In this document: positions 1-64,000 of the stretch, piece after piece
How the letters are laid out: every line of letters begins with the position of its first letter
How positions within the stretch are numbered: position 1 is the first letter of the stretch
Source: a virus
Reading direction: 5' to 3' (one strand)
DNA: 64,000 nucleotides
Virus record (IMG/VR): IMGVR_UViG_3300042324_001793
Span: 34,653 to 98,652 of that record
Position numbers and translations under genes: made by a program
The notes under the pieces: generated by a model
The model's database searches: none
Told to the model about the DNA's origin: nothing
The model's input: the letters and a program-made list of their open reading frames with translations, nothing else

Positions 1-3000
1 CTTGATCCATTTGAACCAGATGTTCCAGACGTTCCAGAAGAACCGTTTGAACCGGATGTACCTGAACTTCCAGCTGAACCTGATGTTCCAGAAGAACCGT
101 TAGAACCGGAAGTACCTGATGTTCCACTTGAGCCGTTTGCACCAGAAGTACCTGATGTACCGCTTGATCCATTTGAACCTGAAGTACCTGATGTACCACT
201 AGTACCTCGTGTCCCAGACGAACCTGAGCTACCATTTGAACCGGATGTACCTGAAGAACCTGAAGTTCCGGATACTCCGTCTATACCAGAAGTTCCGCTT
301 GAACCGGAAGTACCTGAAGTACCAGAAGTACCTCTTGTTCCAGAAGAACCAGAAGAACCATTTGAACCGGAAGTACCAGATGTACCTGAACTTCCATTAG
401 AACCTGACGTACCTGAAGTACCTGAGCTACCATTAGAACCCGAAGTTCCACTTGATCCATTTGAACCAGAAGTACCAGATGTTCCAGAAGAACCGTTAGA
501 GCCGGATGTTCCGGAAGTTCCGCTTGATCCATTTGAACCAGATGTACCTGAAGTTCCACTTGAGCCGTTAGAACCAGATGTTCCTGAAGTACCAGAAGTA
601 CCTCTTGTTCCAGAAGAACCTGAACTACCGTTTGAACCTGAAGTACCAGAGCTTCCATTCGAACCAGAAGTACCTGAAGAACCACTTGTACCACTTGAGC
701 CGTTTGAACCTGACGTTCCAGAAGAACCATTTGAACCTGAAGTTCCCGAAGTTCCCGAAGAACCATTTGAACCTGAAGTTCCAGAAGAACCATTTGAACC
801 TGATGTACCTGATGTGCCTGAAGAACCGGCTGTTCCAGAAGTACCGCTTGTACCGCTTGTACCTCTTGTTCCAGAAGAACCTGAGCTACCATTTGAACCT
901 GACGTACCGGAACTACCATTTGAACCGGAAGTACCTGACGAACCTGAAGTTCCTGATACTCCATCTATACCAGATGTTCCACTTGATCCGTTTGAACCTG
1001 ACGTTCCAGATGTACCAGATGTTCCTGAAGTACCTCTTGTTCCAGAAGAACCGGAGCTACCGTTTGAGCCTGACGTACCTGAACTTCCATTTGAACCTGA
1101 AGTTCCGCTTGTTCCAGAAGAACCATTTGAACCAGATGTTCCTGAAGTTCCAGAAGAACCATTTGAACCGGAAGTACCAGAGGTTCCACTTGATCCATTT
1201 GAACCGGAAGTACCAGAGGTTCCACTTGATCCATTTGAACCAGATGTACCTGATGTACCGCTTGTGCCTCTTGTTCCAGAAGAACCGGAGCTACCGTTTG
1301 AGCCTGAAGTACCTGAACTTCCATTTGAACCTGAAGTTCCGCTTGTACCTGAGCTACCATTAGAACCGCTTGTACCTGATGTACCAGATGTACCAGAAGT
1401 ACCTCGTGTTCCAGAAGAACCGCTTGATCCGTTAGAGCCTGATGTTCCAGAAGAACCTGATGTTCCAGATACTCCATCTATACCAGAAGTTCCAGAAGAT
1501 CCATTAGAACCTGAAGTTCCAGAAGTACCGCTTGTTCCTCTTGTTCCAGAAGAACCACTTGAGCCGTTTGAACCTGAAGTACCACTTGAACCATTTGAAC
1601 CTGAAGTCCCGCTTGAGCCGCTTGAACCGTTTGAACCTGATGTTCCAGATGTTCCACTTGATCCATTTGAACCTGATGTACCAGAGCTTCCATTAGAACC
1701 AGAAGTACCTGACGTACCTGAGCTACCGTTTGAACCTGAAGTACCTGACGTACCTGAGCTACCGTTTGAACCAGACGTACCTGAGCTACCGTTTGAGCCG
1801 CTTGATCCTGAAGTACCAGAAGTACCTGATGCTCCAGATGCGCCGCTTGTTCCAGATGAACCGTTTGAACCGGAAGTACCAGCTGTACCGCTTGTTCCAG
1901 AAGTTCCAGAGCTACCATTTGAACCTGATGTTCCTGAAGTGCCGGAAGAACCATTAGAACCTGAGGTTCCAGAAGAACCGTTTGAACCTGAAGTTCCACT
2001 AGTTCCAGAAGAACCATTTGAACCGGAAGTACCAGCTGTACCTGAAGTACCACTAGTTCCTCTTGTTCCAGAAGAACCACTTGAGCCGTTAGAACCACTT
2101 GAACCGGAAGTACCTGAGCTTCCATTTGAACCGGAAGTACCAGCAGAACCTGAAGTTCCTGATACTCCATCTATACCTGATGTTCCACTTGAACCTGACG
2201 TACCTGAGGTACCGCTTGTACCTGAAGTACCTCGTGTTCCAGAAGAACCTGAGCTACCATTTGAACCACTTGTTCCAGAAGAACCGTTTGAACCTGATGT
2301 TCCACTTGAGCCGGAAGTACCTGAAGAACCTGAAGTACCAGCTGTTCCGGAAGAACCGTTAGAACCAGATGTTCCGGAAGAACCATTTGAACCGGAAGTA
2401 CCGGATGTTCCACTTGATCCGTTTGAACCTGAAGTACCACTTGATCCGTTTGAACCTGATGTTCCGCTTGTTCCTGAGCTACCGTTAGAACCAGAAGTCC
2501 CGCTTGTTCCTGAAGAACCGTTAGAACCAGAAGTCCCAGAAGATCCATTTGAACCGGACGTCCCGCTTGTTCCTGAAGTCCCGCTTGTACCGGATGTTCC
2601 TCTTGTTCCAGAAGAACCTGAGCTTCCATTTGAACCAGAAGTTCCACTTGAGCCGTTAGAACCTGATGTTCCAGCTGAACCTGAGGTTCCGGATACACCG
2701 TCTATACCTGAAGTACCTGAAGAACCGGACGTTCCAGCTGTACCACTTGTTCCGGATGTACCTGAAGTACCTCTTGTTCCAGAAGAACCTGAGCTACCGT
2801 TAGAACCAGAAGTTCCCGAAGAACCGTTTGAACCAGAAGTACCTGATGTACCTGAGCTACCATTTGAACCAGACGTGCCAGATGAACCGTTTGAACCTGA
2901 AGTTCCAGAAGTACCTGAACTTCCATTAGAACCTGAAGTTCCACTAGTTCCAGAAGAACCATTAGAACCTGAAGTTCCACTAGTTCCAGAAGAACCATTA

Positions 3001-5262
3001 GAACCAGAAGTACCTGAAGTACCGCTTGTACCTGAAGTACCTCTTGTTCCAGAAGAACCGCTTGAGCCGTTTGAACCACTAGTTCCAGAAGAACCGTTTG
3101 AACCTGAAGAACCTGATGTACCAGAGCTACCATTTGATCCTGAAGTTCCGCTTGTTCCAGAAGTACCAGAGCTACCATTTGAACCTGAAGTACCAGCTGA
3201 ACCTGATGTTCCAGAAACACCGTCTATACCTGACGTTCCAGAGCTACCATTTGAGCCTGATGTACCTGATGTTCCAGAAGTACCTCTTGTTCCAGAAGAA
3301 CCAGAAGAACCATTTGAACCAGAAGTTCCACTTGAGCCGGAAGTTCCTGAAGAACCTGAAGTTCCAGCGGTTCCAGAAGAACCGGAAGTACCGCTTGAGC
3401 CATTAGACCCAGAAGTTCCGCTTGTTCCAGAAGAACCTGAGCTTCCATTAGAACCAGATGTACCGGATGTACCAGTTGAACCTGATGTACCAGATGTTCC
3501 AGCAGTACCGCTTGAACCATTAGATCCAGAAGTTCCAGAAGAACCTGAAGTTCCAGACGAACCGTTTGATCCTGAAGTACCTGAAGTACCCGAGCTACCG
3601 TTTGAACCGGAAGTTCCTGATGTTCCAGAGCTTCCATTAGAACCAGAAGTTCCAGAAGATCCATTAGAACCAGATGTACCAGAAGTACCTGAAGAACCTG
3701 AAGAACCGGAAGTTCCGCTTGAACCGGATGTTCCTGACGTACCTGAACTTCCATTTGAACCAGAAGTCCCAGATGTTCCTGAAGAACCATTAGAACCCGA
3801 TGTTCCTGAAGTACCTCTTGTTCCAGAAGAACCAGAAGAACCATTTGAACCAGAAGTTCCAGAAGTACCAGCAGAACCTGACGTTCCTGATACTCCATCT
3901 ATACCTGATGTTCCGCTTGAACCTGAAGTACCTGAAGTACCTCTTGTTCCAGAAGAACCTGAAGAGCCATTTGAACCAGAAGTTCCAGAAGAACCGTTTG
4001 ATCCTGAAGTACCTGAAGTACCTGAACTTCCATTTGAACCTGAAGTCCCAGATGTTCCGGAAGAACCGTTTGACCCGGAAGTTCCAGAAGTACCTGAGCT
4101 TCCATTTGAACCGGAAGTACCTGATGTTCCTGAAGTACCCGATGTTCCTGAGCTACCATTTGAACCTGATGTACCTGAAGTACCAGAGCTTCCGTTTGAA
4201 CCAGAAGTTCCAGATGTTCCAGAAGAACCATTTGAACCGGACGTACCGCTTGTTCCAGAAGAACCATTTGAACCTGATGTTCCGGATGTTCCAGAAGTAC
4301 CTCTTGTTCCAGAAGAACCAGACGAACCGTTTGAACCAGAAGTTCCGGAGCTTCCATTTGATCCTGAAGTACCAGCTGAACCTGACGTTCCTGATACTCC
4401 ATCTATACCGGAAGTTCCCGAGCTACCACTTGTACCTGAAGTACCGCTTGTTCCAGAAGTACCTCGTGTTCCAGAAGAACCTGAACTTCCATTTGAACCG
4501 GAAGTTCCTGATGTGCCAGAGCTTCCATTAGAACCAGAAGTTCCAGAAGAACCGCTTGTACCACTTGATCCGTTTGACCCTGAAGTTCCAGATGTTCCAG
4601 AAGAACCGTTTGAACCTGATGTACCTGAAGTTCCAGAAGATCCATTAGAACCAGATGTACCAGAAGATCCATTAGAACCTGAGGTTCCAGAAGAACCTGA
4701 AGTACCGGATGTACCATTTGAACCATCTACTCCGCTTATACCTGAAGTACCAGAAGTACCTCGTGTTCCAGAAGAACCTGAGCTACCATTTGAACCACTT
4801 GTTCCAGAAGAACCGTTTGAACCTGAAGTTCCACTTGATCCGTTTGAACCTGAAGTTCCAGAAGAACCATTAGAGCCTGAAGTACCAGCAGAACCTGAAG
4901 TTCCAGATACTCCATCTATACCGGAAGTACCAGAAGAACCGGCTGTTCCGGAACTTCCATTTGATCCTGAAGTACCGCTTGAGCCGTTTGAACCAGAAGT
5001 ACCTGACGTTCCTGAGCTGCCGTTTGAACCTGAAGTTCCAGCTGTTCCAGAAGAACCATTAGAACCGCTTGTCCCAGAAGTACCTGAGCTACCATTAGAA
5101 CCAGATGTTCCACTTGAGCCGTTTGAACCAGAAGTACCGGCGGTTCCTGAGGTTCCAGACGTACCTGAAGTTCCTGAGGTTCCGCTTGTACCAGTCGATC
5201 CTGACGTTCCGGATGTTCCGCTTGTACCAGCAGTGCCTGATGAACCTGATGTTCCAGAAGAA
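1..5262 (-). repeat. Gly-X-Y collagen-like tract 2 (C-terminal side)
   Basis: More than 580 consecutive Gly-X-Y triplets continue past the left edge. X and Y are almost only Ser, Thr and Asn. Arg-containing GTRG triplets occur about 19 times here (for example near 187, 321, 601, 865, 1033, 2230, 3283, 4463 and 4757) and I did not see them in the other tract. GIDGV markers lie at 271, 955, 1468, 2161, 2692, 3214, 3889, 4393 and 4906, with a variant at 4725. The mirror reading on the plus strand gives a long PEVPEEP-type open frame, which is an artefact of the repeat. Confidence 0.9.
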
Positions 5263-8200
5263 CTTGAAATTTGGCCAGTTGAGGTTAACACAAAAGAGTA
5301 ATTTTGAGTTCCCTCAGTGTACCAAGTCACATCATGATTTCCACTAGACTGATCGACTACGTATATTTTAACAATCATTCTATCCGTTGGATTAATAGTT
5401 GTTGTTGGTAGCACTACATCAACGTTAGCTTCAACTGGAATCGTTGAACTAATCCAACCTATAAGAACTTGATTAGTTGGTATTACTGTTCCATAACTAA
5501 CACCTGCACTATTTGCTAATTCAATAGTAACAAATGTGTCTGTATTAAATCCTGCGCCGTCTTTTAAGAAATGTAAATGGAATCTTTGTGTTCCTCCTGG
5601 TATTACAGAAAATCCTAATTCAGGAGTTATAAATTGTTGTACTAATACTGGAGTAGTACCTGTTGTAGTTTTAAGTATTGATTGTTGAGCAGCGCCGGTC
5701 GGATTAATATTTAGGTCTCTATACGTACCTATTCCAGAAGCAACTGACTGATTAAAATAATAAATTTGACCTGCCGATATTCCAGTAGCTCCACTAGTTC
5801 CTGAAGAACCAGATGTTCCACTTGAACCGGAAGTTCCAGAAGTTCCGCTTGTTCCAGAAGTTCCTGACGAACCTGAAGTTCCAGAAGTTCCGCTTGTACC
5901 CGCCGTGCCGGATGAACCTGATGTTCCCGAAGTTCCACTTGAACCAGAAGTTCCAGTAGTTCCAGAAGAACCTGATGTTCCAGCCGTTCCGCTTGATCCA
6001 TTTGAACCAGATGTTCCTGACGAACCAGAAGTACCTGAGCTACCGTCTGAACCTGAAGTTCCAGAAGAACCATTTGTTCCTGAGACTCCGTCTATTCCAG
6101 AAGTACCTGAAGAACCATCTGATCCTGACGTTCCAGAAGAACCATTTGAACCTGATGTACCAGATGTTCCTGACGAACCATTAGAACCACTTGTTCCAGA
6201 AGTACCTGAGCTACCATTTGAACCGGAAGTCCCTGATGTTCCAGAAGAACCGTTAGAACCTGATGTTCCTGACGAACCAGAAGTACCTGAGCTACCGTCT
6301 GAACCCGATGTTCCAGAAGAACCGTTTGAACCTGAAGTACCAGATGAACCGTTAGAACCTGATGTTCCTGACGAACCAGAAGTACCTGAGCTACCGGCTG
6401 AACCTGACGTACCAGAAGAACCATTTGTTCCTGAGACTCCGTCTATTCCACTAGTACCTGAAGAACCATCTGAGCCTGAAGTTCCAGAAGAACCATTTGA
6501 ACCTGATGTACCAGAGGTACCATTTGAACCTGAAGTTCCAGAAGAACCATTTGAACCAGAAGTACCTGATGTTCCAGAAGAACCGTTTGAACCTGAAGTA
6601 CCTGAAGTACCAGTTGAACCAGAAGTACCGGATGTTCCTGAAGAACCGTCTGAACCTGAAGTTCCTGAAGAACCGTTTGAACCTGATGTTCCAGAGCTAC
6701 CATTTGAACCTGAAGTACCTGAAGTACCTGAGCTACCATCTGAGCCGGAAGTTCCGCTTGAGCCGTTTGTTCCTGAGACTCCATCTATTCCAGAAGTTCC
6801 AGAAGAACCGTCTGAACCTGATGTACCGCTTGAGCCGTTAGAGCCTGAAGTACCAGATGTACCAGATGTTCCCGAAGAACCGTTAGAACCTGAAGTACCT
6901 GAAGTTCCAGAAGAACCTGAAGTACCAGAGCTACCGTTTGAGCCTGAAGTACCTGAGCTACCGTCTGAGCCACTAGTACCAGAAGAACCATTTGAACCAG
7001 ATGTTCCTGAAGTACCAGAGCTACCATTTGAACCGGAGGTACCTGATGTTCCAGAAGAACCTGAAGTACCTGAGCTACCATCTGAACCTGATGTTCCCGA
7101 AGAACCATTTGTTCCAGAAACTCCGTCTATTCCAGAAGTTCCAGAAGAACCGTCTGAACCGCTAGTACCGCTTGAGCCGTTTGAACCCGAAGTTCCAGAA
7201 GAACCGTTTGAACCTGAAGTTCCGCTTGTGCCGGAAGTTCCAGCTGAACCACTTGTTCCACTTGATCCGCTAGTACCCGAGCTACCATTTGAGCCACTAG
7301 TACCTGAGCTACCATTTGAACCTGAAGTACCCGAAGTACCAGATGAACCAGAAGTACCGCTTGAGCCGTTTGAACCTGAAGTTCCTGAAGTACCTGAAGA
7401 ACCGTTAGAACCAGAAGTACCTGAGCTACCGTCTGAACCTGACGTACCTGCTGAACCTGAAGTTCCTGATACACCATCTATTCCAGAAGTACCTGAAGAA
7501 CCATCTGAACCTGAAGTTCCAGAAGAACCGTTTGAACCTGATGTACCGGATGTTCCAGAAGAACCGTTTGATCCTGAAGTTCCAGAAGAACCATCTGAAC
7601 CTGACGTACCAGATGAACCATTTGTTCCTGAGACTCCATCTATTCCTGATGTACCTGAGCTACCGTCTGATCCTGAAGTACCTGAGGTACCATTTGAACC
7701 TGAAGTACCTGAGGTACCATTTGAACCGTTTGAACCTGAAGTTCCGTTTGAACCCGAAGTTCCAGAAGAACCATCTGAACCGGACGTACCGGCAGAACCT
7801 GAAGTTCCTGATACTCCGTCTATTCCAGAAGTACCTGAGCTACCGTCTGATCCTGAAGTACCTGAGCTACCGTTTGATCCTGAAGTTCCAGAGCTACCAT
7901 TTGAACCTGAAGTACCTGAGGTACCATTTGAACCTGAAGTACCGCTTGAGCCATCTGACCCTGAAGTTCCAGCCGAACCTGATGTTCCTGAGACTCCGTC
8001 TATTCCTGATGTTCCGGAAGATCCATTTGAACCAGAAGTTCCAGAAGAACCGTTTGAACCGGAAGTTCCAGAAGAACCATTTGAACCGGAAGTACCTGAG
8101 CTACCGTCTGAACCTGACGTACCTGCTGAACCTGAAGTTCCGGAAACTCCGTCTATTCCTGATGTTCCCGAAGAACCGTCTGACCCTGAAGTTCCAGAGC

Positions 8201-9590
8201 TACCATTTGAGCCTGATGTACCGCTTGAGCCGTTAGAACCTGAAGTTCCAGAAGAACCGTTTGAGCCTGATGTTCCAGAGCTACCGTCTGAACCGCTTGT
8301 TCCAGAAGAACCGCTTGTTCCTGAGACTCCATCTATTCCTGAAGTACCTGAACTACCGTCTGAACCAGAAGTACCTGAAGTACCGGCTGACCCTGAAGTA
8401 CCTGATGTTCCCGAAGAACCTGAAGTACCTGAGCTACCGTCTGAACCTGAAGTTCCAGCTGAACCTGAAGTTCCGGAAACTCCATCTATTCCTGAAGTAC
8501 CTGAGCTACCGTCTGAACCAGAAGTACCTGAAGAACCTGATGTACCAGTTGAACCAGAAGTACCTGATGTACCTGATGTACCTGAGCTACCGTCTGAACC
8601 TGAAGTTCCAGAAGAACCGTTTGTTCCAGAGACTCCATCTATTCCTGAAGTACCTGAGCTACCGTCTGAACCAGAAGTACCTGAAGAACCTGATGTACCA
8701 GTTGAACCAGAAGTACCTGATGTACCTGAGCTGCCGTCTGAACCTGAAGTTCCAGAAGAACCGTTTGTTCCAGAGACTCCATCTATTCCTGAAGTACCAG
8801 AGCTGCCATCTGCACCAGAAGTCCCAGCTGAACCAGACGTTCCACTTGAACCGTTTGAGCCGGATGTACCAGAAGTACCGGTTGAACCGGACGTACCTGA
8901 AGTACCTGACGTACCAGATGAACCGGCAGTACCGGAAGTTCCACTTGTTCCTGAAGTACCGGATGAACTAGTAAGTCCATCTTCTAATGTTGTACCAATA
9001 TAGTAAAAACCTTTAATATATGGATCAACTGATCCATAAGTAGAAGTTAAATAAGTAACCATTGAATCTGATAATAGTAGAATACCATTATCGTAATTAA
9101 AAACCCAACTTACTTCAGTGCCTGCATTATCAGTAGTTAAGATTTGGGTTCCGCCTGATGCAGGATTACCATTCCAAAATTCAGCGGTCCATCCAATTGA
9201 AGGAGCACCGCTTGCTTGCAATATCTTTTGAGGTTGAATCCAGTCTAGGATTTGTGTGTTAAAATCGTTAAGCGTCGAACAGGCTACCCATGTAGTATTA
9301 TTACCTGAAATAACTTGACTTAATTCTACGGCATTTCCTGTAGAATATGCGTCTGCTACAATCGTTTCCAACGGTTGACCTGATGCTAATAGAGCAACAG
9401 CCGCTGATTTATTTGCAACTGGGTTTTGTTTAACAACATCGAACTGAGTTAAAACTCGAGCAGCTGATATATTAGGGTTAAACGCAAACTTTGCTTCGTA
9501 CCAATTAAAATTAGAGGCAGAATCAATTACGTTTGCGGCTTGGACCTTAAATACGAGTTTTAATCTTTCATTATCTGTATAGCCTGCCAT
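1..9590 (-). CDS. Giant collagen-like virion fibre protein (partial, C terminus beyond left edge)
   Basis: Reading from the ATG at 9588-9590, the minus-strand frame stays open to the window edge, giving at least 3196 codons; I translated the non-repetitive parts codon by codon and found no stop. Residues 1 to about 209 form a non-repetitive head beginning [18 protein letters not shown]. Residues about 210-1270 are uninterrupted Gly-X-Y triplets (mostly GTS, GSS, GSN, with GID-GVS). A globular segment of about 170 residues follows, then a second Gly-X-Y tract runs off the edge. Proline is practically absent from the tracts, unlike animal collagen, so the helix would rely on Thr/Ser, perhaps glycosylated. 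It is the last gene of the run 11697-9598-9590 and starts 7 nt after the preceding stop. A trimeric tail or surface fibre is the likely role; the exact one is unknown. Confidence 0.9.
5263..5784 (-). other. Globular domain embedded between the two collagen-like tracts
   Basis: Residues about 1270-1442 of the giant fibre protein leave the Gly-X-Y pattern and read as a mixed hydrophobic/polar sequence with many alternating beta-like stretches ([43 protein letters not shown]). It looks like a beta-sandwich knob in the fibre shaft. I do not recognise the family. Confidence 0.75.
5785..8965 (-). repeat. Gly-X-Y collagen-like tract 1 (N-terminal side)
   Basis: About 353 Gly-X-Y triplets. GIDGV markers recur at 6082, 6433, 6775, 7117, 7468, 7630, 7810, 7990, 8143, 8323, 8476, 8629 and 8773. 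Spacings are 144-180 nt close to the head and 342-351 nt further in, all multiples of 9, so the triplet register is never broken. Confidence 0.9.
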
Positions 9591-9597
9591 TTACTAA

Positions 9598-9798
9598 TTA
9601 TATTATTTCGTTTTCTATTGATTCTTCCTGGTTTGCCTCATATAATTGACCTTCGTATTCTGCAACCATAATATTAAATTCATTTATTGTTGTTTTAAAT
9701 ACGTTAACCATATCATCAGAAACTCGTATACTAAGAGAAACACTCTGCTTATCTTTATCTATTTTAACCTTAAGCTTTTTATCGAAACTTTTTTCCAT
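9598..9798 (-). CDS. Small hypothetical protein between two fibre genes
   Basis: A 66-residue, highly charged soluble protein, with a basic N-terminal third (MEKSFDKKLKVKIDKDK) and an acidic tail (EGQLYEANQEESIENEII). No membrane segment or signal peptide is visible. It sits in the tight run 11697-9814, 9798-9598, 9590 onward, with gaps of 15 and 7 nt, so it should be co-transcribed with the flanking fibre genes. An assembly or chaperone role for the fibre is possible by position only. The start is the only ATG giving this frame; the leader is A-rich, as for its neighbours. Confidence 0.6.
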   Translation of the reverse strand: MEKSFDKKLKVKIDKDKQSVSLSIRVSDDMVNVFKTTINEFNIMVAEYEGQLYEANQEESIENEII

Positions 9799-9813
9799 AT
9801 TATTAATTTTTTT

Positions 9814-11697
9814 TTAGTTGAATGTTACAGTCACTGTATCGATTCTAATAGCTGAATTGTGGATTTTAAATTCTACGTATATTCCGTTTGTTGCATTAAA
9901 TCCTCCAAATGTTCCATTTATTGTATTTCCACTGGATGAACCTAATCGGATTTGACCATCAGTTGCACCATCATCAAATGTTCCAAAATTATAACCTGAA
10001 CCGTTTAGGATTAATGGATACGAAGTAGGTCCAAAAACTCCAACGGTTGCTCCTATTTTACGAACAGTTACAGTAAGAGCACCGCTAATTAAATCAGCTA
10101 GAGCAGATCCGCCTGCGAAAGTTCCAGCGAATACCATTGAAAAACTAGGAATTGGAACGCTTGACGAACTTAGTGTAGTATAAAATTTTCTATAGTACGA
10201 TGCAGCTGCAGTAAGTGAAGAATAGTTTGGGTTTGAACCATTTAAGTCTGATTTAAAAGCAGCTAGATCGGGTTGAATTGTTGCAGTATTTGGTGCAGTT
10301 AAGAAATATTGATCAGGTCTAACGATTGTACCACCGACAACGCAAGCATTTCCGTTTGATAGACTTGCGGTAGAAACCCATGCAGTCGTGTAATCGCTTT
10401 GTAATCTAAAAGCCTCATCGTCAAATCGCTCTACGTATTGAGTGCTATTTCCACTAGTTGGATATGTGTCCACTAATATTGAATGAGTTGAAGAAGATTT
10501 AGTTCCGCCTGAAGACCATGGATCAAATAGTGAAGCAGTCGCGGCTGCAGTTGCTCCTCGATACCTAAAATTTGAAGAATTAATCGCCCAATTTAAAATA
10601 TCATATTCAGCAGCTGTATTGTTGAAGAAATTGGTCCATCCAGTAAAAGTACCAGAAGTTGGTGACCATGCATATTCAGCAATAGTTGGAACTCCGTACG
10701 ATGGTGCAACAAATTGAAAATTAGTATTTGCGCCAAGAGCACGGCCTTGAGTATTTGCGTTTAGGTTATTAATTGCATCAACGTGTGCACTAAACTGTGA
10801 AGTTAGAGTGTAGTACTCAACACCGCTTAGATGCTTGGTTACAATATTTCCTAGAGTTTCTTCGATTGTACAAGTTGAACCGGCTCCAAAGCTTGGAGTA
10901 GATGCATTTGTATCAAAGAAAACTGCAGATTGTGTATAAGTGAAAGTTTGAGCACCATCACTAGTTGAATCAGTTAGGTTTGTAATAACTATATTGTATT
11001 TACCGCCGTCTATTAAACCTACGCCAGATAGTACTTGATCAATATCAACGGTTACGGTAATGTCAGCTTTTTGTTTTAAACTATCAGTTGCAAAACCGGC
11101 AATAATAATGTCAATACCGTCTGTACTTGAATATGTCCCGTCTGCAGTAACTCCCTGAGAAAATGTTGAAATAATAGTGGTGCCATCTGCATCATATACA
11201 TCAACGGTTACCGTAGCGTCTCCGCCTTGACCAGTTACCGCATTTGCTGTACTGAATGAGACTGTGCTACTAGTTGTCGTTGACTGATTTGTACCTGCCC
11301 AAGTTCCAGCCTTAAATGGAGTTCCTTCAGTCGTTGGATTGCTTATTCTAACCGTTGATCTAGCTAAAGTTTCTGATACTAATCCAGACGAGGTTCCGTC
11401 GTTTGTGCCAAAGTGACTTGCGAATGTTGGAGTAGGAACGTAAACATTTATTGTACTTGAATCTCCAGGTTTCTGAGCTCCAAGTATATCAATTCCAACA
11501 AAATTAACTTTTGAATAATTTCCGACAAGAACGCCTTCATCATAAAAATCAATTCCGCTAATTCCACTTGAGCCGGTATTTGGAGAATCATTCCAATATA
11601 AATTACCCGAATTATCTATTGCTAAAAATTTAGTCTTGGTGTTATCCTGGGATACTCCGCTAAGATCAACTTGTTTTATTTTAAGTTTGTGGGACAT
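9814..11697 (-). CDS. Putative tail fibre / virion surface protein
   Basis: A 627-residue protein rich in Ser, Thr, Gly and Asn, with alternating beta-strand-like sequence throughout and no transmembrane segment. The N terminus (MSHKLKIKQVDLSGVSQDN) has the short strand-turn character of other fibre N termini in this module, followed near residue 45 by a brief Gly/Ser stretch (TGSSGISGIDF) resembling the triplets of the neighbouring giant fibre. The rest looks like phage adhesin or fibre beta structure. It leads a three-gene run ending in the collagen-like gene and has a late-type ATAAATAA motif at 11728-11736 just upstream. I do not recognise a specific family, so function is inferred from composition and position. 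Confidence 0.65.
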   Translation of the reverse strand: MSHKLKIKQVDLSGVSQDNTKTKFLAIDNSGNLYWNDSPNTGSSGISGIDFYDEGVLVGNYSKVNFVGIDILGAQKPGDSSTINVYVPTPTFASHFGTNDGTSSGLVSETLARSTVRISNPTTEGTPFKAGTWAGTNQSTTTSSTVSFSTANAVTGQGGDATVTVDVYDADGTTIISTFSQGVTADGTYSSTDGIDIIIAGFATDSLKQKADITVTVDIDQVLSGVGLIDGGKYNIVITNLTDSTSDGAQTFTYTQSAVFFDTNASTPSFGAGSTCTIEETLGNIVTKHLSGVEYYTLTSQFSAHVDAINNLNANTQGRALGANTNFQFVAPSYGVPTIAEYAWSPTSGTFTGWTNFFNNTAAEYDILNWAINSSNFRYRGATAAATASLFDPWSSGGTKSSSTHSILVDTYPTSGNSTQYVERFDDEAFRLQSDYTTAWVSTASLSNGNACVVGGTIVRPDQYFLTAPNTATIQPDLAAFKSDLNGSNPNYSSLTAAASYYRKFYTTLSSSSVPIPSFSMVFAGTFAGGSALADLISGALTVTVRKIGATVGVFGPTSYPLILNGSGYNFGTFDDGATDGQIRLGSSSGNTINGTFGGFNATNGIYVEFKIHNSAIRIDTVTVTFN

Positions 11698-11727
11698 TCG
11701 GTTTTAATTTACATTTTTCTACTACAG

Positions 11728-11736
11728 TTATTTATC
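11728..11736 (-). promoter_or_regulatory. Candidate T4-type late promoter core (GATAAATAACTG)
   Basis: On the minus strand this reads GATAAATAACTG, about 30 nt before the ATG at 11697. It matches the motif found before several other late genes here and resembles the T4 late consensus TATAAATA. Confidence 0.6.
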
Positions 11737-11758
11737 ATCACTAGTAGATCCAAGTAAT

Positions 11759-12715
11759 CTATTTCCGTTTCTCCTTGGCATATAAAATAGCAGCAACGTA
11801 TTTCCCAGATGCGCTTTCCGGATCAACGTACGATAGATCAGTATCAAATGGACTACTTGATCGAAAATCTGCTTTATAAAATAACGTATCTTTGGTTGAA
11901 TCAGTTACTCCAGCATTGTGCATAATTGGGCACTTATTGTATGCATGGATATCAGAAGTTCCCCAACTAAAATCAAGTTCAGGAGTAACAATCGTCTGGG
12001 CTCCCATTTTCCATGCTCCCCAAAGAACTGACCACATATCAGCACACCACTTTTGAATTGGATTAAATTGAGCCGCTTCTTCTGTAGATAAATTAGAGCG
12101 GTCTTGATGCTCTCTATCACACATGTACTTGTAAATAGTCAATGTGTCCTCGGCTACTTCTTTCCAGAAATCGGCAGTTACACCTTTCATTAAGTATTGA
12201 GCACCGCCTGAGCCAGCCTCATTTGCTTCCACTAATTCCGGTGGAATTCCTGAAAGACTGCATAGATCTGTGAAAATATCTTCTGATTTGCTCTTAATGT
12301 ACTTCGCACCAATGTATGAAATTGTGTCGCTTACGTACCAATAAAGATCTCCATGTAGGGCATCAAAGTTAGGAAGTTCTCTAAAAATAATATCAGAATC
12401 ATGGTAAAAGACAGTTTCTCCACGAAGTTCCGGATGAGCTCTAAAGTGCTGTTCTAGAATATCAGGTCTTAGGATCGGAATGTATCCATAATTTTCAGTT
12501 ATTCTCTTTTTATAGAAAAAGAATCTTACCATTGGATATTTGGAAGCAAGAGCTCTACCTTCAGGCGAAGGTTCATTATCATAGGCAAATAGAATATCTA
12601 TCCAGTTAGGGTTTATTCCGCTCTTCATAAAATTATGAATTACTACCTCAACTTGCCAATGAAAATACGGGTGGTCCGGCTGAGCGGACATAAATATAGT
12701 CTTCTTAGTTAGCAT
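11759..12715 (-). CDS. Putative GT-A-type glycosyltransferase
   Basis: A 318-residue soluble protein. Residues 103-111 read FYHDSDIIF, a DxD-like motif (D106, D108) typical of metal-dependent GT-A sugar transferases. Upstream is an N-terminal strand followed by WQVEVVIHNFMKSG, suggesting a nucleotide-sugar-binding Rossmann-like half. Near the C terminus are WCADMWSVLWGAW and a conserved-looking CPIMHNAGV segment, as in transferases with a His near the product side. The gene lies between fibre genes: downstream of the Thr-rich protein and upstream of the fibre and collagen-like genes. I infer that it glycosylates Ser/Thr-rich virion proteins, although lipopolysaccharide or DNA glucosylation cannot be excluded. 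No motif of T4 DNA glucosyltransferases was recognised. Confidence 0.6.
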   Translation of the reverse strand: MLTKKTIFMSAQPDHPYFHWQVEVVIHNFMKSGINPNWIDILFAYDNEPSPEGRALASKYPMVRFFFYKKRITENYGYIPILRPDILEQHFRAHPELRGETVFYHDSDIIFRELPNFDALHGDLYWYVSDTISYIGAKYIKSKSEDIFTDLCSLSGIPPELVEANEAGSGGAQYLMKGVTADFWKEVAEDTLTIYKYMCDREHQDRSNLSTEEAAQFNPIQKWCADMWSVLWGAWKMGAQTIVTPELDFSWGTSDIHAYNKCPIMHNAGVTDSTKDTLFYKADFRSSSPFDTDLSYVDPESASGKYVAAILYAKEKRK

Positions 12716-12745
12716 ACTAATTTATACTACTAATTGGCTTAAGGT

Positions 12746-15172
12746 TTATCCTCTAATGGTAGTAGTTGTAGTTAGATATTCAGTTACGTTAACTTCATAC
12801 AGACACTCATCTAATATGATTTTCCACTTACCAATTGGGTCGATTGTAAATATACCTTCGATTATAGTATCAGATCCGTCGATTGTTACAGTATACATAC
12901 CTTCTGAAATAGGCGCGTTTATATTATCAAATATTTGAATTACTGAATACTCAGTTGTTGATAAAACAAACGATATAGTCTTAGCCTCACGGTCTTGATA
13001 ATACTCAATTGATACAGATGGGCATCCAATTGTAGTAGTAGTGGTAGTTGATGGAGCAAGCGTAGTGGTTGTGGTCGTTGCCGCTAGCGTTGTAGTCGTA
13101 GTAGTAATTCCGCTATACAGTCCGCAATCTATCACAGTTAAAGTTTGAGCACCTGCATCAAATTCATAACAGAATGTACATGTCGAGTTAATTGTTACTT
13201 TGAGAGGTCCATCGATTAGCGCTAAATTTTCAGCCGGAATTCTAGTTGTACCTGTGTAAATAATATCGGCAAATTGCTGGATCGTATAAAGTAATCCTCC
13301 AGGCCCAGTAACTTGAAAAGTATATTGACTTTCGCCAGTCTGGGATGGAGTAACTGTGAATTCGCTACATGGATCAATCGTCGTCGTTGTAGTAGTCGGA
13401 GCAATCGTCGTTGTAGTAGTCGGAGCGATTGTTGTAGTGGTAGTCGGCTCAATTGTCGTAGTAGTAGTCGGCTCAATTGTCGTAGTAGTAGTCGGAGCGA
13501 TTGTTGTAGTGGTAGTCGGTGCAATCGTCGTAGTAGTCGGCGCAATTGTCGTCGTAGTGGTTGGAGCAGCGGTGGTAGTTGTTGTGGTAACTGCACCAAA
13601 CTCAACGTTAACTACGTATTGGCAGCCTGCCGCATTGGTAAACGTGTACGTACCATATACGGTATTAATATTTGAAGATAAGTACTCAGAATCAGTTCTG
13701 TTAAATATCCATGAAAGACTTATGTTAACTCCATGCAATTCAGTCAGATTGTAGGTAGGTCCACCTGCTGACGCAAAGACTACTGAATACGGACCAGTTG
13801 GAGTTCCTATAAATGATATGACTGTTGCATTTAAGTTTTCAGCAACTGAGTAATTAATTGAGCCTGGAGCACAAGTCGTTGTTGTACTTGTTGGTGCGAT
13901 CGTAGTAGTCAAGGTAGGCGAAACCGTTGTAGTTGTTGTAGTTGGAGTAGCCTGAAAAGGAATAGCGTAAAAAGGACTAAATGAGGTTACTTGCGCCCAT
14001 ATTTTTCTAGTTGCATAGTCAGGAGCATACGGTCCAGTTAAGACAGTTTCATCAACATAGACTCCATTTACATTATGGAATATTCGAACTGTGTCAAATA
14101 CCGGCTCAGTCATTGCTTGAGGTAGAGTAAATTCAAGAAGAGCTCCAATAGTTAATGGAGTTGAAATATCAAATGCCATTGCTGCATTATTTAAGTAATA
14201 ACCTGCCGGTAAAATACCAGATGGAGATAGAGTCGGCGCTGGTACAGAACATACTGTGATTGGCGCAGATTCTGTAGCGTTTGTATCTAACACAACCGAT
14301 ACTCCAACCTGTGGGTGATTCGTTGAACTTTGACCAGCTTGCACAATTTCGGTCGTACATAAAACGCCAGCTGCTCCGCAATAAGGATCAGCTGATGTGT
14401 AAATTAGAGTTACAAAATCGCCACCGTCTAGTCCATATCCAGCAACAGAAGTGTTCCAATAAAGTTCATCAGTTGAATCAACTGCCCCGTAATTACTTGC
14501 AGTAGTCCCATTGTCTTTACTAAAGTACGCTGGCGCTACTTTGGTGCCATCTCCTATGATTATTTGTTGGCCGTTAATGAACAATAAGTACTCACTAGTC
14601 GTGATCGGCGCGGGCATCGGAAGTAATCCTGGTGAAACTAAAGCAGAGTCTCCAGTAATTACATTTGGCGTTACCGATCTGGTTACAGCCGCTCTACAAG
14701 AACCTGCACCGCCTCCGCTGAGTAGCGTCCAGCCAGTTGATACTAAATATCCATAAAATCCTTCAATTCGGCCGCCCTGTTGAGTAATGTAGATTACTTC
14801 TCCTGGAACTCCAGTTGGCGGAATTGCTCCGTATACTTTAAGTCGAAGCCTTTTACCTTCAACTACATCTTCCATTACCGCATTTTTACCGGTGATTGCG
14901 CCAGTTGGGTAGAGTTTTATTACTTCAGGATACGACCCATTTTGTTGCTGTGCACCGTATACAGTTAGACCTTGCCTAACGATGATTGTGTTTGCTGAAA
15001 TTCCTTCAATGTCAACTGAAACTCCACCAGTTTGATCGAAGTTAACGGCTGATAGAAACTCAGTTATTGCTGACTTTATTGTGCTAAAATTAAAATTAGC
15101 CAAATCAACAACGCTAGTTAAGCTAGCACCGTTAATTGATTTTACACTTGAAATTTTTAATTGAATTGACAT
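12746..15172 (-). CDS. Virion surface protein with mucin-like Thr-rich repeats
   Basis: An 808-residue protein. Residues 1-200 have a fibre-like N-terminal region (MSIQLKISSVKSINGASL), followed by beta-rich blocks separated by Thr-rich linkers. The longest linker, about residues 528-600, consists of 7-8-residue repeats TTTTTIAP and TTTTTIEP; shorter ones (TTTTTTVSP, TTTTLAPSTTTTTT) lie on either side. The blocks between linkers look like repeated Ig or PKD-like modules ending in aromatic-rich strands. Such poly-Thr linkers are typical extended, O-glycosylation-prone stalks. It has its own late-type motif at 15200-15210 and is followed after 30 nt by the glycosyltransferase gene, which may act on it. 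The precise adhesin role is unknown. Confidence 0.7.
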   Translation of the reverse strand: MSIQLKISSVKSINGASLTSVVDLANFNFSTIKSAITEFLSAVNFDQTGGVSVDIEGISANTIIVRQGLTVYGAQQQNGSYPEVIKLYPTGAITGKNAVMEDVVEGKRLRLKVYGAIPPTGVPGEVIYITQQGGRIEGFYGYLVSTGWTLLSGGGAGSCRAAVTRSVTPNVITGDSALVSPGLLPMPAPITTSEYLLFINGQQIIIGDGTKVAPAYFSKDNGTTASNYGAVDSTDELYWNTSVAGYGLDGGDFVTLIYTSADPYCGAAGVLCTTEIVQAGQSSTNHPQVGVSVVLDTNATESAPITVCSVPAPTLSPSGILPAGYYLNNAAMAFDISTPLTIGALLEFTLPQAMTEPVFDTVRIFHNVNGVYVDETVLTGPYAPDYATRKIWAQVTSFSPFYAIPFQATPTTTTTTVSPTLTTTIAPTSTTTTCAPGSINYSVAENLNATVISFIGTPTGPYSVVFASAGGPTYNLTELHGVNISLSWIFNRTDSEYLSSNINTVYGTYTFTNAAGCQYVVNVEFGAVTTTTTTAAPTTTTTIAPTTTTIAPTTTTTIAPTTTTTIEPTTTTTIEPTTTTTIAPTTTTTIAPTTTTTTIDPCSEFTVTPSQTGESQYTFQVTGPGGLLYTIQQFADIIYTGTTRIPAENLALIDGPLKVTINSTCTFCYEFDAGAQTLTVIDCGLYSGITTTTTTLAATTTTTTLAPSTTTTTTIGCPSVSIEYYQDREAKTISFVLSTTEYSVIQIFDNINAPISEGMYTVTIDGSDTIIEGIFTIDPIGKWKIILDECLYEVNVTEYLTTTTTIRG
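13373..13590 (-). repeat. Tandem 24-nt repeat encoding TTTTTIAP/TTTTTIEP
   Basis: Seven to eight near-identical copies of a roughly 24-nt unit sit inside the 808-residue protein; one copy is a residue shorter. They encode Thr5-Ile-Ala/Glu-Pro. Opposite-strand frames here read as Val-rich or Ser/Arg-rich and are artefacts. Confidence 0.85.
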
Positions 15173-15199
15173 CGTTATTTAAAGTATCTAACTTTTTAG

Positions 15200-15210
15200 T
15201 TATTTATTAA
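15200..15210 (-). promoter_or_regulatory. Candidate late promoter core (TTAATAAATAACTA)
   Basis: The minus-strand sequence TTAATAAATAACTA lies about 28 nt before the ATG at 15172, in the gap between two late genes. Confidence 0.55.
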
Positions 15211-15226
15211 CTTGAAAGAAGAATCG

Positions 15227-16579
15227 TTATTTTATTGGATTTTTACTGCCTTTTGCTGTACCTGAAAGAACTTCTGTTTTACTATCAACTTCTGCATCTA
15301 GTGCAATAATACCTGATCTAACGATACACTCATTTAGATTAGCATAGATGACACTTTCTGGAGAACTTTTGATATAACTAAGGTCTATTCGATTAACGCT
15401 ACCTTTTTCAAACATACACTCGTCTAGGTGACAGTATCGGATATCGTTTCCGGTTAGGATTCGACATTCGGTTATATGTGATGATCTTACTTTGCAGCCA
15501 TAAAGCATACAGTCTGTAATCTCTGCCTCAATTGAGCAATTTATCAAGTCAAGCCCTTTAATTCCAAATCCTTCCTTTAACGAAGAATCTTTTAATTGAA
15601 CTCTCTCCGTATCAGTATCATAGTTAATAGAACCTTTAGTCATTTGGCCAAAAGTAATTAAGTCAAATAGGCTATCTCTAACCTTTAGGTAATTTGCTTC
15701 AAGAATACGAGGGTCATCTTTTAAGTCAACGTAAAGATCGATATTTGGAAAATTCTTAGTGAAATTTTCGTATGACTTTAGAGCAAGAGTGTTATCTCTT
15801 TGTTTTTTCAAAACATCGTGAACTTTTTTCTGTTCATCAATTGAGTATTGGTAATTAGATTGAAGCGTGTTGTACAGAGACTCGGCTATGTAGTTAACTA
15901 AGTTAGTTGCACTAGATCTCTTATTTTGATAGTCGGCTCCACCTGCGTATCTAACTTCAACGTAACCGTCTTTTAACTTATCGAAATTAATTCCAAAGTA
16001 TTTAGATTGAGGGTAATTAAATTCAAGTGGACTGCTGGGTTTTGAATAGGCGATTGACGTCTCAGCTAGGAACTTATTTTTAGGGTAAATATTTGTTACT
16101 GGATTCTTGTAAATCTTTTGAATTCTAGATTTAGCAGAAGGCCACATGTCAAAGATTTTCTCCTCATTTAGTCCAAGAATGTACTTAAAAACATTTAGAT
16201 TCTGAAGACGCTCTCTTAAACCAAGATCAAATTCATTTAGTGACATATTAATATGCAGTCCAGTACGTTCGGTCGTGAATCCATTTTCATCGATAAAATT
16301 CATAACTTTATACATAACGTGAATTGCTTCATTATATGGCATTACTCCAGTAATAAGCTCATTCATTTTAAATCCGCCTGAAAAATCTGGCTCTAATTTG
16401 AATTCTGAGTAACTTACGGCAATATCTGAATTGTATTCGTTTGTGCTGATTACTTTTTTGCCAAGTAATACTTCCAATTTTTCAGCAAGCTCAGCCCTAC
16501 CGATTGGAGAAAAGAATTCAAATTCGAATCCAATATTTACGTTGTCAAAAAGACGTTGTTGATTTAGATCTTTATACAT
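15227..16579 (-). CDS. Amidoligase-like enzyme (glutamine synthetase fold) with C-terminal pentapeptide-like helix
   Basis: A 450-residue protein. The N-terminal half has the signature order of the amidoligase/COOH-NH2 ligase family: GFEFEF (E19, E21, metal-binding ExE type), an EPDFSGGFKMNE stretch (63-74), RTGLHINMS (H109, N111) and YVEVRYAGG (E208, R210). Such enzymes join carboxyl and amino groups using ATP. Residues about 335-435 are short Cys/Leu/Ile-containing repeats (LINCSIEAEITDCML, then ITECRIL and YCHLDECMF), resembling a pentapeptide or quadrilateral beta-helix. It starts 5 nt after the stop of the upstream virion gene, so it is made late with structural proteins. Its substrate could be a virion protein or the host envelope. 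The assignment is from motifs read by eye. Confidence 0.6.
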   Translation of the reverse strand: MYKDLNQQRLFDNVNIGFEFEFFSPIGRAELAEKLEVLLGKKVISTNEYNSDIAVSYSEFKLEPDFSGGFKMNELITGVMPYNEAIHVMYKVMNFIDENGFTTERTGLHINMSLNEFDLGLRERLQNLNVFKYILGLNEEKIFDMWPSAKSRIQKIYKNPVTNIYPKNKFLAETSIAYSKPSSPLEFNYPQSKYFGINFDKLKDGYVEVRYAGGADYQNKRSSATNLVNYIAESLYNTLQSNYQYSIDEQKKVHDVLKKQRDNTLALKSYENFTKNFPNIDLYVDLKDDPRILEANYLKVRDSLFDLITFGQMTKGSINYDTDTERVQLKDSSLKEGFGIKGLDLINCSIEAEITDCMLYGCKVRSSHITECRILTGNDIRYCHLDECMFEKGSVNRIDLSYIKSSPESVIYANLNECIVRSGIIALDAEVDSKTEVLSGTAKGSKNPIK

Positions 16580-16584
16580 AATTG

Positions 16585-18657
16585 TTATTTGTTTATTGCA
16601 ATGAATGGTACATTTAGTCGAGGTCGAGCATTATCAATTATAGCTAGAGTAGATTCGTCTCTAACGAATAGCTGACTCACTATAAATTCGTGATCCTCTG
16701 ACTGAACCATTGTATTAAATAGTCTAACATTTGCAATTGAATAATTAGCAGAAGGTAGAGCCCAATTTTGAGTAGTTACAAAGCTAAATGTTCCAGGTTT
16801 AGCTGAGCCGTTAAATACTAAGTCAAGTCGATTGTAGTTTTTAATATTCGCTGGGTCCTGATTAAATTCATATACGTTAACTTCAAGCTGGCCGTATTGA
16901 GCGGATACTGGAACGATTATTGAATACCATTCATCGTATAACAATTCGCCAACAGTAAATGAGTATTGACTGCTATTAATTCTTACGTGAATCGTTACGC
17001 TAGGTAATCCAGAAACGTCAGTTATTCCACAGGAGATGACTAAGCCTTTACTATTGATGTTATCATATCCATCAAATATTCGGATGGTCTGTGATCCTGC
17101 ATTGAATTTAACTAGCGCGCTAAATGTCATATTTGGAGTAACTTCAGTTGAGGCAACTGCTTTATAGACAACTGCATGCTCGGATTGCTTGAATTGAAAT
17201 TTGCCAACAAAACTTTGGGTTAAATCTTGAAATCTAGAGGTTAGGCTCAGGTCTCGATAACCTTCAACTACCACATATTTGCCTAAGTGATCAAGGAAAG
17301 AATCTTTGGGCCCATTCATTTTAACTGAGACTAATTTACCAGTAGAATCTAGGTAACTGTCTCCAGTATTTAATTGGTTATTCAGCCATGCACTGTAAAT
17401 TGAACTGCTTTCGTATGCCCAAATTTCGTAAGGTTTTGCAGTAGTTTTTAGGTACTGATCTTCCTTTGTGTTTGAGGTAGTAGTTATGTAATTTTGCAAG
17501 ACTGGTTTAACTGCACTCATATCGTAATAGTACTCGATTAATGGAGCATAGTTAAAAGTTTTATCCAAAATTTTATTATCAAGATCTGGGTGTAGTGATC
17601 TACGAGTCTCATCGAATTTGTGCGAAATCGTTTTAAACTGTTGTTTATCCAGAGCATCATTTGTCTGAACTTCAGCTTGTACACCGAATAGTTCATCGCT
17701 TGTCATAATAATATTGTCAAGGAATATTCGATCAGGCTCTTTCATTAGCATATCGATATTTGGATGAAATTTAGTTAATTGAATTTTCCAGTAAAGAGGC
17801 TCCATCATGAATCCTCTAAACAGATAAGATCCTTGAATTTCGTACATTCGATTGGTTAATGGAAAGTACATGTAATCTCTTTTACGAGGTTGTGTGTTTG
17901 GTCCAAAAATAGACTGAAAGTAGATATTATCGATATGAATCTCAAATGGTATTTCAAAATCTACACCAAACTCAGTAAAGTTAGGTTTATTATCTGGGAA
18001 TACATTATTTGGAACTACTACTTTAACACATTTTCGATCCAGTGTTTTAAATAGAGTCCACTCTTTAAATATAAAATCTCCGCCATCTCTATCCGGCTCA
18101 GTTTTAAAGTAAACTACTTCATGGCCAAACAATTTATTTGTTTGTAGGCTCAATTCCTTAGAGATTCCGATCGCACTTCCAACTTCATAAGGTTTAAATG
18201 AAGCTTCTCTCTCAGCGATTAGAGCTGGACAGCGTTCAGCTGAACAGTAAACGGTCGGTGTGTATAGAGTTACATCAATGTGAGTGCTTTGAACTCTAAA
18301 TTTAATATTGTTAACGATTAATGGAGAGGTAAGCGCATCGTAATTAATTCCGTTATCGTATTCGTACTTGACCTCAAAGAAGACGTCGCTATTTGCAAAG
18401 TCTAGCACGTTAATTTCAGAAAGATCGTCTGGGCTAAAGGAATACCAAAGTGACCAGTTTCCACGGTTTAACGAATATCTAAATTTACGATTAATATTAG
18501 TAGAGACCGCTGTTCCAAGCTCAAGCGATTCATCGAATCCCACGATTTTCACAGCCCCAGGTAAAGGTTCGCCAGTAGAAAATATTCTATAATTTTTACT
18601 GTACGCAACCGAGTTCTTATCAGGTTCCGGAATTATCTTGTAGGTGACTACTTGCAT
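16585..18657 (-). CDS. Large virion protein with C-terminal LamG-like domain
   Basis: A 690-residue, mostly beta protein. Residues about 495-650 have the order of a LamG/concanavalin-type jelly roll: MTFSALVKFNAG, IRIFDGYDN, a central SYSFTVGELLYDEWYSI-like stretch (DEWYSIIVPVS, as in the W-x-x-I/V core), then YNRLDLVFNGSAKPG and a final strand before NVRLFN. Many phage fibres use this fold to hold sugars or other fibres. The first 480 residues are not recognised; they include two Cys (CSAERCP near 138). It is the first gene of the 18657-15227 run and has a late-type motif at 18674-18682. The role is probably tail or baseplate decoration. Confidence 0.65.
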   Translation of the reverse strand: MQVVTYKIIPEPDKNSVAYSKNYRIFSTGEPLPGAVKIVGFDESLELGTAVSTNINRKFRYSLNRGNWSLWYSFSPDDLSEINVLDFANSDVFFEVKYEYDNGINYDALTSPLIVNNIKFRVQSTHIDVTLYTPTVYCSAERCPALIAEREASFKPYEVGSAIGISKELSLQTNKLFGHEVVYFKTEPDRDGGDFIFKEWTLFKTLDRKCVKVVVPNNVFPDNKPNFTEFGVDFEIPFEIHIDNIYFQSIFGPNTQPRKRDYMYFPLTNRMYEIQGSYLFRGFMMEPLYWKIQLTKFHPNIDMLMKEPDRIFLDNIIMTSDELFGVQAEVQTNDALDKQQFKTISHKFDETRRSLHPDLDNKILDKTFNYAPLIEYYYDMSAVKPVLQNYITTTSNTKEDQYLKTTAKPYEIWAYESSSIYSAWLNNQLNTGDSYLDSTGKLVSVKMNGPKDSFLDHLGKYVVVEGYRDLSLTSRFQDLTQSFVGKFQFKQSEHAVVYKAVASTEVTPNMTFSALVKFNAGSQTIRIFDGYDNINSKGLVISCGITDVSGLPSVTIHVRINSSQYSFTVGELLYDEWYSIIVPVSAQYGQLEVNVYEFNQDPANIKNYNRLDLVFNGSAKPGTFSFVTTQNWALPSANYSIANVRLFNTMVQSEDHEFIVSQLFVRDESTLAIIDNARPRLNVPFIAINK

Positions 18658-18673
18658 TAATTTTGTCTTTTTG

Positions 18674-18682
18674 TTATTTATC
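18674..18682 (-). promoter_or_regulatory. Candidate late promoter core, leftward (GATAAATAACAA)
   Basis: Minus-strand GATAAATAACAA lies about 17 nt before the ATG at 18657. It shares the 79-nt divergent gap with a rightward copy of the motif. Confidence 0.6.
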
Positions 18683-18707
18683 GCAGAGTATTACGGTTTT
18701 AGACTAA

Positions 18708-18716
18708 AATAAATAA
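18708..18716 (+). promoter_or_regulatory. Candidate late promoter core, rightward (AATAAATAATAAG)
   Basis: AATAAATAATAAG lies about 20 nt before the ATG at 18737, giving the only plus-strand gene of this module its own late-type motif. Confidence 0.5.
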
Positions 18717-18736
18717 TAAGAAAATCGGGGTTACAC

Positions 18737-19528
18737 ATGAAGCCTTTGAACCCGAAGCTTGTCCTAGACCCTATGTGGCTATGCCAAGCGAATTTTGTCG
18801 ATCTGGAATACTACACGTACATTCTAATGGACGCAAAACAAAAGTATCTCAATCAGCTTGAGACTGATTTCTCTAACTTTTACGAAATTGCATTTCACTA
18901 CCTAAATATCAATACTATTATAGCTGATAAGAAGGTCTACGATTCACATTTAAACGCAGTTAGGGCACATCAAAACTTAATGGTTATAGTATCTCAATTG
19001 GCCCAATCGAATGACTCTAATGGTAAGGAAATCGTTCGAATGGCGTCAGCTATTCTATCTGAGGTAATGACGGTTTACTTAAGAAAACAGATTCCTGTAT
19101 TGGAGCACCTAAACTTTCATTTGACTAATACTGCTCTACATAAACAGGCTGTGATCTATATTGTATGTAAATCAGAAAAGCTTGACCGGTACGAGATTTT
19201 TAAACTAAATACTAAAAGCAATAGACCGTTAGGCTACTCAATTAGCCGAAAGGCTGTATTGCATCTTCCGGGATTAAAGAATAATGAGTTCAAGGATAGG
19301 CTTCTGGTTGAGATGCCGACTCTCACTGATTTTCAACCGGATAAAAACGTTATTGTTGTATCTGGCACGGACCAAGTTGTAATATCGGATGGAATTTGTC
19401 TGACTAAGGACATTATTTTACTAAATAAGATAATGAACCTTAGCCATGGATTTGATGCTAATGTATTACTGGACTATGAACGTATGCTTGATAAAAAGAA
19501 AGCTATTCCGTTTAAGCTTAAGGTTTAA
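18737..19528 (+). CDS. Conserved-looking unknown protein, lone plus-strand gene in the late module
   Basis: A 263-residue soluble protein that I do not recognise. The first 130 residues are helix-like and amphipathic (LEYYTYILMDAKQKYLNQ, ILSEVMTVYLRKQIPVL), and the second half is strand-rich with VIYIVCKSEKLDRYEIFKL and KNVIVVSGTDQVVI. There is no signal peptide or membrane segment. It runs against all neighbours for 38 kb; its TAA overlaps the TAA of the convergent 784-residue gene by 2 nt (19526-19527), leaving no room for a terminator between them. A late-type motif lies just upstream, so expression is probably late. A virion-assembly role is a guess from location only. Confidence 0.75.
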   Translation: MKPLNPKLVLDPMWLCQANFVDLEYYTYILMDAKQKYLNQLETDFSNFYEIAFHYLNINTIIADKKVYDSHLNAVRAHQNLMVIVSQLAQSNDSNGKEIVRMASAILSEVMTVYLRKQIPVLEHLNFHLTNTALHKQAVIYIVCKSEKLDRYEIFKLNTKSNRPLGYSISRKAVLHLPGLKNNEFKDRLLVEMPTLTDFQPDKNVIVVSGTDQVVISDGICLTKDIILLNKIMNLSHGFDANVLLDYERMLDKKKAIPFKLKV

Positions 19529-21879
19529 GCGGTCGCGTCATACGATCCAGAGATTCGAATAGTTACGTTACCTCCATATTCTCCGTTTGAGGTGTTTAGC
19601 GGAGCGCGAGCAGCTCGGTTAAATAGCGAAAATTGGCTTAGTCGATTAGTAACAGTTGAGCCTTCATTTGCTGGAAAAGCGTGTTGTGACTGCAGATAAA
19701 TCCATCCTCTCGCGGCATCACCATTAGAAATAAGGCTTCCTAAATAATTAGAGTATGTTTGTATATACGAGATTCCAGTATAGTCAGGCTGAGGATCCGG
19801 TAAAGTAGTTATATCAGTAACGGTCACTTGTGCATTTAGATGACCGTGTGCACTTGCTGAAAATGGTAATGAAAGCCCTAACCCAGTGTATGTATAGTAG
19901 CCTGAACCTGATGTCATGTCGTCAGCTGGCCAAGAGTTGAGGTCTAGTGTATAAATTGAATTAAAATGAACGCGTCTACCTATTTTAGTGTATGTGAATG
20001 ACTGAGACAGCTGAAAGCCTGAAAATGAGTTAGCCGTCGCGTATGAATGATAATTGGTTGGAAGTATGAGTTTACCACCACTAAGAGTTTCATATCGTCC
20101 TAAGAATAGAGCATTAGTAACGGTACCCTCCTCGTAATCATCTAGCGTATTTGCATCCGCTGATGGAATTTGTGTAGCTGGAAAAGGGATTCCTTGATTA
20201 AGACGATCACCTTTGATCTTAATTGCATTATTAAGACGTAGCTCTTTAGTGGCGTCTACTGTTAATATTGCTAAGTCTGTAACCGGCGCCGCAATCGTAA
20301 ATGAGTTGCCGCTAGTAGGAACGCCAGTTATTCCAGTACCTCCGTATGTAGTAACTGCGCCGGTTGAGCTAATGACTTGAATGGGGTTTCTAAACTCAAA
20401 TACTGAACTGGTACTCCCTATTTTAAAGGTAATATTATTGTTGGCTGAGTTAAAACCTGCTCCCCAATAGGCAGCAGCTGATCCGCCACCAAAACTTGCG
20501 TTTCTCTTAAAAAATAATCCATCGATTGAAATTGTACTGGCTGACTCAGTGTCCGTTAAGATTCGATAGTTCGTAAACTTCATTTCAATTGAACGACCGT
20601 CAGCTTGAAGAGCCTCAGCTCGGTTAATTTTCCAAATTTGCTCACTACTTCTTCTTGGAGCAAATGACTCAGGCGAAGCAGTTATTCCGCTCGAAGATAA
20701 GTCGTATTCCGCTCTTAGAAAATAGGTTCCAGGATTAGCTTCATTACCAAAAGAAGTTCCGTACGATAATCGATATTTACGCATTCGTAGATTTTCAAAA
20801 CTTGGACTAATTACGTAAGATTCGCCAGCTGAGCCTGAAGTATATGAAGTGGAAAGGGCATCAATTGATCCTAATTCTAATTGATGTCGGTATCCTTTAC
20901 TTGTTGTTGCAAATTCCTTAGCCTCAGTTGCGGTTCCATTAAAATAAGAGTATAATGATAGGTTTGAAGTAGCTGGAAACATCTTCTCAGTAGAAGAAGG
21001 GTACGTTATTAATTTATGCGGAGAGGTTCCTGAACCAGTAGAAGTTAAATTTATTGGATTTGTGTTAGTAACATCAGCGGCAGTTTCACATAATTGAATA
21101 ACTGTATCGCTAATCTTAAGAACAAAATATCCATTGAAATTAGAAAGTCCGCCTATTGCAGTTCCACCTTCCGCTGAGTATGTAACAAATTGGCCATCCA
21201 CTAATCCGTGATTTGACGTAAATGTAATTTCTTCAGTTGACGTATTAACCGCGGTTGCTGGAGCAAAGGTCTTAGCGGTTGACGAGTTTGCACTAATTAC
21301 GATATTTGATCCATCGAATATTACAGATTTAGAGTTTAACTCATTAAAGTTATAAAGAACAGTTTGATAGTTAACTCCTGCTCCAGGAGTTGCATAACTT
21401 GGATCAGTTGATGTTGCACTATTTGTTAAATCAGACCCAGACGATACTCTAGCTTTCAGTATTCTAGAGGTAGGAGTTAATCTTACAAATGGCGAAATAT
21501 TTGAACTTAGGGCAGTTTGTACAAGAGTATTAAAATTCGCTAATTCTAACCAACCGTTTCCACCGGATACTTTCTTTAATATAGTGTCGGCTGTTATTAA
21601 AATATCGCCCAAAACCATAGCAGACGGATAGGATCCGCCAGTCGGTGCAGTTACTGGTGCAATCGCAGCAGATAACCCATAAGTTACTGAGCCCTGCGGT
21701 CCAGTAAGTCCAATTGGCCCAATTGGACCGGCTGCTCCAGTTAAACCAGCAGGTCCAGTAGGACCAGTTTGGCCAATCCCTAATGCGATTAGCTGGTTAA
21801 AGTTGAAATTTAATTTACTAGATAAGTCAGATTGACTATCAAGTGCGGATACTTCCCTTAGATTTATAATGACTGCCAT
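19525..21879 (-). CDS. Tail fibre-like protein with a short collagen stretch
   Basis: A 784-residue protein. The N terminus (MAVIINLREVSALDS, then NFNFNQLIALG) is fibre-like and leads directly into nine classical Gly-X-Y triplets at residues 36-63 (GQTGPTGPAG, then GLTGAAGPIGPIG), here Pro-rich and therefore unlike the giant Ser/Thr fibre. The remaining 700 residues are Ser/Thr/Asn-rich beta sequence. Its ATG overlaps the stop of the upstream 2277-residue gene (TAATG at 21877-21881), so translation is probably coupled. A trimeric receptor-binding or accessory fibre is the most likely role. Confidence 0.7.
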   Translation of the reverse strand: MAVIINLREVSALDSQSDLSSKLNFNFNQLIALGIGQTGPTGPAGLTGAAGPIGPIGLTGPQGSVTYGLSAAIAPVTAPTGGSYPSAMVLGDILITADTILKKVSGGNGWLELANFNTLVQTALSSNISPFVRLTPTSRILKARVSSGSDLTNSATSTDPSYATPGAGVNYQTVLYNFNELNSKSVIFDGSNIVISANSSTAKTFAPATAVNTSTEEITFTSNHGLVDGQFVTYSAEGGTAIGGLSNFNGYFVLKISDTVIQLCETAADVTNTNPINLTSTGSGTSPHKLITYPSSTEKMFPATSNLSLYSYFNGTATEAKEFATTSKGYRHQLELGSIDALSTSYTSGSAGESYVISPSFENLRMRKYRLSYGTSFGNEANPGTYFLRAEYDLSSSGITASPESFAPRRSSEQIWKINRAEALQADGRSIEMKFTNYRILTDTESASTISIDGLFFKRNASFGGGSAAAYWGAGFNSANNNITFKIGSTSSVFEFRNPIQVISSTGAVTTYGGTGITGVPTSGNSFTIAAPVTDLAILTVDATKELRLNNAIKIKGDRLNQGIPFPATQIPSADANTLDDYEEGTVTNALFLGRYETLSGGKLILPTNYHSYATANSFSGFQLSQSFTYTKIGRRVHFNSIYTLDLNSWPADDMTSGSGYYTYTGLGLSLPFSASAHGHLNAQVTVTDITTLPDPQPDYTGISYIQTYSNYLGSLISNGDAARGWIYLQSQHAFPANEGSTVTNRLSQFSLFNRAARAPLNTSNGEYGGNVTIRISGSYDATA
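21691..21774 (-). repeat. Short Pro-containing collagen-like stretch (nine Gly-X-Y triplets)
   Basis: Encodes GQT-GPT-GPA-GLT-GAA-GPI-GPI-GLT-GPQ at residues 36-62 of the 784-residue fibre protein. Pro in X or Y distinguishes it from the collagen-like tracts of the giant gene. Confidence 0.9.
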
Positions 21880-24800
21880 TAAATGAACTTAATTTTTATT
21901 TTTGGAACTAATTTAACTCCAGTATTCGGTTTTATCAAAATCGATCCTTCAATTACATTAGATTTGGTATTATTTATTCGGACTGATCGAATTAAGTCGT
22001 AACCTAAGTCTCCGAGTAAATCATACTCAACCGATTCGAATGAAACTAAGTTATTATTGATCGTTCTATCATCTAATTCATAAAATTCAAATGCTTCTAC
22101 TTGATATAATTTTGTTAAGTTAGTTGAGCAATATTGAGATAAGTATTCTTCAAATGTAAGCTGATCTAGGAATACTGGGTCTGTTGTAATTTGAGAACCG
22201 TTTGAATATTTAAAGAACTTTAAAAATTGGTCACGAAGTCCGTTATTTGATAAGTGCTTAGTTATTAAATCTGGTATATTTAATTTGAATTTAATCTCAG
22301 TTGCAAATTGAGAATACACAATATTTGCTTGAGTAGCGGACGATGCTAAAAAGTCAGTATTGTTTAATTCAATTGAAGTAAAGTCTTCCATTATGAATTG
22401 CATAGGAACATTTAATAACTTGGAAATAAATGAATAATCTTCAGTAACTCGACGTGTTCCTGGAACCTTTACGTAATCTGTTTTATTAGAGTATTCGAAA
22501 TGATATCCGTAATCCCAACTCGAAGATAACATATTAAAGTCAGTTCGACTAATCGGAGTCTCTCCGATATATGGATAAACGGATGAGTATTTTTGACTGT
22601 TTTCAAGATCAAGAATTGAAGATTTTGAGTATTTCACAAATTCATAGTCCTTTATAATAAAGAAATTATCGACGTATGGATTTAGGCAAACATTTGCTCC
22701 ATGTAAAATATTATCATTTATTGAAAATTCATATTTGAATCCAGCTACAGGTTTTGTCAATACTTCATATTCGGAAGAATATCGGTTGACAGAATACTCT
22801 TGAGATGGGACTTCTGAATAAGCGAATCCAGCCACTCCATTAATTTGACCTGAGTTAACTTCAACTTGGTCAAGTTTTACAATTGTCGATTTATTAATTT
22901 GGTCAGCTTGTACAATTTCAATCGCCATTGTTTTGTATGGAGTTAATATTCCATCAGTATACGACTCCCAACTAATAACGCCTTGACTCTTTTCAGTTAA
23001 GTTTAAAAATTTAGCGAATGATAAATTTTCAAATACTTTTTCAAAATATTTTACTCCACCGAATATTTGGAATTGATTAATGTCTTCTATCCAATATGAA
23101 GTTGTGTTATTTGGCACTGGGTTTGCTGAATATACGTATTGTACTAAATCGCCAAGCCCAGTTGGGAGTGGAATGATTGTGTATGGTTGTCCGCTGATAT
23201 TGGTGATATTAACGACATCTTGTAGAGCACCATCTACTCCATCAATCGTTAAGGCTGAATTGCCTAGTGCTGCGGTCGTTACGGATACACCGGCTGCAAG
23301 TTTAAGAAGCACGCTTTTTTCACCCGCTTTAATTATATAAAGAGGTGCAAAATCATTACTAATTCGATTTATTTCAGAATCAGCTAATGCGTCATAACTT
23401 TCTAAGCCTGGAAGTAATGATGTGCGTATTGACTCGATAACTAGAGTTGATGGATTTAAGTTAAGGCCGCTCGCGGATAAATTAACTCCCCTAGACAGTT
23501 TAATGGTGGAATATGCAGTAGCTTTAGTGTTATACTTTTTATCCTTTGCATAGTAAAGGAATGAGTGAGTTAAATTAGAAACGCTGTTTGAGTTAAAGGA
23601 TATTCGATAGTCTCCAAAAAGAGAATCCATGTAAGATACTTTATGATACACTGAGAAAGTGCTGTTTTGAGTTGGCACTGACCAGTCGGCTCTAAATAAT
23701 ATAGGTTCGTCATACGACGCTGATCCTAACGATCCGCTTATGTACGTTACGTCAAAATCGTATACTCCATTACTTGATGAAAGTGTGGATGGATCTACCT
23801 CGTACACAGCTTCATTGTATACGATACTTGAAATATCGCTATAAATTAAACTAAATCGAGTATTAGTTGATAATAATTCGTCAAGTATTTCTGTTTGGTT
23901 AATACCACCACCATCATTAAACTGGAAATATCCAGTTACAGATTGAGCTGGAGTAGCTGAGGTGCTTGATAATGCAAAATGAGTAACCGTTGCCCCGATT
24001 GGATCATCGTCTGCAATAATCGTACCTACTATTCCGGAAACTTGGTTTACCCATGCATCTTCGAATACTCCCTGGATTCTAACGCCTGAGTATACTCCAC
24101 TTGTTAATATAATTGGCGTAGACTGATCGACTTTTGCATAAATTCGAGTTCCTAATTTATCACCAGTAGAAATTAGTGAATTACTAACAGCCTCGTATAC
24201 TGGAGACCCTAATGTTGCTAATATCGTTGACTTATTTCCATATACGACTTGTATTGTGTCGCCTGGACTTGCTGAGATGGCAGAACTTCCGGAAATTAGG
24301 TTATTGTACTCAAGCAATGACGCTGCTGTAATTTCTTGGTCAATTTGGTAATTTACCGGAGAAGACATAACTGAACCGGTGAATAGATTAGCTTGCGTTA
24401 CTTGGTCGTTTGTACCAGCTGACCAATTACTAGATAAAATAGTTTCAGGTAATAGCTCTTTATGTCCCAATACTAATTCAATAACCACAGTAATCGATTT
24501 TGAATTAGTGTTCTCAATTACTCGATATTTAACAGGTTGTCTATTAATAGTAGGATCTTCCTTAACCGGTTTTAATATTACGCTAAACTTATAATCTTCA
24601 AATCGTAGAGTATCTGAAACAGCTGAGCCGTTTTGAGCTAACTCATAAAATCTAAACATTGCCCCTTTAAAAAGAGTCTCATACTGTTTATTAAACTGAT
24701 TTTTATTAAGAATCGAATATCTATACTGAGGTCTAGCTATTTGAATTGAATTAATAACCGGCACATACGTAAAATATTGCTCAAAGTAATTAGAATCAGA

Positions 24801-27800
24801 AATTAGTGAGTTTATATTTAAGTTTTCATTAAAATACGAATAATTATTTCTAATTGATTTAATATCATCTGAGTATCCAAAGTCCGACTCTATATAAAAC
24901 CACTCATGTGTCATTTTCTCAGGGGTAGGAGAAGTCTCTCTATGAGATGGCCCAAAATTGTCTTTTCCAAATAACAAGTCTGAGTTTAGTCGGTATGGAT
25001 TATCTCGACTATCACTAGAGTCTGCAATTCCCCATTTAGCAATGTATGGAATTACCCGACCATCTGTTGCAAAATCAGAAATGAAATTTTCCAAGTTTGC
25101 ATGATACTCACTAGATAAACTGCCAGACAAAAACTTTTCACGATACGGATATGTAGCTAAACTCGTAGAGGCTGACGTATGATCCGCTTTTAAGCTGAAT
25201 GGGCCTATATAGTCAAATGCGTCCTCGGTCTCGTCAAAGTAAGGAATATCGAGACGATTACTAAAGGCTGAATCTCCTGGGTCAAGCGTAGTTAGCGGCA
25301 ATTTATTTCCATATATTAGGATAACGTCGCCGTCTATATTTTCAAAGTATGAAATTAAATCAGTATTTTGCCATATTAAATTACGTTCGCCACTTGCTGC
25401 AATATCAGTAGAATCGTAGATTGTTCCGTTTATTGAAATTGCACCGGTACCTATTGCTTTATACGTATACTTAGTAAAGTCAAGGACCTTTGCTCCAGCT
25501 GGAATGTAAAAATCTTTATATAAGTCAATTAGTAAATTTCTAGAATAGTCACTAGAATAAGTTGAGAAATTAAAATCCATTGTCTCAAATATGGAAAGAA
25601 CTCCTACGGTTGGTCTAAATAATTTACGAATTTCAATTTTTCCGTATTTGACATTAACTGTCTCGTCGTCAGTTAACTGAATGGTTGCCTTTGTGTTAAA
25701 ATTAGAAATTGCTGATAGCTTAGCATCACTAGATAACCCATTAGTAATTAAGTCAGAGGCGTTGCATAATCGACTAATGCTTGACCAGTTTTGATCAGTT
25801 TTAATTACTAGAGTATCTAGTAATTGAGTTAACTTGGAAATATTTCCAATATCAATTATTGCATGGGATTTATTTAAAAATCCACCATCTGCGTAAACAA
25901 TATCAGTAGTTACTGAATTATTTAATTTGACAAAATTGTAACTACTTGAAACTGGAAGAACTTTAACTTTTAATTCACCGTATGCATCTCCGAATCGATT
26001 TGTTTGTAGAAACGATGTAGTGTTTAAAGTTACTCCACTAATTGATGTATTATTTAGAATATCTGAGATATCGGATATTGATTGTGCGATTTGATCGAGA
26101 TCACGGTCGCCATTAACGTAGATAGTTGATATCCCTGCTGAATAGGCTAAAGTATACGGTGTAGTAATAGGTAAATAATTTCGAGTAAATACAAGCTCAT
26201 CGTATTTTCCATTTAGGTCTAGTGAATCAATAACTGATCCACTTGGGTGGTAGATTCGAATTTTATCTAAGTGGTTTGGCTTTGAAATAATTTCAATTGA
26301 TATAGTTGATTTAGAGTCTTTCGTTGAAATCTCTGCAATCTCTTGAGTAACTAATTCTTTTGGGCCAAATGTTAAACCTAAATCAAATGAAGTATTGTCT
26401 ATTTTAAAGTCAACAATACTACCAGATTGATTCCAATCTTCTGAATTTATTAAGTGAATATCTCCGTCTTTTGTTTTTAAGTATGGAAAGAATAATGTGT
26501 CTTTTGATGTACGGTTATTAGTTAGATCAGATAAGTCTTGCGTAAGATTCATACCTCTTAGTTTAACCCCAGTTGGATTAGTTAATAAAAATGATATGTC
26601 ATCTGTTTGTTTATAGTTGATTGGTATCAACTGATCATTATCGATTCCAACATTTGCTAAATTAAGCAGTCCTCCAGTTGTAACTTCCTGAAATTTAGTA
26701 AATCCTCCAGCTACATAAATATGAGATTCATCATGAACCACTATATCAGTAACGGATTGAGGACTAAGGCCGGTTGAAGTATTAAATGAAAAATCAAGTT
26801 CTCCATTTTTAAATATTCTAGCAATTCCTCTAGCTGGAACTCCTTTATATGACGTGAATGCTCCACCTATGTAAAAATTTCCATTTAAGTCTAGTGATAT
26901 TTTAGAAATGGTGCCATTTGCTCCAGTTTGATAATTAAATGCTAGATCGATTGCACCAGCCTCAGTTAATTTAATTAATCGATTAACTGTATTTGAATTA
27001 TAACTGGTGAATCCACCGGCTACATAAACTTCGCCTACTTCGTCTAACACAATATCATTTACAGTAGAGACATTATTGAAACCAGTTCCATATACAAAAG
27101 TTGAATCGATAGTGGCGGTGTTCGTTAACTGAACAATGCCGTTTGCGGTGGTTCCTTTGTAGCTAGTAAAATCCCCAATTACAATAACTTTATTCGAGGA
27201 ATTTACTATTAGTTTCTTAACTAGTCCGGCGCCTCCACTAAATCCAGTAGAGCCGACATCAAACGACGAGTCAGCGACTCCGTCTAAATTAATTTTAACT
27301 AGTCCAACTGATGGTAATACATCTCCACTATTTGTGTATTCGGTAAAAGTACCTCCAACGTAAATGTCCTGTGATGGAGTTATGTGGATTGTACGTACAG
27401 TTGAGTCAAATGAAAAATCAGTCGATTCGATTGAACCGTCTGTATTTAATTTTATAAAATTGCTAATTGGTGTTCCATTATACGATAGCATTTCTCCACC
27501 AACGTATACTTTTCCAAATTTATCAAGTTCAATTGATTCAACTTTAGCTGGGGAAAAACCACTTCCGTAATGAAATGAAAAGTCAATTTCGCCAGTTGAG
27601 TTAAGACGGATTATTCCATTTGCTGGATATCCATTATAACTAGTGAATGTTCCACCAATATACATTTTATCGGTAGCTGGATCAACTGTTATTGTTTTAA
27701 CTGTGCCTCCACCTATTTCTGAACTAGCAAGAGCAGTTGATATGTCTATTGAATCTGATGCTGTGATTTTTGAATTAAACATTGCAGTTAAGTCAATATC

Positions 27801-28712
27801 AAATGTTTCTAAATCAATATCGTTGCAATAGAATCCAAAATACCTATTAAATTCGTAAGGGTTAGACGTATCGTCATTAAATAAAAATTCCAGATTTAAA
27901 ATACTAGGGTGAACTATATTATTTCTCTCAAATCCTTGAGTTATAAATTGCTCAACTTTTAATAATGGAAGAGCTCTAGTTAAGACCGTACTTAATTGCT
28001 CAGGAAGTTCAACGTATGTTCCAGTTTTAATAGAAGGACCTCGGTATATCGAAAACCCGTCCGCTTTATAATTAACATAAAGTGGATTTTTTGTAAACAT
28101 TGGATTCTTCTTTATGTTTTCCAAGTATTTTCCTATCTTGGAAGTAGGCCCCATGTCAAATACTTTAACGACGGTCGCATTTTTAAATAAGTCAGTTGCG
28201 AAATCCTCAGGTTTAACAATACCGTCTAGGTCCTTTCCTTGGCCAGCTGTATAGTTAGAAGGCCCAGGAACTTTAAATATTACGAATTTAGTCGGAATGA
28301 TTTGGTCTACGTATAATGGAGCTAAGTAAGTAAATTTCTCAGAGTATTGTCTACTTGATAAGTACTTCGCGCCACTTGTATACAAGTCAAAGTCATATTG
28401 ATCTTTTAGATCTTTAGCTGTCGCGGTTTTCCCAATAGTTGAACCAACTTCATAGGCAATAGTGGATGGAGTTTTTCCATTATCATAGAACTTATATAAA
28501 TTAACTTCATGGCTTGAATTCTCATTTATTGAGAATCGTTTGTATTTTTGATTCGCTAATTTTTCGTTAGCGTCAATTGAATTAAACCACAGATCTCCAA
28601 CTGAATCAACGGTTAACTTTAAATTAGTTGTTAATTTAGGGTTAGTTCGTAATAATTGAAAACTGACATTTCTCTCAGCTAATTGAGTGTATGTTAAATT
28701 TGGATTCGCCAC
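21879..28712 (-). CDS. Giant baseplate/tail protein with a seven-bladed delta-60 beta-propeller
   Basis: A 2277-residue protein. Residues about 331-675 contain seven repeats of the DUF5122/delta-60 type, each with a core like VYVGGxFTSYNG followed by LIKLNxDGxIDxSF (for example MYIGGTFTSYNG, VYVAGGFTSYNS, FYIGGAFTSYKG), predicting a closed seven-bladed propeller. The regions before and after are non-repetitive, beta-rich and unrecognised; the length far exceeds any T4 baseplate protein. It is in the run 38905 to 19525, with 15 nt between it and the upstream gene and a TAATG overlap to the downstream fibre gene. It probably forms a peripheral baseplate or fibre-attachment structure, with the propeller as a protein- or glycan-binding platform. 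Confidence 0.75.
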   Translation of the reverse strand: MANPNLTYTQLAERNVSFQLLRTNPKLTTNLKLTVDSVGDLWFNSIDANEKLANQKYKRFSINENSSHEVNLYKFYDNGKTPSTIAYEVGSTIGKTATAKDLKDQYDFDLYTSGAKYLSSRQYSEKFTYLAPLYVDQIIPTKFVIFKVPGPSNYTAGQGKDLDGIVKPEDFATDLFKNATVVKVFDMGPTSKIGKYLENIKKNPMFTKNPLYVNYKADGFSIYRGPSIKTGTYVELPEQLSTVLTRALPLLKVEQFITQGFERNNIVHPSILNLEFLFNDDTSNPYEFNRYFGFYCNDIDLETFDIDLTAMFNSKITASDSIDISTALASSEIGGGTVKTITVDPATDKMYIGGTFTSYNGYPANGIIRLNSTGEIDFSFHYGSGFSPAKVESIELDKFGKVYVGGEMLSYNGTPISNFIKLNTDGSIESTDFSFDSTVRTIHITPSQDIYVGGTFTEYTNSGDVLPSVGLVKINLDGVADSSFDVGSTGFSGGAGLVKKLIVNSSNKVIVIGDFTSYKGTTANGIVQLTNTATIDSTFVYGTGFNNVSTVNDIVLDEVGEVYVAGGFTSYNSNTVNRLIKLTEAGAIDLAFNYQTGANGTISKISLDLNGNFYIGGAFTSYKGVPARGIARIFKNGELDFSFNTSTGLSPQSVTDIVVHDESHIYVAGGFTKFQEVTTGGLLNLANVGIDNDQLIPINYKQTDDISFLLTNPTGVKLRGMNLTQDLSDLTNNRTSKDTLFFPYLKTKDGDIHLINSEDWNQSGSIVDFKIDNTSFDLGLTFGPKELVTQEIAEISTKDSKSTISIEIISKPNHLDKIRIYHPSGSVIDSLDLNGKYDELVFTRNYLPITTPYTLAYSAGISTIYVNGDRDLDQIAQSISDISDILNNTSISGVTLNTTSFLQTNRFGDAYGELKVKVLPVSSSYNFVKLNNSVTTDIVYADGGFLNKSHAIIDIGNISKLTQLLDTLVIKTDQNWSSISRLCNASDLITNGLSSDAKLSAISNFNTKATIQLTDDETVNVKYGKIEIRKLFRPTVGVLSIFETMDFNFSTYSSDYSRNLLIDLYKDFYIPAGAKVLDFTKYTYKAIGTGAISINGTIYDSTDIAASGERNLIWQNTDLISYFENIDGDVILIYGNKLPLTTLDPGDSAFSNRLDIPYFDETEDAFDYIGPFSLKADHTSASTSLATYPYREKFLSGSLSSEYHANLENFISDFATDGRVIPYIAKWGIADSSDSRDNPYRLNSDLLFGKDNFGPSHRETSPTPEKMTHEWFYIESDFGYSDDIKSIRNNYSYFNENLNINSLISDSNYFEQYFTYVPVINSIQIARPQYRYSILNKNQFNKQYETLFKGAMFRFYELAQNGSAVSDTLRFEDYKFSVILKPVKEDPTINRQPVKYRVIENTNSKSITVVIELVLGHKELLPETILSSNWSAGTNDQVTQANLFTGSVMSSPVNYQIDQEITAASLLEYNNLISGSSAISASPGDTIQVVYGNKSTILATLGSPVYEAVSNSLISTGDKLGTRIYAKVDQSTPIILTSGVYSGVRIQGVFEDAWVNQVSGIVGTIIADDDPIGATVTHFALSSTSATPAQSVTGYFQFNDGGGINQTEILDELLSTNTRFSLIYSDISSIVYNEAVYEVDPSTLSSSNGVYDFDVTYISGSLGSASYDEPILFRADWSVPTQNSTFSVYHKVSYMDSLFGDYRISFNSNSVSNLTHSFLYYAKDKKYNTKATAYSTIKLSRGVNLSASGLNLNPSTLVIESIRTSLLPGLESYDALADSEINRISNDFAPLYIIKAGEKSVLLKLAAGVSVTTAALGNSALTIDGVDGALQDVVNITNISGQPYTIIPLPTGLGDLVQYVYSANPVPNNTTSYWIEDINQFQIFGGVKYFEKVFENLSFAKFLNLTEKSQGVISWESYTDGILTPYKTMAIEIVQADQINKSTIVKLDQVEVNSGQINGVAGFAYSEVPSQEYSVNRYSSEYEVLTKPVAGFKYEFSINDNILHGANVCLNPYVDNFFIIKDYEFVKYSKSSILDLENSQKYSSVYPYIGETPISRTDFNMLSSSWDYGYHFEYSNKTDYVKVPGTRRVTEDYSFISKLLNVPMQFIMEDFTSIELNNTDFLASSATQANIVYSQFATEIKFKLNIPDLITKHLSNNGLRDQFLKFFKYSNGSQITTDPVFLDQLTFEEYLSQYCSTNLTKLYQVEAFEFYELDDRTINNNLVSFESVEYDLLGDLGYDLIRSVRINNTKSNVIEGSILIKPNTGVKLVPKIKIKFI
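21970..21978 (-). promoter_or_regulatory. Possible internal late promoter motif before the 784-residue fibre gene
   Basis: Minus-strand GAATAAATAATACC lies inside the end of the 2277-residue gene, about 91 nt before the next ATG. It matches the late-motif core but is intragenic, so it may be chance. Confidence 0.25.
26690..27720 (-). other. Seven delta-60 (DUF5122-type) propeller blades
   Basis: Seven repeats of about 45-50 residues, with blade starts TVKTITVDP, KVESIELD, TVRTIHIT, LVKKLIVN, TVNDIVLD, TISKISLD and SVTDIVVHD. A closed propeller commonly has seven blades, so the domain appears complete. Confidence 0.8.
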
Positions 28713-28727
28713 TATTTAATTTTTATT

Positions 28728-31700
28728 TTAAGCAGAAGCACTTATCCCAGTTGAGTTAATCGATAATTGACTTACTGGAGTAACTACTGCTGTTTCTTTC
28801 TCGTATTGTGTTTTAACAGTTACATCAAATGAGAAAACTGAATTTAATGAGTAAATATCAATTCCTATTTTCTTAGAGTACTTAACATTTTTTAATCCAG
28901 CTGGAACAGCTGAACGCCATCCGCCTACATAGCCTAGGGCATCAGATGCTCGGAATTGGAAGATTAATGGAATCTTAATTGCTGAGTCTGCTCCGAACTC
29001 CAACATTTTTTGTGAACCTGCTGGGCTTAATCCGTCTACTGATATATTAGCATGAGAAGATGGTGCAATTGATAAGTAAGCACCACATGTGTACTTACCA
29101 ATTAAGTAAGCGTCTTCTATTAAATATCCATTTTTTATAGGATATTGGTTTTCTCTCATGTTTGCACTTGTAACTGGGGCAGTAACGTTTACTGGAGCAG
29201 CATCACTGTACACTGCTTGTTGGTAATGTAGTGCGCCGAACGCGTTTGTTCCCTCAGCTTCAGTTATCTCAGAGTGAATTGCTTGGCTAAACGGTAAATA
29301 CAGTTGATTAGTTGCGCCAGTCGAATACGCTGGTCTAGCAATAGTCAATGTTGTATTATTCCAAGCGATATTGTATGCACCGCCTACTTTAATGTATGGG
29401 TGGTCTTTATGAATACAGAATTCGCTTAGTTTTCCTCCGCCGATTGGAGCTTGGTTTGCATCAAGAGTTCCATTCCAAACTTTAGGATTAGCACTAGTTG
29501 CATATCCTGGAATAGTGGTTAGAGTTGGGTTAAATGGTAAATAGTGTCCGTATACGTAAGGTACAGTTACTGCACTGACGGTTCTTCCATTATATGCATA
29601 ATTTCCGGAAACGGCATTTGAATAAGTAACGCCGACTGCTAAATTATCTCCAGAGTACAGAGTATTTGCAAGAGTTACGTTTTTATATCTAGAATAAACA
29701 AATTGGCTCTTTACTTGAGACGACTGGTATGCATCCTTTTGAATAAACGATCCTAATACTGAAGTAGTTGAATTGTTAATTGCAATAGGAGCTGTGTCAT
29801 ATCTTAGGTTAGTATGATAATTTACCGTAGGGTAGGCAGTTGGATCAGATAGAGTTGCGGTTTCTCCAATTCCCCCGTTTAATGTTGAAATTAATTGAAG
29901 AGGAGTTTGTGAAGTATTTTGCAGTTGAATTAAGTATTGAACTGCTACTACTTTACCGTGGTTATATGCAACTGGAGTTACGCTAGTATCTTTGATTAAA
30001 TCTTTGTAGTATCCAGCGAATAGTTCAAGGCTTTGACCGTTAGTTAAAGTCTTGGTATTACCTACTTGATCAACGATACTTACAGTTAATGCACCAGCAC
30101 CAGTAGATAAGGCCGTCTGTACAGCGGAAAGAGAATCTGATATAGATTTCAATTTAGTGTATAGATCAACAATATTTCCATCAGTTGCAAAGAATCCACT
30201 TGCAATATCTTCTGATTTATGAGCGTAGTACTTATCTCTAGTAGTAAATGAAGTTCCTAAGTGAATGTCTAATCCCTTTGAGTTAAGCTCTTCTTGAAAT
30301 GATATTTTAGTTTCTTCAGCAAATGCCTGTTGAGAAACAATTGTTGCATCTTCGGCAGTTTCGATATTTGCTGGAAATTCAACTAAAATACTATCAGACC
30401 ATGCGGATTCAACTGGTGAATCAGGCCATCCAGCTTCAGATAAACTCTTTATTCTAATTTCAAGAACTTCTCCTTTTTTAATTGGAATATCTAATTGGTT
30501 TGAATTTACTTCGTTTGGATCAGAGATATTTTCATCTGCCCATTCATAGAATCCAGTCGCTGAATTATAAATTTTAGCTCTAGACTTAGATTTGAATTCT
30601 GTCCATGGAGAAAATGCTCCAGTAACTTTATTTCCGCTTGCGTCAACAAACTCAAGTTGATCAGCAGGTTTAGTGCTTCCAGTTTTACTTAGTGTTCGAT
30701 ATGCTATTTTAAACTGAGCTACTTGTTGAACTCCATGTAAAGTAGTTCTAGGTTCAGGTATTGCCCAAAATCCTCTAACACTATACATTGGATTAGTTAT
30801 AAAGCTGGGAGTTGATTTAATTGAGGTGGTAATATCTGAAATTAAACTTTGCTGACTTTTAGTCAAAGTCAATCGCTTATCCGCAAAATTAGTTAAGTCC
30901 TTTTGTAGTTTTAGTCGCTGTGCTTCATTTAATGAAGCGTTTGTGTTTAAATTAGCTCTAGTATCAGAAATCTGAGTATCAATTTCCCTAATTTGAGAAG
31001 AGGCTTGCTCTTTTGCTGAAATTTTTTGCTTAATACCTAACGTATTATCAGCGTCTTGAATGTGCTGATCAGTTTGAATAACTTTAAAATTTTCCGCAGC
31101 GATAGTTACGGTATTTGGAGTATCTCCTAGAGCTGAAGGTAATTTTTTCTCTTTAGCATAACTTAGGAATAACATACCGAAATCAGAAACGAATGTCTGG
31201 TAAAAATCAGTTAGCGTCATTTGTTTTCCGTTATTCATTGTAATCTGTAACTCATTGGTTAAGATTCCAAATCCTTGCGAAAATTGATCAGTCGTGACGG
31301 CTAGTCGGTCGCTTATTGGTTTTAAGAAGATAATATTTCTTTCGTTATAACCTAGGTTTAATTGAACTAATGAAGACCTAGTTAAAATAGGTTTCATTCT
31401 TAGTTGGGCTGCGCCGACTGCTAATCCATCAACTCCAAAAGTATTTTCCAGAATAATGGTTTTTGAGTTTGAGTCAACTGACTTAATTTTATACTCTGAA
31501 TTATTTGAGCTGATTAAGATATTTCCAGCCTGTAGAGTTTTTTCAACGTCTCCACTAGTTGCTAAACTTGTGTATTTTAAAGAGCTTAAACGATACTTAC
31601 GAACCTGCTCAGTTAAAGTTTGTCCGCCAATTACGGCAGTAGATGAATCTTCTAAAATATCTAAAATATCAAATGTTCCCCTAACTGTATTTGTTGCTGG

Positions 31701-32327
31701 CGGTAGAGTCAATTCGCTTGAATCTTCGAAATAATCGATAGCCCTAGTCCCTAAATCGCTAATTACTGCAGAATATGAAAGGTTATTTATGCCTTTGTAA
31801 TTTGTATCAAAATATGCAATTTCAGTAGCAGATGTTGAAGTAATGATCAATCGCCTAACTTCAAAACGGTTAATATCTGGATCAGTTGTTAAAGTTGCTG
31901 TGTCGATATTAATATACAATAATGGATTTAAGAATGATTCAAAAAACCAGTTAGTTTTGTAATTAAAACTTGAAGGTACGGCAACTCCAGTATTAGTAAC
32001 ATTTTCTAGATCAGAGATTACTGAAGAAATATCTTTTAATTCAAATGTTCTAAGATTTCCATCTGCATCCTTTACTCCTAATTGATTTGCATTGCCGCTT
32101 AGTAATTCAGTAATTTTAGCATCAAGGTTGGAAACTCTATTGTCTAGATAGGTAAATGACGGGATTGTGAACACTTGAGTAGAACCGTCTTGTAAAGTTT
32201 GATTTACATTGACGCTTTTTGCGGTTGTGGAAAGTGATGTAGAAAGTTTTAATAAAAACTCCTGCATATTGTTAACATCAACTCCAAGTTCTGCTAAGTA
32301 ATCCGTTAATGATGATTTGTCTGCCAT
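28728..32327 (-). CDS. Large virion protein with coiled coil and fibronectin III-like domain
   Basis: A 1199-residue protein. The N terminus has a heptad-like helix (NNMQEFLLKLSTSLSTT) and a second short one near 65-80. Residues about 429-505 form a long helical hairpin (EQASSQIREIDTQISDTRA, then LQKDLTNFADKRLTLTKSQQ). Residues about 519-649 resemble a fibronectin type III fold, with VAQFKIAYRTLS, a Gly/Pro-rich loop, then EVLEIRIKSLSEAGW and SAWSDSILVEF. The C-terminal 500 residues are beta-rich and not recognised. It is tightly packed between neighbours (5 and 15 nt gaps) in the baseplate/fibre run. A wedge periphery or fibre-connector role is inferred. Confidence 0.65.
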   Translation of the reverse strand: MADKSSLTDYLAELGVDVNNMQEFLLKLSTSLSTTAKSVNVNQTLQDGSTQVFTIPSFTYLDNRVSNLDAKITELLSGNANQLGVKDADGNLRTFELKDISSVISDLENVTNTGVAVPSSFNYKTNWFFESFLNPLLYINIDTATLTTDPDINRFEVRRLIITSTSATEIAYFDTNYKGINNLSYSAVISDLGTRAIDYFEDSSELTLPPATNTVRGTFDILDILEDSSTAVIGGQTLTEQVRKYRLSSLKYTSLATSGDVEKTLQAGNILISSNNSEYKIKSVDSNSKTIILENTFGVDGLAVGAAQLRMKPILTRSSLVQLNLGYNERNIIFLKPISDRLAVTTDQFSQGFGILTNELQITMNNGKQMTLTDFYQTFVSDFGMLFLSYAKEKKLPSALGDTPNTVTIAAENFKVIQTDQHIQDADNTLGIKQKISAKEQASSQIREIDTQISDTRANLNTNASLNEAQRLKLQKDLTNFADKRLTLTKSQQSLISDITTSIKSTPSFITNPMYSVRGFWAIPEPRTTLHGVQQVAQFKIAYRTLSKTGSTKPADQLEFVDASGNKVTGAFSPWTEFKSKSRAKIYNSATGFYEWADENISDPNEVNSNQLDIPIKKGEVLEIRIKSLSEAGWPDSPVESAWSDSILVEFPANIETAEDATIVSQQAFAEETKISFQEELNSKGLDIHLGTSFTTRDKYYAHKSEDIASGFFATDGNIVDLYTKLKSISDSLSAVQTALSTGAGALTVSIVDQVGNTKTLTNGQSLELFAGYYKDLIKDTSVTPVAYNHGKVVAVQYLIQLQNTSQTPLQLISTLNGGIGETATLSDPTAYPTVNYHTNLRYDTAPIAINNSTTSVLGSFIQKDAYQSSQVKSQFVYSRYKNVTLANTLYSGDNLAVGVTYSNAVSGNYAYNGRTVSAVTVPYVYGHYLPFNPTLTTIPGYATSANPKVWNGTLDANQAPIGGGKLSEFCIHKDHPYIKVGGAYNIAWNNTTLTIARPAYSTGATNQLYLPFSQAIHSEITEAEGTNAFGALHYQQAVYSDAAPVNVTAPVTSANMRENQYPIKNGYLIEDAYLIGKYTCGAYLSIAPSSHANISVDGLSPAGSQKMLEFGADSAIKIPLIFQFRASDALGYVGGWRSAVPAGLKNVKYSKKIGIDIYSLNSVFSFDVTVKTQYEKETAVVTPVSQLSINSTGISASA

Positions 32328-32332
32328 TTAGT

Positions 32333-34513
32333 TTATCTTATTATTTTATCAACCGCAAACGTTAAAGTTTCAGCATTTGTACAAACAATTTCTATAATAG
32401 GCTTAGCAGTTCTTCCGTAGTTTGTTGGAAAATCCGCAGCGGTTAATGTTGCTATAAGTACGCTGTTTGCTGACAGTGCATTTGTGATGTTTTGTGAATC
32501 AGTTTTTAGTGTTATTGTGTACGGCCCAGGAATAATTGGAGAGTCACATACTACTTTAAGTAGCTGACCCTTCTTCCAAGTATTAATAGAATCATCTATG
32601 TAAATCGTTAAATCTTGAGAAAGATTAAATGGAATTGGGCTACTTGATCCATTTAATTTTAGATGTCGGATTTGAGTTGATGAGATTCCTAATGAAACGG
32701 TTTTTACGCCTAATGCATTTGTACTAAAGTCGACTTCGGTTATATCTGAATAGCCTTGAACGTTTGATCCTATTGTAATTTGACCTGGGATAAGTTTTCC
32801 AAGAGAAATTCCGTAACCTGGCTTGAATGCATCCATATTATATGATATTTGCAATGAAGTTGTTCCTGTTAAAATCTCGTCTATTCTATCATTTGTGCTC
32901 CCGATTAAATCCATAATTGCAGTTGACTCGGCAAAGGCTGCACTTGATGCAGAAACAGTTGTTTCCAATACGGCGATTCTTTTAGCTAAGCTAGACATCG
33001 CAGTTGAATTTAATAATGCGTCTTTTGCGGTATCGACGTTAACTCTTAAATTCTCAAGAGCCGCTAATTTATCGTTAAATTTAGTTTGAAGCTGTCTAAT
33101 TTCAGTCAATACATCGGTAAACAAGTTCAATGAAAATGTATTGTAGTCATTAATTGATTTTTCAACTGAAACATCTTCAATTGAAGTATCAAATTTAAGG
33201 TTTACTTTGAATGCAAACGAGTTACCATTAGTTTTATTAATAGTATCCGGTTTGTTTTTGGTGATCATTGGGATAATAAATTCACTTCCGCTTTGAACCA
33301 CTCGGTTTAGGAAGTAAACTCCATATAAGTTAGAAACGCTAACTGGTTCGGTGCCGGCTACCGCGTTTGGCGCTGGATCATATACGTCATAGTAAACTAA
33401 AATTGCATTAAATTCAAAATCCTCATTTCCAACGCTGTCATTTAGTTGAGAGAATGATTTGATTGTTGTATTTTGAGAAGCAATTAAGTAGTCAGTTAAG
33501 TCAAAATCAATAGTCATACCGTCGTGGGTTGATCTAAGGTACTCGACTGTTCTGGTATTTAAACCTGCAGTGTAGGTCTTTTTGATTCTTTGAGTTTTTG
33601 GAGCAGAGCTTCCAGTATTGTAAGGTGTTCCAAAGTATGCAGCCTGATCAGTGTAATATGAATTATTGACAGATGATGCTCCCCACCAGAATCCGGTAGC
33701 AACCGGTGTAGTATTTAAAATATTCGAAGTATATGTAGTTACCGCGTTTGAATCTAAGTCATAAAACGCTTCTAACCCCATTCCAGCAAATGGATGAGTG
33801 TCTGTGTAGTGTCTACCGTTTAAGTATTCCGCGTCAAGTGGATCCCCTGGCGTATTTACGATTACCATTCCTGGACCGTAATTCTCGTCAGGCTTTGACT
33901 TGAATAAGACAGTTGGAGTAGTTCCAACATTAGTTGGCACGTGAATGTACAATTCGCTGTATGAATTATCTTTGCTGCGAACTGAGTTAACTACATCAAT
34001 TTCTCCAATATACTTAACTACTCGGTCATAGGTAGAAGTAGTTGGATCGTACCAGTCTTCTGCCCATCTTTTTTCACTAACCGGTAGTGATTGATTAACT
34101 TCAGTTGAGTTAGCGTCTCTCCAACGAACTGCTCCAAGCTCCTTTAACCACTTCCAAAAAACTCTTTCGGAAACATTTAGCTTTTTTTCTCGATTGTATG
34201 ACGATTGTGAAATCAGCAAACTCTCGAAATTTAGAGCGTAATTTTGGAAACTTTGAGCTAGGTTAATATTTTCATTTACTGATAAATTATTAATGATTGG
34301 AGTTTCACCTTGCGCAATAAACTGTACTTTGTTATCAGTTTCCATAGTAGTTGGTATACCTATTTCTGGAATACGTAACAGGGCGAATTTAGAAAACTTA
34401 AACTTATTTGTATTATTGTTAAATGTTAAGCTTAAGTCTTCAATCGCACTTTGAAAAGAATAGAACATTCCTTTCTGGGTTTGAATTGGTTTTATTAATG
34501 GTGCAACTGCCAT
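32333..34513 (-). CDS. Baseplate or fibre-connector protein with C-terminal coiled coil
   Basis: A 726-residue protein. The first 450 residues are mixed, with notable Trp/Tyr-rich stretches (ERVFWKWLKELGAVRWRD, KRWAEDWYDP). Residues about 461-548 form a clear heptad-repeat helix (FTDVLTEIRQLQTKFNDKL, later LAKRIAVLETTVS), implying a trimeric or dimeric stalk. The C terminus is beta-rich (QITIGSNVQGYSDI and similar). It lies 12 nt downstream of the 352-residue gene and 5 nt upstream of the 1199-residue gene. Position after a gp7-like gene would fit a role like T4 gp9/gp10, but no sequence similarity was recognised. Confidence 0.6.
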   Translation of the reverse strand: MAVAPLIKPIQTQKGMFYSFQSAIEDLSLTFNNNTNKFKFSKFALLRIPEIGIPTTMETDNKVQFIAQGETPIINNLSVNENINLAQSFQNYALNFESLLISQSSYNREKKLNVSERVFWKWLKELGAVRWRDANSTEVNQSLPVSEKRWAEDWYDPTTSTYDRVVKYIGEIDVVNSVRSKDNSYSELYIHVPTNVGTTPTVLFKSKPDENYGPGMVIVNTPGDPLDAEYLNGRHYTDTHPFAGMGLEAFYDLDSNAVTTYTSNILNTTPVATGFWWGASSVNNSYYTDQAAYFGTPYNTGSSAPKTQRIKKTYTAGLNTRTVEYLRSTHDGMTIDFDLTDYLIASQNTTIKSFSQLNDSVGNEDFEFNAILVYYDVYDPAPNAVAGTEPVSVSNLYGVYFLNRVVQSGSEFIIPMITKNKPDTINKTNGNSFAFKVNLKFDTSIEDVSVEKSINDYNTFSLNLFTDVLTEIRQLQTKFNDKLAALENLRVNVDTAKDALLNSTAMSSLAKRIAVLETTVSASSAAFAESTAIMDLIGSTNDRIDEILTGTTSLQISYNMDAFKPGYGISLGKLIPGQITIGSNVQGYSDITEVDFSTNALGVKTVSLGISSTQIRHLKLNGSSSPIPFNLSQDLTIYIDDSINTWKKGQLLKVVCDSPIIPGPYTITLKTDSQNITNALSANSVLIATLTAADFPTNYGRTAKPIIEIVCTNAETLTFAVDKIIR

Positions 34514-34525
34514 AGTAGTTAGTTA

Positions 34526-35584
34526 TTAGTTTGTTATTTCAATGTTGTGTGAGCTTGTGATAACGAATCTTGAACTTACGAAATTAAGGCCAGACATTGT
34601 ATTTTCGAACTTGGTTAAAGTTACACTAGAACCAAATAGTCTAGAACTAGTAGTTGAAGCTTGCACGTTTGTATTATAAGTGGTGATATGTTGCACTGGT
34701 GTTCCAGCTGCTAATTGGCCGATTGCTGTACTCGCAGTAGTTTGTGCAACTAGGGTTCCTGAATTAATTAATCCTGGAGTACCGTTTGCAAGTAGAGTAA
34801 ATCCTGGAAGAATTTTAATGTCTCCCCAGTTAGTTGTTGCAATTGTAGCTGAACTTGAATTTATGTATTCTTTAACAATCACAGTGAAGCTTTGTCCATT
34901 GTCTGGGCGGCTTGCAACGTCTTCGTAAACAAATAAGATAATCGGCTTACTTGAAGATGGGCTGTTATCTGCACATTTAATTGTGACATAGATGAATTGC
35001 TTGCTTGTTTTACTTAGTTTAAGAACTCCGTAATAGTAGTCAGTACTACTAACATTAATTGCGGTAGTTGTAACAACTGTATTAGTTGAACCTTCCGTAC
35101 TTTGGGTGATTGCTTGCGCTGGAAAACTAACTTCTCCGTAAAACTGAGACTTAACAGAAGTACTTAAGTTACCTACGTAAAATCCATCTGCTGTTACACT
35201 AGCTAATGGAATACCTACGCCCAATCGAGTGATTGCCATTGCATTTGCTGCTCCAGTCATATCGATTGTTCCACCGGCTTGAATAATTAACTTATCAATT
35301 GATAGAATTGACTTGCCAGCACTTTTTGTTAGACTTCCAATTGTATTGGTTGAGTCCATGAAAGTTATTCCATTTCCTAGAATAACATTGTTTGTTTTTA
35401 CTTGGTTAACGTAATTGTCTACCCCGATGTACTTATTAACTAAGTCGATTTCAAGAGTGTTAATAACGTCCTCAAGTTTTGACTTTACCACAGTGACATT
35501 TGCGTTAAGTATTAGACGCATGTCTGAGATAAAAGTAGTCTCAAGTAGAGTTTGAGTGTTTAAGGATACATTAGTAAATGCCAT
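34526..35584 (-). CDS. Virion protein, possible fibre or pin component
   Basis: A 352-residue protein with an N-terminal helical segment (MRLILNANVTVVKSKLEDVINTLEIDL), then short Gly-rich strand repeats (NVILGNGITFMDSTNTIGS, ADGFYVGNLSTS) of the kind seen in shafts of phage fibres and pins, and a C-terminal beta domain rich in Ser/Thr (SSATIATTNWGDIKIL). It has a separate late-type motif at 35607-35618, then leads into the 726-residue gene after a 12-nt gap. I do not recognise a family. Confidence 0.6.
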   Translation of the reverse strand: MAFTNVSLNTQTLLETTFISDMRLILNANVTVVKSKLEDVINTLEIDLVNKYIGVDNYVNQVKTNNVILGNGITFMDSTNTIGSLTKSAGKSILSIDKLIIQAGGTIDMTGAANAMAITRLGVGIPLASVTADGFYVGNLSTSVKSQFYGEVSFPAQAITQSTEGSTNTVVTTTAINVSSTDYYYGVLKLSKTSKQFIYVTIKCADNSPSSSKPIILFVYEDVASRPDNGQSFTVIVKEYINSSSATIATTNWGDIKILPGFTLLANGTPGLINSGTLVAQTTASTAIGQLAAGTPVQHITTYNTNVQASTTSSRLFGSSVTLTKFENTMSGLNFVSSRFVITSSHNIEITN

Positions 35585-35606
35585 TGTTTAAGAATTTTTT
35601 GTCTTT

Positions 35607-35618
35607 TTTATTTATTAA
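35607..35618 (-). promoter_or_regulatory. Candidate late promoter core (TTAATAAATAAA)
   Basis: Minus-strand TTAATAAATAAA lies about 23 nt before the ATG at 35584, in the 51-nt gap between two virion genes. Confidence 0.55.
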
Positions 35619-35635
35619 GCAAACCCAAGGGAACC

Positions 35636-38600
35636 TTACATTAAGGCTTTCCTACGATTTAACGTGTTTTCTATATGATCTTGGTAATCGTGAACTGTTC
35701 TTGGATCAAACGCATTAAATTCTTTAGTTAATTCATATACGTTGTTATTGACATCGGTTACTTTTACTGAAAGCAAATAGTCTCCAGGTTCAGAAAATCT
35801 CCAAATAAAAGTAGAGTTAGCTTTAATTTGAACCACAGTTTCTCCAAATAACGATAGTGTCCAAATACACTCCTTTTTGGAATCAATGTTAGATACTGCT
35901 GCAAACACTGGATGGTGTAGTGGAATAGTTATTCCGTCTAATCCGATTTTTAGGTTAGAGAAGTTAAAGCTGTTCTCGTCATAGTTTGACGGTAGGTACC
36001 CTCTCATTTCAACTTCTGGTACTTGATTATTTGTAAATTCTACAAATTTCTTGTTTATCCAATAATTAATATCTGATGCATTTGCGTCAACTGGTTTAAC
36101 GTATTCAAACTTCCAATCGCTAACTGATACAGCTGAACCTGAACTTGAACTGGTTGTGATTACTATTGAGTTTGGACTATTTTGGATAACTGTTCCAGTT
36201 ATCCATCTACTCGGATTAGATATACTTGAAGCTTTGATTGTAACTCCATTCGTAAAGGTAAACGCCCTAGCCAGAGTTAAAGTAATGTTAGTTGGAAAAC
36301 TCGTTGGGATAGTCGCTGTTGTATTTGAAGTAACAGTTTCGCCAGTTCTTTTTAAACAATCGTCAAACGGAGAATCTAAGAATAAAAGGTCTTCGTCTAA
36401 TTCACGTGAAACTGTTGCTAATTGAGTATTAATTGAATCGATTAGCCCGTTTGAATAAACTCCAAATGGATAACAGAAAGTATAAATTCGGTAATATTCT
36501 CCAGAGTCATCAGTTACTCTAATGATTCGGTGTAGAGTTACATCCTGTCTTTTTGCATGAGCGTGAATTTTTCCGTTAACTAAAACATACCGATATTCGC
36601 TAACATGTGGATTAGTTGACGCATTTAACTGGTTAGTTAAATCTTCACTTGTTGAATAAGAAGATACTACATAGCTATTATGAACGTCCCAATCCGCAAA
36701 ATTAATAAATTCCAAAACTCCCATAGTAGGTAAATCCAATATGAATCCATTAAGTCTATCTGGAACATACGATAAATCAATCATTCGATTCATTTTTAAG
36801 TCCTTAATCATTGCATTTTCGTAATCGCCTAATGATGGTTGGCCAAATGCATGTGATCCAGTACCCCACTGTGATTTAAGTAAGTTAGTAGATGTTGAAA
36901 TATCTTCGAAACCTATTCCATCTGTAAATATTTGAACTTCATTTTGTGGATTACCTACTCCAAAATTATTTGAATATGTGAACCAGTCTAAATAGTGAGA
37001 ACTTAAAGTAGACGAAGTTTCTCCAGTCTGAACAATATTTGCGAATTGTAAGTAGATTGGATTGTTTTGAATTTGTCCTATCGTTACATTATGAAGATCT
37101 CTAAATCTATATGAATTTTTATCTTGAATCTTAGCAAAAACTTCAATAACCGGCTCCTCAGTCAATACAGTAACCGTTAGGTGGCTTACGTTTTGTCCTC
37201 CTTGTAAATCATATACATTTGAAGTTATTACGTAGGTCCCAATGTGAGGCAAAATATGAGGAAGCTTAACTAAATCAGCTAATAGTCCTCTCCATGAAAA
37301 ATTATAACCTTGCGGTCCAGTAATGGTCCATTCAATTTCATATCCGTTACGGTATCTGATATTTCCGATTGTGAAATGCGAGTTTGCAAAGTCAATAAAC
37401 TTAGATCCGTCTAGTCCTCCCAATGTAAAATCGGGAATATACGCCTCTAATGAAACTGGGCAACCTACTTTTCCATCGATATCATCAACGCTTTGCATTG
37501 GATTACTTTGGCCGTGATACGCAAACTCATAATTCCGTAAGTTTAGATAATAATCCTGAATTCCAGTTAATAGAGATGGAATACTTGTTACTGGATACTG
37601 TTGGTTAAACTCGTATGGGTTTATGTTTGATGTATTAAAACTTATTTCTGGAAATTCAGAGGTTGAGTTTGTTTTATGATACAGGGTTTTAATATCTCTA
37701 ATCTGTAATAACTGAGAAGTTGTAACCGGCTGATTTATTACTAAATTATAGTCGTCGTTTATTTCTAATGAGTTGATGTAGGTAACATCTGACCAATTAC
37801 GAAGATTAAATTTGTCAAAATATATGAATTCTCCAATAATGTCCTTAATTACAACATTTACTGGAAGTATTTCTGTTTTTAATTTAGTTGAAAGGCGATT
37901 TAATTTATAGAAAATTTCATCTACTTCAAAATCTGTGGTAAATTCAACTTCTGGAACACCATCATCATCATAATTATCACTAGCTACGGAAAATTCGTAA
38001 GCTAAAGCTAGGAATTCAGTCTTTTTAAACTTGCCGCCTTTTTTAATTTGGCCATTTAGGTCAACTAGGTTAATTGAGTCAATTGAACCAGCTGTCATTA
38101 GGTCAGTAACATCAACCATTGCAAACTTATTGTAATACGGTGAGTTTGTATCAGCATCTTTCCAATACTCCTTTACTCGCAGTACGTCACGATAGCCCAA
38201 AATGTCAATTAAGTTAATTAATCCTTTGTAAGTTCCAACATACGGGTAAATTTGATCTCTATTTACTAGAATCTCTTTTCGGGCTTGGTTAATTTGCTTC
38301 CAGTCAGGAAGACCTTCTTTTAAGTCATAATCTTTAAGTAGAAGGGCATCCTCTCTGTTAAATTTAATACCAAAGTTAGTTAACCAAATTCGGAAACGCT
38401 CGTCTTCGTCCTCGCCTTCTCCATAAAAATAAATGGATGCGATTTTTGTGGTAGTTGATGAAGTTTCGTAATAAAGTTCAAGAGTTCGATTGTATGATAC
38501 CTCTTCAGCTGGAGAAAAACTCACATTTAATTGAAGAGGGTAAGTTAAGTCAAGATTTGTGGTACCTGATGGCAAAAGATCCTCATAGTCAATAGTAATA

Positions 38601-38905
38601 CCAGTTTGTCTTGTGATATACGTGGTAGAATCAGTATGTGAGTCCTCTTTAGCTACGGTAAATAGGAAAAAATTATCGGAATTTTCAGAAGTTATCCATT
38701 TTGCAATAATCTTTGAACCTGGCTCCATAACTGGGAACCGGTAACCGCTATTTGTACTTTCTAGAATAAAAAGGTTAGATACATCGTATAGAGCAGTTGA
38801 AATAGGAAGAAAATAGTCAGCACCTTCCCATACTCCATCCGAGTTCTGTGAAAAGTTGTACGATTCACCATTTTTATCAAAAAATAAGAGATTATTAATA
38901 TTCAT
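35636..38905 (-). CDS. Baseplate wedge protein candidate (gp7 / P2 gpI-like) with PKD-like domains
   Basis: A 1089-residue protein, close in length to T4 gp7 (1032). Residues about 187-250 contain a helical block (INQARKEILVN, YPYVGTYKGLINLIDILGY) resembling the P2 gpI-type tail helical module, whose typical form is ARxxL followed by a KGTxxxLxxALxxLGY-like helix. Residues about 502-592 and 1002-1072 look like PKD folds, each ending in a Gly-Thr/Asp-Tyr strand (HIGTYVITSNVYD; PGDYLLSVKVTD). The gene heads the baseplate/fibre run and has a late-type motif at 38928-38939. The gp7 equivalence is inferred from the helical block, length and position. Confidence 0.6.
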   Translation of the reverse strand: MNINNLLFFDKNGESYNFSQNSDGVWEGADYFLPISTALYDVSNLFILESTNSGYRFPVMEPGSKIIAKWITSENSDNFFLFTVAKEDSHTDSTTYITRQTGITIDYEDLLPSGTTNLDLTYPLQLNVSFSPAEEVSYNRTLELYYETSSTTTKIASIYFYGEGEDEDERFRIWLTNFGIKFNREDALLLKDYDLKEGLPDWKQINQARKEILVNRDQIYPYVGTYKGLINLIDILGYRDVLRVKEYWKDADTNSPYYNKFAMVDVTDLMTAGSIDSINLVDLNGQIKKGGKFKKTEFLALAYEFSVASDNYDDDGVPEVEFTTDFEVDEIFYKLNRLSTKLKTEILPVNVVIKDIIGEFIYFDKFNLRNWSDVTYINSLEINDDYNLVINQPVTTSQLLQIRDIKTLYHKTNSTSEFPEISFNTSNINPYEFNQQYPVTSIPSLLTGIQDYYLNLRNYEFAYHGQSNPMQSVDDIDGKVGCPVSLEAYIPDFTLGGLDGSKFIDFANSHFTIGNIRYRNGYEIEWTITGPQGYNFSWRGLLADLVKLPHILPHIGTYVITSNVYDLQGGQNVSHLTVTVLTEEPVIEVFAKIQDKNSYRFRDLHNVTIGQIQNNPIYLQFANIVQTGETSSTLSSHYLDWFTYSNNFGVGNPQNEVQIFTDGIGFEDISTSTNLLKSQWGTGSHAFGQPSLGDYENAMIKDLKMNRMIDLSYVPDRLNGFILDLPTMGVLEFINFADWDVHNSYVVSSYSTSEDLTNQLNASTNPHVSEYRYVLVNGKIHAHAKRQDVTLHRIIRVTDDSGEYYRIYTFCYPFGVYSNGLIDSINTQLATVSRELDEDLLFLDSPFDDCLKRTGETVTSNTTATIPTSFPTNITLTLARAFTFTNGVTIKASSISNPSRWITGTVIQNSPNSIVITTSSSSGSAVSVSDWKFEYVKPVDANASDINYWINKKFVEFTNNQVPEVEMRGYLPSNYDENSFNFSNLKIGLDGITIPLHHPVFAAVSNIDSKKECIWTLSLFGETVVQIKANSTFIWRFSEPGDYLLSVKVTDVNNNVYELTKEFNAFDPRTVHDYQDHIENTLNRRKALM

Positions 38906-38927
38906 ACGCTAATGCTAGCTCTTTACC

Positions 38928-38939
38928 TTTATTTATTAA
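38928..38939 (-). promoter_or_regulatory. Candidate late promoter core (TTAATAAATAAAGG)
   Basis: Minus-strand TTAATAAATAAAGG lies about 23 nt before the ATG at 38905, at the head of the baseplate/fibre run. Confidence 0.6.
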
Positions 38940-38954
38940 GCCAGACAACTGGAA

Positions 38955-39374
38955 TTAAATAGTAAAGATCTCGCTCTCGCCTGAGTGGCTTAACGAAACA
39001 AATTCTACTTTTTCACCCTTGCCTATGTGCTTATAGATTTTCTTGTACTCTTTAGCATACCCGTTTTTAGAGATCTGAGTAAAGTATGCAAATGCATTAT
39101 TTGATTTTTCCTCATTAAAGTTTCTCCAATATCGCAACAGGTCCAATAGAGCTGACTGAATACAGTCTTCTTTATCAAGTGGATTACTGAACCTAAGTTT
39201 TAGGATCGCTCTATTTGCCAGGATTATAAAATAGTTAATTGCAATTGGGGATAATTCACCAGCTGTGTGCTGGTATCCAGTCTCTTCGTTTAGTAGACCG
39301 TGTTTACACCTAATTATTTCATTTGTAAAATCCCGGTTGTTGATGTAGTACTTACTTTCTCTAGCTTTTGACAT
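38955..39374 (-). CDS. gp55-like late transcription sigma factor
   Basis: A 139-residue protein resembling T4 gp55, the divergent sigma subunit that directs RNA polymerase to late promoters. Shared features are the N-terminal KYYINNRDFTNEII (T4: YNYVNNKELLQAII), a middle amphipathic region with ANRAILKLRFSNPLDKEDC, and a sigma-region-2-like block ALLDLLRYWRNFNEE, then NAFAYFTQISKNGYAKEYKK (T4: [20 protein letters not shown]). It is shorter than gp55 (185 residues), lacking much of the C-terminal tail that binds the sliding clamp, although the last residues (EIFTI) are hydrophobic. It starts 4 nt after the resolvase stop, so the two form an operon. Its likely targets are the ATAAATAA motifs noted in this window. 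Confidence 0.8.
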   Translation of the reverse strand: MSKARESKYYINNRDFTNEIIRCKHGLLNEETGYQHTAGELSPIAINYFIILANRAILKLRFSNPLDKEDCIQSALLDLLRYWRNFNEEKSNNAFAYFTQISKNGYAKEYKKIYKHIGKGEKVEFVSLSHSGESEIFTI

Positions 39375-39378
39375 TTGG

Positions 39379-40044
39379 TTATGATTCTTTTAGTGACGTG
39401 TATATTTTAAGAACTGCTAAGTACGAGTCAATCATATCCATATACGGGGATCCAATTACCTCTTTTTTAACAATTTGATCTTCGTATTTAAGTAGTACTT
39501 GATGAAGACTACTGCCTTCGGCCAGCATAGGAGTTTCCTTAAATTGTTCGTACACGTCAAACTTACCGGCATTTCCTTTTGCTCCAATTGCATTTTTTAG
39601 TTCCCCAGGAGAAAATATGAATAGACTCTCTTGATTATTATTTAATAAATTGTCAAGTACTTTCTTTCTTAACATGCCAGTAGATTGAGCAATATCAATT
39701 AGTGCATTGCCTTGAGCACCGTATGCTATACCTTCAATTGAAATGATTCGGTTAGGCTCATCTTTAATAACTTCTTCCACTCTATCGATTAATGTATCGA
39801 CTAGTAGCGAATAATTAGCTAATTTAGCCCTTTCTACTCCAGAATAGGTATCATATTTAAAGTTCTTAGGGGGGAGAAAAATAAACTCTAGCTCAGGAAA
39901 TTCTAATTGAGTGTCCTCTAGTAACTTCCGGTGGGCTTTAGTCGTATTGGAATTGACACACGCGATCCAGCGAAAACTTTTAAAGTCTTTGCAAATACAA
40001 ACAGCTGGAAACTGTATTGAGAAATCTATTCCTATTACTACCAA
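39379..40044 (-). CDS. RuvC-like Holliday junction resolvase (RNase H fold)
   Basis: A 221-residue protein with the RuvC layout: MVVIGIDFSIQF with catalytic Asp (D7), a hydrophobic strand ending in Glu (IISIEGIAYGA), a KGNAGKFDVYE segment, and a C-terminal DMIDSYLAVLKI helix with acidic residues. It would cut branched DNA before packaging, the job done in T4 by the unrelated gp49. The frame begins at a TTG (40042-40044): the codon before the last upstream sense codon is a stop (TGA), and a nearby ATG is out of frame, so TTG is the only possible start that keeps the first strand. It is co-transcribed with the gp55-like gene. Confidence 0.75.
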   Translation of the reverse strand: MVVIGIDFSIQFPAVCICKDFKSFRWIACVNSNTTKAHRKLLEDTQLEFPELEFIFLPPKNFKYDTYSGVERAKLANYSLLVDTLIDRVEEVIKDEPNRIISIEGIAYGAQGNALIDIAQSTGMLRKKVLDNLLNNNQESLFIFSPGELKNAIGAKGNAGKFDVYEQFKETPMLAEGSSLHQVLLKYEDQIVKKEVIGSPYMDMIDSYLAVLKIYTSLKES

Positions 40045-40067
40045 GAGTCATTCTAAGTGATTTGAAG

Positions 40068-40127
40068 TATTCTACTGAATAAAAAGATTAAGTTTTTTGA
40101 AACCTTTGTAAAATGTACTGTAGAATA
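40068..40127. repeat. 8-bp inverted repeat in the divergent intergenic region
   Basis: TATTCTAC at 40068-40075 and GTAGAATA at 40120-40127 are exact reverse complements separated by 44 nt, next to the TTG start of the resolvase. It could be an operator or a hairpin in the leader. Confidence 0.45.
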
Positions 40128-40149
40128 AGGGTGTTGGGAGGGTATAGAG

Positions 40150-40240
40150 CTTAGAGTCTTAGGAACTTAGTCTACTTATATTATTAATATAAAGAATTAA
40201 GTAAACTTACTACCTTAATCCTAAGCACTTAGCTACTTAG
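40150..40240. repeat. Two arrays of CTTA-type 8-bp iterons flanking an AT-rich palindrome
   Basis: CTTA occurs at 40150, 40158, 40166, 40175, 40206, 40214, 40228 and 40236, with steps of 8, 8, 9, 31, 8, 14 and 8 nt; most copies read CTTAG. Between the arrays lies a perfect 17-nt palindrome. The element sits between the divergent late (minus) and early-type (plus) blocks, as an operator cluster or replication origin would. Confidence 0.6.
40176..40192. repeat. 17-nt AT-only palindrome between iteron arrays
   Basis: TTATATTA-T-TAATATAA is a perfect inverted repeat around a single T. Purely A/T, it would melt easily. Confidence 0.6.
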
Positions 40241-40246
40241 TCCTGA

Positions 40247-40263
40247 TTTTTAGTATATTTCAA
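40247..40263 (+). promoter_or_regulatory. Possible early/middle promoter of the exonuclease-GroEL block
   Basis: TTTTAGTATATTTCAA, followed by an A-rich leader, resembles the sequence before the SSB gene (TTTAGTATAATTCTA at 53621-53635). Two examples do not make a firm consensus. Confidence 0.3.
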
Positions 40264-40283
40264 CTAATTCATAAAATTAAAAT

Positions 40284-41027
40284 ATGTTTGATCCACATCA
40301 ATTAGAAAAAATGCTGTTCTTCGATATAGAAACAGCTGGAACAGTTAGCCATTCTGGAGATCTTTCAGAGAAAATGCAAGAACTTTGGGCAAATCGTTCG
40401 GAAATCCTTAGAAATCAATTGGGTGCAAAGTATCCAGACAATAAAGATAAATCAGACGATGAGCTTTATCAAATGAAATCAGCTCTTCACGCTGAATTCG
40501 GTAGAGTTGTCTGTATTTCCTTCGGTAAAATTAAATGGGTGGACGGCGAACCCGTAGCTCAAATAGTTTCCTACTCTGGAGAAGATGAAGAAGACATTTT
40601 ACGTCAAGCCTTTAAGGTAATTGGTGGTCTTGGGAAAACTGGTGCTAAATTAACTGGCCATAACGTTAAAAGATTCGATGTTCCATATCTTTGCAAAAGA
40701 GCATTTATACTAGGAGTAGAAACACCAATACCTCTTCAAGTATGGGATAAAAAACCTTGGGAAACTTCAATTATTGATACTTCTGAGCTTTGGTCATTTG
40801 GTGCATGGCAAGAAGGATTCACTTCACTCGACTTATTAGCCACTATTCTAGGAGTCGATTCACCGAAAGACGATATCAAAGGTGATCAAGTTCATGAGAA
40901 TTACTGGGCCGGTAATATCGAAAGAATTAAAGAATACTGCCAAAAAGACGTAATTACGTTAATTCAGATAGCTTTAAAGCTTTCTAACCTAAACCAAATT
41001 GAAAAATCTGGTATAATAATAAAGTAA
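40284..41027 (+). CDS. DnaQ/PolB-type 3'-5' exonuclease
   Basis: A 247-residue protein with the DEDDy exonuclease motifs: FFDIETAG (D14, E16; Exo I), TGHNVKRFDVPYL (Exo II, Asp in FD) and EYCQKDVITLIQIA (Exo III, Tyr and Asp). A central WSFGAWQEGFTSLDLLATILG block matches the predicted exonucleases related to the PolB proofreading domain. It would trim or proofread 3' ends during phage DNA synthesis or recombination. It starts the plus-strand block after the iteron region and is followed 16 nt later by groEL. Confidence 0.8.
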   Translation: MFDPHQLEKMLFFDIETAGTVSHSGDLSEKMQELWANRSEILRNQLGAKYPDNKDKSDDELYQMKSALHAEFGRVVCISFGKIKWVDGEPVAQIVSYSGEDEEDILRQAFKVIGGLGKTGAKLTGHNVKRFDVPYLCKRAFILGVETPIPLQVWDKKPWETSIIDTSELWSFGAWQEGFTSLDLLATILGVDSPKDDIKGDQVHENYWAGNIERIKEYCQKDVITLIQIALKLSNLNQIEKSGIIIK

Positions 41028-41043
41028 AATAACCACACAATAA

Positions 41044-42627
<1,584 letters not shown>

Positions 42628-42650
42628 ATTTAAGATTAGCCATCGAAGAA

Positions 42651-42682
42651 CGGCGCTTGTTGAGTAATACTCGCAGGCGCTG
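42651..42682 (+). ncRNA. Stable hairpin between groEL and the 1452-residue gene
   Basis: Arms 42651-42659 (CGGCGCTTG) and 42674-42682 (CAGGCGCTG) pair over 9 bp with two G-U pairs, and an inner GAGT/ACTC helix closes an AAT loop. It is unusually GC-rich for this genome. There is no clear T-run, so a simple terminator is unlikely; a processing or regulatory element is possible. Confidence 0.5.
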
Positions 42683-42726
42683 CTCTGTTTTAGAAGGGCG
42701 ATAGATAAAATAAAGCAAAACCCTAA

Positions 42727-45700
42727 GTGGATAAAACATTTAAGGAAATATTAACAGATATTAAATGCGGAAAGCTAGCATCCCCAGCGTTTACGGAAGA
42801 TGATTTAGCTAAAGTAAAAGCCTGTATTCCTGAACCAATAGCTCAACCTACTAAAGAGGTAAAAGTTACAGTTCCATCAGAGAGCTCATGCGTTAACGAT
42901 GGATTAATCCAGGTTAAAAAGATCCTAACCGAACAGCTTTCGAAACAAGATGTAGTTGTTGAACTTGGAACAATTAAAGGTAAAGTAGAAGAAGCACTAG
43001 ATCATTACAAAGTCATTTCTAATTATTATAAGGCTAGGGTTGAATTCTTTACTTCCACCATAAGTACAGTTGAACCTCTCACCTCCCAGTATCTGTATTG
43101 GACGGACGAGTATGATAGAACTAAAGCAATTGAAGATAAAATAATTGAGGACTATAATTCAACGTTTCAGTCGTTTGACTATGTAAATTATGGAATCAAG
43201 TTAGTAGTTTCACTAACTGATTCTCAATTTAAAACTATCACTACGTATAATTCAACTGTCTTATCTAATCTTATTACCCAAACCTATTTTAACTATATTG
43301 TCAATACTCCAATATACCTCAAGTATTATACAGCTAGAAAAAATAGAATCTTAGCAGAAGAGCGTCAACTTCTTTCTAAGCAAGGAGCAGCAAATGCACT
43401 ATCTCAAAGTATTCAAAACTATCCAGCCTTAAGCGATAGTTCAACAGTTGAGTCCACTTTAAATTCGCTAACTTCAAAAATAAGCGGTCAATTAATACCT
43501 ATTTTTTCAGATACTGAATCTTCTCTAACTGGAGGACTTATTGCTCCAGCTAGAACGGCTGTGTTTTCAATGAGATTAATCGATTTAGATTTTACTAAAT
43601 TAACGGTCCCTAAATTATTGGAAAATGGAGAAACTTCTCAAGTTGAAAAAACATTAGTTATACGCAATAGCCCATACCTAAAAAATTCTCCATTCTCTAA
43701 TTCAGTTGCTACTAGTTGTCAGTCAATTCCATTTGAGCAATACAAACAGAATAGAGACTATGATTTTATCTCTGGTGCTTTATACAACTTAACTGCTAGC
43801 GGATATAGAGGGCTTTATAAAAAATTAGCCAATCCGATTTCAAATCTATATACACCAGAGGAAAGAGGATTAACTGTTGATCCAACTAAAATTGATCCGT
43901 TAATAAAAGACGTTGAAAACGCGCCAGTTTCTTTAAAAGAAGGAGACATCACGTTTTATATAAGTAGTCAAGAAGCCTACTCTACCTTCTATGATACTGC
44001 TAATAAAAGTTTACCTGATAGAATTAAGAAAGAAAAGGAGCAGGTGTTTCCAGCGGAAATAGCACCAACTTTAACCTCCCTATCTACTATTGCAAAAAGA
44101 GAAGTTGCTGACTTTTTTAGAAGGACTACTGACGCATCAATTAAATTAGCTAGACCGACTTCATATAGGGCAGGAGCTTCAACTGTTTATACACAAGGAG
44201 TATTCAAGTATTCTACGCTAGACACCGTGATTTCTCAAAGGTTAGCGTACTATCAAAAAGCATACGATGAAGCTGCTCTAAAAATACAGGCTTGTCAAAA
44301 AGATATCGCTAACTTAGATCTACTAATAAAAGAAAATTCAATGGACCCCAAGGTTCTTGAAGTTAAAATTTCCAAGATAAAATGTTTTAGCGAAGCAGCT
44401 AAGTCAAAAGCCGTTGCCAAAGATTGTGAAGCTGAAACTCTCGCGAAATTAGGAAAAGATCCTCTCTTTATTAGAACATTAAATGGAAATGATTCTAAAT
44501 TACCTGACATGAATAACCCATGTTATTGGAAAGAGTTTGCAAAAGCGTTAAACAAAGTAAGTTTATTACCTATTCCTGATCTAAGCTCTCCATTATTTAG
44601 ATATTATCCAATTAACAATATTATTCCAACTCCACTTGGTATAGTAATGATTCCTATACCTCAAAAGTGGACTCCGTTATTTTCTTTATCTACTCCGCTT
44701 GGCACAATTGTTACATTTATAACAATGCCAGTCGTAATTGTTGGAATCCCATTACCATCAGTTTACGTGTTATACATAGCACCGGATGGTAGAAAATACA
44801 TGCTAGTTGCTCCAAATATTCCATTCCTACTAATCCCAGGTGGATCTAAAGTTGGATTTGAGGTAGACAACAGCCCAGCTTCTCAGAACCCATTAGGTAT
44901 AAATCCAACTGACCCATTTAAAGGACAGCTTACTAAAGGCTCTCTAAGTATACCAATTACAATTTCAGCAAAAGCATCAAAGGCAATTAGAGTTGCAACC
45001 GTCGCCGCGGCTGTTGCATTAGGAAAGGGCATTGACATAAAGAATGGAGCAGGAGCAGTGTTAGGACAAATTGATCCTGTGACTTATCTTGCTAAATATA
45101 CTGGGCTTTCTGAGAAATTAGCGGACGCCCTCGATATGGAAGCGTCCAATGATTTTACAAAACAAGTAAACGAATTTAAGAGATCAATTAACAAGCAATT
45201 CGATAGACTTGGGGAAATTCAAATTACCGCGATAACTAAGTTAAAGGAAAAGACTAGAAACGAGAGAGACTCTCAAGTTAAAGGCGCTGAGTCTGAAGAA
45301 AACTTAGCAAAGAAGCGCGAAACTAAAAAGAAGGCTCGATCGCTTGATCCAATAACACTACAGTCTAAAATTGATGGAGTGCTAGAAGATTTCAATAAGT
45401 ACATTGATAAAATCAAATTAGGAACAATTTCATTCCCTAACGATCCGACTAAATTAAATCCACCTCTACCTAATGCAGTTAGTGCGATGCAGCCAATTGT
45501 TGAACAAGCCGCAAAAGGCGAACTTAATCTTGACCTCGACTCAGTTAACTTTATTGCAAAGATTAAAAGAATGGCTGCTCAAGTAGATACCTCAAAATTA
45601 AAATCAAAAAAATCGTTTAATCTAAACAAGCAAGAAGATATTGTTGAATTTAAAAAAGCGATAAAAGAGTACACAAAAGAGGCAATGGATTATCTGCAAG

Positions 45701-47085
45701 GAGTAAAGTCCCCAGCAGATGACATTGATCCAAATTTAAGTGATGAAGAAAAAGCAAGAATAAAAAAAGCAGCCGATCTTAGAAAGGCTCGCTTAAAGTC
45801 GGCACTGGCGTTTACTTCGCTATCAATAGTCTCACCGAGTTTAAAATTATTTGATCCATTTGCCCCATGCTGCTCAACTGAAGAGACTTCACTTGAATTA
45901 CCAGCGTCTCCTCAAATATTAGCCGCGATTGCAATATTTAATGCGTTATTAGATGCAGTACTAAGCGGATTAACCGTTGAATCACTAAAAGCCTTACTTG
46001 GAGATTCTCTATCTAATATTGGAATATCTAGCATAACAAGCCTATTTGATTCTATACTTTCAGCATTTCCACCAATTGTTTTACCTAATAAAGCAGATTT
46101 AGTTGCAATTTCACAAGCAATGCTTATTCCAGTATTAACTGCATTACACGTCCCACAAGCACCAAATCCTTTGGGACTACCCTTTCCGATTCAAGTATCA
46201 ATTCCATTAGACGCACTAATTAAGCCTCTTCTTAAATCAGCAATTGCTTACCTTCTTGAACTAATTTTAAGAATGCTAGCCGATGCTGGAAATTTATTAA
46301 CGTCCGGAGCCGGATCGGCTGCTTCTACGACAGTCGGTGAGATACTTCAATTAATACCATGTGGAAATTCACAAACCGCTACTGTAACTACAACCGCCGC
46401 TTCAAAATTCGTCACAATTACTTTACCTAATGGATTTAAACTTAAGCTTCCTAAAATTCCAATGATTCCATTAGACATAGTCAGTTATTTTTCATTACTT
46501 ACCTCTACTGACTTGGTTGAATTAATCAGAAGCTTAATTAATACGGCAATCGACGGAATATTGCAACCGGTTAAGTCTATCGTTGAGCCAATTCTTGGAT
46601 TAACTAAATCCTTAAAGGATCTATCGTTTAACATCATTGAATCAGCGAATCCATACATTCTTCCAATTAAATTAATTATAATGGCGCTTCAATTACAGAT
46701 ACCTAATTCAACAAAGGTTAGACTCACTAATTTAGATGCAATGGATTTGATTAAAGCCGCCTATATTCCAGTTATCACTGCTACTGAACCAGTCGTAAAA
46801 GAGATAGCATACTTGGGCGCAATCATATCGTGTTCTTTTCTAAGTAAGCCCGGCGTTCAGTTAGCTAGAGTAGCATCAAGCCCATTTTTTAACCAGGATG
46901 ATCTTCCGCCTTGGGAAAGATTAACTCATAAAAATCCATTATTTGCAATATTTCTGGATGAGTTAGCTTGGAGATCAAGCCTACTTTCAACCGGCACCTT
47001 AATATTCCAAAGTAAAATGCCAGGGCTGTATCCAACCACCTGGGCACCAAGTATATTTGTTGATCCAGGAATTCATACAATTTAA
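42727..47085 (+). CDS. Very large protein of unknown function (1452 residues)
   Basis: Not recognised. The N-terminal 600 residues are largely helical and charged (DEYDRTKAIEDKIIEDYN, LAYYQKAYDEAALKIQACQ). A Pro/Ile/Leu-rich stretch near 625-715 (IIPTPLGIVMIPIPQ, TPLGTIVTFITMPVVIVGI) could form membrane-active segments. A Lys/Glu-rich coiled region lies around 800-1020. The last 400 residues are hydrophobic helices (LAAIAIFNALLDAVLSGL, IAYLLELILRMLADAG). Translation starts at GTG, after a hairpin-bearing gap following groEL. The mix of coiled coil and hydrophobic blocks resembles ejected internal or tape-measure-type virion proteins, but that is only an impression; the proximity to GroEL could mean it is a folding client. 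Confidence 0.7.
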   Translation: MDKTFKEILTDIKCGKLASPAFTEDDLAKVKACIPEPIAQPTKEVKVTVPSESSCVNDGLIQVKKILTEQLSKQDVVVELGTIKGKVEEALDHYKVISNYYKARVEFFTSTISTVEPLTSQYLYWTDEYDRTKAIEDKIIEDYNSTFQSFDYVNYGIKLVVSLTDSQFKTITTYNSTVLSNLITQTYFNYIVNTPIYLKYYTARKNRILAEERQLLSKQGAANALSQSIQNYPALSDSSTVESTLNSLTSKISGQLIPIFSDTESSLTGGLIAPARTAVFSMRLIDLDFTKLTVPKLLENGETSQVEKTLVIRNSPYLKNSPFSNSVATSCQSIPFEQYKQNRDYDFISGALYNLTASGYRGLYKKLANPISNLYTPEERGLTVDPTKIDPLIKDVENAPVSLKEGDITFYISSQEAYSTFYDTANKSLPDRIKKEKEQVFPAEIAPTLTSLSTIAKREVADFFRRTTDASIKLARPTSYRAGASTVYTQGVFKYSTLDTVISQRLAYYQKAYDEAALKIQACQKDIANLDLLIKENSMDPKVLEVKISKIKCFSEAAKSKAVAKDCEAETLAKLGKDPLFIRTLNGNDSKLPDMNNPCYWKEFAKALNKVSLLPIPDLSSPLFRYYPINNIIPTPLGIVMIPIPQKWTPLFSLSTPLGTIVTFITMPVVIVGIPLPSVYVLYIAPDGRKYMLVAPNIPFLLIPGGSKVGFEVDNSPASQNPLGINPTDPFKGQLTKGSLSIPITISAKASKAIRVATVAAAVALGKGIDIKNGAGAVLGQIDPVTYLAKYTGLSEKLADALDMEASNDFTKQVNEFKRSINKQFDRLGEIQITAITKLKEKTRNERDSQVKGAESEENLAKKRETKKKARSLDPITLQSKIDGVLEDFNKYIDKIKLGTISFPNDPTKLNPPLPNAVSAMQPIVEQAAKGELNLDLDSVNFIAKIKRMAAQVDTSKLKSKKSFNLNKQEDIVEFKKAIKEYTKEAMDYLQGVKSPADDIDPNLSDEEKARIKKAADLRKARLKSALAFTSLSIVSPSLKLFDPFAPCCSTEETSLELPASPQILAAIAIFNALLDAVLSGLTVESLKALLGDSLSNIGISSITSLFDSILSAFPPIVLPNKADLVAISQAMLIPVLTALHVPQAPNPLGLPFPIQVSIPLDALIKPLLKSAIAYLLELILRMLADAGNLLTSGAGSAASTTVGEILQLIPCGNSQTATVTTTAASKFVTITLPNGFKLKLPKIPMIPLDIVSYFSLLTSTDLVELIRSLINTAIDGILQPVKSIVEPILGLTKSLKDLSFNIIESANPYILPIKLIIMALQLQIPNSTKVRLTNLDAMDLIKAAYIPVITATEPVVKEIAYLGAIISCSFLSKPGVQLARVASSPFFNQDDLPPWERLTHKNPLFAIFLDELAWRSSLLSTGTLIFQSKMPGLYPTTWAPSIFVDPGIHTI

Positions 47086-47143
47086 AACTCTAGGCAGTTT
47101 CTGTGTATAATTTATTAGTTAACTTTTTTAATCTAACAAAAAC

Positions 47144-48325
47144 ATGCAAAAAAACGAAAACGTCCAAGAAGTTATTGATTTTGACTTACTGTTTAGCCAG
47201 GGAAATTCCCGAGTAAACAAAAGCATTAAATTAACTCCAGCGGATAAAAAAGCGGGCTTAAAGATTTTCTGTAAAGAACCTTATGCCCAAGAGCTTTACG
47301 ACAAGTACTATTCATCAAATACATTCGGCGCAACCGCAAATAAAGACTTTGAAATAGGTCATGTTTGTAAAGTAACTGCCAAGAAAATTGATTTTGAAAA
47401 CAAACAAATCGAAGTTCAAGATGATGATTCCTTGTCTACTATCTTTGTTCCATTTAGAGAATTTAGCGAAGAGCCTTCTTTGTTATTACAGAATGAAACA
47501 AGTGCAAAGTTCAAAGTTGTTATCTACAAAGCCGATGCCGGCGATTATTTAGGATCAGAAAAACGTTGCGCTGCTCTTTCTTACCGAGACGATCTTAACG
47601 AGTTCTTAAAAGAAGAAAAATGGTTCTATGTTAAGGTTACTAACCTAGTTAAAGGAGGTTACCTTGCACTGTATAAAGGAACAGTTAAATGTTTCCTACC
47701 TGGATCACATGCTGCTGCAAACGTTATTCGAGACTTCAATGAATACTTGAATAAAGAGATTCCAGTAATGATTGAGAACTACGATCAAACAAATGATCTA
47801 TTCATTGTTTCATACAAGAAATATATTAAACAAACTTTACCTCAAAGAGTTCACGAACTTAAATTTGGAGAAAAGTACACAGGTATTTTAACTAACAAAC
47901 CTTATGATTTCGGAATGTTCGTTGAATTCCAAAACTATTTTACCGGGCTATTACACAAAACTGAATTTGCAAATTACGAAGAATTCAGTAAAGGTTATAA
48001 ATCCGGAGATTCAATTGATTTCTATATCAAAGATATCGTAATCAAGAAAGGAGAGCCTAGAATTATTTTAACTGATTCATTAGAGAAAGTAGGAGAAGAG
48101 CAGTTAACTTGGCAAAACCTAAAAGACCGAATCGAAGGTCAAACATTAAATTTCACACTTAACAAACAAACTTTTGTTTTAGAAATTGAGTTACCTGATT
48201 CAGATACAGTTTTTACAACTGACGTAAATCACCTTAAAGGTAGAACCAAGGTGAGCGATTCAGGCCAAATCCAAGTCTACAAAGTAGATGCGATTAGAAA
48301 GCAATTAAAGTTCGAATTCGTCTAA
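47144..48325 (+). CDS. S1-domain RNA-binding protein (ribosomal protein S1-like)
   Basis: A 393-residue protein with three S1-type OB folds. The clearest is at residues 236-311 (KFGEKYTGILTNKPYDFGMFV, then GLLHKTEF and GDSIDFYIKDI), with the usual G-x-V/I, F-G-x-F-V and G-L-x-H signatures. A second is at 157-228 (WFYVKVTNLVKGGYLALYKG, FLPGSHAA) and a weaker one at 68-150. Bacterial S1 brings mRNA to the 30S subunit; a phage copy could favour phage transcripts with A-rich, Shine-Dalgarno-free leaders like those throughout this window. It stands alone between the 1452-residue gene and the structured nrdB leader. Confidence 0.8.
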   Translation: MQKNENVQEVIDFDLLFSQGNSRVNKSIKLTPADKKAGLKIFCKEPYAQELYDKYYSSNTFGATANKDFEIGHVCKVTAKKIDFENKQIEVQDDDSLSTIFVPFREFSEEPSLLLQNETSAKFKVVIYKADAGDYLGSEKRCAALSYRDDLNEFLKEEKWFYVKVTNLVKGGYLALYKGTVKCFLPGSHAAANVIRDFNEYLNKEIPVMIENYDQTNDLFIVSYKKYIKQTLPQRVHELKFGEKYTGILTNKPYDFGMFVEFQNYFTGLLHKTEFANYEEFSKGYKSGDSIDFYIKDIVIKKGEPRIILTDSLEKVGEEQLTWQNLKDRIEGQTLNFTLNKQTFVLEIELPDSDTVFTTDVNHLKGRTKVSDSGQIQVYKVDAIRKQLKFEFV

Positions 48326-48335
48326 TTTTATAAGT

Positions 48336-48401
48336 TGCGTGGTATTATAGTTTCGATATAAATAATCCAGATGGATAACTCGAAATTTAAAATACCACGC
48401 A
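48336..48401 (+). ncRNA. Large nested hairpin in the nrdB leader
   Basis: Perfect 11-bp outer stem, 48336-48346 (TGCGTGGTATT) with 48391-48401 (AATACCACGCA). A second 6-bp helix TTTCGA/TCGAAA (48351-48356, 48380-48385) and an inner ATCC/GGAT hairpin stack within it. TTTTA follows the outer stem, so it may act as a terminator for the S1-like gene; alternatively it is a leader regulator of RNR. Confidence 0.6.
48357..48365 (+). promoter_or_regulatory. Late-type motif TATAAATAA inside the hairpin loop
   Basis: An exact match to the T4-like late core, lying in the loop of the nested hairpin about 160 nt before nrdB. It could be a promoter or a chance match in AT-rich sequence. Confidence 0.3.
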
Positions 48402-48423
48402 TTTTACTGTTCGCTGTTCACCT

Positions 48424-48461
48424 GGCTAACCATATCAAGCATTTTGCAACCACTATTAGCC
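48424..48461 (+). ncRNA. Second hairpin in the nrdB leader
   Basis: GGCTAA (48424-48429) pairs with TTAGCC (48456-48461); a small GCA/TGC helix lies within. It is followed by a pyrimidine/A-rich stretch and the nrdB ATG. Confidence 0.35.
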
Positions 48462-48525
48462 GACAGACGACACCATATTCGATTATTCAATCACTTACAC
48501 ACACTTAATTAAAAAAATTACAAAA

Positions 48526-49488
48526 ATGGAACCTATTTTAACAGAGAATCCAAACCGCTTCGTTGTCTTCCCAATTCAGCATCATGATATTTGGGAATTT
48601 TACAAGAAGTCAGAAGCGTCATTTTGGACAGCAGAGGAAATTGACTTAGCAGCAGACTTAGTCGACTGGAGAAAAAACCTTAACGATGGTGAACGCCATT
48701 TTATTAAACATATATTGGCATTTTTTGCCGCAAGCGACGGAATCGTTAATGAAAATTTAGCTGAGAACTTTGTAAAAGACGTCCAGTATCCAGAAGCAAA
48801 ATTCTTCTATGGCTTTCAAATCATGATGGAAAATATCCATTCTGAAACATATTCTCTGTTAATCGATACGTATATTACTGATCAAGACGAGAAAATGCAC
48901 CTATTACGAGCAATTGACACAATCCCAGCCGTTCAGAAAAAAGCTGAATGGGCACTAAGATGGATCAAGAACTCAACTTTCCAAGAAAGACTCGTTGCAT
49001 TTGCTGCAGTTGAAGGAATATTCTTTTCAGGTTCATTCTGTTCTATTTTTTGGCTTAAGAAAAGAGGCCTAATGCCAGGACTAAGTTTTTCTAATGAACT
49101 TATTTCCAGAGATGAAGGTTCTCATACAGACTTTGCAGTTCACCTACACAATCATCACATTGTAGATAAAGTGTCACCAGATCGAATTAAAGAAATTATA
49201 TTATCTGCCCTTGAGATTGAGAAAGAGTTTATAATTGAGGCTCTTCCAGTTAAACTAATCGGCATGAATTCAGATTTGATGGCTCAGTATTTAGAATTTG
49301 TAACAGACAGACTATTATCTGATTTAGGTTGTGAACCTGTATTTAATTCAATAAATCCCTTTGACTTCATGGTTAACATCGCACTAAACGGAAAAACTAA
49401 CTTTTTCGAAAAAAGAGTAGGCGAATACCAAAAAGCAGGGGTAAAAACCGGAGATAACACCGGATTTTCATTAGACGCAGACTTTTAA
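48526..49488 (+). CDS. nrdB: Ribonucleotide reductase class Ia, small (beta) subunit
   Basis: A 320-residue R2 protein that makes the tyrosyl radical needed to reduce ribonucleotides. The di-iron ligands are visible in eukaryote-like order: D40 (AEEIDLAAD), E102 and H105 (MENIHSETY), E163 (VEGIFFSG), E197 and H200 (RDEGSHTDF); the radical Tyr is Y109. The C-terminal peptide GFSLDADF, which docks on the large subunit, is intact. It is preceded by a 200-nt structured leader and followed 14 nt later by nrdA, an operon order (beta before alpha) opposite to many bacteria. It supplies dNTPs for phage DNA synthesis with the dUTPase and nucleotidase encoded nearby. Confidence 0.95.
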
Positions 49489-49502
49489 AAATACGAAACT
49501 AC

Positions 49503-51932
49503 ATGAAGGTAATAAAAAGAGATGGGCATAGCGAAACGCTAAAGCTCGATAAAATAACAAACCGTATTAAAAAGCAAACATACGGATTGGATACAGACTA
49601 CGTTGACTCACTTGAAGTAGCCACTAAAGTAGTATCTGGAATATACGATGGAATTAACACACAGCAACTTGATCTACTCGCGGCTGAAACTGCTGCTGCT
49701 CTAGCTCATATTCACCCAGACTACTCAATCTTAGCTGCAAGAATTGCAATTACCCGATTGCACAAAACGACCCACAAGTCATTTAGTGATACAATTGACC
49801 ACCTATATAATTACATAGATCCAAAGACTGGAAAGGTGGCAGGCATTATCTCTGATGAAACCTATGCTGCTGTACAGAAGAATAAGAATACGCTAAACGA
49901 AGCAATCATTCATGATCGCGATCTTAACTTTGACTACTTTGGATTTAAGACATTAGAGCGTAGTTACTTATTAAAGACATACGGCCAGCCGGCTGAAACT
50001 CCTCAACATTTATACATGAGGGTAGCTGTAGGTATTTGGGGAACAGACATTCAAAACGTATTAAAAACGTATGAGCTTCTGTCAACTCACAAAATGACTC
50101 ATGCCACTCCAACCCTGTTTAACGCTGGAACCAAACGTCCACAATTATCTTCATGCTTCTTATTAACTATGCATGAAGATTCAATTTCAGGAATTTACAA
50201 AACTCTATCTGATGTAGCTGCAATTTCACAAAATGCTGGAGGCATCGGCTTATCGGTTTCAAATATTAGAGCTACTGGTTCTTATATCAAAGGAACAAAC
50301 GGTACGTCAAATGGAATTATTCCAATGCTAAAGGTTTACAATGAGACTGCTCGTTATGTAGATCAAGGCGGAGGAAAACGTAAAGGCTCTTTTGCTATTT
50401 ACTTGGAGCCATGGCATGCAGATATTGAAGATTTCTTGGATTTACGTAAAAACCACGGTAAAGAAGAGCGTAGAGCTCGAGATCTTTTCTTAGCTATGTG
50501 GACACCAGATCTTTTCATGAAGAGAGTTGAAGAGGATGGCGATTGGACACTATTCTGTCCAGCTGAAATTGACTGCGAGCTTTGGGAAATGTACGGAGAG
50601 GAATTCGAGAGTAATTACGAAAGACTTGAAGCTGAAGGAAAAGGTCGTCATACTATGAAGGCTAGAACCCTATGGCAAAAAATCCTTGAATCACAAGTTG
50701 AGACAGGCACGCCATATATTCTTTTCAAAGATTCAGCTAATCGTAAATCAAATCAAAAGAATTTAGGAACAATCAAATCTTCTAACTTATGTACTGAAAT
50801 TATAGAGTACACCTCAAAAGAAGAACAGGCTGTTTGTAACTTAGCGTCTATTCCAGTAAATCAATTTATTACAATCGGAAAGCGTACAGGTAAACTAAGA
50901 AAACCTAATTGTGAGTACGACTATGAGGCTCTATATGATGTAGCATATCAAACAACACTAAATCTAAATAAAGTAATTGACGTAAACTTCTACCCTACTG
51001 CAGAAACTAAAGCATCTAACGAGAAACACCGCCCAATTGGAATAGGTATTCAAGGTTTAGCTGATACTTTTGCAATAATGGGAATTGAATTTGGCGGAGA
51101 AGCCTCAAAGAAATTAAACTCTGAGATATTTGAAACAATCTACTTCGCTGCAATGGAAGCATCAATTGATCTTGCAAAGAAGGATGGGGCATACGCCTCA
51201 TACGAAGGTTCTCCATTAAGCTCAGGACAATTTCAGTTTAACTTATGGGGAGTAACGGATGACCAATTATCAGGTCGTTGGAATTGGGTAGCTCTTCGTA
51301 GAAAACTTATGAAGCATGGATCCCGAAATTCTCTATTGCTTGCGCCAATGCCAACTGCCTCTACTGCCCAAATCATGGGTAACAATGAAGCATTCGAGGC
51401 ATTCACTTCGAATATAGGAACTCGTCGAACTTTAGCTGGAGAATTTATTGTAGTTAATAAACATCTAGTTAGAGATCTAGCTGAACTAGGACTTTGGGGA
51501 GATTCTATGAGAAATCGAGTAATCTTGGAAAAAGGTTCTGTTCAAAATATCGTTGAGATTCCAGAGGAATTAAGAGCTGTTTATAAAACAGTTTGGGAAA
51601 TTTCTCAAAAGACCATCATCGACATGTCAGCTGATCGTGGTAAATTTATTTGTCAATCACAATCTCTGAATTTATTCTTTAGAGACGTAAATACTGCAAA
51701 ATTAACATCAGCTCACTTCCATTCTTGGAAAAGCGGATTAAAGACAGGAATGTATTATCTTAGAACTGAAGCTGCGAGTTCGGCAATTGCTGGACTAGGA
51801 GTAAATATGGCTACTGGAAAAGTTGCTCCAACTGTCCAAATTGCACCAGTATTTGAAGCGCTTAATACAAGTGCGGAAGATATAGTATGTTCTCTTGATA
51901 ACCCAGATGCATGCGAAGCTTGCGGATCATAA
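49503..51932 (+). CDS. nrdA: Ribonucleotide reductase class Ia, large (alpha) subunit
   Basis: An 809-residue R1 protein, full length. Residues 1-90 form the ATP cone (VIKRDGHSETLKLDKI), so dATP feedback may be retained. Active-site residues are C218 (QLSSCFLL), N428, C430, E432 (SNLCTEI) and C445 (AVCNLAS). PMPTASTAQIMGNNEAFE forms the phosphate-binding loop. The C-terminal redox pair is C804 and C807 in CEACGS. It catalyses NDP to dNDP with NrdB. A strong hairpin terminator follows at 51956-51980, closing the nrdBA operon. Confidence 0.97.
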   Translation: MKVIKRDGHSETLKLDKITNRIKKQTYGLDTDYVDSLEVATKVVSGIYDGINTQQLDLLAAETAAALAHIHPDYSILAARIAITRLHKTTHKSFSDTIDHLYNYIDPKTGKVAGIISDETYAAVQKNKNTLNEAIIHDRDLNFDYFGFKTLERSYLLKTYGQPAETPQHLYMRVAVGIWGTDIQNVLKTYELLSTHKMTHATPTLFNAGTKRPQLSSCFLLTMHEDSISGIYKTLSDVAAISQNAGGIGLSVSNIRATGSYIKGTNGTSNGIIPMLKVYNETARYVDQGGGKRKGSFAIYLEPWHADIEDFLDLRKNHGKEERRARDLFLAMWTPDLFMKRVEEDGDWTLFCPAEIDCELWEMYGEEFESNYERLEAEGKGRHTMKARTLWQKILESQVETGTPYILFKDSANRKSNQKNLGTIKSSNLCTEIIEYTSKEEQAVCNLASIPVNQFITIGKRTGKLRKPNCEYDYEALYDVAYQTTLNLNKVIDVNFYPTAETKASNEKHRPIGIGIQGLADTFAIMGIEFGGEASKKLNSEIFETIYFAAMEASIDLAKKDGAYASYEGSPLSSGQFQFNLWGVTDDQLSGRWNWVALRRKLMKHGSRNSLLLAPMPTASTAQIMGNNEAFEAFTSNIGTRRTLAGEFIVVNKHLVRDLAELGLWGDSMRNRVILEKGSVQNIVEIPEELRAVYKTVWEISQKTIIDMSADRGKFICQSQSLNLFFRDVNTAKLTSAHFHSWKSGLKTGMYYLRTEAASSAIAGLGVNMATGKVAPTVQIAPVFEALNTSAEDIVCSLDNPDACEACGS

Positions 51933-51955
51933 ATCCTTAAACTATACTGACTTAA

Positions 51956-51980
51956 ATAGGAGCCTAGCGCTCCTATTTTT
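51956..51980 (+). terminator. Intrinsic terminator after nrdA
   Basis: ATAGGAGC pairs perfectly with GCTCCTAT (8 bp) around a CTAGC loop, followed by TTTTT. A late-type TATAAATAA begins 4 nt further on. Confidence 0.85.
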
Positions 51981-51983
51981 GTT

Positions 51984-51992
51984 TATAAATAA
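51984..51992 (+). promoter_or_regulatory. Candidate late promoter TATAAATAACAG
   Basis: An exact T4-type TATAAATA with the extension ACAG, placed between the nrdA terminator and the ATG at 52012. The same 12 bases occur at 62799. Confidence 0.65.
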
Positions 51993-52011
51993 CAGTAACA
52001 AATAGACTATT

Positions 52012-52581
52012 ATGGAAATACTTAACTTTAGTAAATTTAAACTGTTATTGGAAGCAGAAGGCGATCCAGAAACAGAGCCTGCAGCGGAACCGGTTGAACC
52101 ACCCGCTGACGAAACTCCAGCTGAACCTGCTCCACCAGCAGATGCTCCAGCCGATGCTCCAGCACCATCATCTCCTGATCCAATGGCTGATCCTTTTGCT
52201 AGTGCAGCACTTCCGCCCGATCCAAATGCTCCAGTTGCTTCTTCTGGTACAGGTTCTACTCGAATCGTATTCTTAGATAAAGACAAGTCATGGCATTCGG
52301 AATTCACAGACGGTGGTGGAGTTAAGAGATACAAAGAATATGAATTGGCTCAAGCTGATCTAGATAAATGGATCACCGATAACAACTTCACAGATAAAAA
52401 AGAACAGATTACAGTCGCTCTTACTGGAACAAAGGCTTTACCTGAAGACATATACGATAAATTAAAATCAGCACTATCTTCTGATAAACTAGGGAAGGAT
52501 CGTGGAGATATTGATATTAACTATGACGATAAGTCAATTCCATCTACTAGTGATCTCGATGTAATCTTCTTAAAGAAATGA
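52012..52581 (+). CDS. Putative packaged protein with capsid-targeting N terminus and Pro/Ala linker
   Basis: A 189-residue protein. The start MEILNFSKFKLLLEAEG resembles T4 capsid-targeting peptides that end at an L/I-x-E cleavage site (here LLE before A). Residues 20-80 are a Pro/Ala/Glu-rich flexible linker. Residues 83-189 form a small soluble domain (TRIVFLDKDKSWHSEF, EQITVALTGTKALPEDIYDKL) that I do not recognise. It has a late-type promoter motif and overlaps the next gene by ATGA (52578-52581), so the two are co-expressed. A virion-internal or scaffold-associated role is inferred. Confidence 0.65.
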   Translation: MEILNFSKFKLLLEAEGDPETEPAAEPVEPPADETPAEPAPPADAPADAPAPSSPDPMADPFASAALPPDPNAPVASSGTGSTRIVFLDKDKSWHSEFTDGGGVKRYKEYELAQADLDKWITDNNFTDKKEQITVALTGTKALPEDIYDKLKSALSSDKLGKDRGDIDINYDDKSIPSTSDLDVIFLKK

Positions 52582-53303
52582 TAAAAAGATTTAGTCAATT
52601 TATATACGAATCAAAATACGACACGCTATCATCTTCTTATGCGAGCGATGTATTTTCATTTATCAAAAAAACAGCCGGCTCAACAATAGGCAAACCTAAA
52701 ACTGAGAGTTTTACCTACTCTGAACCTATTGAATTTGACTTAACTGTTAAAATAGTTAGAGTGGTCGACTTTGATCCTTCTGAAACTACTGATTTTAATG
52801 GACTTCCTTGGGAAACCATTAATTTCGAAGAGAATGGATTTGTAGTTGATGCAAACGTGTATATCCCAGCTGAATCTGATCCAGACTCTCCAGAGATAGA
52901 CCTAGTTATTTACATTAGCCCTGACGCTGAACCTTCTAAATACCAAGACTTAAACTTTAAAATAGTTGATACACTTAGACACGAATTGGAGCACCTTTTA
53001 CAAAAAGGAGTAAACAAGAAAGTCGGTCACATTGTAAAAACCTCAAAAAAAGTTAGAGATGGTGCTCAAGACAATTACAAGTATTTTCTTTTACCTGATG
53101 AAATACCAGCAATGGTCTCAGGGATGCACGCAGCTGCTGTTAAAAAGAGAGTCCCAATAGATTCAGAATTCAATTCATACTTACGGCCTTTCGTTTCTTC
53201 CGGCGTAATCTCTAAATCAGAATTCGAAGAAGTAATGCAAACCTGGATACGATTTACTAAGAAATCATTCCCAGATGCAATATTTTCAACCAAATATCAA
53301 TAA
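52578..53303 (+). CDS. Putative packaged zinc metalloprotease-like protein (HELEH)
   Basis: A 241-residue protein. The N terminus MIKRFSQFIYESK matches the T4 internal-protein targeting pattern (MKxYxxFIxE, T4 IPIII: MKTYQEFIAEA), predicting cleavage after E11. Residues 131-143 read DTLRHELEHLLQK, an HExxH zinc-binding motif (H135, E136, H139); about 40 residues later an Glu-containing DEIPAMVSGMH segment could give the third ligand. Preceding sequence is a beta domain (LVIYISPDAEPS). If real, it may be injected into the host to cut a host protein. Translationally coupled to the upstream gene by ATGA. Confidence 0.65.
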   Translation: MIKRFSQFIYESKYDTLSSSYASDVFSFIKKTAGSTIGKPKTESFTYSEPIEFDLTVKIVRVVDFDPSETTDFNGLPWETINFEENGFVVDANVYIPAESDPDSPEIDLVIYISPDAEPSKYQDLNFKIVDTLRHELEHLLQKGVNKKVGHIVKTSKKVRDGAQDNYKYFLLPDEIPAMVSGMHAAAVKKRVPIDSEFNSYLRPFVSSGVISKSEFEEVMQTWIRFTKKSFPDAIFSTKYQ

Positions 53304-53357
53304 TATTTAAAACCGGGTGAAGTTTCGTAATATAAGATACAAAAATACTTATTGATT

Positions 53358-53546
53358 ATGACACCAGAATGGTTAACACAATTAAAGGACCAAGTTGCTC
53401 AACTTGAAGCAGAAGCGGTTAAATTCTACGAAAAAGGAAATAAATCTGCGGGTACTAGAACTCGTGGTCTTCTTCAAGAAATTAAAGCTACTTGCCAAGA
53501 GGGAAGAACTCACGTTCAATCTTCTAAGACAGCTCCAAAAGCTTAA
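53358..53546 (+). CDS. Histone H1-like (Hc1 family) DNA-binding protein
   Basis: A 62-residue protein from the ATG at 53358 (an earlier in-frame TTG at 53352 would add two residues; the ATG is preferred). The core AVKFYEKGNKSAGTRTRGLLQEIK closely resembles the Bacteroidetes Hc1 family pattern, typically EKFYEKGNKAAGTRARKALQELK. The bacterial proteins are small helical DNA binders, often with a Lys-rich tail; this one lacks a long basic tail (it ends SSKTAPKA). It may coat phage DNA or interfere with host nucleoid proteins. It is monocistronic, ended by the terminator at 53571-53602. Confidence 0.7.
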   Translation: MTPEWLTQLKDQVAQLEAEAVKFYEKGNKSAGTRTRGLLQEIKATCQEGRTHVQSSKTAPKA

Positions 53547-53570
53547 TTTTAGATTAAAAGTTCACATTAG

Positions 53571-53602
53571 AGGGCGGGTATTAAAACTCGCCCTATTTTT
53601 TT
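53571..53602 (+). terminator. Intrinsic terminator after the Hc1-like gene
   Basis: AGGGCGGGT pairs with ACTCGCCCT (9 bp with one G-U), followed after an A by seven T. Confidence 0.9.
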
Positions 53603-53620
53603 GGAAACCTCTCACACTTA

Positions 53621-53635
53621 TTTAGTATAATTCTA
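53621..53635 (+). promoter_or_regulatory. Possible promoter of the SSB operon
   Basis: TTTAGTATAATTCTA, about 25 nt before the SSB ATG and directly after a terminator, resembles the sequence before the exonuclease gene. Confidence 0.35.
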
Positions 53636-53657
53636 TAAATTAAAATCATTTTTGAAC

Positions 53658-54713
53658 ATGGAAGATCTATTCAATCTCAATCTCGATGATTTCTCAGGTA
53701 AATCATCAGCAAACGCTCGCAAAGTCGACGAAAACATGTACAATCCGGGTCCAGACCAAGGTCAGAACGGAATCTACAAATCAGTAATCCGTTTTATCCC
53801 ATGGGTAACGGATCCTAGTAAAAGCCGCTACAAGAAGTACGCAGCAAAACTTATCAACCCTCTAACAAATGAGAAGTTGTACGTTGACTGCCCTTCTACT
53901 ACTGGCGCATCATCAATTCTTTGGACATTGGACTTGGAATTAAAACGTTTGAAAAACGAAGAACCTTCAATTGTTGAAGAAATTCAGAAGTACTTCAATC
54001 GTTACTACAATTATTACTCTTGTGTTTACATCAAGAAAGACCCTCAATTTCCACAATTGGAAGGCAAAATCAAAGTTTATTCTTACGGATACACTATTGA
54101 TAACTTGATTCAACAAGAGATCAATCCAGAAAATGAGTTAGTAACAACTCAAAAAATCAATCCATTCTCTCTTACTACTGGTAAGGACTTCGTATTAGTT
54201 ATTAAACGTAAAACGAAAGCATGGAGAGATTTCAGTTCAAGTAAATTCATGAATGAAGTTAGTCCTTTGATTATCTCTCATGCAGGAAAAGAGATCGCAG
54301 TATCTAATGAGCCTAAAGTAATGCAATTTACTAGTGAGTTCTTTAAAAAGAACTCACCGGACATGAGTCAATACTTCTTAAAAGAGTGGACTGACCATGA
54401 GTATGAAAAAGTTGCAGAATTTATCAAAGCAATCGTTCCTTACAAACAAATCATCGATAACTTAGTTGCAAACACTAAAGATGAGAGAATGAAGAAACAC
54501 TTTACTAACTCTGCTCCAGTTAATCGTTCTCAAGCACCAATGGGAGAATCTTTGGAATATACGCCAGCTGCGCCAGCTACATCAAGCTCTAATATGTCAA
54601 TTGAATTAGACGATGATTTTGGTTCAATAACGGAAAGTCCAGCTCCAGTAAAATCTGCGCCAGCTGCTCCAGCTAAAGCAGATGACTTAGACGATTTATT
54701 CAAAGATCTATAA
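53658..54713 (+). CDS. gp32-like single-stranded DNA-binding protein
   Basis: A 351-residue protein from the ATG at 53658 (an in-frame TTG at 53652 is less likely). The layout fits T4 gp32: a short N-terminal part (MEDLFNLNLDDF), a central OB-fold core with basic and aromatic residues (KSVIRFIPWV, YYNYYSCVYIKKDPQ, GKIKVYSYGYTIDNLI), then an Ala/Pro-rich linker and an acidic C terminus (DDLDDLFKDL), which recruits partner proteins. The T4 zinc-binding His/Cys set is not visible; only two Cys are present. It heads an operon with a 101-residue protein, RNase H, GroES and a nucleotidase, much like the T4 32-59-33-rnh block. Confidence 0.85.
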   Translation: MEDLFNLNLDDFSGKSSANARKVDENMYNPGPDQGQNGIYKSVIRFIPWVTDPSKSRYKKYAAKLINPLTNEKLYVDCPSTTGASSILWTLDLELKRLKNEEPSIVEEIQKYFNRYYNYYSCVYIKKDPQFPQLEGKIKVYSYGYTIDNLIQQEINPENELVTTQKINPFSLTTGKDFVLVIKRKTKAWRDFSSSKFMNEVSPLIISHAGKEIAVSNEPKVMQFTSEFFKKNSPDMSQYFLKEWTDHEYEKVAEFIKAIVPYKQIIDNLVANTKDERMKKHFTNSAPVNRSQAPMGESLEYTPAAPATSSSNMSIELDDDFGSITESPAPVKSAPAAPAKADDLDDLFKDL

Positions 54714-54732
54714 AAAATAACAACATACAAAC

Positions 54733-55038
54733 ATGGCAAGTTCTAAAAAACAAACCGCGACTGTAGTTGAAGAAATCAAGAGTGCACCGGCTGACCAAGT
54801 TCAGCCGGATGCTGCTCCGATTGCAACACTACTTTCTTCAATCAGTTATACTAATCAAGCTGATTACGATAACTTCTTAGCTAATTTAACACCAGAACAT
54901 TCAGTAATCGTTTTGATTTCCGCAGCTAATCACTGTCAGTCAAAGGGTATATTTACATTGGATGAAGCTGAGTTAATTGCTAAGTCAATTAAAACACTAA
55001 GTGTTCAGCCGGAACAAGCTGACGCTCCAAAACCTTAA
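54733..55038 (+). CDS. Small unknown protein between SSB and RNase H
   Basis: A 101-residue protein with a Lys/Ala/Pro-rich N-terminal 30 residues, a compact helical middle (YDNFLANLTPEHSVIVLISAANHCQ, FTLDEAELIAKSIKTL) and a Pro-containing tail. It sits where T4 carries genes 59 and 33 (helicase loader, late coactivator), and its length is close to gp33 (112 residues), but I see no clear sequence similarity. It begins 19 nt after the SSB stop and ends 3 nt before rnh. A replication or late-transcription accessory role is a positional guess. Confidence 0.7.
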   Translation: MASSKKQTATVVEEIKSAPADQVQPDAAPIATLLSSISYTNQADYDNFLANLTPEHSVIVLISAANHCQSKGIFTLDEAELIAKSIKTLSVQPEQADAPKP

Positions 55039-55041
55039 ACT

Positions 55042-56151
55042 ATGAATTTAATCATTGACGGAAATGCGTTTCTGAATGTCGCAGTAAGTATCGCAAAAAA
55101 TATATTAGCTAACGATAAGAGAGTTGGCGAAAAGTATTATGTCAATGACTTATTAAATGACGATAAGTTTATTCTAAAGCAGGTAAGCAAAGATACATTT
55201 AGACAATTTTCTGTAAATTACTTTGGCAGCATTCTTGCTCCATTTAAGGAAAACATCAGTTCAGTATTTTTTGTATTTGACTCTAAGAGTTGGAGAAAGA
55301 AATATATCAAAGAACATTTTGAAACACACGGAGAAGGGGATTTCAGTTATAAAGGTCAAAGAAAATACGATGATAAAATTTATCTGTTCTTTGAATACTT
55401 TCAAAATGAAATTCTAAGTACAATATCTGACGATTATGGAGTTGTAGTAAACCGTGTTCCTGGAGCAGAAGGTGATGATTTAATTGCTTACATTTGCGAA
55501 AATTTAAAAGAAGATATTTGTATTTGGTCAGTAGACAAAGACTTAACCCAGTTACTTGAAAGTGACAAACGTAAAGTTATTTTGATTATGCCTAAGCAAA
55601 TGACGAAATACAAAAAGATCTACACAACTGAAGATTTCGGTAAAGTTGAACCCGCTGAAGTTGACCTTTTTAATTTTGATATTGACTCAATAGACAATTC
55701 AGCTGTAACTAACATAATCAACGACTTAACTCAAAAGGACTATCAACACTTAACCGTTGATCCAACTTTAGATATCTTAGTTAAGTGTTTAGCGGGTGAT
55801 GCATCAGACAATATTCCAAGAGTCCATCCCAAGATGACAGCCTCTAAAGTAACAAAAATTGTCGAATACGTAAAGCAATCGCTTCAATGGAAAGACGTTA
55901 TTTACTTCATTGATTCAGGTGATCTAGGTTTCATGGATTTATTACGTGAAGTAACATGTGAAGTCCTTAAAATAAAGGAACCTGGTGAATGGCTGACGAT
56001 CGAGAACAACCTTAATCGTAACAAGACCTTAATCAGATTAAGTACAGCAGTTTTTCCAAAAGACGTACTTGATGCAATTAAAGAAAACGTTGACTTGACT
56101 ACTCGTAGAAAATTCAATTACTACCAATTCAAAAAAAATTACAAGAATTAA
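55042..56151 (+). CDS. rnh: T4-type RNase H / 5'-3' exonuclease (FEN family)
   Basis: A 369-residue protein with FEN nuclease motifs: NLIIDGNAFL (first Asp), SVFFVFDSKSWRKKY (Asp plus basic residues), VPGAEGDDLIAYI (Glu-Asp-Asp metal site), WSVDKDLTQLL and CLAGDASDNIPRV (second metal site with the H3TH helix-hairpin-helix). It removes RNA primers from lagging-strand fragments. It starts 3 nt after the 101-residue gene and its last base is the first base of the groES ATG (TAATG), implying translational coupling. Confidence 0.85.
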   Translation: MNLIIDGNAFLNVAVSIAKNILANDKRVGEKYYVNDLLNDDKFILKQVSKDTFRQFSVNYFGSILAPFKENISSVFFVFDSKSWRKKYIKEHFETHGEGDFSYKGQRKYDDKIYLFFEYFQNEILSTISDDYGVVVNRVPGAEGDDLIAYICENLKEDICIWSVDKDLTQLLESDKRKVILIMPKQMTKYKKIYTTEDFGKVEPAEVDLFNFDIDSIDNSAVTNIINDLTQKDYQHLTVDPTLDILVKCLAGDASDNIPRVHPKMTASKVTKIVEYVKQSLQWKDVIYFIDSGDLGFMDLLREVTCEVLKIKEPGEWLTIENNLNRNKTLIRLSTAVFPKDVLDAIKENVDLTTRRKFNYYQFKKNYKN

Positions 56152-56483
56152 TGAGTACACCAATCAAAGGAGGATTTATTCCTCTATTCGAAAGAATATT
56201 AGTTTTACCGGACTCAGTAGAGTCTAAAACTGAAACAGGCATCATTTTATCAGTTGATGCTAGAAAAAGACCCAATACCGGAGTAGTAATTGCAGTAGGC
56301 CATCTGGTTTCCAGTAATTCAGGTTGCCCAATCAAAGAAGGCGATCGAGTTTTATATCAACGATACTCAGGACTTGACGTCCAGTGGGACGGTACTAACT
56401 ACCACATCATTATGGCAAACGATCTTGTCGCCATTATAAACAAAGACGAGACTACACAATTTGAACTTAAAGAAAATGCTTAA
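56151..56483 (+). CDS. groES: GroES-like co-chaperonin
   Basis: A 110-residue protein with the GroES fold order: FIPLFERILVLPD near the N terminus, a mobile-loop-like SVESKTETGIILS, the NTGVVIAVG strand, then IKEGDRVLYQRYSG and a final MANDLVAII strand. In GroES the loop ends in IVL and contacts GroEL; here the equivalent is GIILS, which fits. It overlaps rnh by one base and the next gene by 8 bases. Together with the plus-strand groEL gene it would give the phage its own chaperonin pair. T4 gp31 is a GroES analogue that works with host GroEL. Confidence 0.9.
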   Translation: MSTPIKGGFIPLFERILVLPDSVESKTETGIILSVDARKRPNTGVVIAVGHLVSSNSGCPIKEGDRVLYQRYSGLDVQWDGTNYHIIMANDLVAIINKDETTQFELKENA

Positions 56484-57048
56484 GAAATTTAAACAATTCG
56501 TAAACGAAGGTAAAGAGGGTAAATATCGAGTGTTCTGTGATTTAGATGGAGTCCTTGTCGATTTTGATAGAGGCTTTCAAGATATTGAAGAAAACACTGA
56601 AAATCTTTCACCTAAGGAATACGAAAAGAAAAACGGAAAGAACTCAATTTGGCCATTACTGGATAAGTTAGGAGCAGACTTCTGGGCTAACCTACAATGG
56701 ACCAAAGACGGCAGAGAATTATGGGATTACTTACAAAGATATGACCCAATTTTATTATCTGCACCAAGCCGTAGTCCTGAGTGTCTTATTGGTAAGACTC
56801 GTTGGGTAAATTCAAATTTAGGAATTGACCAAGAGCCAGTAACTGACCCAGCGGATATGACTCCTGATACTAGGCTTGTTCTAGATCAAGACAAATGGAA
56901 GTACGCAACTAGCGAAAAAGACATTCTAATCGACGATTTTAAAAAGAAATTGGAGAAATGGATTGAGCACGGCGGAACGGGTATCTTACATAACGATTCA
57001 ACTGATACAGTTAGAGTTATGGAAGAGATCATGACCGGTCGTGACTAA
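56476..57048 (+). CDS. HAD-family (deoxy)nucleotidase with capsid-targeting-like N terminus
   Basis: A 190-residue protein from the ATG at 56476 (a TTG at 56461 is in frame but would lie inside groES further upstream). The N terminus MLKKFKQFVNEGKEG again fits the M-K-x-F-x-x-F-V/I-x-E pattern. Next come HAD motif I FCDLDGVLVDFD, motif II ILLSAPSRS, a Lys region IGKTRWVN and motif IV ILIDDF, as in 5'(3')-deoxyribonucleotidases. The enzyme would dephosphorylate nucleotides. Combining such an enzyme with a putative targeting peptide suggests that it may be packaged, or that the peptide is coincidental. A bidirectional terminator follows. Confidence 0.75.
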   Translation: MLKKFKQFVNEGKEGKYRVFCDLDGVLVDFDRGFQDIEENTENLSPKEYEKKNGKNSIWPLLDKLGADFWANLQWTKDGRELWDYLQRYDPILLSAPSRSPECLIGKTRWVNSNLGIDQEPVTDPADMTPDTRLVLDQDKWKYATSEKDILIDDFKKKLEKWIEHGGTGILHNDSTDTVRVMEEIMTGRD

Positions 57049-57102
57049 TAGTTCTTGGACTTAAACCAAGTGGTGGAATTCGACTTCCAAGTCGGCCCTA
57101 AC

Positions 57103-57136
57103 AAAAAAAGGACTCTATTACTAGAGTCCTTTTTTA
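57103..57136. terminator. Bidirectional terminator between the nucleotidase and tail sheath genes
   Basis: GGACTCTA pairs with TAGAGTCC over 8 bp around TTAC, flanked by a 7-A run on one side and T6 on the other, so it works for both converging genes. Confidence 0.9.
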
Positions 57137-57153
57137 TTTTATTAATGTATTCC

Positions 57154-60100
57154 TTAGAATGAAGGAGTAAATCCTGTTGAGTTAGAAGCCAATTGACCTC
57201 CAGCTCTTGTGATTGTAATACGATTGATGAACTTGTGAATACCTCTTGGGAAGTCAACGATAATATCGATGATACCTGCATTGTTTTCAAGAACTTCAGG
57301 ACCGTTATTTGAATCATCAAATACAATATCGAAAGTTGCAATACCTCTAGCGTCTTGAACTGCAGTTAAGTAGTTTTTAACTAGAGTTTTAACTCTTAAT
57401 CGTGTAGTAGGATCATTGAATTCAAATAAGAAGTTCAATAAGATTCTCTCAACGTCTCTTTCGATTGTTACTAATGCCTCTCTAACGTGAACGTTATTAA
57501 GTGCTGATCTTACTCTTTGATAACCTGTGTTATTAGAGAAAATCATTACTCCAAAACCTCTACGTCTAACAATTAAGTTAAATCCAACAGGCTCTAAGTA
57601 AGCGCGATCGTCATCAGTTAAATCGTATTCAAGTCCAGTAACTTCAGCTTCTGTAATAATACCTCTTTTACCAGCAACGATAGAGAAAGTATTTCCACTT
57701 GAGTATTTCTTCATGTACGTGTTAGCAACGAACGCTGCAGGCGGAATAGATTTGTTTTTACCTCCTTCGAAAATTAACAAGTTAGGCATAAAGTATGCAG
57801 CGTAAGTAGAGATTGCAATACCATTTTTATCTCCAGTTGCAAATCCAAAAGTAAATGCTGGGTTAGAAGATAAATTACCACCAGTTGAAATGTATTCAGC
57901 TGATACTAAGTTAGTATTAAAATCAATAAAGCTTGGGTCACTTGATTTTTCGTATTGTGCTAAAGATGGAGCATTACAGATAGCTAACGCTTTTCCGTGA
58001 TTTGCTGCAAGTTGAACAAGTTGTTGTTTTGATGCATTTGAAATTTGACCTTCATACGAATCAATAATATAACGATAATCAAGAGTCTCATTATCCGCTA
58101 GAGTTGATGCAATATTAGTTGAATCAAACATATAGTCAAGAATTTCATCTTGTCTAGAAGCTGTACCGTTTGGATAAAGAGCAGTCTCATCAACTACCAT
58201 TGCTGGAACGTGGAAACCTCGTAAATTAGTTACGTAATTTTTAATTCCTTTATAAACCTTAACGGTTTGACCAGTAAGATCAATTCCTTGAACATTAGCA
58301 TCGTATGCATTATCTACCGTAATCGTGTACTTTAAAGTTTTAGTAGGAGTACTAGAAGGTCCAACTGGAACTGATATTAGTTGAGCGTAAACTGATTTAA
58401 TTTTTAAAACTCGATCTCTAATTACATTATCACCATTCGCATCAGTTGCGATCTTAGCTTTAATGTATTGACCTGGTACAAAGAACCCATCAATTAATGC
58501 TCTGCGTGCTGAGTCGTACGCTAAATTAACAGTTTCTTTCTTAGCCACATTTCCATAAAGATTCGTATTCAATGTGAACACTAATTGATTTGGAGAAAAA
58601 TACTGATAGTTATTTGCTCCAACTGTATTAAAGAAAGCTGAACTAGTTAAGTCAAACTCATAATTAAATTGGTTAACTACCGTTGATTTAATGTGTAATA
58701 ATTCAAGCGCTCCATCTGTGATGTATTGAGCATCTACTTGATTAGTTCTAGTTATATCCGAATATGCTGTAAATTCAATATACTTAATTTGACCAGTAGT
58801 TTGAGTTTTAACTAAGTTGTCAGTTCCTAAATATAGAGTAGTAGGAGTACTAGACGGTGCAGCTAAATAGTGTAAAGTATCTCCAGCTTTAACAAATCCA
58901 TTTGCCCATGCTTCATATAATTTACTTCCTTGAGTAGCCGTAATATAGAGGTCTCCACCTGTATTCATTGTGTATGTTTCACCAGCTGCTAAAGTAGTTG
59001 AGTGAGCAAGACCGTCTAACTCAAAGTAGTATTCGTATCCAGCTGATTTTTTGTAACTTAACACGTCGATTAGAGCAATTGGATCAGTTCCGCTTATTCC
59101 ATTATCTACAGTGTATAGTGTTTTACTACCATCAGTTGTATTAAGCTCACCAAATCCGTGACCTACTAAATCAATACGCTGTTGTGCAATAGGTTCAGTT
59201 GAACTACCGCTATTAAACGTAGAGCTAGTTAAGTCAATTAAGTCTACTTTTTTGTAGTCAATTGCACAAAATACGTTAGAGCTACTGAATTTTCTATTAA
59301 ACAGTGTATCTAATGATGCAGTTGATCCAGCCAAATCCTTAAAGTCAGGAATGATTGCTCCAATTGTACGATTAACTACAACAACATCTCTTAGTGATAA
59401 AAAGTCGTCCAGTTTAGAAAGAATGATTCCGTTTGCTGTAAAGTACTGTCTGTAAATAGGGTCAGTCGACAAACGAATATAGTCAGTCCAATCACCATCA
59501 ACTACTGCAAGCTCAACAAAGTAATCTGCAACATAATCGTCCGGGTGTAAAAATTCTGGAACTTCTACTCGGTCTCCTAATAGTTGATAGTATTCTTTAA
59601 CTTTAATATCATAACCAGTAGTATCAGCAATTCTTGCCCATGCAGTAACTGCTTTCTTAGAAAGATTTACTAAACTTAAGATTTTGTTAGCATCCTTGTC
59701 TATTGTTCCAGTCGCAGGGAACGTATCACCTAACGCAAGATTTTTGTATTTGTTAACCGCATCAACATCAGCGAACCACAATTTTTGAGTATTATAGAAT
59801 CTTGAAATGCTATCTTGATAAAGATTTGCCGACCACGTTGAATTGTTAGATGCTGACTCAGTATTAAATGTTGTAAAGTATGCAACATCTGTGTCAGCAA
59901 TCGGTAACAAGTTTAAAGCGTAAACTGGGCCTTGACGTAAAGCAACATCAATAGTTCTGTGGAAAAAGCTTCCGTTTTTTTCCAATTTAGTGTCAGTCTC
60001 ACCATATACAGCGGATAGTGAACGATTGTCATTCACTAATACTACTGAATTGATAGGTCCTTTTTTGCTAGAGCCGATTACTAATCTTCCAGTTGAAAGA

Positions 60101-60186
60101 GGTAAGCTAAGGTTAGTGCTTTCGTCAATTTCTACCGTATAGACACCACTTGCTTTGTATCGGTTCAGATTTAATTTTTCTGCCAT
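57154..60186 (-). CDS. Contractile tail sheath protein (gp18-like)
   Basis: A 1010-residue protein, larger than T4 gp18 (659). The N terminus has the sheath start pattern (YKASGVYTVEIDESTNLSLP, then GRLVIGSSKKGP). The C-terminal 200 residues carry the conserved sheath core: RRRGFGVMIFSNNTGYQRVRS-type block (read here as VRRRGFGVMIFSNNT), VREALVTIERDVERILLNF, FEFNDPTTRLRVKTLVKNYL and a final LLINRITITRAGG-like strand (KFINRITITRAGG). The 300-odd extra residues lie in the middle, as surface domains usually do. Two late-type motifs stand upstream at 60209 and 60273. It is transcribed towards a shared terminator with the plus-strand operon. Confidence 0.92.
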   Translation of the reverse strand: MAEKLNLNRYKASGVYTVEIDESTNLSLPLSTGRLVIGSSKKGPINSVVLVNDNRSLSAVYGETDTKLEKNGSFFHRTIDVALRQGPVYALNLLPIADTDVAYFTTFNTESASNNSTWSANLYQDSISRFYNTQKLWFADVDAVNKYKNLALGDTFPATGTIDKDANKILSLVNLSKKAVTAWARIADTTGYDIKVKEYYQLLGDRVEVPEFLHPDDYVADYFVELAVVDGDWTDYIRLSTDPIYRQYFTANGIILSKLDDFLSLRDVVVVNRTIGAIIPDFKDLAGSTASLDTLFNRKFSSSNVFCAIDYKKVDLIDLTSSTFNSGSSTEPIAQQRIDLVGHGFGELNTTDGSKTLYTVDNGISGTDPIALIDVLSYKKSAGYEYYFELDGLAHSTTLAAGETYTMNTGGDLYITATQGSKLYEAWANGFVKAGDTLHYLAAPSSTPTTLYLGTDNLVKTQTTGQIKYIEFTAYSDITRTNQVDAQYITDGALELLHIKSTVVNQFNYEFDLTSSAFFNTVGANNYQYFSPNQLVFTLNTNLYGNVAKKETVNLAYDSARRALIDGFFVPGQYIKAKIATDANGDNVIRDRVLKIKSVYAQLISVPVGPSSTPTKTLKYTITVDNAYDANVQGIDLTGQTVKVYKGIKNYVTNLRGFHVPAMVVDETALYPNGTASRQDEILDYMFDSTNIASTLADNETLDYRYIIDSYEGQISNASKQQLVQLAANHGKALAICNAPSLAQYEKSSDPSFIDFNTNLVSAEYISTGGNLSSNPAFTFGFATGDKNGIAISTYAAYFMPNLLIFEGGKNKSIPPAAFVANTYMKKYSSGNTFSIVAGKRGIITEAEVTGLEYDLTDDDRAYLEPVGFNLIVRRRGFGVMIFSNNTGYQRVRSALNNVHVREALVTIERDVERILLNFLFEFNDPTTRLRVKTLVKNYLTAVQDARGIATFDIVFDDSNNGPEVLENNAGIIDIIVDFPRGIHKFINRITITRAGGQLASNSTGFTPSF

Positions 60187-60208
60187 CGAGTTTGCGTATT
60201 ATTTTAAG

Positions 60209-60221
60209 TTATTTATTTATC
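60209..60221 (-). promoter_or_regulatory. Candidate late promoter of the tail sheath (GATAAATAAATAA)
   Basis: Minus-strand GATAAATAAATAACTT lies about 23 nt before the sheath ATG; it contains two overlapping ATAAATAA registers. Confidence 0.65.
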
Positions 60222-60272
60222 GCATTAGTCCCAAATTCATAACTTTTGAACTTGGTCTAGTTGTTGCTACTG

Positions 60273-60282
60273 TTATTTATCA
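60273..60282 (-). promoter_or_regulatory. Second late-type motif upstream of the tail sheath (TGATAAATAACAG)
   Basis: Minus-strand TGATAAATAACAG, about 87 nt before the sheath ATG, matches the extended form also seen before the fibre gene at 11728 and the packaged-protein gene at 51984. Confidence 0.55.
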
Positions 60283-60350
60283 GTATTATTCTAACTAAAC
60301 TTAAACCTTTTTCACTTTTAGGGTAAAAGATCCTGTAAAACTACATAAAT

Positions 60351-60830
60351 ATGGCAAATACAGACAACTCGTGTGCAAAATTAGAAATTAAAGATCACTG
60401 GTCAGACAGAACAGAAGTGAACGAAGACACATTAGGCCAAATCATGGACATTCAGGCTGATACACAAAAGAATGTTTACGGGTATGACTTTGCCAACATG
60501 AATCTTAGGGAGCTTATGACCTTTTGGCACATGAATAACCATGCAATGATAGATGAGATCCACGAAGCAACCGATGCATTAGGTGGAATCAATGACGGTT
60601 CAGGTAATGCTATTTGGAAGCGTTGGAAATCCGCACATGAAGGCTACTCAGATAAAAAGTTCTCAGATTTATCAGAGTCTGATCAGCTTGAGTGCAAATT
60701 TGAAATAATTGATATGCTACACTTCTTTATGAACTATGCAGTATCAGTAGGAATGACTTCTCAGGAAATGTTCAATATGTACATGTCTAAGAATGAGGAG
60801 AACAAGGCTCGCCAACAGAGAGGTTATTAA
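60351..60830 (+). CDS. Dimeric all-alpha dUTPase (MazG-type superfamily)
   Basis: A 159-residue helical protein with the dimeric dUTPase layout: FWHMNNHAMIDEIHEATDAL (Glu/Asp-rich first metal-binding helix), WKRWKSAHEG, then KFEIIDMLHFFMNYAVSVGM (E-x-x-D second metal-binding helix) and a C-terminal YMSKNEENKARQQRGY with basic residues for the phosphate tail. It hydrolyses dUTP to dUMP, preventing uracil incorporation and feeding thymidylate synthesis. It opens the plus-strand polymerase block, 18 nt before polB. Confidence 0.85.
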   Translation: MANTDNSCAKLEIKDHWSDRTEVNEDTLGQIMDIQADTQKNVYGYDFANMNLRELMTFWHMNNHAMIDEIHEATDALGGINDGSGNAIWKRWKSAHEGYSDKKFSDLSESDQLECKFEIIDMLHFFMNYAVSVGMTSQEMFNMYMSKNEENKARQQRGY

Positions 60831-60848
60831 TTTAGTAAAATATACAAT

Positions 60849-62231
60849 ATGATTGTAAGTACAGAATTTCACACAGAAGACTCAGCTCTTCTAATCTCAT
60901 ATTATAAACCAGATGGAAATATCGGATTCATGAAGAAACCAATACTTCCGCATGACCTGTACAACTGGAATCTAACGCCAACTCCAACTGAACATAGAAA
61001 TTGGGATGGAAGATTCCTAAAGAAGGTTCAAGGAAAATGGTTAAGTCGATTTAGGCTTGAAGAGTTAACTCAAACTAGGTTAGCCGAAACTGAGCTCGCT
61101 TCAATTTATTCAGATGATAGCCCAAAGAAATACTATCTGGATATTGAGATTCAGCTTATTTCTCAAGATTTCCCAGATCCAGCTAAAGCCGCAATGCCGG
61201 TTAATATGATTACTTTCGTAAATGAAGATAACGTATGTTTCGTAATGTCAACTATGCGAGATCTTGCACCTGATGTAGTTACTCGACTAGAAGACGAAGT
61301 AAATGATTATTTTAAAGCGCATGAGCAAACGTTCGTAGTTAAGCACCTATTCTTTGAACATGAAGAAGACTTAATGAAAACTTTCTTTCACAAAGTTCTT
61401 CCAAAGATTCCTTTCTTAACAGGCTGGAACGTAATTGGATTTGACTGGTTGTATTTAATTAATCGTTGTAAGAATTTAGGAATTGAACCAATGTTAAACA
61501 TGCCTTCTAAAACCCTAATCGGCAAGGCCAAAATGCCAGTTCACTTAGGACTTCTGGATTACATGGAAGTGTTTATGAATACTAAACCTTACAAAGTAGT
61601 TGAGAATTACAAGTTAGATTACATTGCAAATTTAGTATTAGGAACAACTAAATTACATAGTGAATATGCAACAATGATGGAAGCTCAGCAAGACGTTGAG
61701 AACTTTACAAAGTATAACATTATCGATACAATTCTAGTTAAACTAATTGAAGATAAGCTTGGATTGCTTGATGTAGCCTTCGCTATCTCCAAGTTTGCAA
61801 AGGTCGATGTATCAAAAGTATTCTCTGCAGTATTCATTACTGAAACTCTAATGTGTCGTGAATTCTTAGAAAGAGGTTTGTATATGGCAAACGACCGAAG
61901 AGAATTAGAAGAAGATGCAACTTACGATGGAGCATACGTCGCTAAGCCTGAACCTGGATATTACAAATACGTTTCATGTTTTGACTTTGCCTCAATGTAT
62001 CCCAATATCCAAATCCAATTTAATATTTCACCAGATTCATACGGTGGAAAAATTAAAGCTGGTCAAGAACCTACGATTGATCAGGTCTTAACCAAGAACG
62101 ACACGTTATTTACTAAGAAATACGATTCAGCTGCTCGAACTATTTTAACAAGACTATACAATGGTCGTGTTGATACTAAGGACGAAATGAAAAAATTAGA
62201 AGAACAATTGTCCAGTGATAAAGTGGCTTAA
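60849..62231 (+). CDS. Family B DNA polymerase, N-terminal part (exonuclease and palm motif A; split)
   Basis: A 460-residue protein, about half of T4 gp43 (898). It has Exo I YYLDIEIQLIS, Exo II FLTGWNVIGFDWLY, Exo III KYNIIDTILVKL, and polymerase motif A SCFDFASMYPNIQIQFNISP (catalytic Asp). It ends with TKDEMKKLEEQLSSDKVA at a clean TAA. Motif B (KxxxNSxYG) and motif C (DTD), needed for nucleotide binding and catalysis, are missing. No reading frame downstream in the window supplies them, so the rest must lie elsewhere, as in T4-related phages with split gene 43, or the gene is broken. Follows the dUTPase by 18 nt. Confidence 0.85.
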   Translation: MIVSTEFHTEDSALLISYYKPDGNIGFMKKPILPHDLYNWNLTPTPTEHRNWDGRFLKKVQGKWLSRFRLEELTQTRLAETELASIYSDDSPKKYYLDIEIQLISQDFPDPAKAAMPVNMITFVNEDNVCFVMSTMRDLAPDVVTRLEDEVNDYFKAHEQTFVVKHLFFEHEEDLMKTFFHKVLPKIPFLTGWNVIGFDWLYLINRCKNLGIEPMLNMPSKTLIGKAKMPVHLGLLDYMEVFMNTKPYKVVENYKLDYIANLVLGTTKLHSEYATMMEAQQDVENFTKYNIIDTILVKLIEDKLGLLDVAFAISKFAKVDVSKVFSAVFITETLMCREFLERGLYMANDRRELEEDATYDGAYVAKPEPGYYKYVSCFDFASMYPNIQIQFNISPDSYGGKIKAGQEPTIDQVLTKNDTLFTKKYDSAARTILTRLYNGRVDTKDEMKKLEEQLSSDKVA

Positions 62232-62250
62232 AAAAATAAAAAACATAATT

Positions 62251-62895
62251 ATGAATTACGATATCGAAACGATGATGGCTATTAAGAGTAGCTTTCAATC
62301 AAATGAGTTTCAATGGATTAAAACAAATGATCCACGAAAAGCTGGTACTATTGTAACCGTTAGGGACGTACTGCCTGGACGAAACGGTCGATTTCTAGCA
62401 GTCCTATCTGATGGAAGTCAAATGGACACAGATGCAGTTTCATCAGACTTAATGATGATCACTGACGACCAGCCTAGATTATCAATGGCTGAAATCCAGT
62501 CAATTAACTACATACCTTCCTTAACTGAAGATATTCAAGTTGCTCCCGAAATTCCTGCTGAATTTGCTAATACGGTAAAAGAGATTGCACCAGTAGCTAG
62601 ACCTGCTGAACCAGTTAATCAAACAGCTCTTCGTCAACAAGTTCAAGTAGATCCAAGCGATCTATTTGGAATGTTTTCATTGGAGGATACTGACCTAAAC
62701 TTAGCAGTTAGGATTAAACTTCCAAGTAAGAGTCTATTGAAAATGATGTACACTAATTCCAAGAACAAAGAGGAGTTTTTGACTAAACTGTCAAACTATA
62801 TAAATAACAGCATAACCGTTGATGCGATTAAGAAAACTATGAAGAAGACTTTAAGCGCATCACCTAAACAAAAAGGAGTAGCCGCAAATGACTAA
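62251..62895 (+). CDS. Unknown protein directly after the split polymerase
   Basis: A 214-residue protein from the ATG at 62251, which follows an A-rich leader; an in-frame GTG at 62215 lies inside polB and is less likely. The first 70 residues are a small beta-like domain (RKAGTIVTVRDVLPGRNGRFLAVL). A Pro/Ala/Glu-rich linker (EIPAEFANTVKEIAP) follows, then a helical C terminus with Lys-rich ends (FLTKLSNYINNS, IKKTMKKTLSASPK). It overlaps the next gene by 8 nt (ATGACTAA). I do not recognise it. It shows no polymerase motif, so it is not the missing half of the polymerase. Confidence 0.75.
   Translation: MNYDIETMMAIKSSFQSNEFQWIKTNDPRKAGTIVTVRDVLPGRNGRFLAVLSDGSQMDTDAVSSDLMMITDDQPRLSMAEIQSINYIPSLTEDIQVAPEIPAEFANTVKEIAPVARPAEPVNQTALRQQVQVDPSDLFGMFSLEDTDLNLAVRIKLPSKSLLKMMYTNSKNKEEFLTKLSNYINNSITVDAIKKTMKKTLSASPKQKGVAAND
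62799..62807 (+). promoter_or_regulatory. Possible internal late promoter TATAAATAACAG
   Basis: Identical over 12 bases to the motif at 51984, about 80 nt before the Nudix-like gene, but inside a coding region. Confidence 0.3.
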
Positions 62896-63445
62896 TAACG
62901 AAACTAGAACCCAAATCGGAAAATTTAAGGTGTTAACTTTAAAAAAGGACCAACATTCAGCCGATTACTTATCAGATGATCTAGATTATATCTGCATTAT
63001 TCCATTTGAATTAAGCCCAGATACTAAGTCAATTAAGTCAATATTTTTACTCGAGTCTCCGAATATGGTAAATGGCCAAACCGGTAATTCATTAGTAATT
63101 GACACAGTTAACCCAGATCTAGATAAAACTCCATACGACTCAGTATGTCGAGCTTTAATTGAGGAAGCTGGTTTAAATATCGATGAGGTTGGACTTACTG
63201 AAGACAGTATTTTTTACTTGGGAGATATTTCAATGAATTCTCCAATGTCGCTAAAGATGCACTGTTACGGAGTTAACCTAACTTCAAAGAACGACATTTC
63301 TTTTACTCGAAACCTATCAAAGGACCACTTCACTAAAGATAATTCTAATATAGTGAAAGTCGGATTTCACCAAGTAGTAAATGGAGACTACTCAGACACA
63401 ACGGTCCTTTCTGGATCATTTTTATTAATTTCATACTTTAACTAA
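62888..63445 (+). CDS. Nudix hydrolase-like protein
   Basis: A 185-residue protein. Residues around 75-100 include PYDSVCRALIEEAGLNIDEV, close to the Nudix box GX5EX7REUXEEXGU but with Ala in place of the first Glu of the REU part. The strands before (YICIIPFELS, IKSIFLLES) and after (IFYLGDISMNSPMSLKMHCYGVNL) match the Nudix alpha/beta/alpha order. If active it would cleave a nucleoside diphosphate derivative; the degenerate box leaves activity in doubt. It overlaps the previous gene and lies before the uvsX hairpin. Confidence 0.6.
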   Translation: MTNNETRTQIGKFKVLTLKKDQHSADYLSDDLDYICIIPFELSPDTKSIKSIFLLESPNMVNGQTGNSLVIDTVNPDLDKTPYDSVCRALIEEAGLNIDEVGLTEDSIFYLGDISMNSPMSLKMHCYGVNLTSKNDISFTRNLSKDHFTKDNSNIVKVGFHQVVNGDYSDTTVLSGSFLLISYFN

Positions 63446-63449
63446 ACCC

Positions 63450-63481
63450 ATTTTAGTATCCCTTGTAAAAGATACTAAAAT
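63450..63481 (+). promoter_or_regulatory. 11-bp perfect hairpin just upstream of uvsX
   Basis: ATTTTAGTATC (63450-63460) and GATACTAAAAT (63471-63481) are exact reverse complements around a 10-nt loop, ending 12 nt before the uvsX ATG; AATTTTT follows. It may terminate the Nudix operon, act as an operator, or hide the uvsX start region in the mRNA. Confidence 0.55.
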
Positions 63482-63493
63482 AATTTTTACAAC

Positions 63494-64000
63494 ATGGCAA
63501 AAACAACAATGGACGCTTTCGCTAAGTTTAACGACTTGCTCGAAAAGAAAGTAAAATCAAAAATTGAGATTCGCGGATTCTCTGACATCGAAGAGTACAT
63601 CCCGACTGGAAACTACTTATTAAATGCTCAAATGTCAGGATCCCTTTTTGGAGGTTATCCTAACACTCGTAGTATTGGAATTGCTGGAGACTCAGGTTCA
63701 GGTAAAACATTCTTATGTTTAAATGCAGTTCGTGAGTTGCAGAAGAAAGACTACATGGTAATCTATATTGACACCGAAGGTGCAATCGATTCAAGTGATT
63801 ACGTTAAATTTGGAGTAGACTTAACTAAATTAAAATATTTACGTATGGGCCTTATCAGCGAAGTTAAATTCTTCGTTCATGACCTAATTGAAACAATTAA
63901 AGAAAATCCAGGACTTAAGCTTGCTCTATTTGTAGATTCAGTAGGAATGTTGGATACTGATAAAAGTCAACGTGATATGGATGCAGGTAAAAACGCTGCA
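63494..64000 (+). CDS. uvsX: UvsX/RecA-like recombinase (partial, C terminus beyond right edge)
   Basis: 169 codons are visible from the ATG at 63494. The N terminus is short (MAKTTMDAFAKFNDLLEK), followed by EYIPTGNYLLNAQMSG, the Walker A loop GIAGDSGSGKTFLCLN, MVIYIDTEGAIDS (catalytic Glu region) and LALFVDSVGMLD (Walker B). This is the order of the T4 UvsX recombinase, which pairs DNA strands for recombination-dependent replication. It is preceded by an 11-bp hairpin and an A-rich leader. The DNA-binding loops and C terminus lie outside the window. Confidence 0.9.
   Translation, partial: MAKTTMDAFAKFNDLLEKKVKSKIEIRGFSDIEEYIPTGNYLLNAQMSGSLFGGYPNTRSIGIAGDSGSGKTFLCLNAVRELQKKDYMVIYIDTEGAIDSSDYVKFGVDLTKLKYLRMGLISEVKFFVHDLIETIKENPGLKLALFVDSVGMLDTDKSQRDMDAGKNAA

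Follow-up and report, generated by a model that had tools for sequence, protein, structure and literature searches.

We find that a phage gene for a collagen-like fibre carries a conserved two-triplet node, GIDGVS, at spacings which fall into four stepped length classes and become longer from the base of the fibre towards its tip. The gene lies at the start of a stretch of 64,000 nucleotides (the window; positions 34,653 to 98,652 of IMG/VR record IMGVR_UViG_3300042324_001793). Our main reading, which stands at about an even chance, is that it encodes an extremely long collagen-type fibre shaft of a large tailed phage, trimeric and glycosylated, in which the nodes would be contact or register points and the lengths would result from copying together with loose selection.

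Layout of the fibre gene

The gene is on the minus strand (record 33041-44242) and encodes 3,733 aa. Its parts and its upstream neighbour are:

1..9590, minus strand: fibre gene, aa 1-3196 of 3733 (the remainder, record 33041-34652, is past the window)
8961..9590, minus strand: N-terminal attachment domain, aa 1-210, phrog_33494 / phrog_9417, function unknown
5775..8960, minus strand: shaft 1, aa 211-1272, 354 unbroken Gly-X-Y triplets, 13 GIDGVS nodes
5256..5774, minus strand: globular insert, aa 1273-1445, predicted model rich in beta-strands, mean pLDDT 64
3..5255, minus strand: shaft 2 (part), aa 1446-3196 of 1446-3362, 639 unbroken triplets in the whole shaft
9814..11697, minus strand: upstream partner gene, 627 aa, phrog_31482

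Both rods are uninterrupted Gly-X-Y composed almost only of Ser, Thr and Asn. Shaft 1 holds 40 Asp and no Arg, Lys or Pro, and shaft 2 contains 10 GIDGVS nodes and 22 GTR triplets. The N-terminal domain was found in 25 viral loci, several of which are copies of this phage, and in nine named-phage records in which two phages are counted twice; in other phages it is carried by Ser/Thr, other collagen-like and non-collagen proteins. It adjoins a conserved partner gene, whose homologue (29% identity, E 6e-38) precedes the matching fibre gene of Shewanella phage 1/4. An attachment domain common to the fibres of other phages and a structural gene cluster, by which a phage fibre can be recognised, are thus both present. 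Pfam named no family on the head, the insert, the second globular part or the tip, and it was by this general scan only that the globular parts were compared with the PfN/PCoil/PfC domains of EPclA. The head was modelled with a pLDDT of 57, and the insert model had no match in PDB with E <= 0.001; the insert is common to the related phages L017 and L072 (53% identity) and L016 (32%). The Tenacibaculum phages PTm1 and PTm5, described as 'hairy' with head-fibre-like appendages (PMC13282480), are among the better of the named matches to the terminase (32% identity); in PTm1 neither the Ser/Thr shaft pattern nor the GIDGVS pattern was matched exactly. A 91-aa shaft query gave no match in the phage collection, perhaps due to the low-complexity filter.

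Node sequence and spacing

Adjacent aliphatic pairs occur 25 times in the 1014 triplets, where 2.8 are expected (at most 9 in any of 2000 shuffles), and 50 of the 51 aliphatic X residues are inside such pairs. Aliphatics are nearly confined to a fixed two-triplet node, either GIDGVS or the permuted G[IL]SGV[DN]. The gene has 23 GIDGVS nodes, 22 of them in the window (first bases 8789 to 287) and the 23rd outside it at aa 3273:

6081..8789, minus strand: GIDGVS nodes 1-13, first bases 8789, 8645, 8492, 8339, 8159, 8006, 7826, 7646, 7484, 7133, 6791, 6449, 6098
4725..4742, minus strand: type B node GISGVD, aa 1617-1622
270..4922, minus strand: GIDGVS nodes 14-22, first bases 4922, 4409, 3905, 3230, 2708, 2177, 1484, 971, 287

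The node residues are invariant in all 23, with variable codons (Asp 13 GAT and 10 GAC, Val four codons). Ile is ATA in 23 of 23, whereas ten other genes of the window use ATA for 109 of their 539 Ile codons. The first Gly is GGA in 13 of 13 nodes of shaft 1 and GGT in 10 of 10 of shaft 2, which marks the duplications in the two shafts as separate. SD triplets accompany the nodes, 23 of 26 being at -3 or +5.

Successive nodes are 16,17,17,20,17,20,20,18,39,38,38,39 triplets apart in shaft 1 and 57,56,75,58,59,77,57,76,57 in shaft 2. The classes are thus 16-20 (eight spacings), 38-39 (four), 56-59 (six) and 75-77 triplets (three), or 144-180, 342-351, 504-531 and 675-693 nt, and intermediate values are absent. 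The original prediction, made from the letters of the DNA, placed GIDGV motifs near one to four times 171 nt, and this stepped spacing is real: the quantogram has its maximum (5.91) at 19.0 triplets, a value reached in none of 5000 simulations either with shuffled triplets or with a smooth head-to-tail gradient (P = 0.0002 each). The predicted classes stand, and the limits of 181 and 332 nt given with them are slips for 180 and 342, since only multiples of 9 keep the register. That the spacings are multiples of 9 nt holds for every GIDGVS spacing and is uninformative, as the Gly-X-Y frame is unbroken. The motif at 4725, regarded earlier as a variant, is no mere variant but a second node type, GISGVD, 20 triplets past one GIDGVS and 37 ahead of the next; provided that it is counted as a node, the series 1,2,3,4,3,3,4,3,4 proposed for the region after the insert stands. 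Of the 11 cases of type B nodes, 8 are in the middle of a gap (P = 0.0006). A further pair of aliphatics, GIAGID, stands at the extreme end of shaft 2, 27 triplets past the last GIDGVS and off the series. Self-comparison, suggested as a check of periodicity, revealed no sharp 171-nt period (best residue-identity lags of shaft 1 after 3: 20, 249, 189 and 17 triplets).

Nodes of this kind are also present in five other shaft lineages, which differ in their linkers and include two further head types, and in each the spacing is 15-21 triplets beside the head and lengthens distally. Spacing correlates with position in this gene (rho 0.92) and in L016 (0.98), L072 (0.94), L018 (0.72), L019 (0.70), L109 (0.64) and L042 (0.57). 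The seven shafts are not independent inventions, since they belong to one lineage as judged by gene sizes. L017 shares the head domain at 83% identity; it has two nodes only and two node-free runs of 196 and 290 triplets, which counts against the main reading.

Origin of the units

The DNA shows that nodes and linkers are related by descent and supports the view that the shaft has grown by unit duplication. Alignment on the nodes brings out a closer DNA match between units of the same class than off-phase alignment does (mean z of 2.36 for singles, 2.78 for doubles and 1.68 for triples; off-phase segments served as the null, and a triplet-shuffle null was set aside as it also destroys local order), and the first two units match at 46 of the 47 codons compared. 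In L015, a near-identical phage, 333 nt (37 triplets) are missing, one double unit together with its node, and the deletion runs through a 23-nt identity; exact tiling gives it as a single 333-nt event, whereas the multiple alignment splits it into 9 + 324 nt. L012 and L013, from the same phage set, differ by no SNP over 20.6 kb. A fixed-lag codon test of this gene found no clear excess (z no higher than 2.9 at any of about 250 lags), but this test misses duplication because unit lengths differ by 1-3 triplets, and the node-aligned tests detect it. Exact 36-nt repeat words number 380 against 2 expected, and exact DNA repeats of at least 36 nt share their phase after a node in only 5 of 42 cases. 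Active avoidance of DNA repeats was ruled out, as exact repeats are in excess in 13 of 13 shafts. An age gradient in which units become younger towards the head is weak (rho -0.39, P 0.08 here; -0.50, P 0.04 in L072; P 0.07-0.62 in the other five). Apparent tracts of ectopic conversion in L020 and in L011 were set aside as evidence, since they may be assembly chimeras: the L015 junction is inside them, their length is exactly kept and one end has 0 or 5 nt of homology.

It is possible, although we consider it less than likely, that the pattern is purely historical, the classes being frozen duplication and linker growth, the spacing functionless and the nodes persisting as the copies are young. 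The unit homology, the one-unit deletion in L015 and the abundance of exact 36-nt repeats would all be expected from such a history, as would a class step that varies among phages. However, the node residues are constant despite diverged codons, type B nodes favour the middle of gaps, and the base-to-tip gradient is repeated in shafts with other linkers and heads.

The original prediction combined duplication with a later loss of markers, and only its first part gains from the in-phase homology, the uniform ATA and L015. Had each unit of about 19 triplets once carried a node, doubles, triples and quadruples would have lost inner ones. Three of the four shaft-1 doubles do have the remaining stray SD triplets at positions 18, 15 and 16, the expected node-flank sites, and the four doubles of this gene lean towards loss in a search for node-flank 'ghosts' (0.14-0.36). 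Over the 79 long gaps of seven shafts, however, the same search is at chance (mean quantile 0.48), and single units resemble the first half of doubles only, which makes marker loss unlikely and unsupported overall.

Structure and possible role of the fibre

As a collagen-like protein the fibre is defined by its long perfect Gly-X-Y runs, 354 and 639 triplets. Proline in X or Y is typical of animal collagen and was treated as not required in phages; both long shafts have none. Since Ser/Thr/Asn triplets are also weak triple-helix formers, the shaft might instead be a polyglycine-II-like or disordered Ser/Thr polymer. Polyglycine-II bundles need turns, however, and the 639 triplets have zero breaks. 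The last 457 aa, which hold the end of shaft 2 and are the part of the shaft scanned, match Pfam Collagen (PF01391, E 1.4e-19). In addition, EPclA, a phage collagen-like protein, has been reported as trimeric with flexible stalks (PMC3368898), and the absence of a triple helix is thus improbable. EPclA and EPclB resemble the present fibre in having Gly-X-Y shafts joined to globular N- and C-terminal domains; here the long shafts are proline-free and a Pfam scan of the globular parts found no domain, and spaced aliphatic nodes are a feature here that the part of the source available does not mention (PMC3368898). Among the matches listed for collagen-like phage literature, no title or abstract start describes spaced nodes, and the matches to GTSGTSG in full text include no title about phages.

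Vertebrate fibrillar collagen genes consist of 54-bp exon units, and the likeness is in lengths that are multiples of an ancestral unit, although there the unit is an exon and here an inter-motif distance in an intron-less phage gene. The triplets of the bacterial protein BclA are GPT-rich. In the exosporium of Bacillus anthracis this protein is a trimeric collagen-like filament whose number of triplets is specific to the strain; its collagen region is glycosylated, and its C-terminal domain promotes trimers (PMC10470788). BclA is a spore protein, and we liken the phage fibre to it by architecture, with no claim of homology.

We consider least probable of all a true axial ruler, a fixed repeat of about 16 nm along the trimer for lateral packing to fibres or the virion, with absent nodes as lattice vacancies. 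The class means of 18.1, 38.5, 57.3 and 76.0 triplets are within 0.8 triplet of multiples of a best unit of 18.85 (P = 0.004, in a test that is fairer because adjacent units are copies of each other), spacings between classes are absent, and with the mean single spacing as the unit P is 0.012. However, singles here range over 4 triplets, and phase locking along the shaft was not apparent by eye, nor was the sign alternation of successive residuals expected of a rigid lattice. In relatives the single steps average 17-21 triplets and longer steps are often non-integral, as in L016 (18,19,31,50,39,52,53 / 124,194 triplets) and L109. The class-mean test accordingly fails in L016 (P = 0.47) and L109 (0.87), gives 0.12 in L019 and L072, and finds L018 nearest to integral multiples (0.03); the value for L042 (0.000) was not used, being an artefact of the minimum-separation rule of the null. 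The mean-single unit gave 0.0035 in L072, 0.02 in L018, 0.09 in L019, 0.57 in L016, 0.65 in L042 and 0.56 in L109. A copy-blind quantogram has P < 0.025 in all seven shafts and is not decisive because it ignores the shared descent of units. L016 and L109 thus give the observation named as refuting in the original prediction, spacings in related phages that do not cluster at multiples of about 19 triplets, and a rigid 171-nt ruler for the whole family is ruled out; judged from these sequences, the ruler is private to this phage, and the nodes and the gradient are general. We also considered that shafts 1 and 2 might fold back and pair about the insert, and that there might be a match with the rings of the tail sheath; both ideas were dropped as numerology.

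In the reading of a trimeric, glycosylated shaft, three chains would form a triple helix of about 0.87 um (1014 triplets with a rise of 0.286 nm for each residue). The nodes could be bare Ile, Val and Asp rings on an otherwise polar rod, serving as contact or register points, possibly lateral, and most needed close to the base, at which the chains begin and the fibres would be side by side. A regular hinge, as also suggested originally, is unlikely because the nodes never interrupt Gly-X-Y, GID GVS retaining Gly at each third residue. The near-integer 1:2:3:4 lengths would come from copying within length classes and a loosely selected spacing, with no universal 171-nt ruler. Linker Ser and Thr may be glycosylated by genes downstream of the shaft, which encode a PF00534 glycosyltransferase fused to an FkbM methyltransferase, a methyltransferase and a methyltransferase/GT9, so that a Ser/Thr-rich shaft with glycosyltransferase genes nearby, as expected of a filament that works like BclA, is found at the gene level. 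PF00534 has one match per record, 3' of the shaft and on its strand, in six of seven records. This link is circumstantial, because the family is widespread (14 of 14 control genomes), its matches lie at a distance of 2-19 kb from the shaft, and one near-identical and one close pair are among the six records.

A more tentative possibility is that the graded node code, from base to tip on a micrometre-long proline-free glycosylated fibre, is positional information (register, lateral bundling or stiffness), shifted in whole units by recombination in giant phages of one uncultured lineage. If true, this would be a natural case in which a protein of near-featureless sequence, free of proline, keeps its three chains in register or its fibres next to one another for almost a micrometre, and an example of how such fibre length evolves. 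The graded pattern would then offer a concrete design rule for recombinant collagens of short length, and the glycosyltransferase genes close by hint at a chemistry that stabilises the rod.

Layout of the fibre gene and its neighbours

Genes for a tail sheath and for a terminase of T4 type are present in the source record (98,652 bases), which has near-identical counterparts among contigs of about 270 kb. Named phages among the terminase matches listed include Sphingomonas phage PAU, Synechococcus phages and Tenacibaculum phage PTm1 (32-34%), and LR records mostly stood above these. The giant collagen-like fibre gene, of which aa 1-3196 lie inside the window, is arranged as follows.

Record 33041-44242, minus strand: fibre gene, 3,733 aa
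aa 1-210: N-terminal domain (head)
aa 211-1272: shaft 1, 354 triplets
aa 1273-1445 (window 5256-5774, minus strand): globular insert
aa 1446-3362: shaft 2, 639 triplets
Distal to shaft 2: second globular segment, two short collagen-like stretches and C-terminal domain

With the collagen rise of 0.286 nm per residue, 1014 triplets give a calculated span of about 870 nm. The X position is Ser or Thr in nearly all shaft triplets, and the shafts differ in charge (40 Asp and no basic residues in shaft 1; 12 Asp and 22 Arg in shaft 2). Long plus-strand reading frames opposite the gene mirror the Gly-X-Y repeat. The globular insert is a movable beta-rich module, common to the inserts of two relatives (L017 and L072) at 53% identity though their shafts differ. 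The window also holds a 2,277-aa gene with DUF5122 beta-propeller repeats (21879-28712) and phage GroEL and ribonucleotide reductase genes (41044-42627 and 48526-51932).

Stepped node spacing and its origin

Aliphatic X residues were found in 51 of the 1014 triplets, and 50 of them sit in 25 adjacent pairs, compared to 2.8 pairs in shuffles (maximum 9). These pairs comprise 23 GIDGVS nodes, one GISGVD and, at the end of shaft 2, one GIAGID. As originally noted, spacing is stepped: distances between GIDGVS nodes fall into four classes of 16-20, 38-39, 56-59 and 75-77 triplets (P = 0.0002 against both shuffled triplets and a smooth gradient; P = 0.004 at class level). In shaft 1, 23 of 26 SD triplets lie exactly 3 triplets ahead of a node or 5 past it and the remaining three are mid-double, and in shaft 2 GTR triplets lie 5-10 before a node (nine cases) or 8-23 after one (twelve cases). 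The single permuted (type B) node of this gene sits at one third of its gap.

The amino acids of the node are invariant and the codons variable. The node Ile codon is ATA in 23 of 23 cases, a codon that ten other genes use for 109 of their 539 Ile residues, and the Gly and Val codons differ by shaft, which points to duplication of nodes inside each shaft, judging from codon usage. Node-aligned units also resemble each other more than off-phase controls, in agreement with the proposed growth by unit duplication. Among exact GIDGVS matches in relatives, ATA was used in 10/11 (L016), 16/17 (L072), 5/21 (phage of L042) and 3/20 (phage of L109). Among near-identical loci, L013 matches the record throughout 20.6 kb, L012 is shorter by one triplet and free of SNPs, and L015 has lost 37 triplets, one node included, through a 23-nt identity. 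The others carry 1 (L014), 4 (L037), 17 (L011) and 33 (L020) mismatches, and those of L037, L011 and L020 that the multiple alignment placed fall in the shaft. Linkers turn over also via short copies at arbitrary lags, and thus conservation of tandem DNA does not by itself explain the quantised spacing. Later loss of markers, suggested as the source of the longer gaps, was overall without support in tests on long gaps and on singles versus doubles.

Node arrays in relatives

Scans of viral contigs, together with a scan of genome contigs (three weak loci), gave at least 290 Ser/Thr-type Gly-X-Y reading frames, or at least 143 once near copies were removed. Nine among the matches listed had six or more nodes of the two types; most such shafts are therefore without nodes. 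Long arrays occur in six of the nine (this gene, L018/L019/L156 counted once, L016, L042, L109 and L072), and L070, L040 and L119 have nodes and no clear array. In L018/L019 the node is GISG[IV]NG instead of GIDGVS.

Node spacings in relatives (triplets)
L018/L019: 19,18,21, then mostly 33-38, then 50-58, with single 92, 108, 32
L042: 21,21,20,42,20,21,21,20,22,56,21,38,21,54,37; 32,34,49,38
L109: 19,18,19,41,20; 20,20,33,22,35,20,35,34,22; 35,66,32
L072: 15,16,17,15,18,15,18,31,19,32,34,34,34,53,70; 112

Spacing grows along the length of each of the seven shafts tested, with the caveat that copies inside one shaft are not independent and that L018 and L019 are close relatives. In 8 of 11 cases a type B node lies close to the midpoint of a type-A gap (P = 0.0006). 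L042 and L109 have in common a head domain that is not the one of this gene, and the head of L072 is of a third kind; the L072 shaft turns proline-rich beyond its Ser/Thr part (open-frame aa 2088-2899; PT, PL, IT and LT triplets). Genes of about 450, 810-1130 and 318 aa precede the shaft in 7 of 10 loci compared, two of the remaining three showing just the 317/318-aa gene and one lying downstream. Judged by gene size, not alignment, this points to one lineage with swapped heads. In this phage the 450-aa gene (window 15227-16579) is amidoligase-like (PF12224) with a weak pentapeptide-repeat tail; its likeness to the genes of those seven loci is one of size. Neither the shaft nor the node patterns had an exact match in PAU, PTm1 or LR745206. 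Shewanella phage 1/4 has the head domain and no exact match to the shaft pattern.

Possible glycosylation and a possible role of nodes

Downstream of the fibre gene lie the following genes.

L010:12914-15526 (record 30414-33026), same strand as the fibre gene, next gene downstream: second collagen-like fibre gene, 870 aa
L010:5710-12005 (record 23210-29505), minus strand, further downstream, past the fibre genes: candidates for fibre glycosylation, namely
Minus strand: PF00534-glycosyltransferase and FkbM-methyltransferase fusion, 958 aa
Minus strand: methyltransferase, 221 aa
Minus strand: methyltransferase and GT9 fusion, 910 aa

The 870-aa protein is proline-rich, unlike the fibre, and carries a 12-residue motif of shaft 2. 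In 6 of 7 records searched there is exactly one PF00534 match, on the strand of the shaft and some 2 to 19 kb downstream of it, with distances worked out by hand. Among the records, G000 and G001 are the same phage, and G003 is closely related to G004. No match lies in the seventh (G005), whose downstream sequence extends for 12 kb. The six records with PF00534 also have FkbM matches, which share a frame with it in G000, G001 and G006 only, G006 being judged by position and frame length.

The conserved node, the spacing gradient and the change by one whole unit are seen in the sequences themselves. By inference, the fibre would form a triple helix and be glycosylated, and its nodes would serve in contact. 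Sugars would be of most benefit to a proline-free Ser/Thr rod, on which the two node triplets may be bare places. Phage collagen-like proteins (PMC3368898) and BclA filaments (PMC10470788) seem to work similarly. Since nodes are densest beside the head in the seven shafts tested, and in L017 are confined there (two GIDG motifs 17 triplets apart, none beyond), our results suggest that they are needed near the base, for example to initiate folding, set the register or make lateral contacts.
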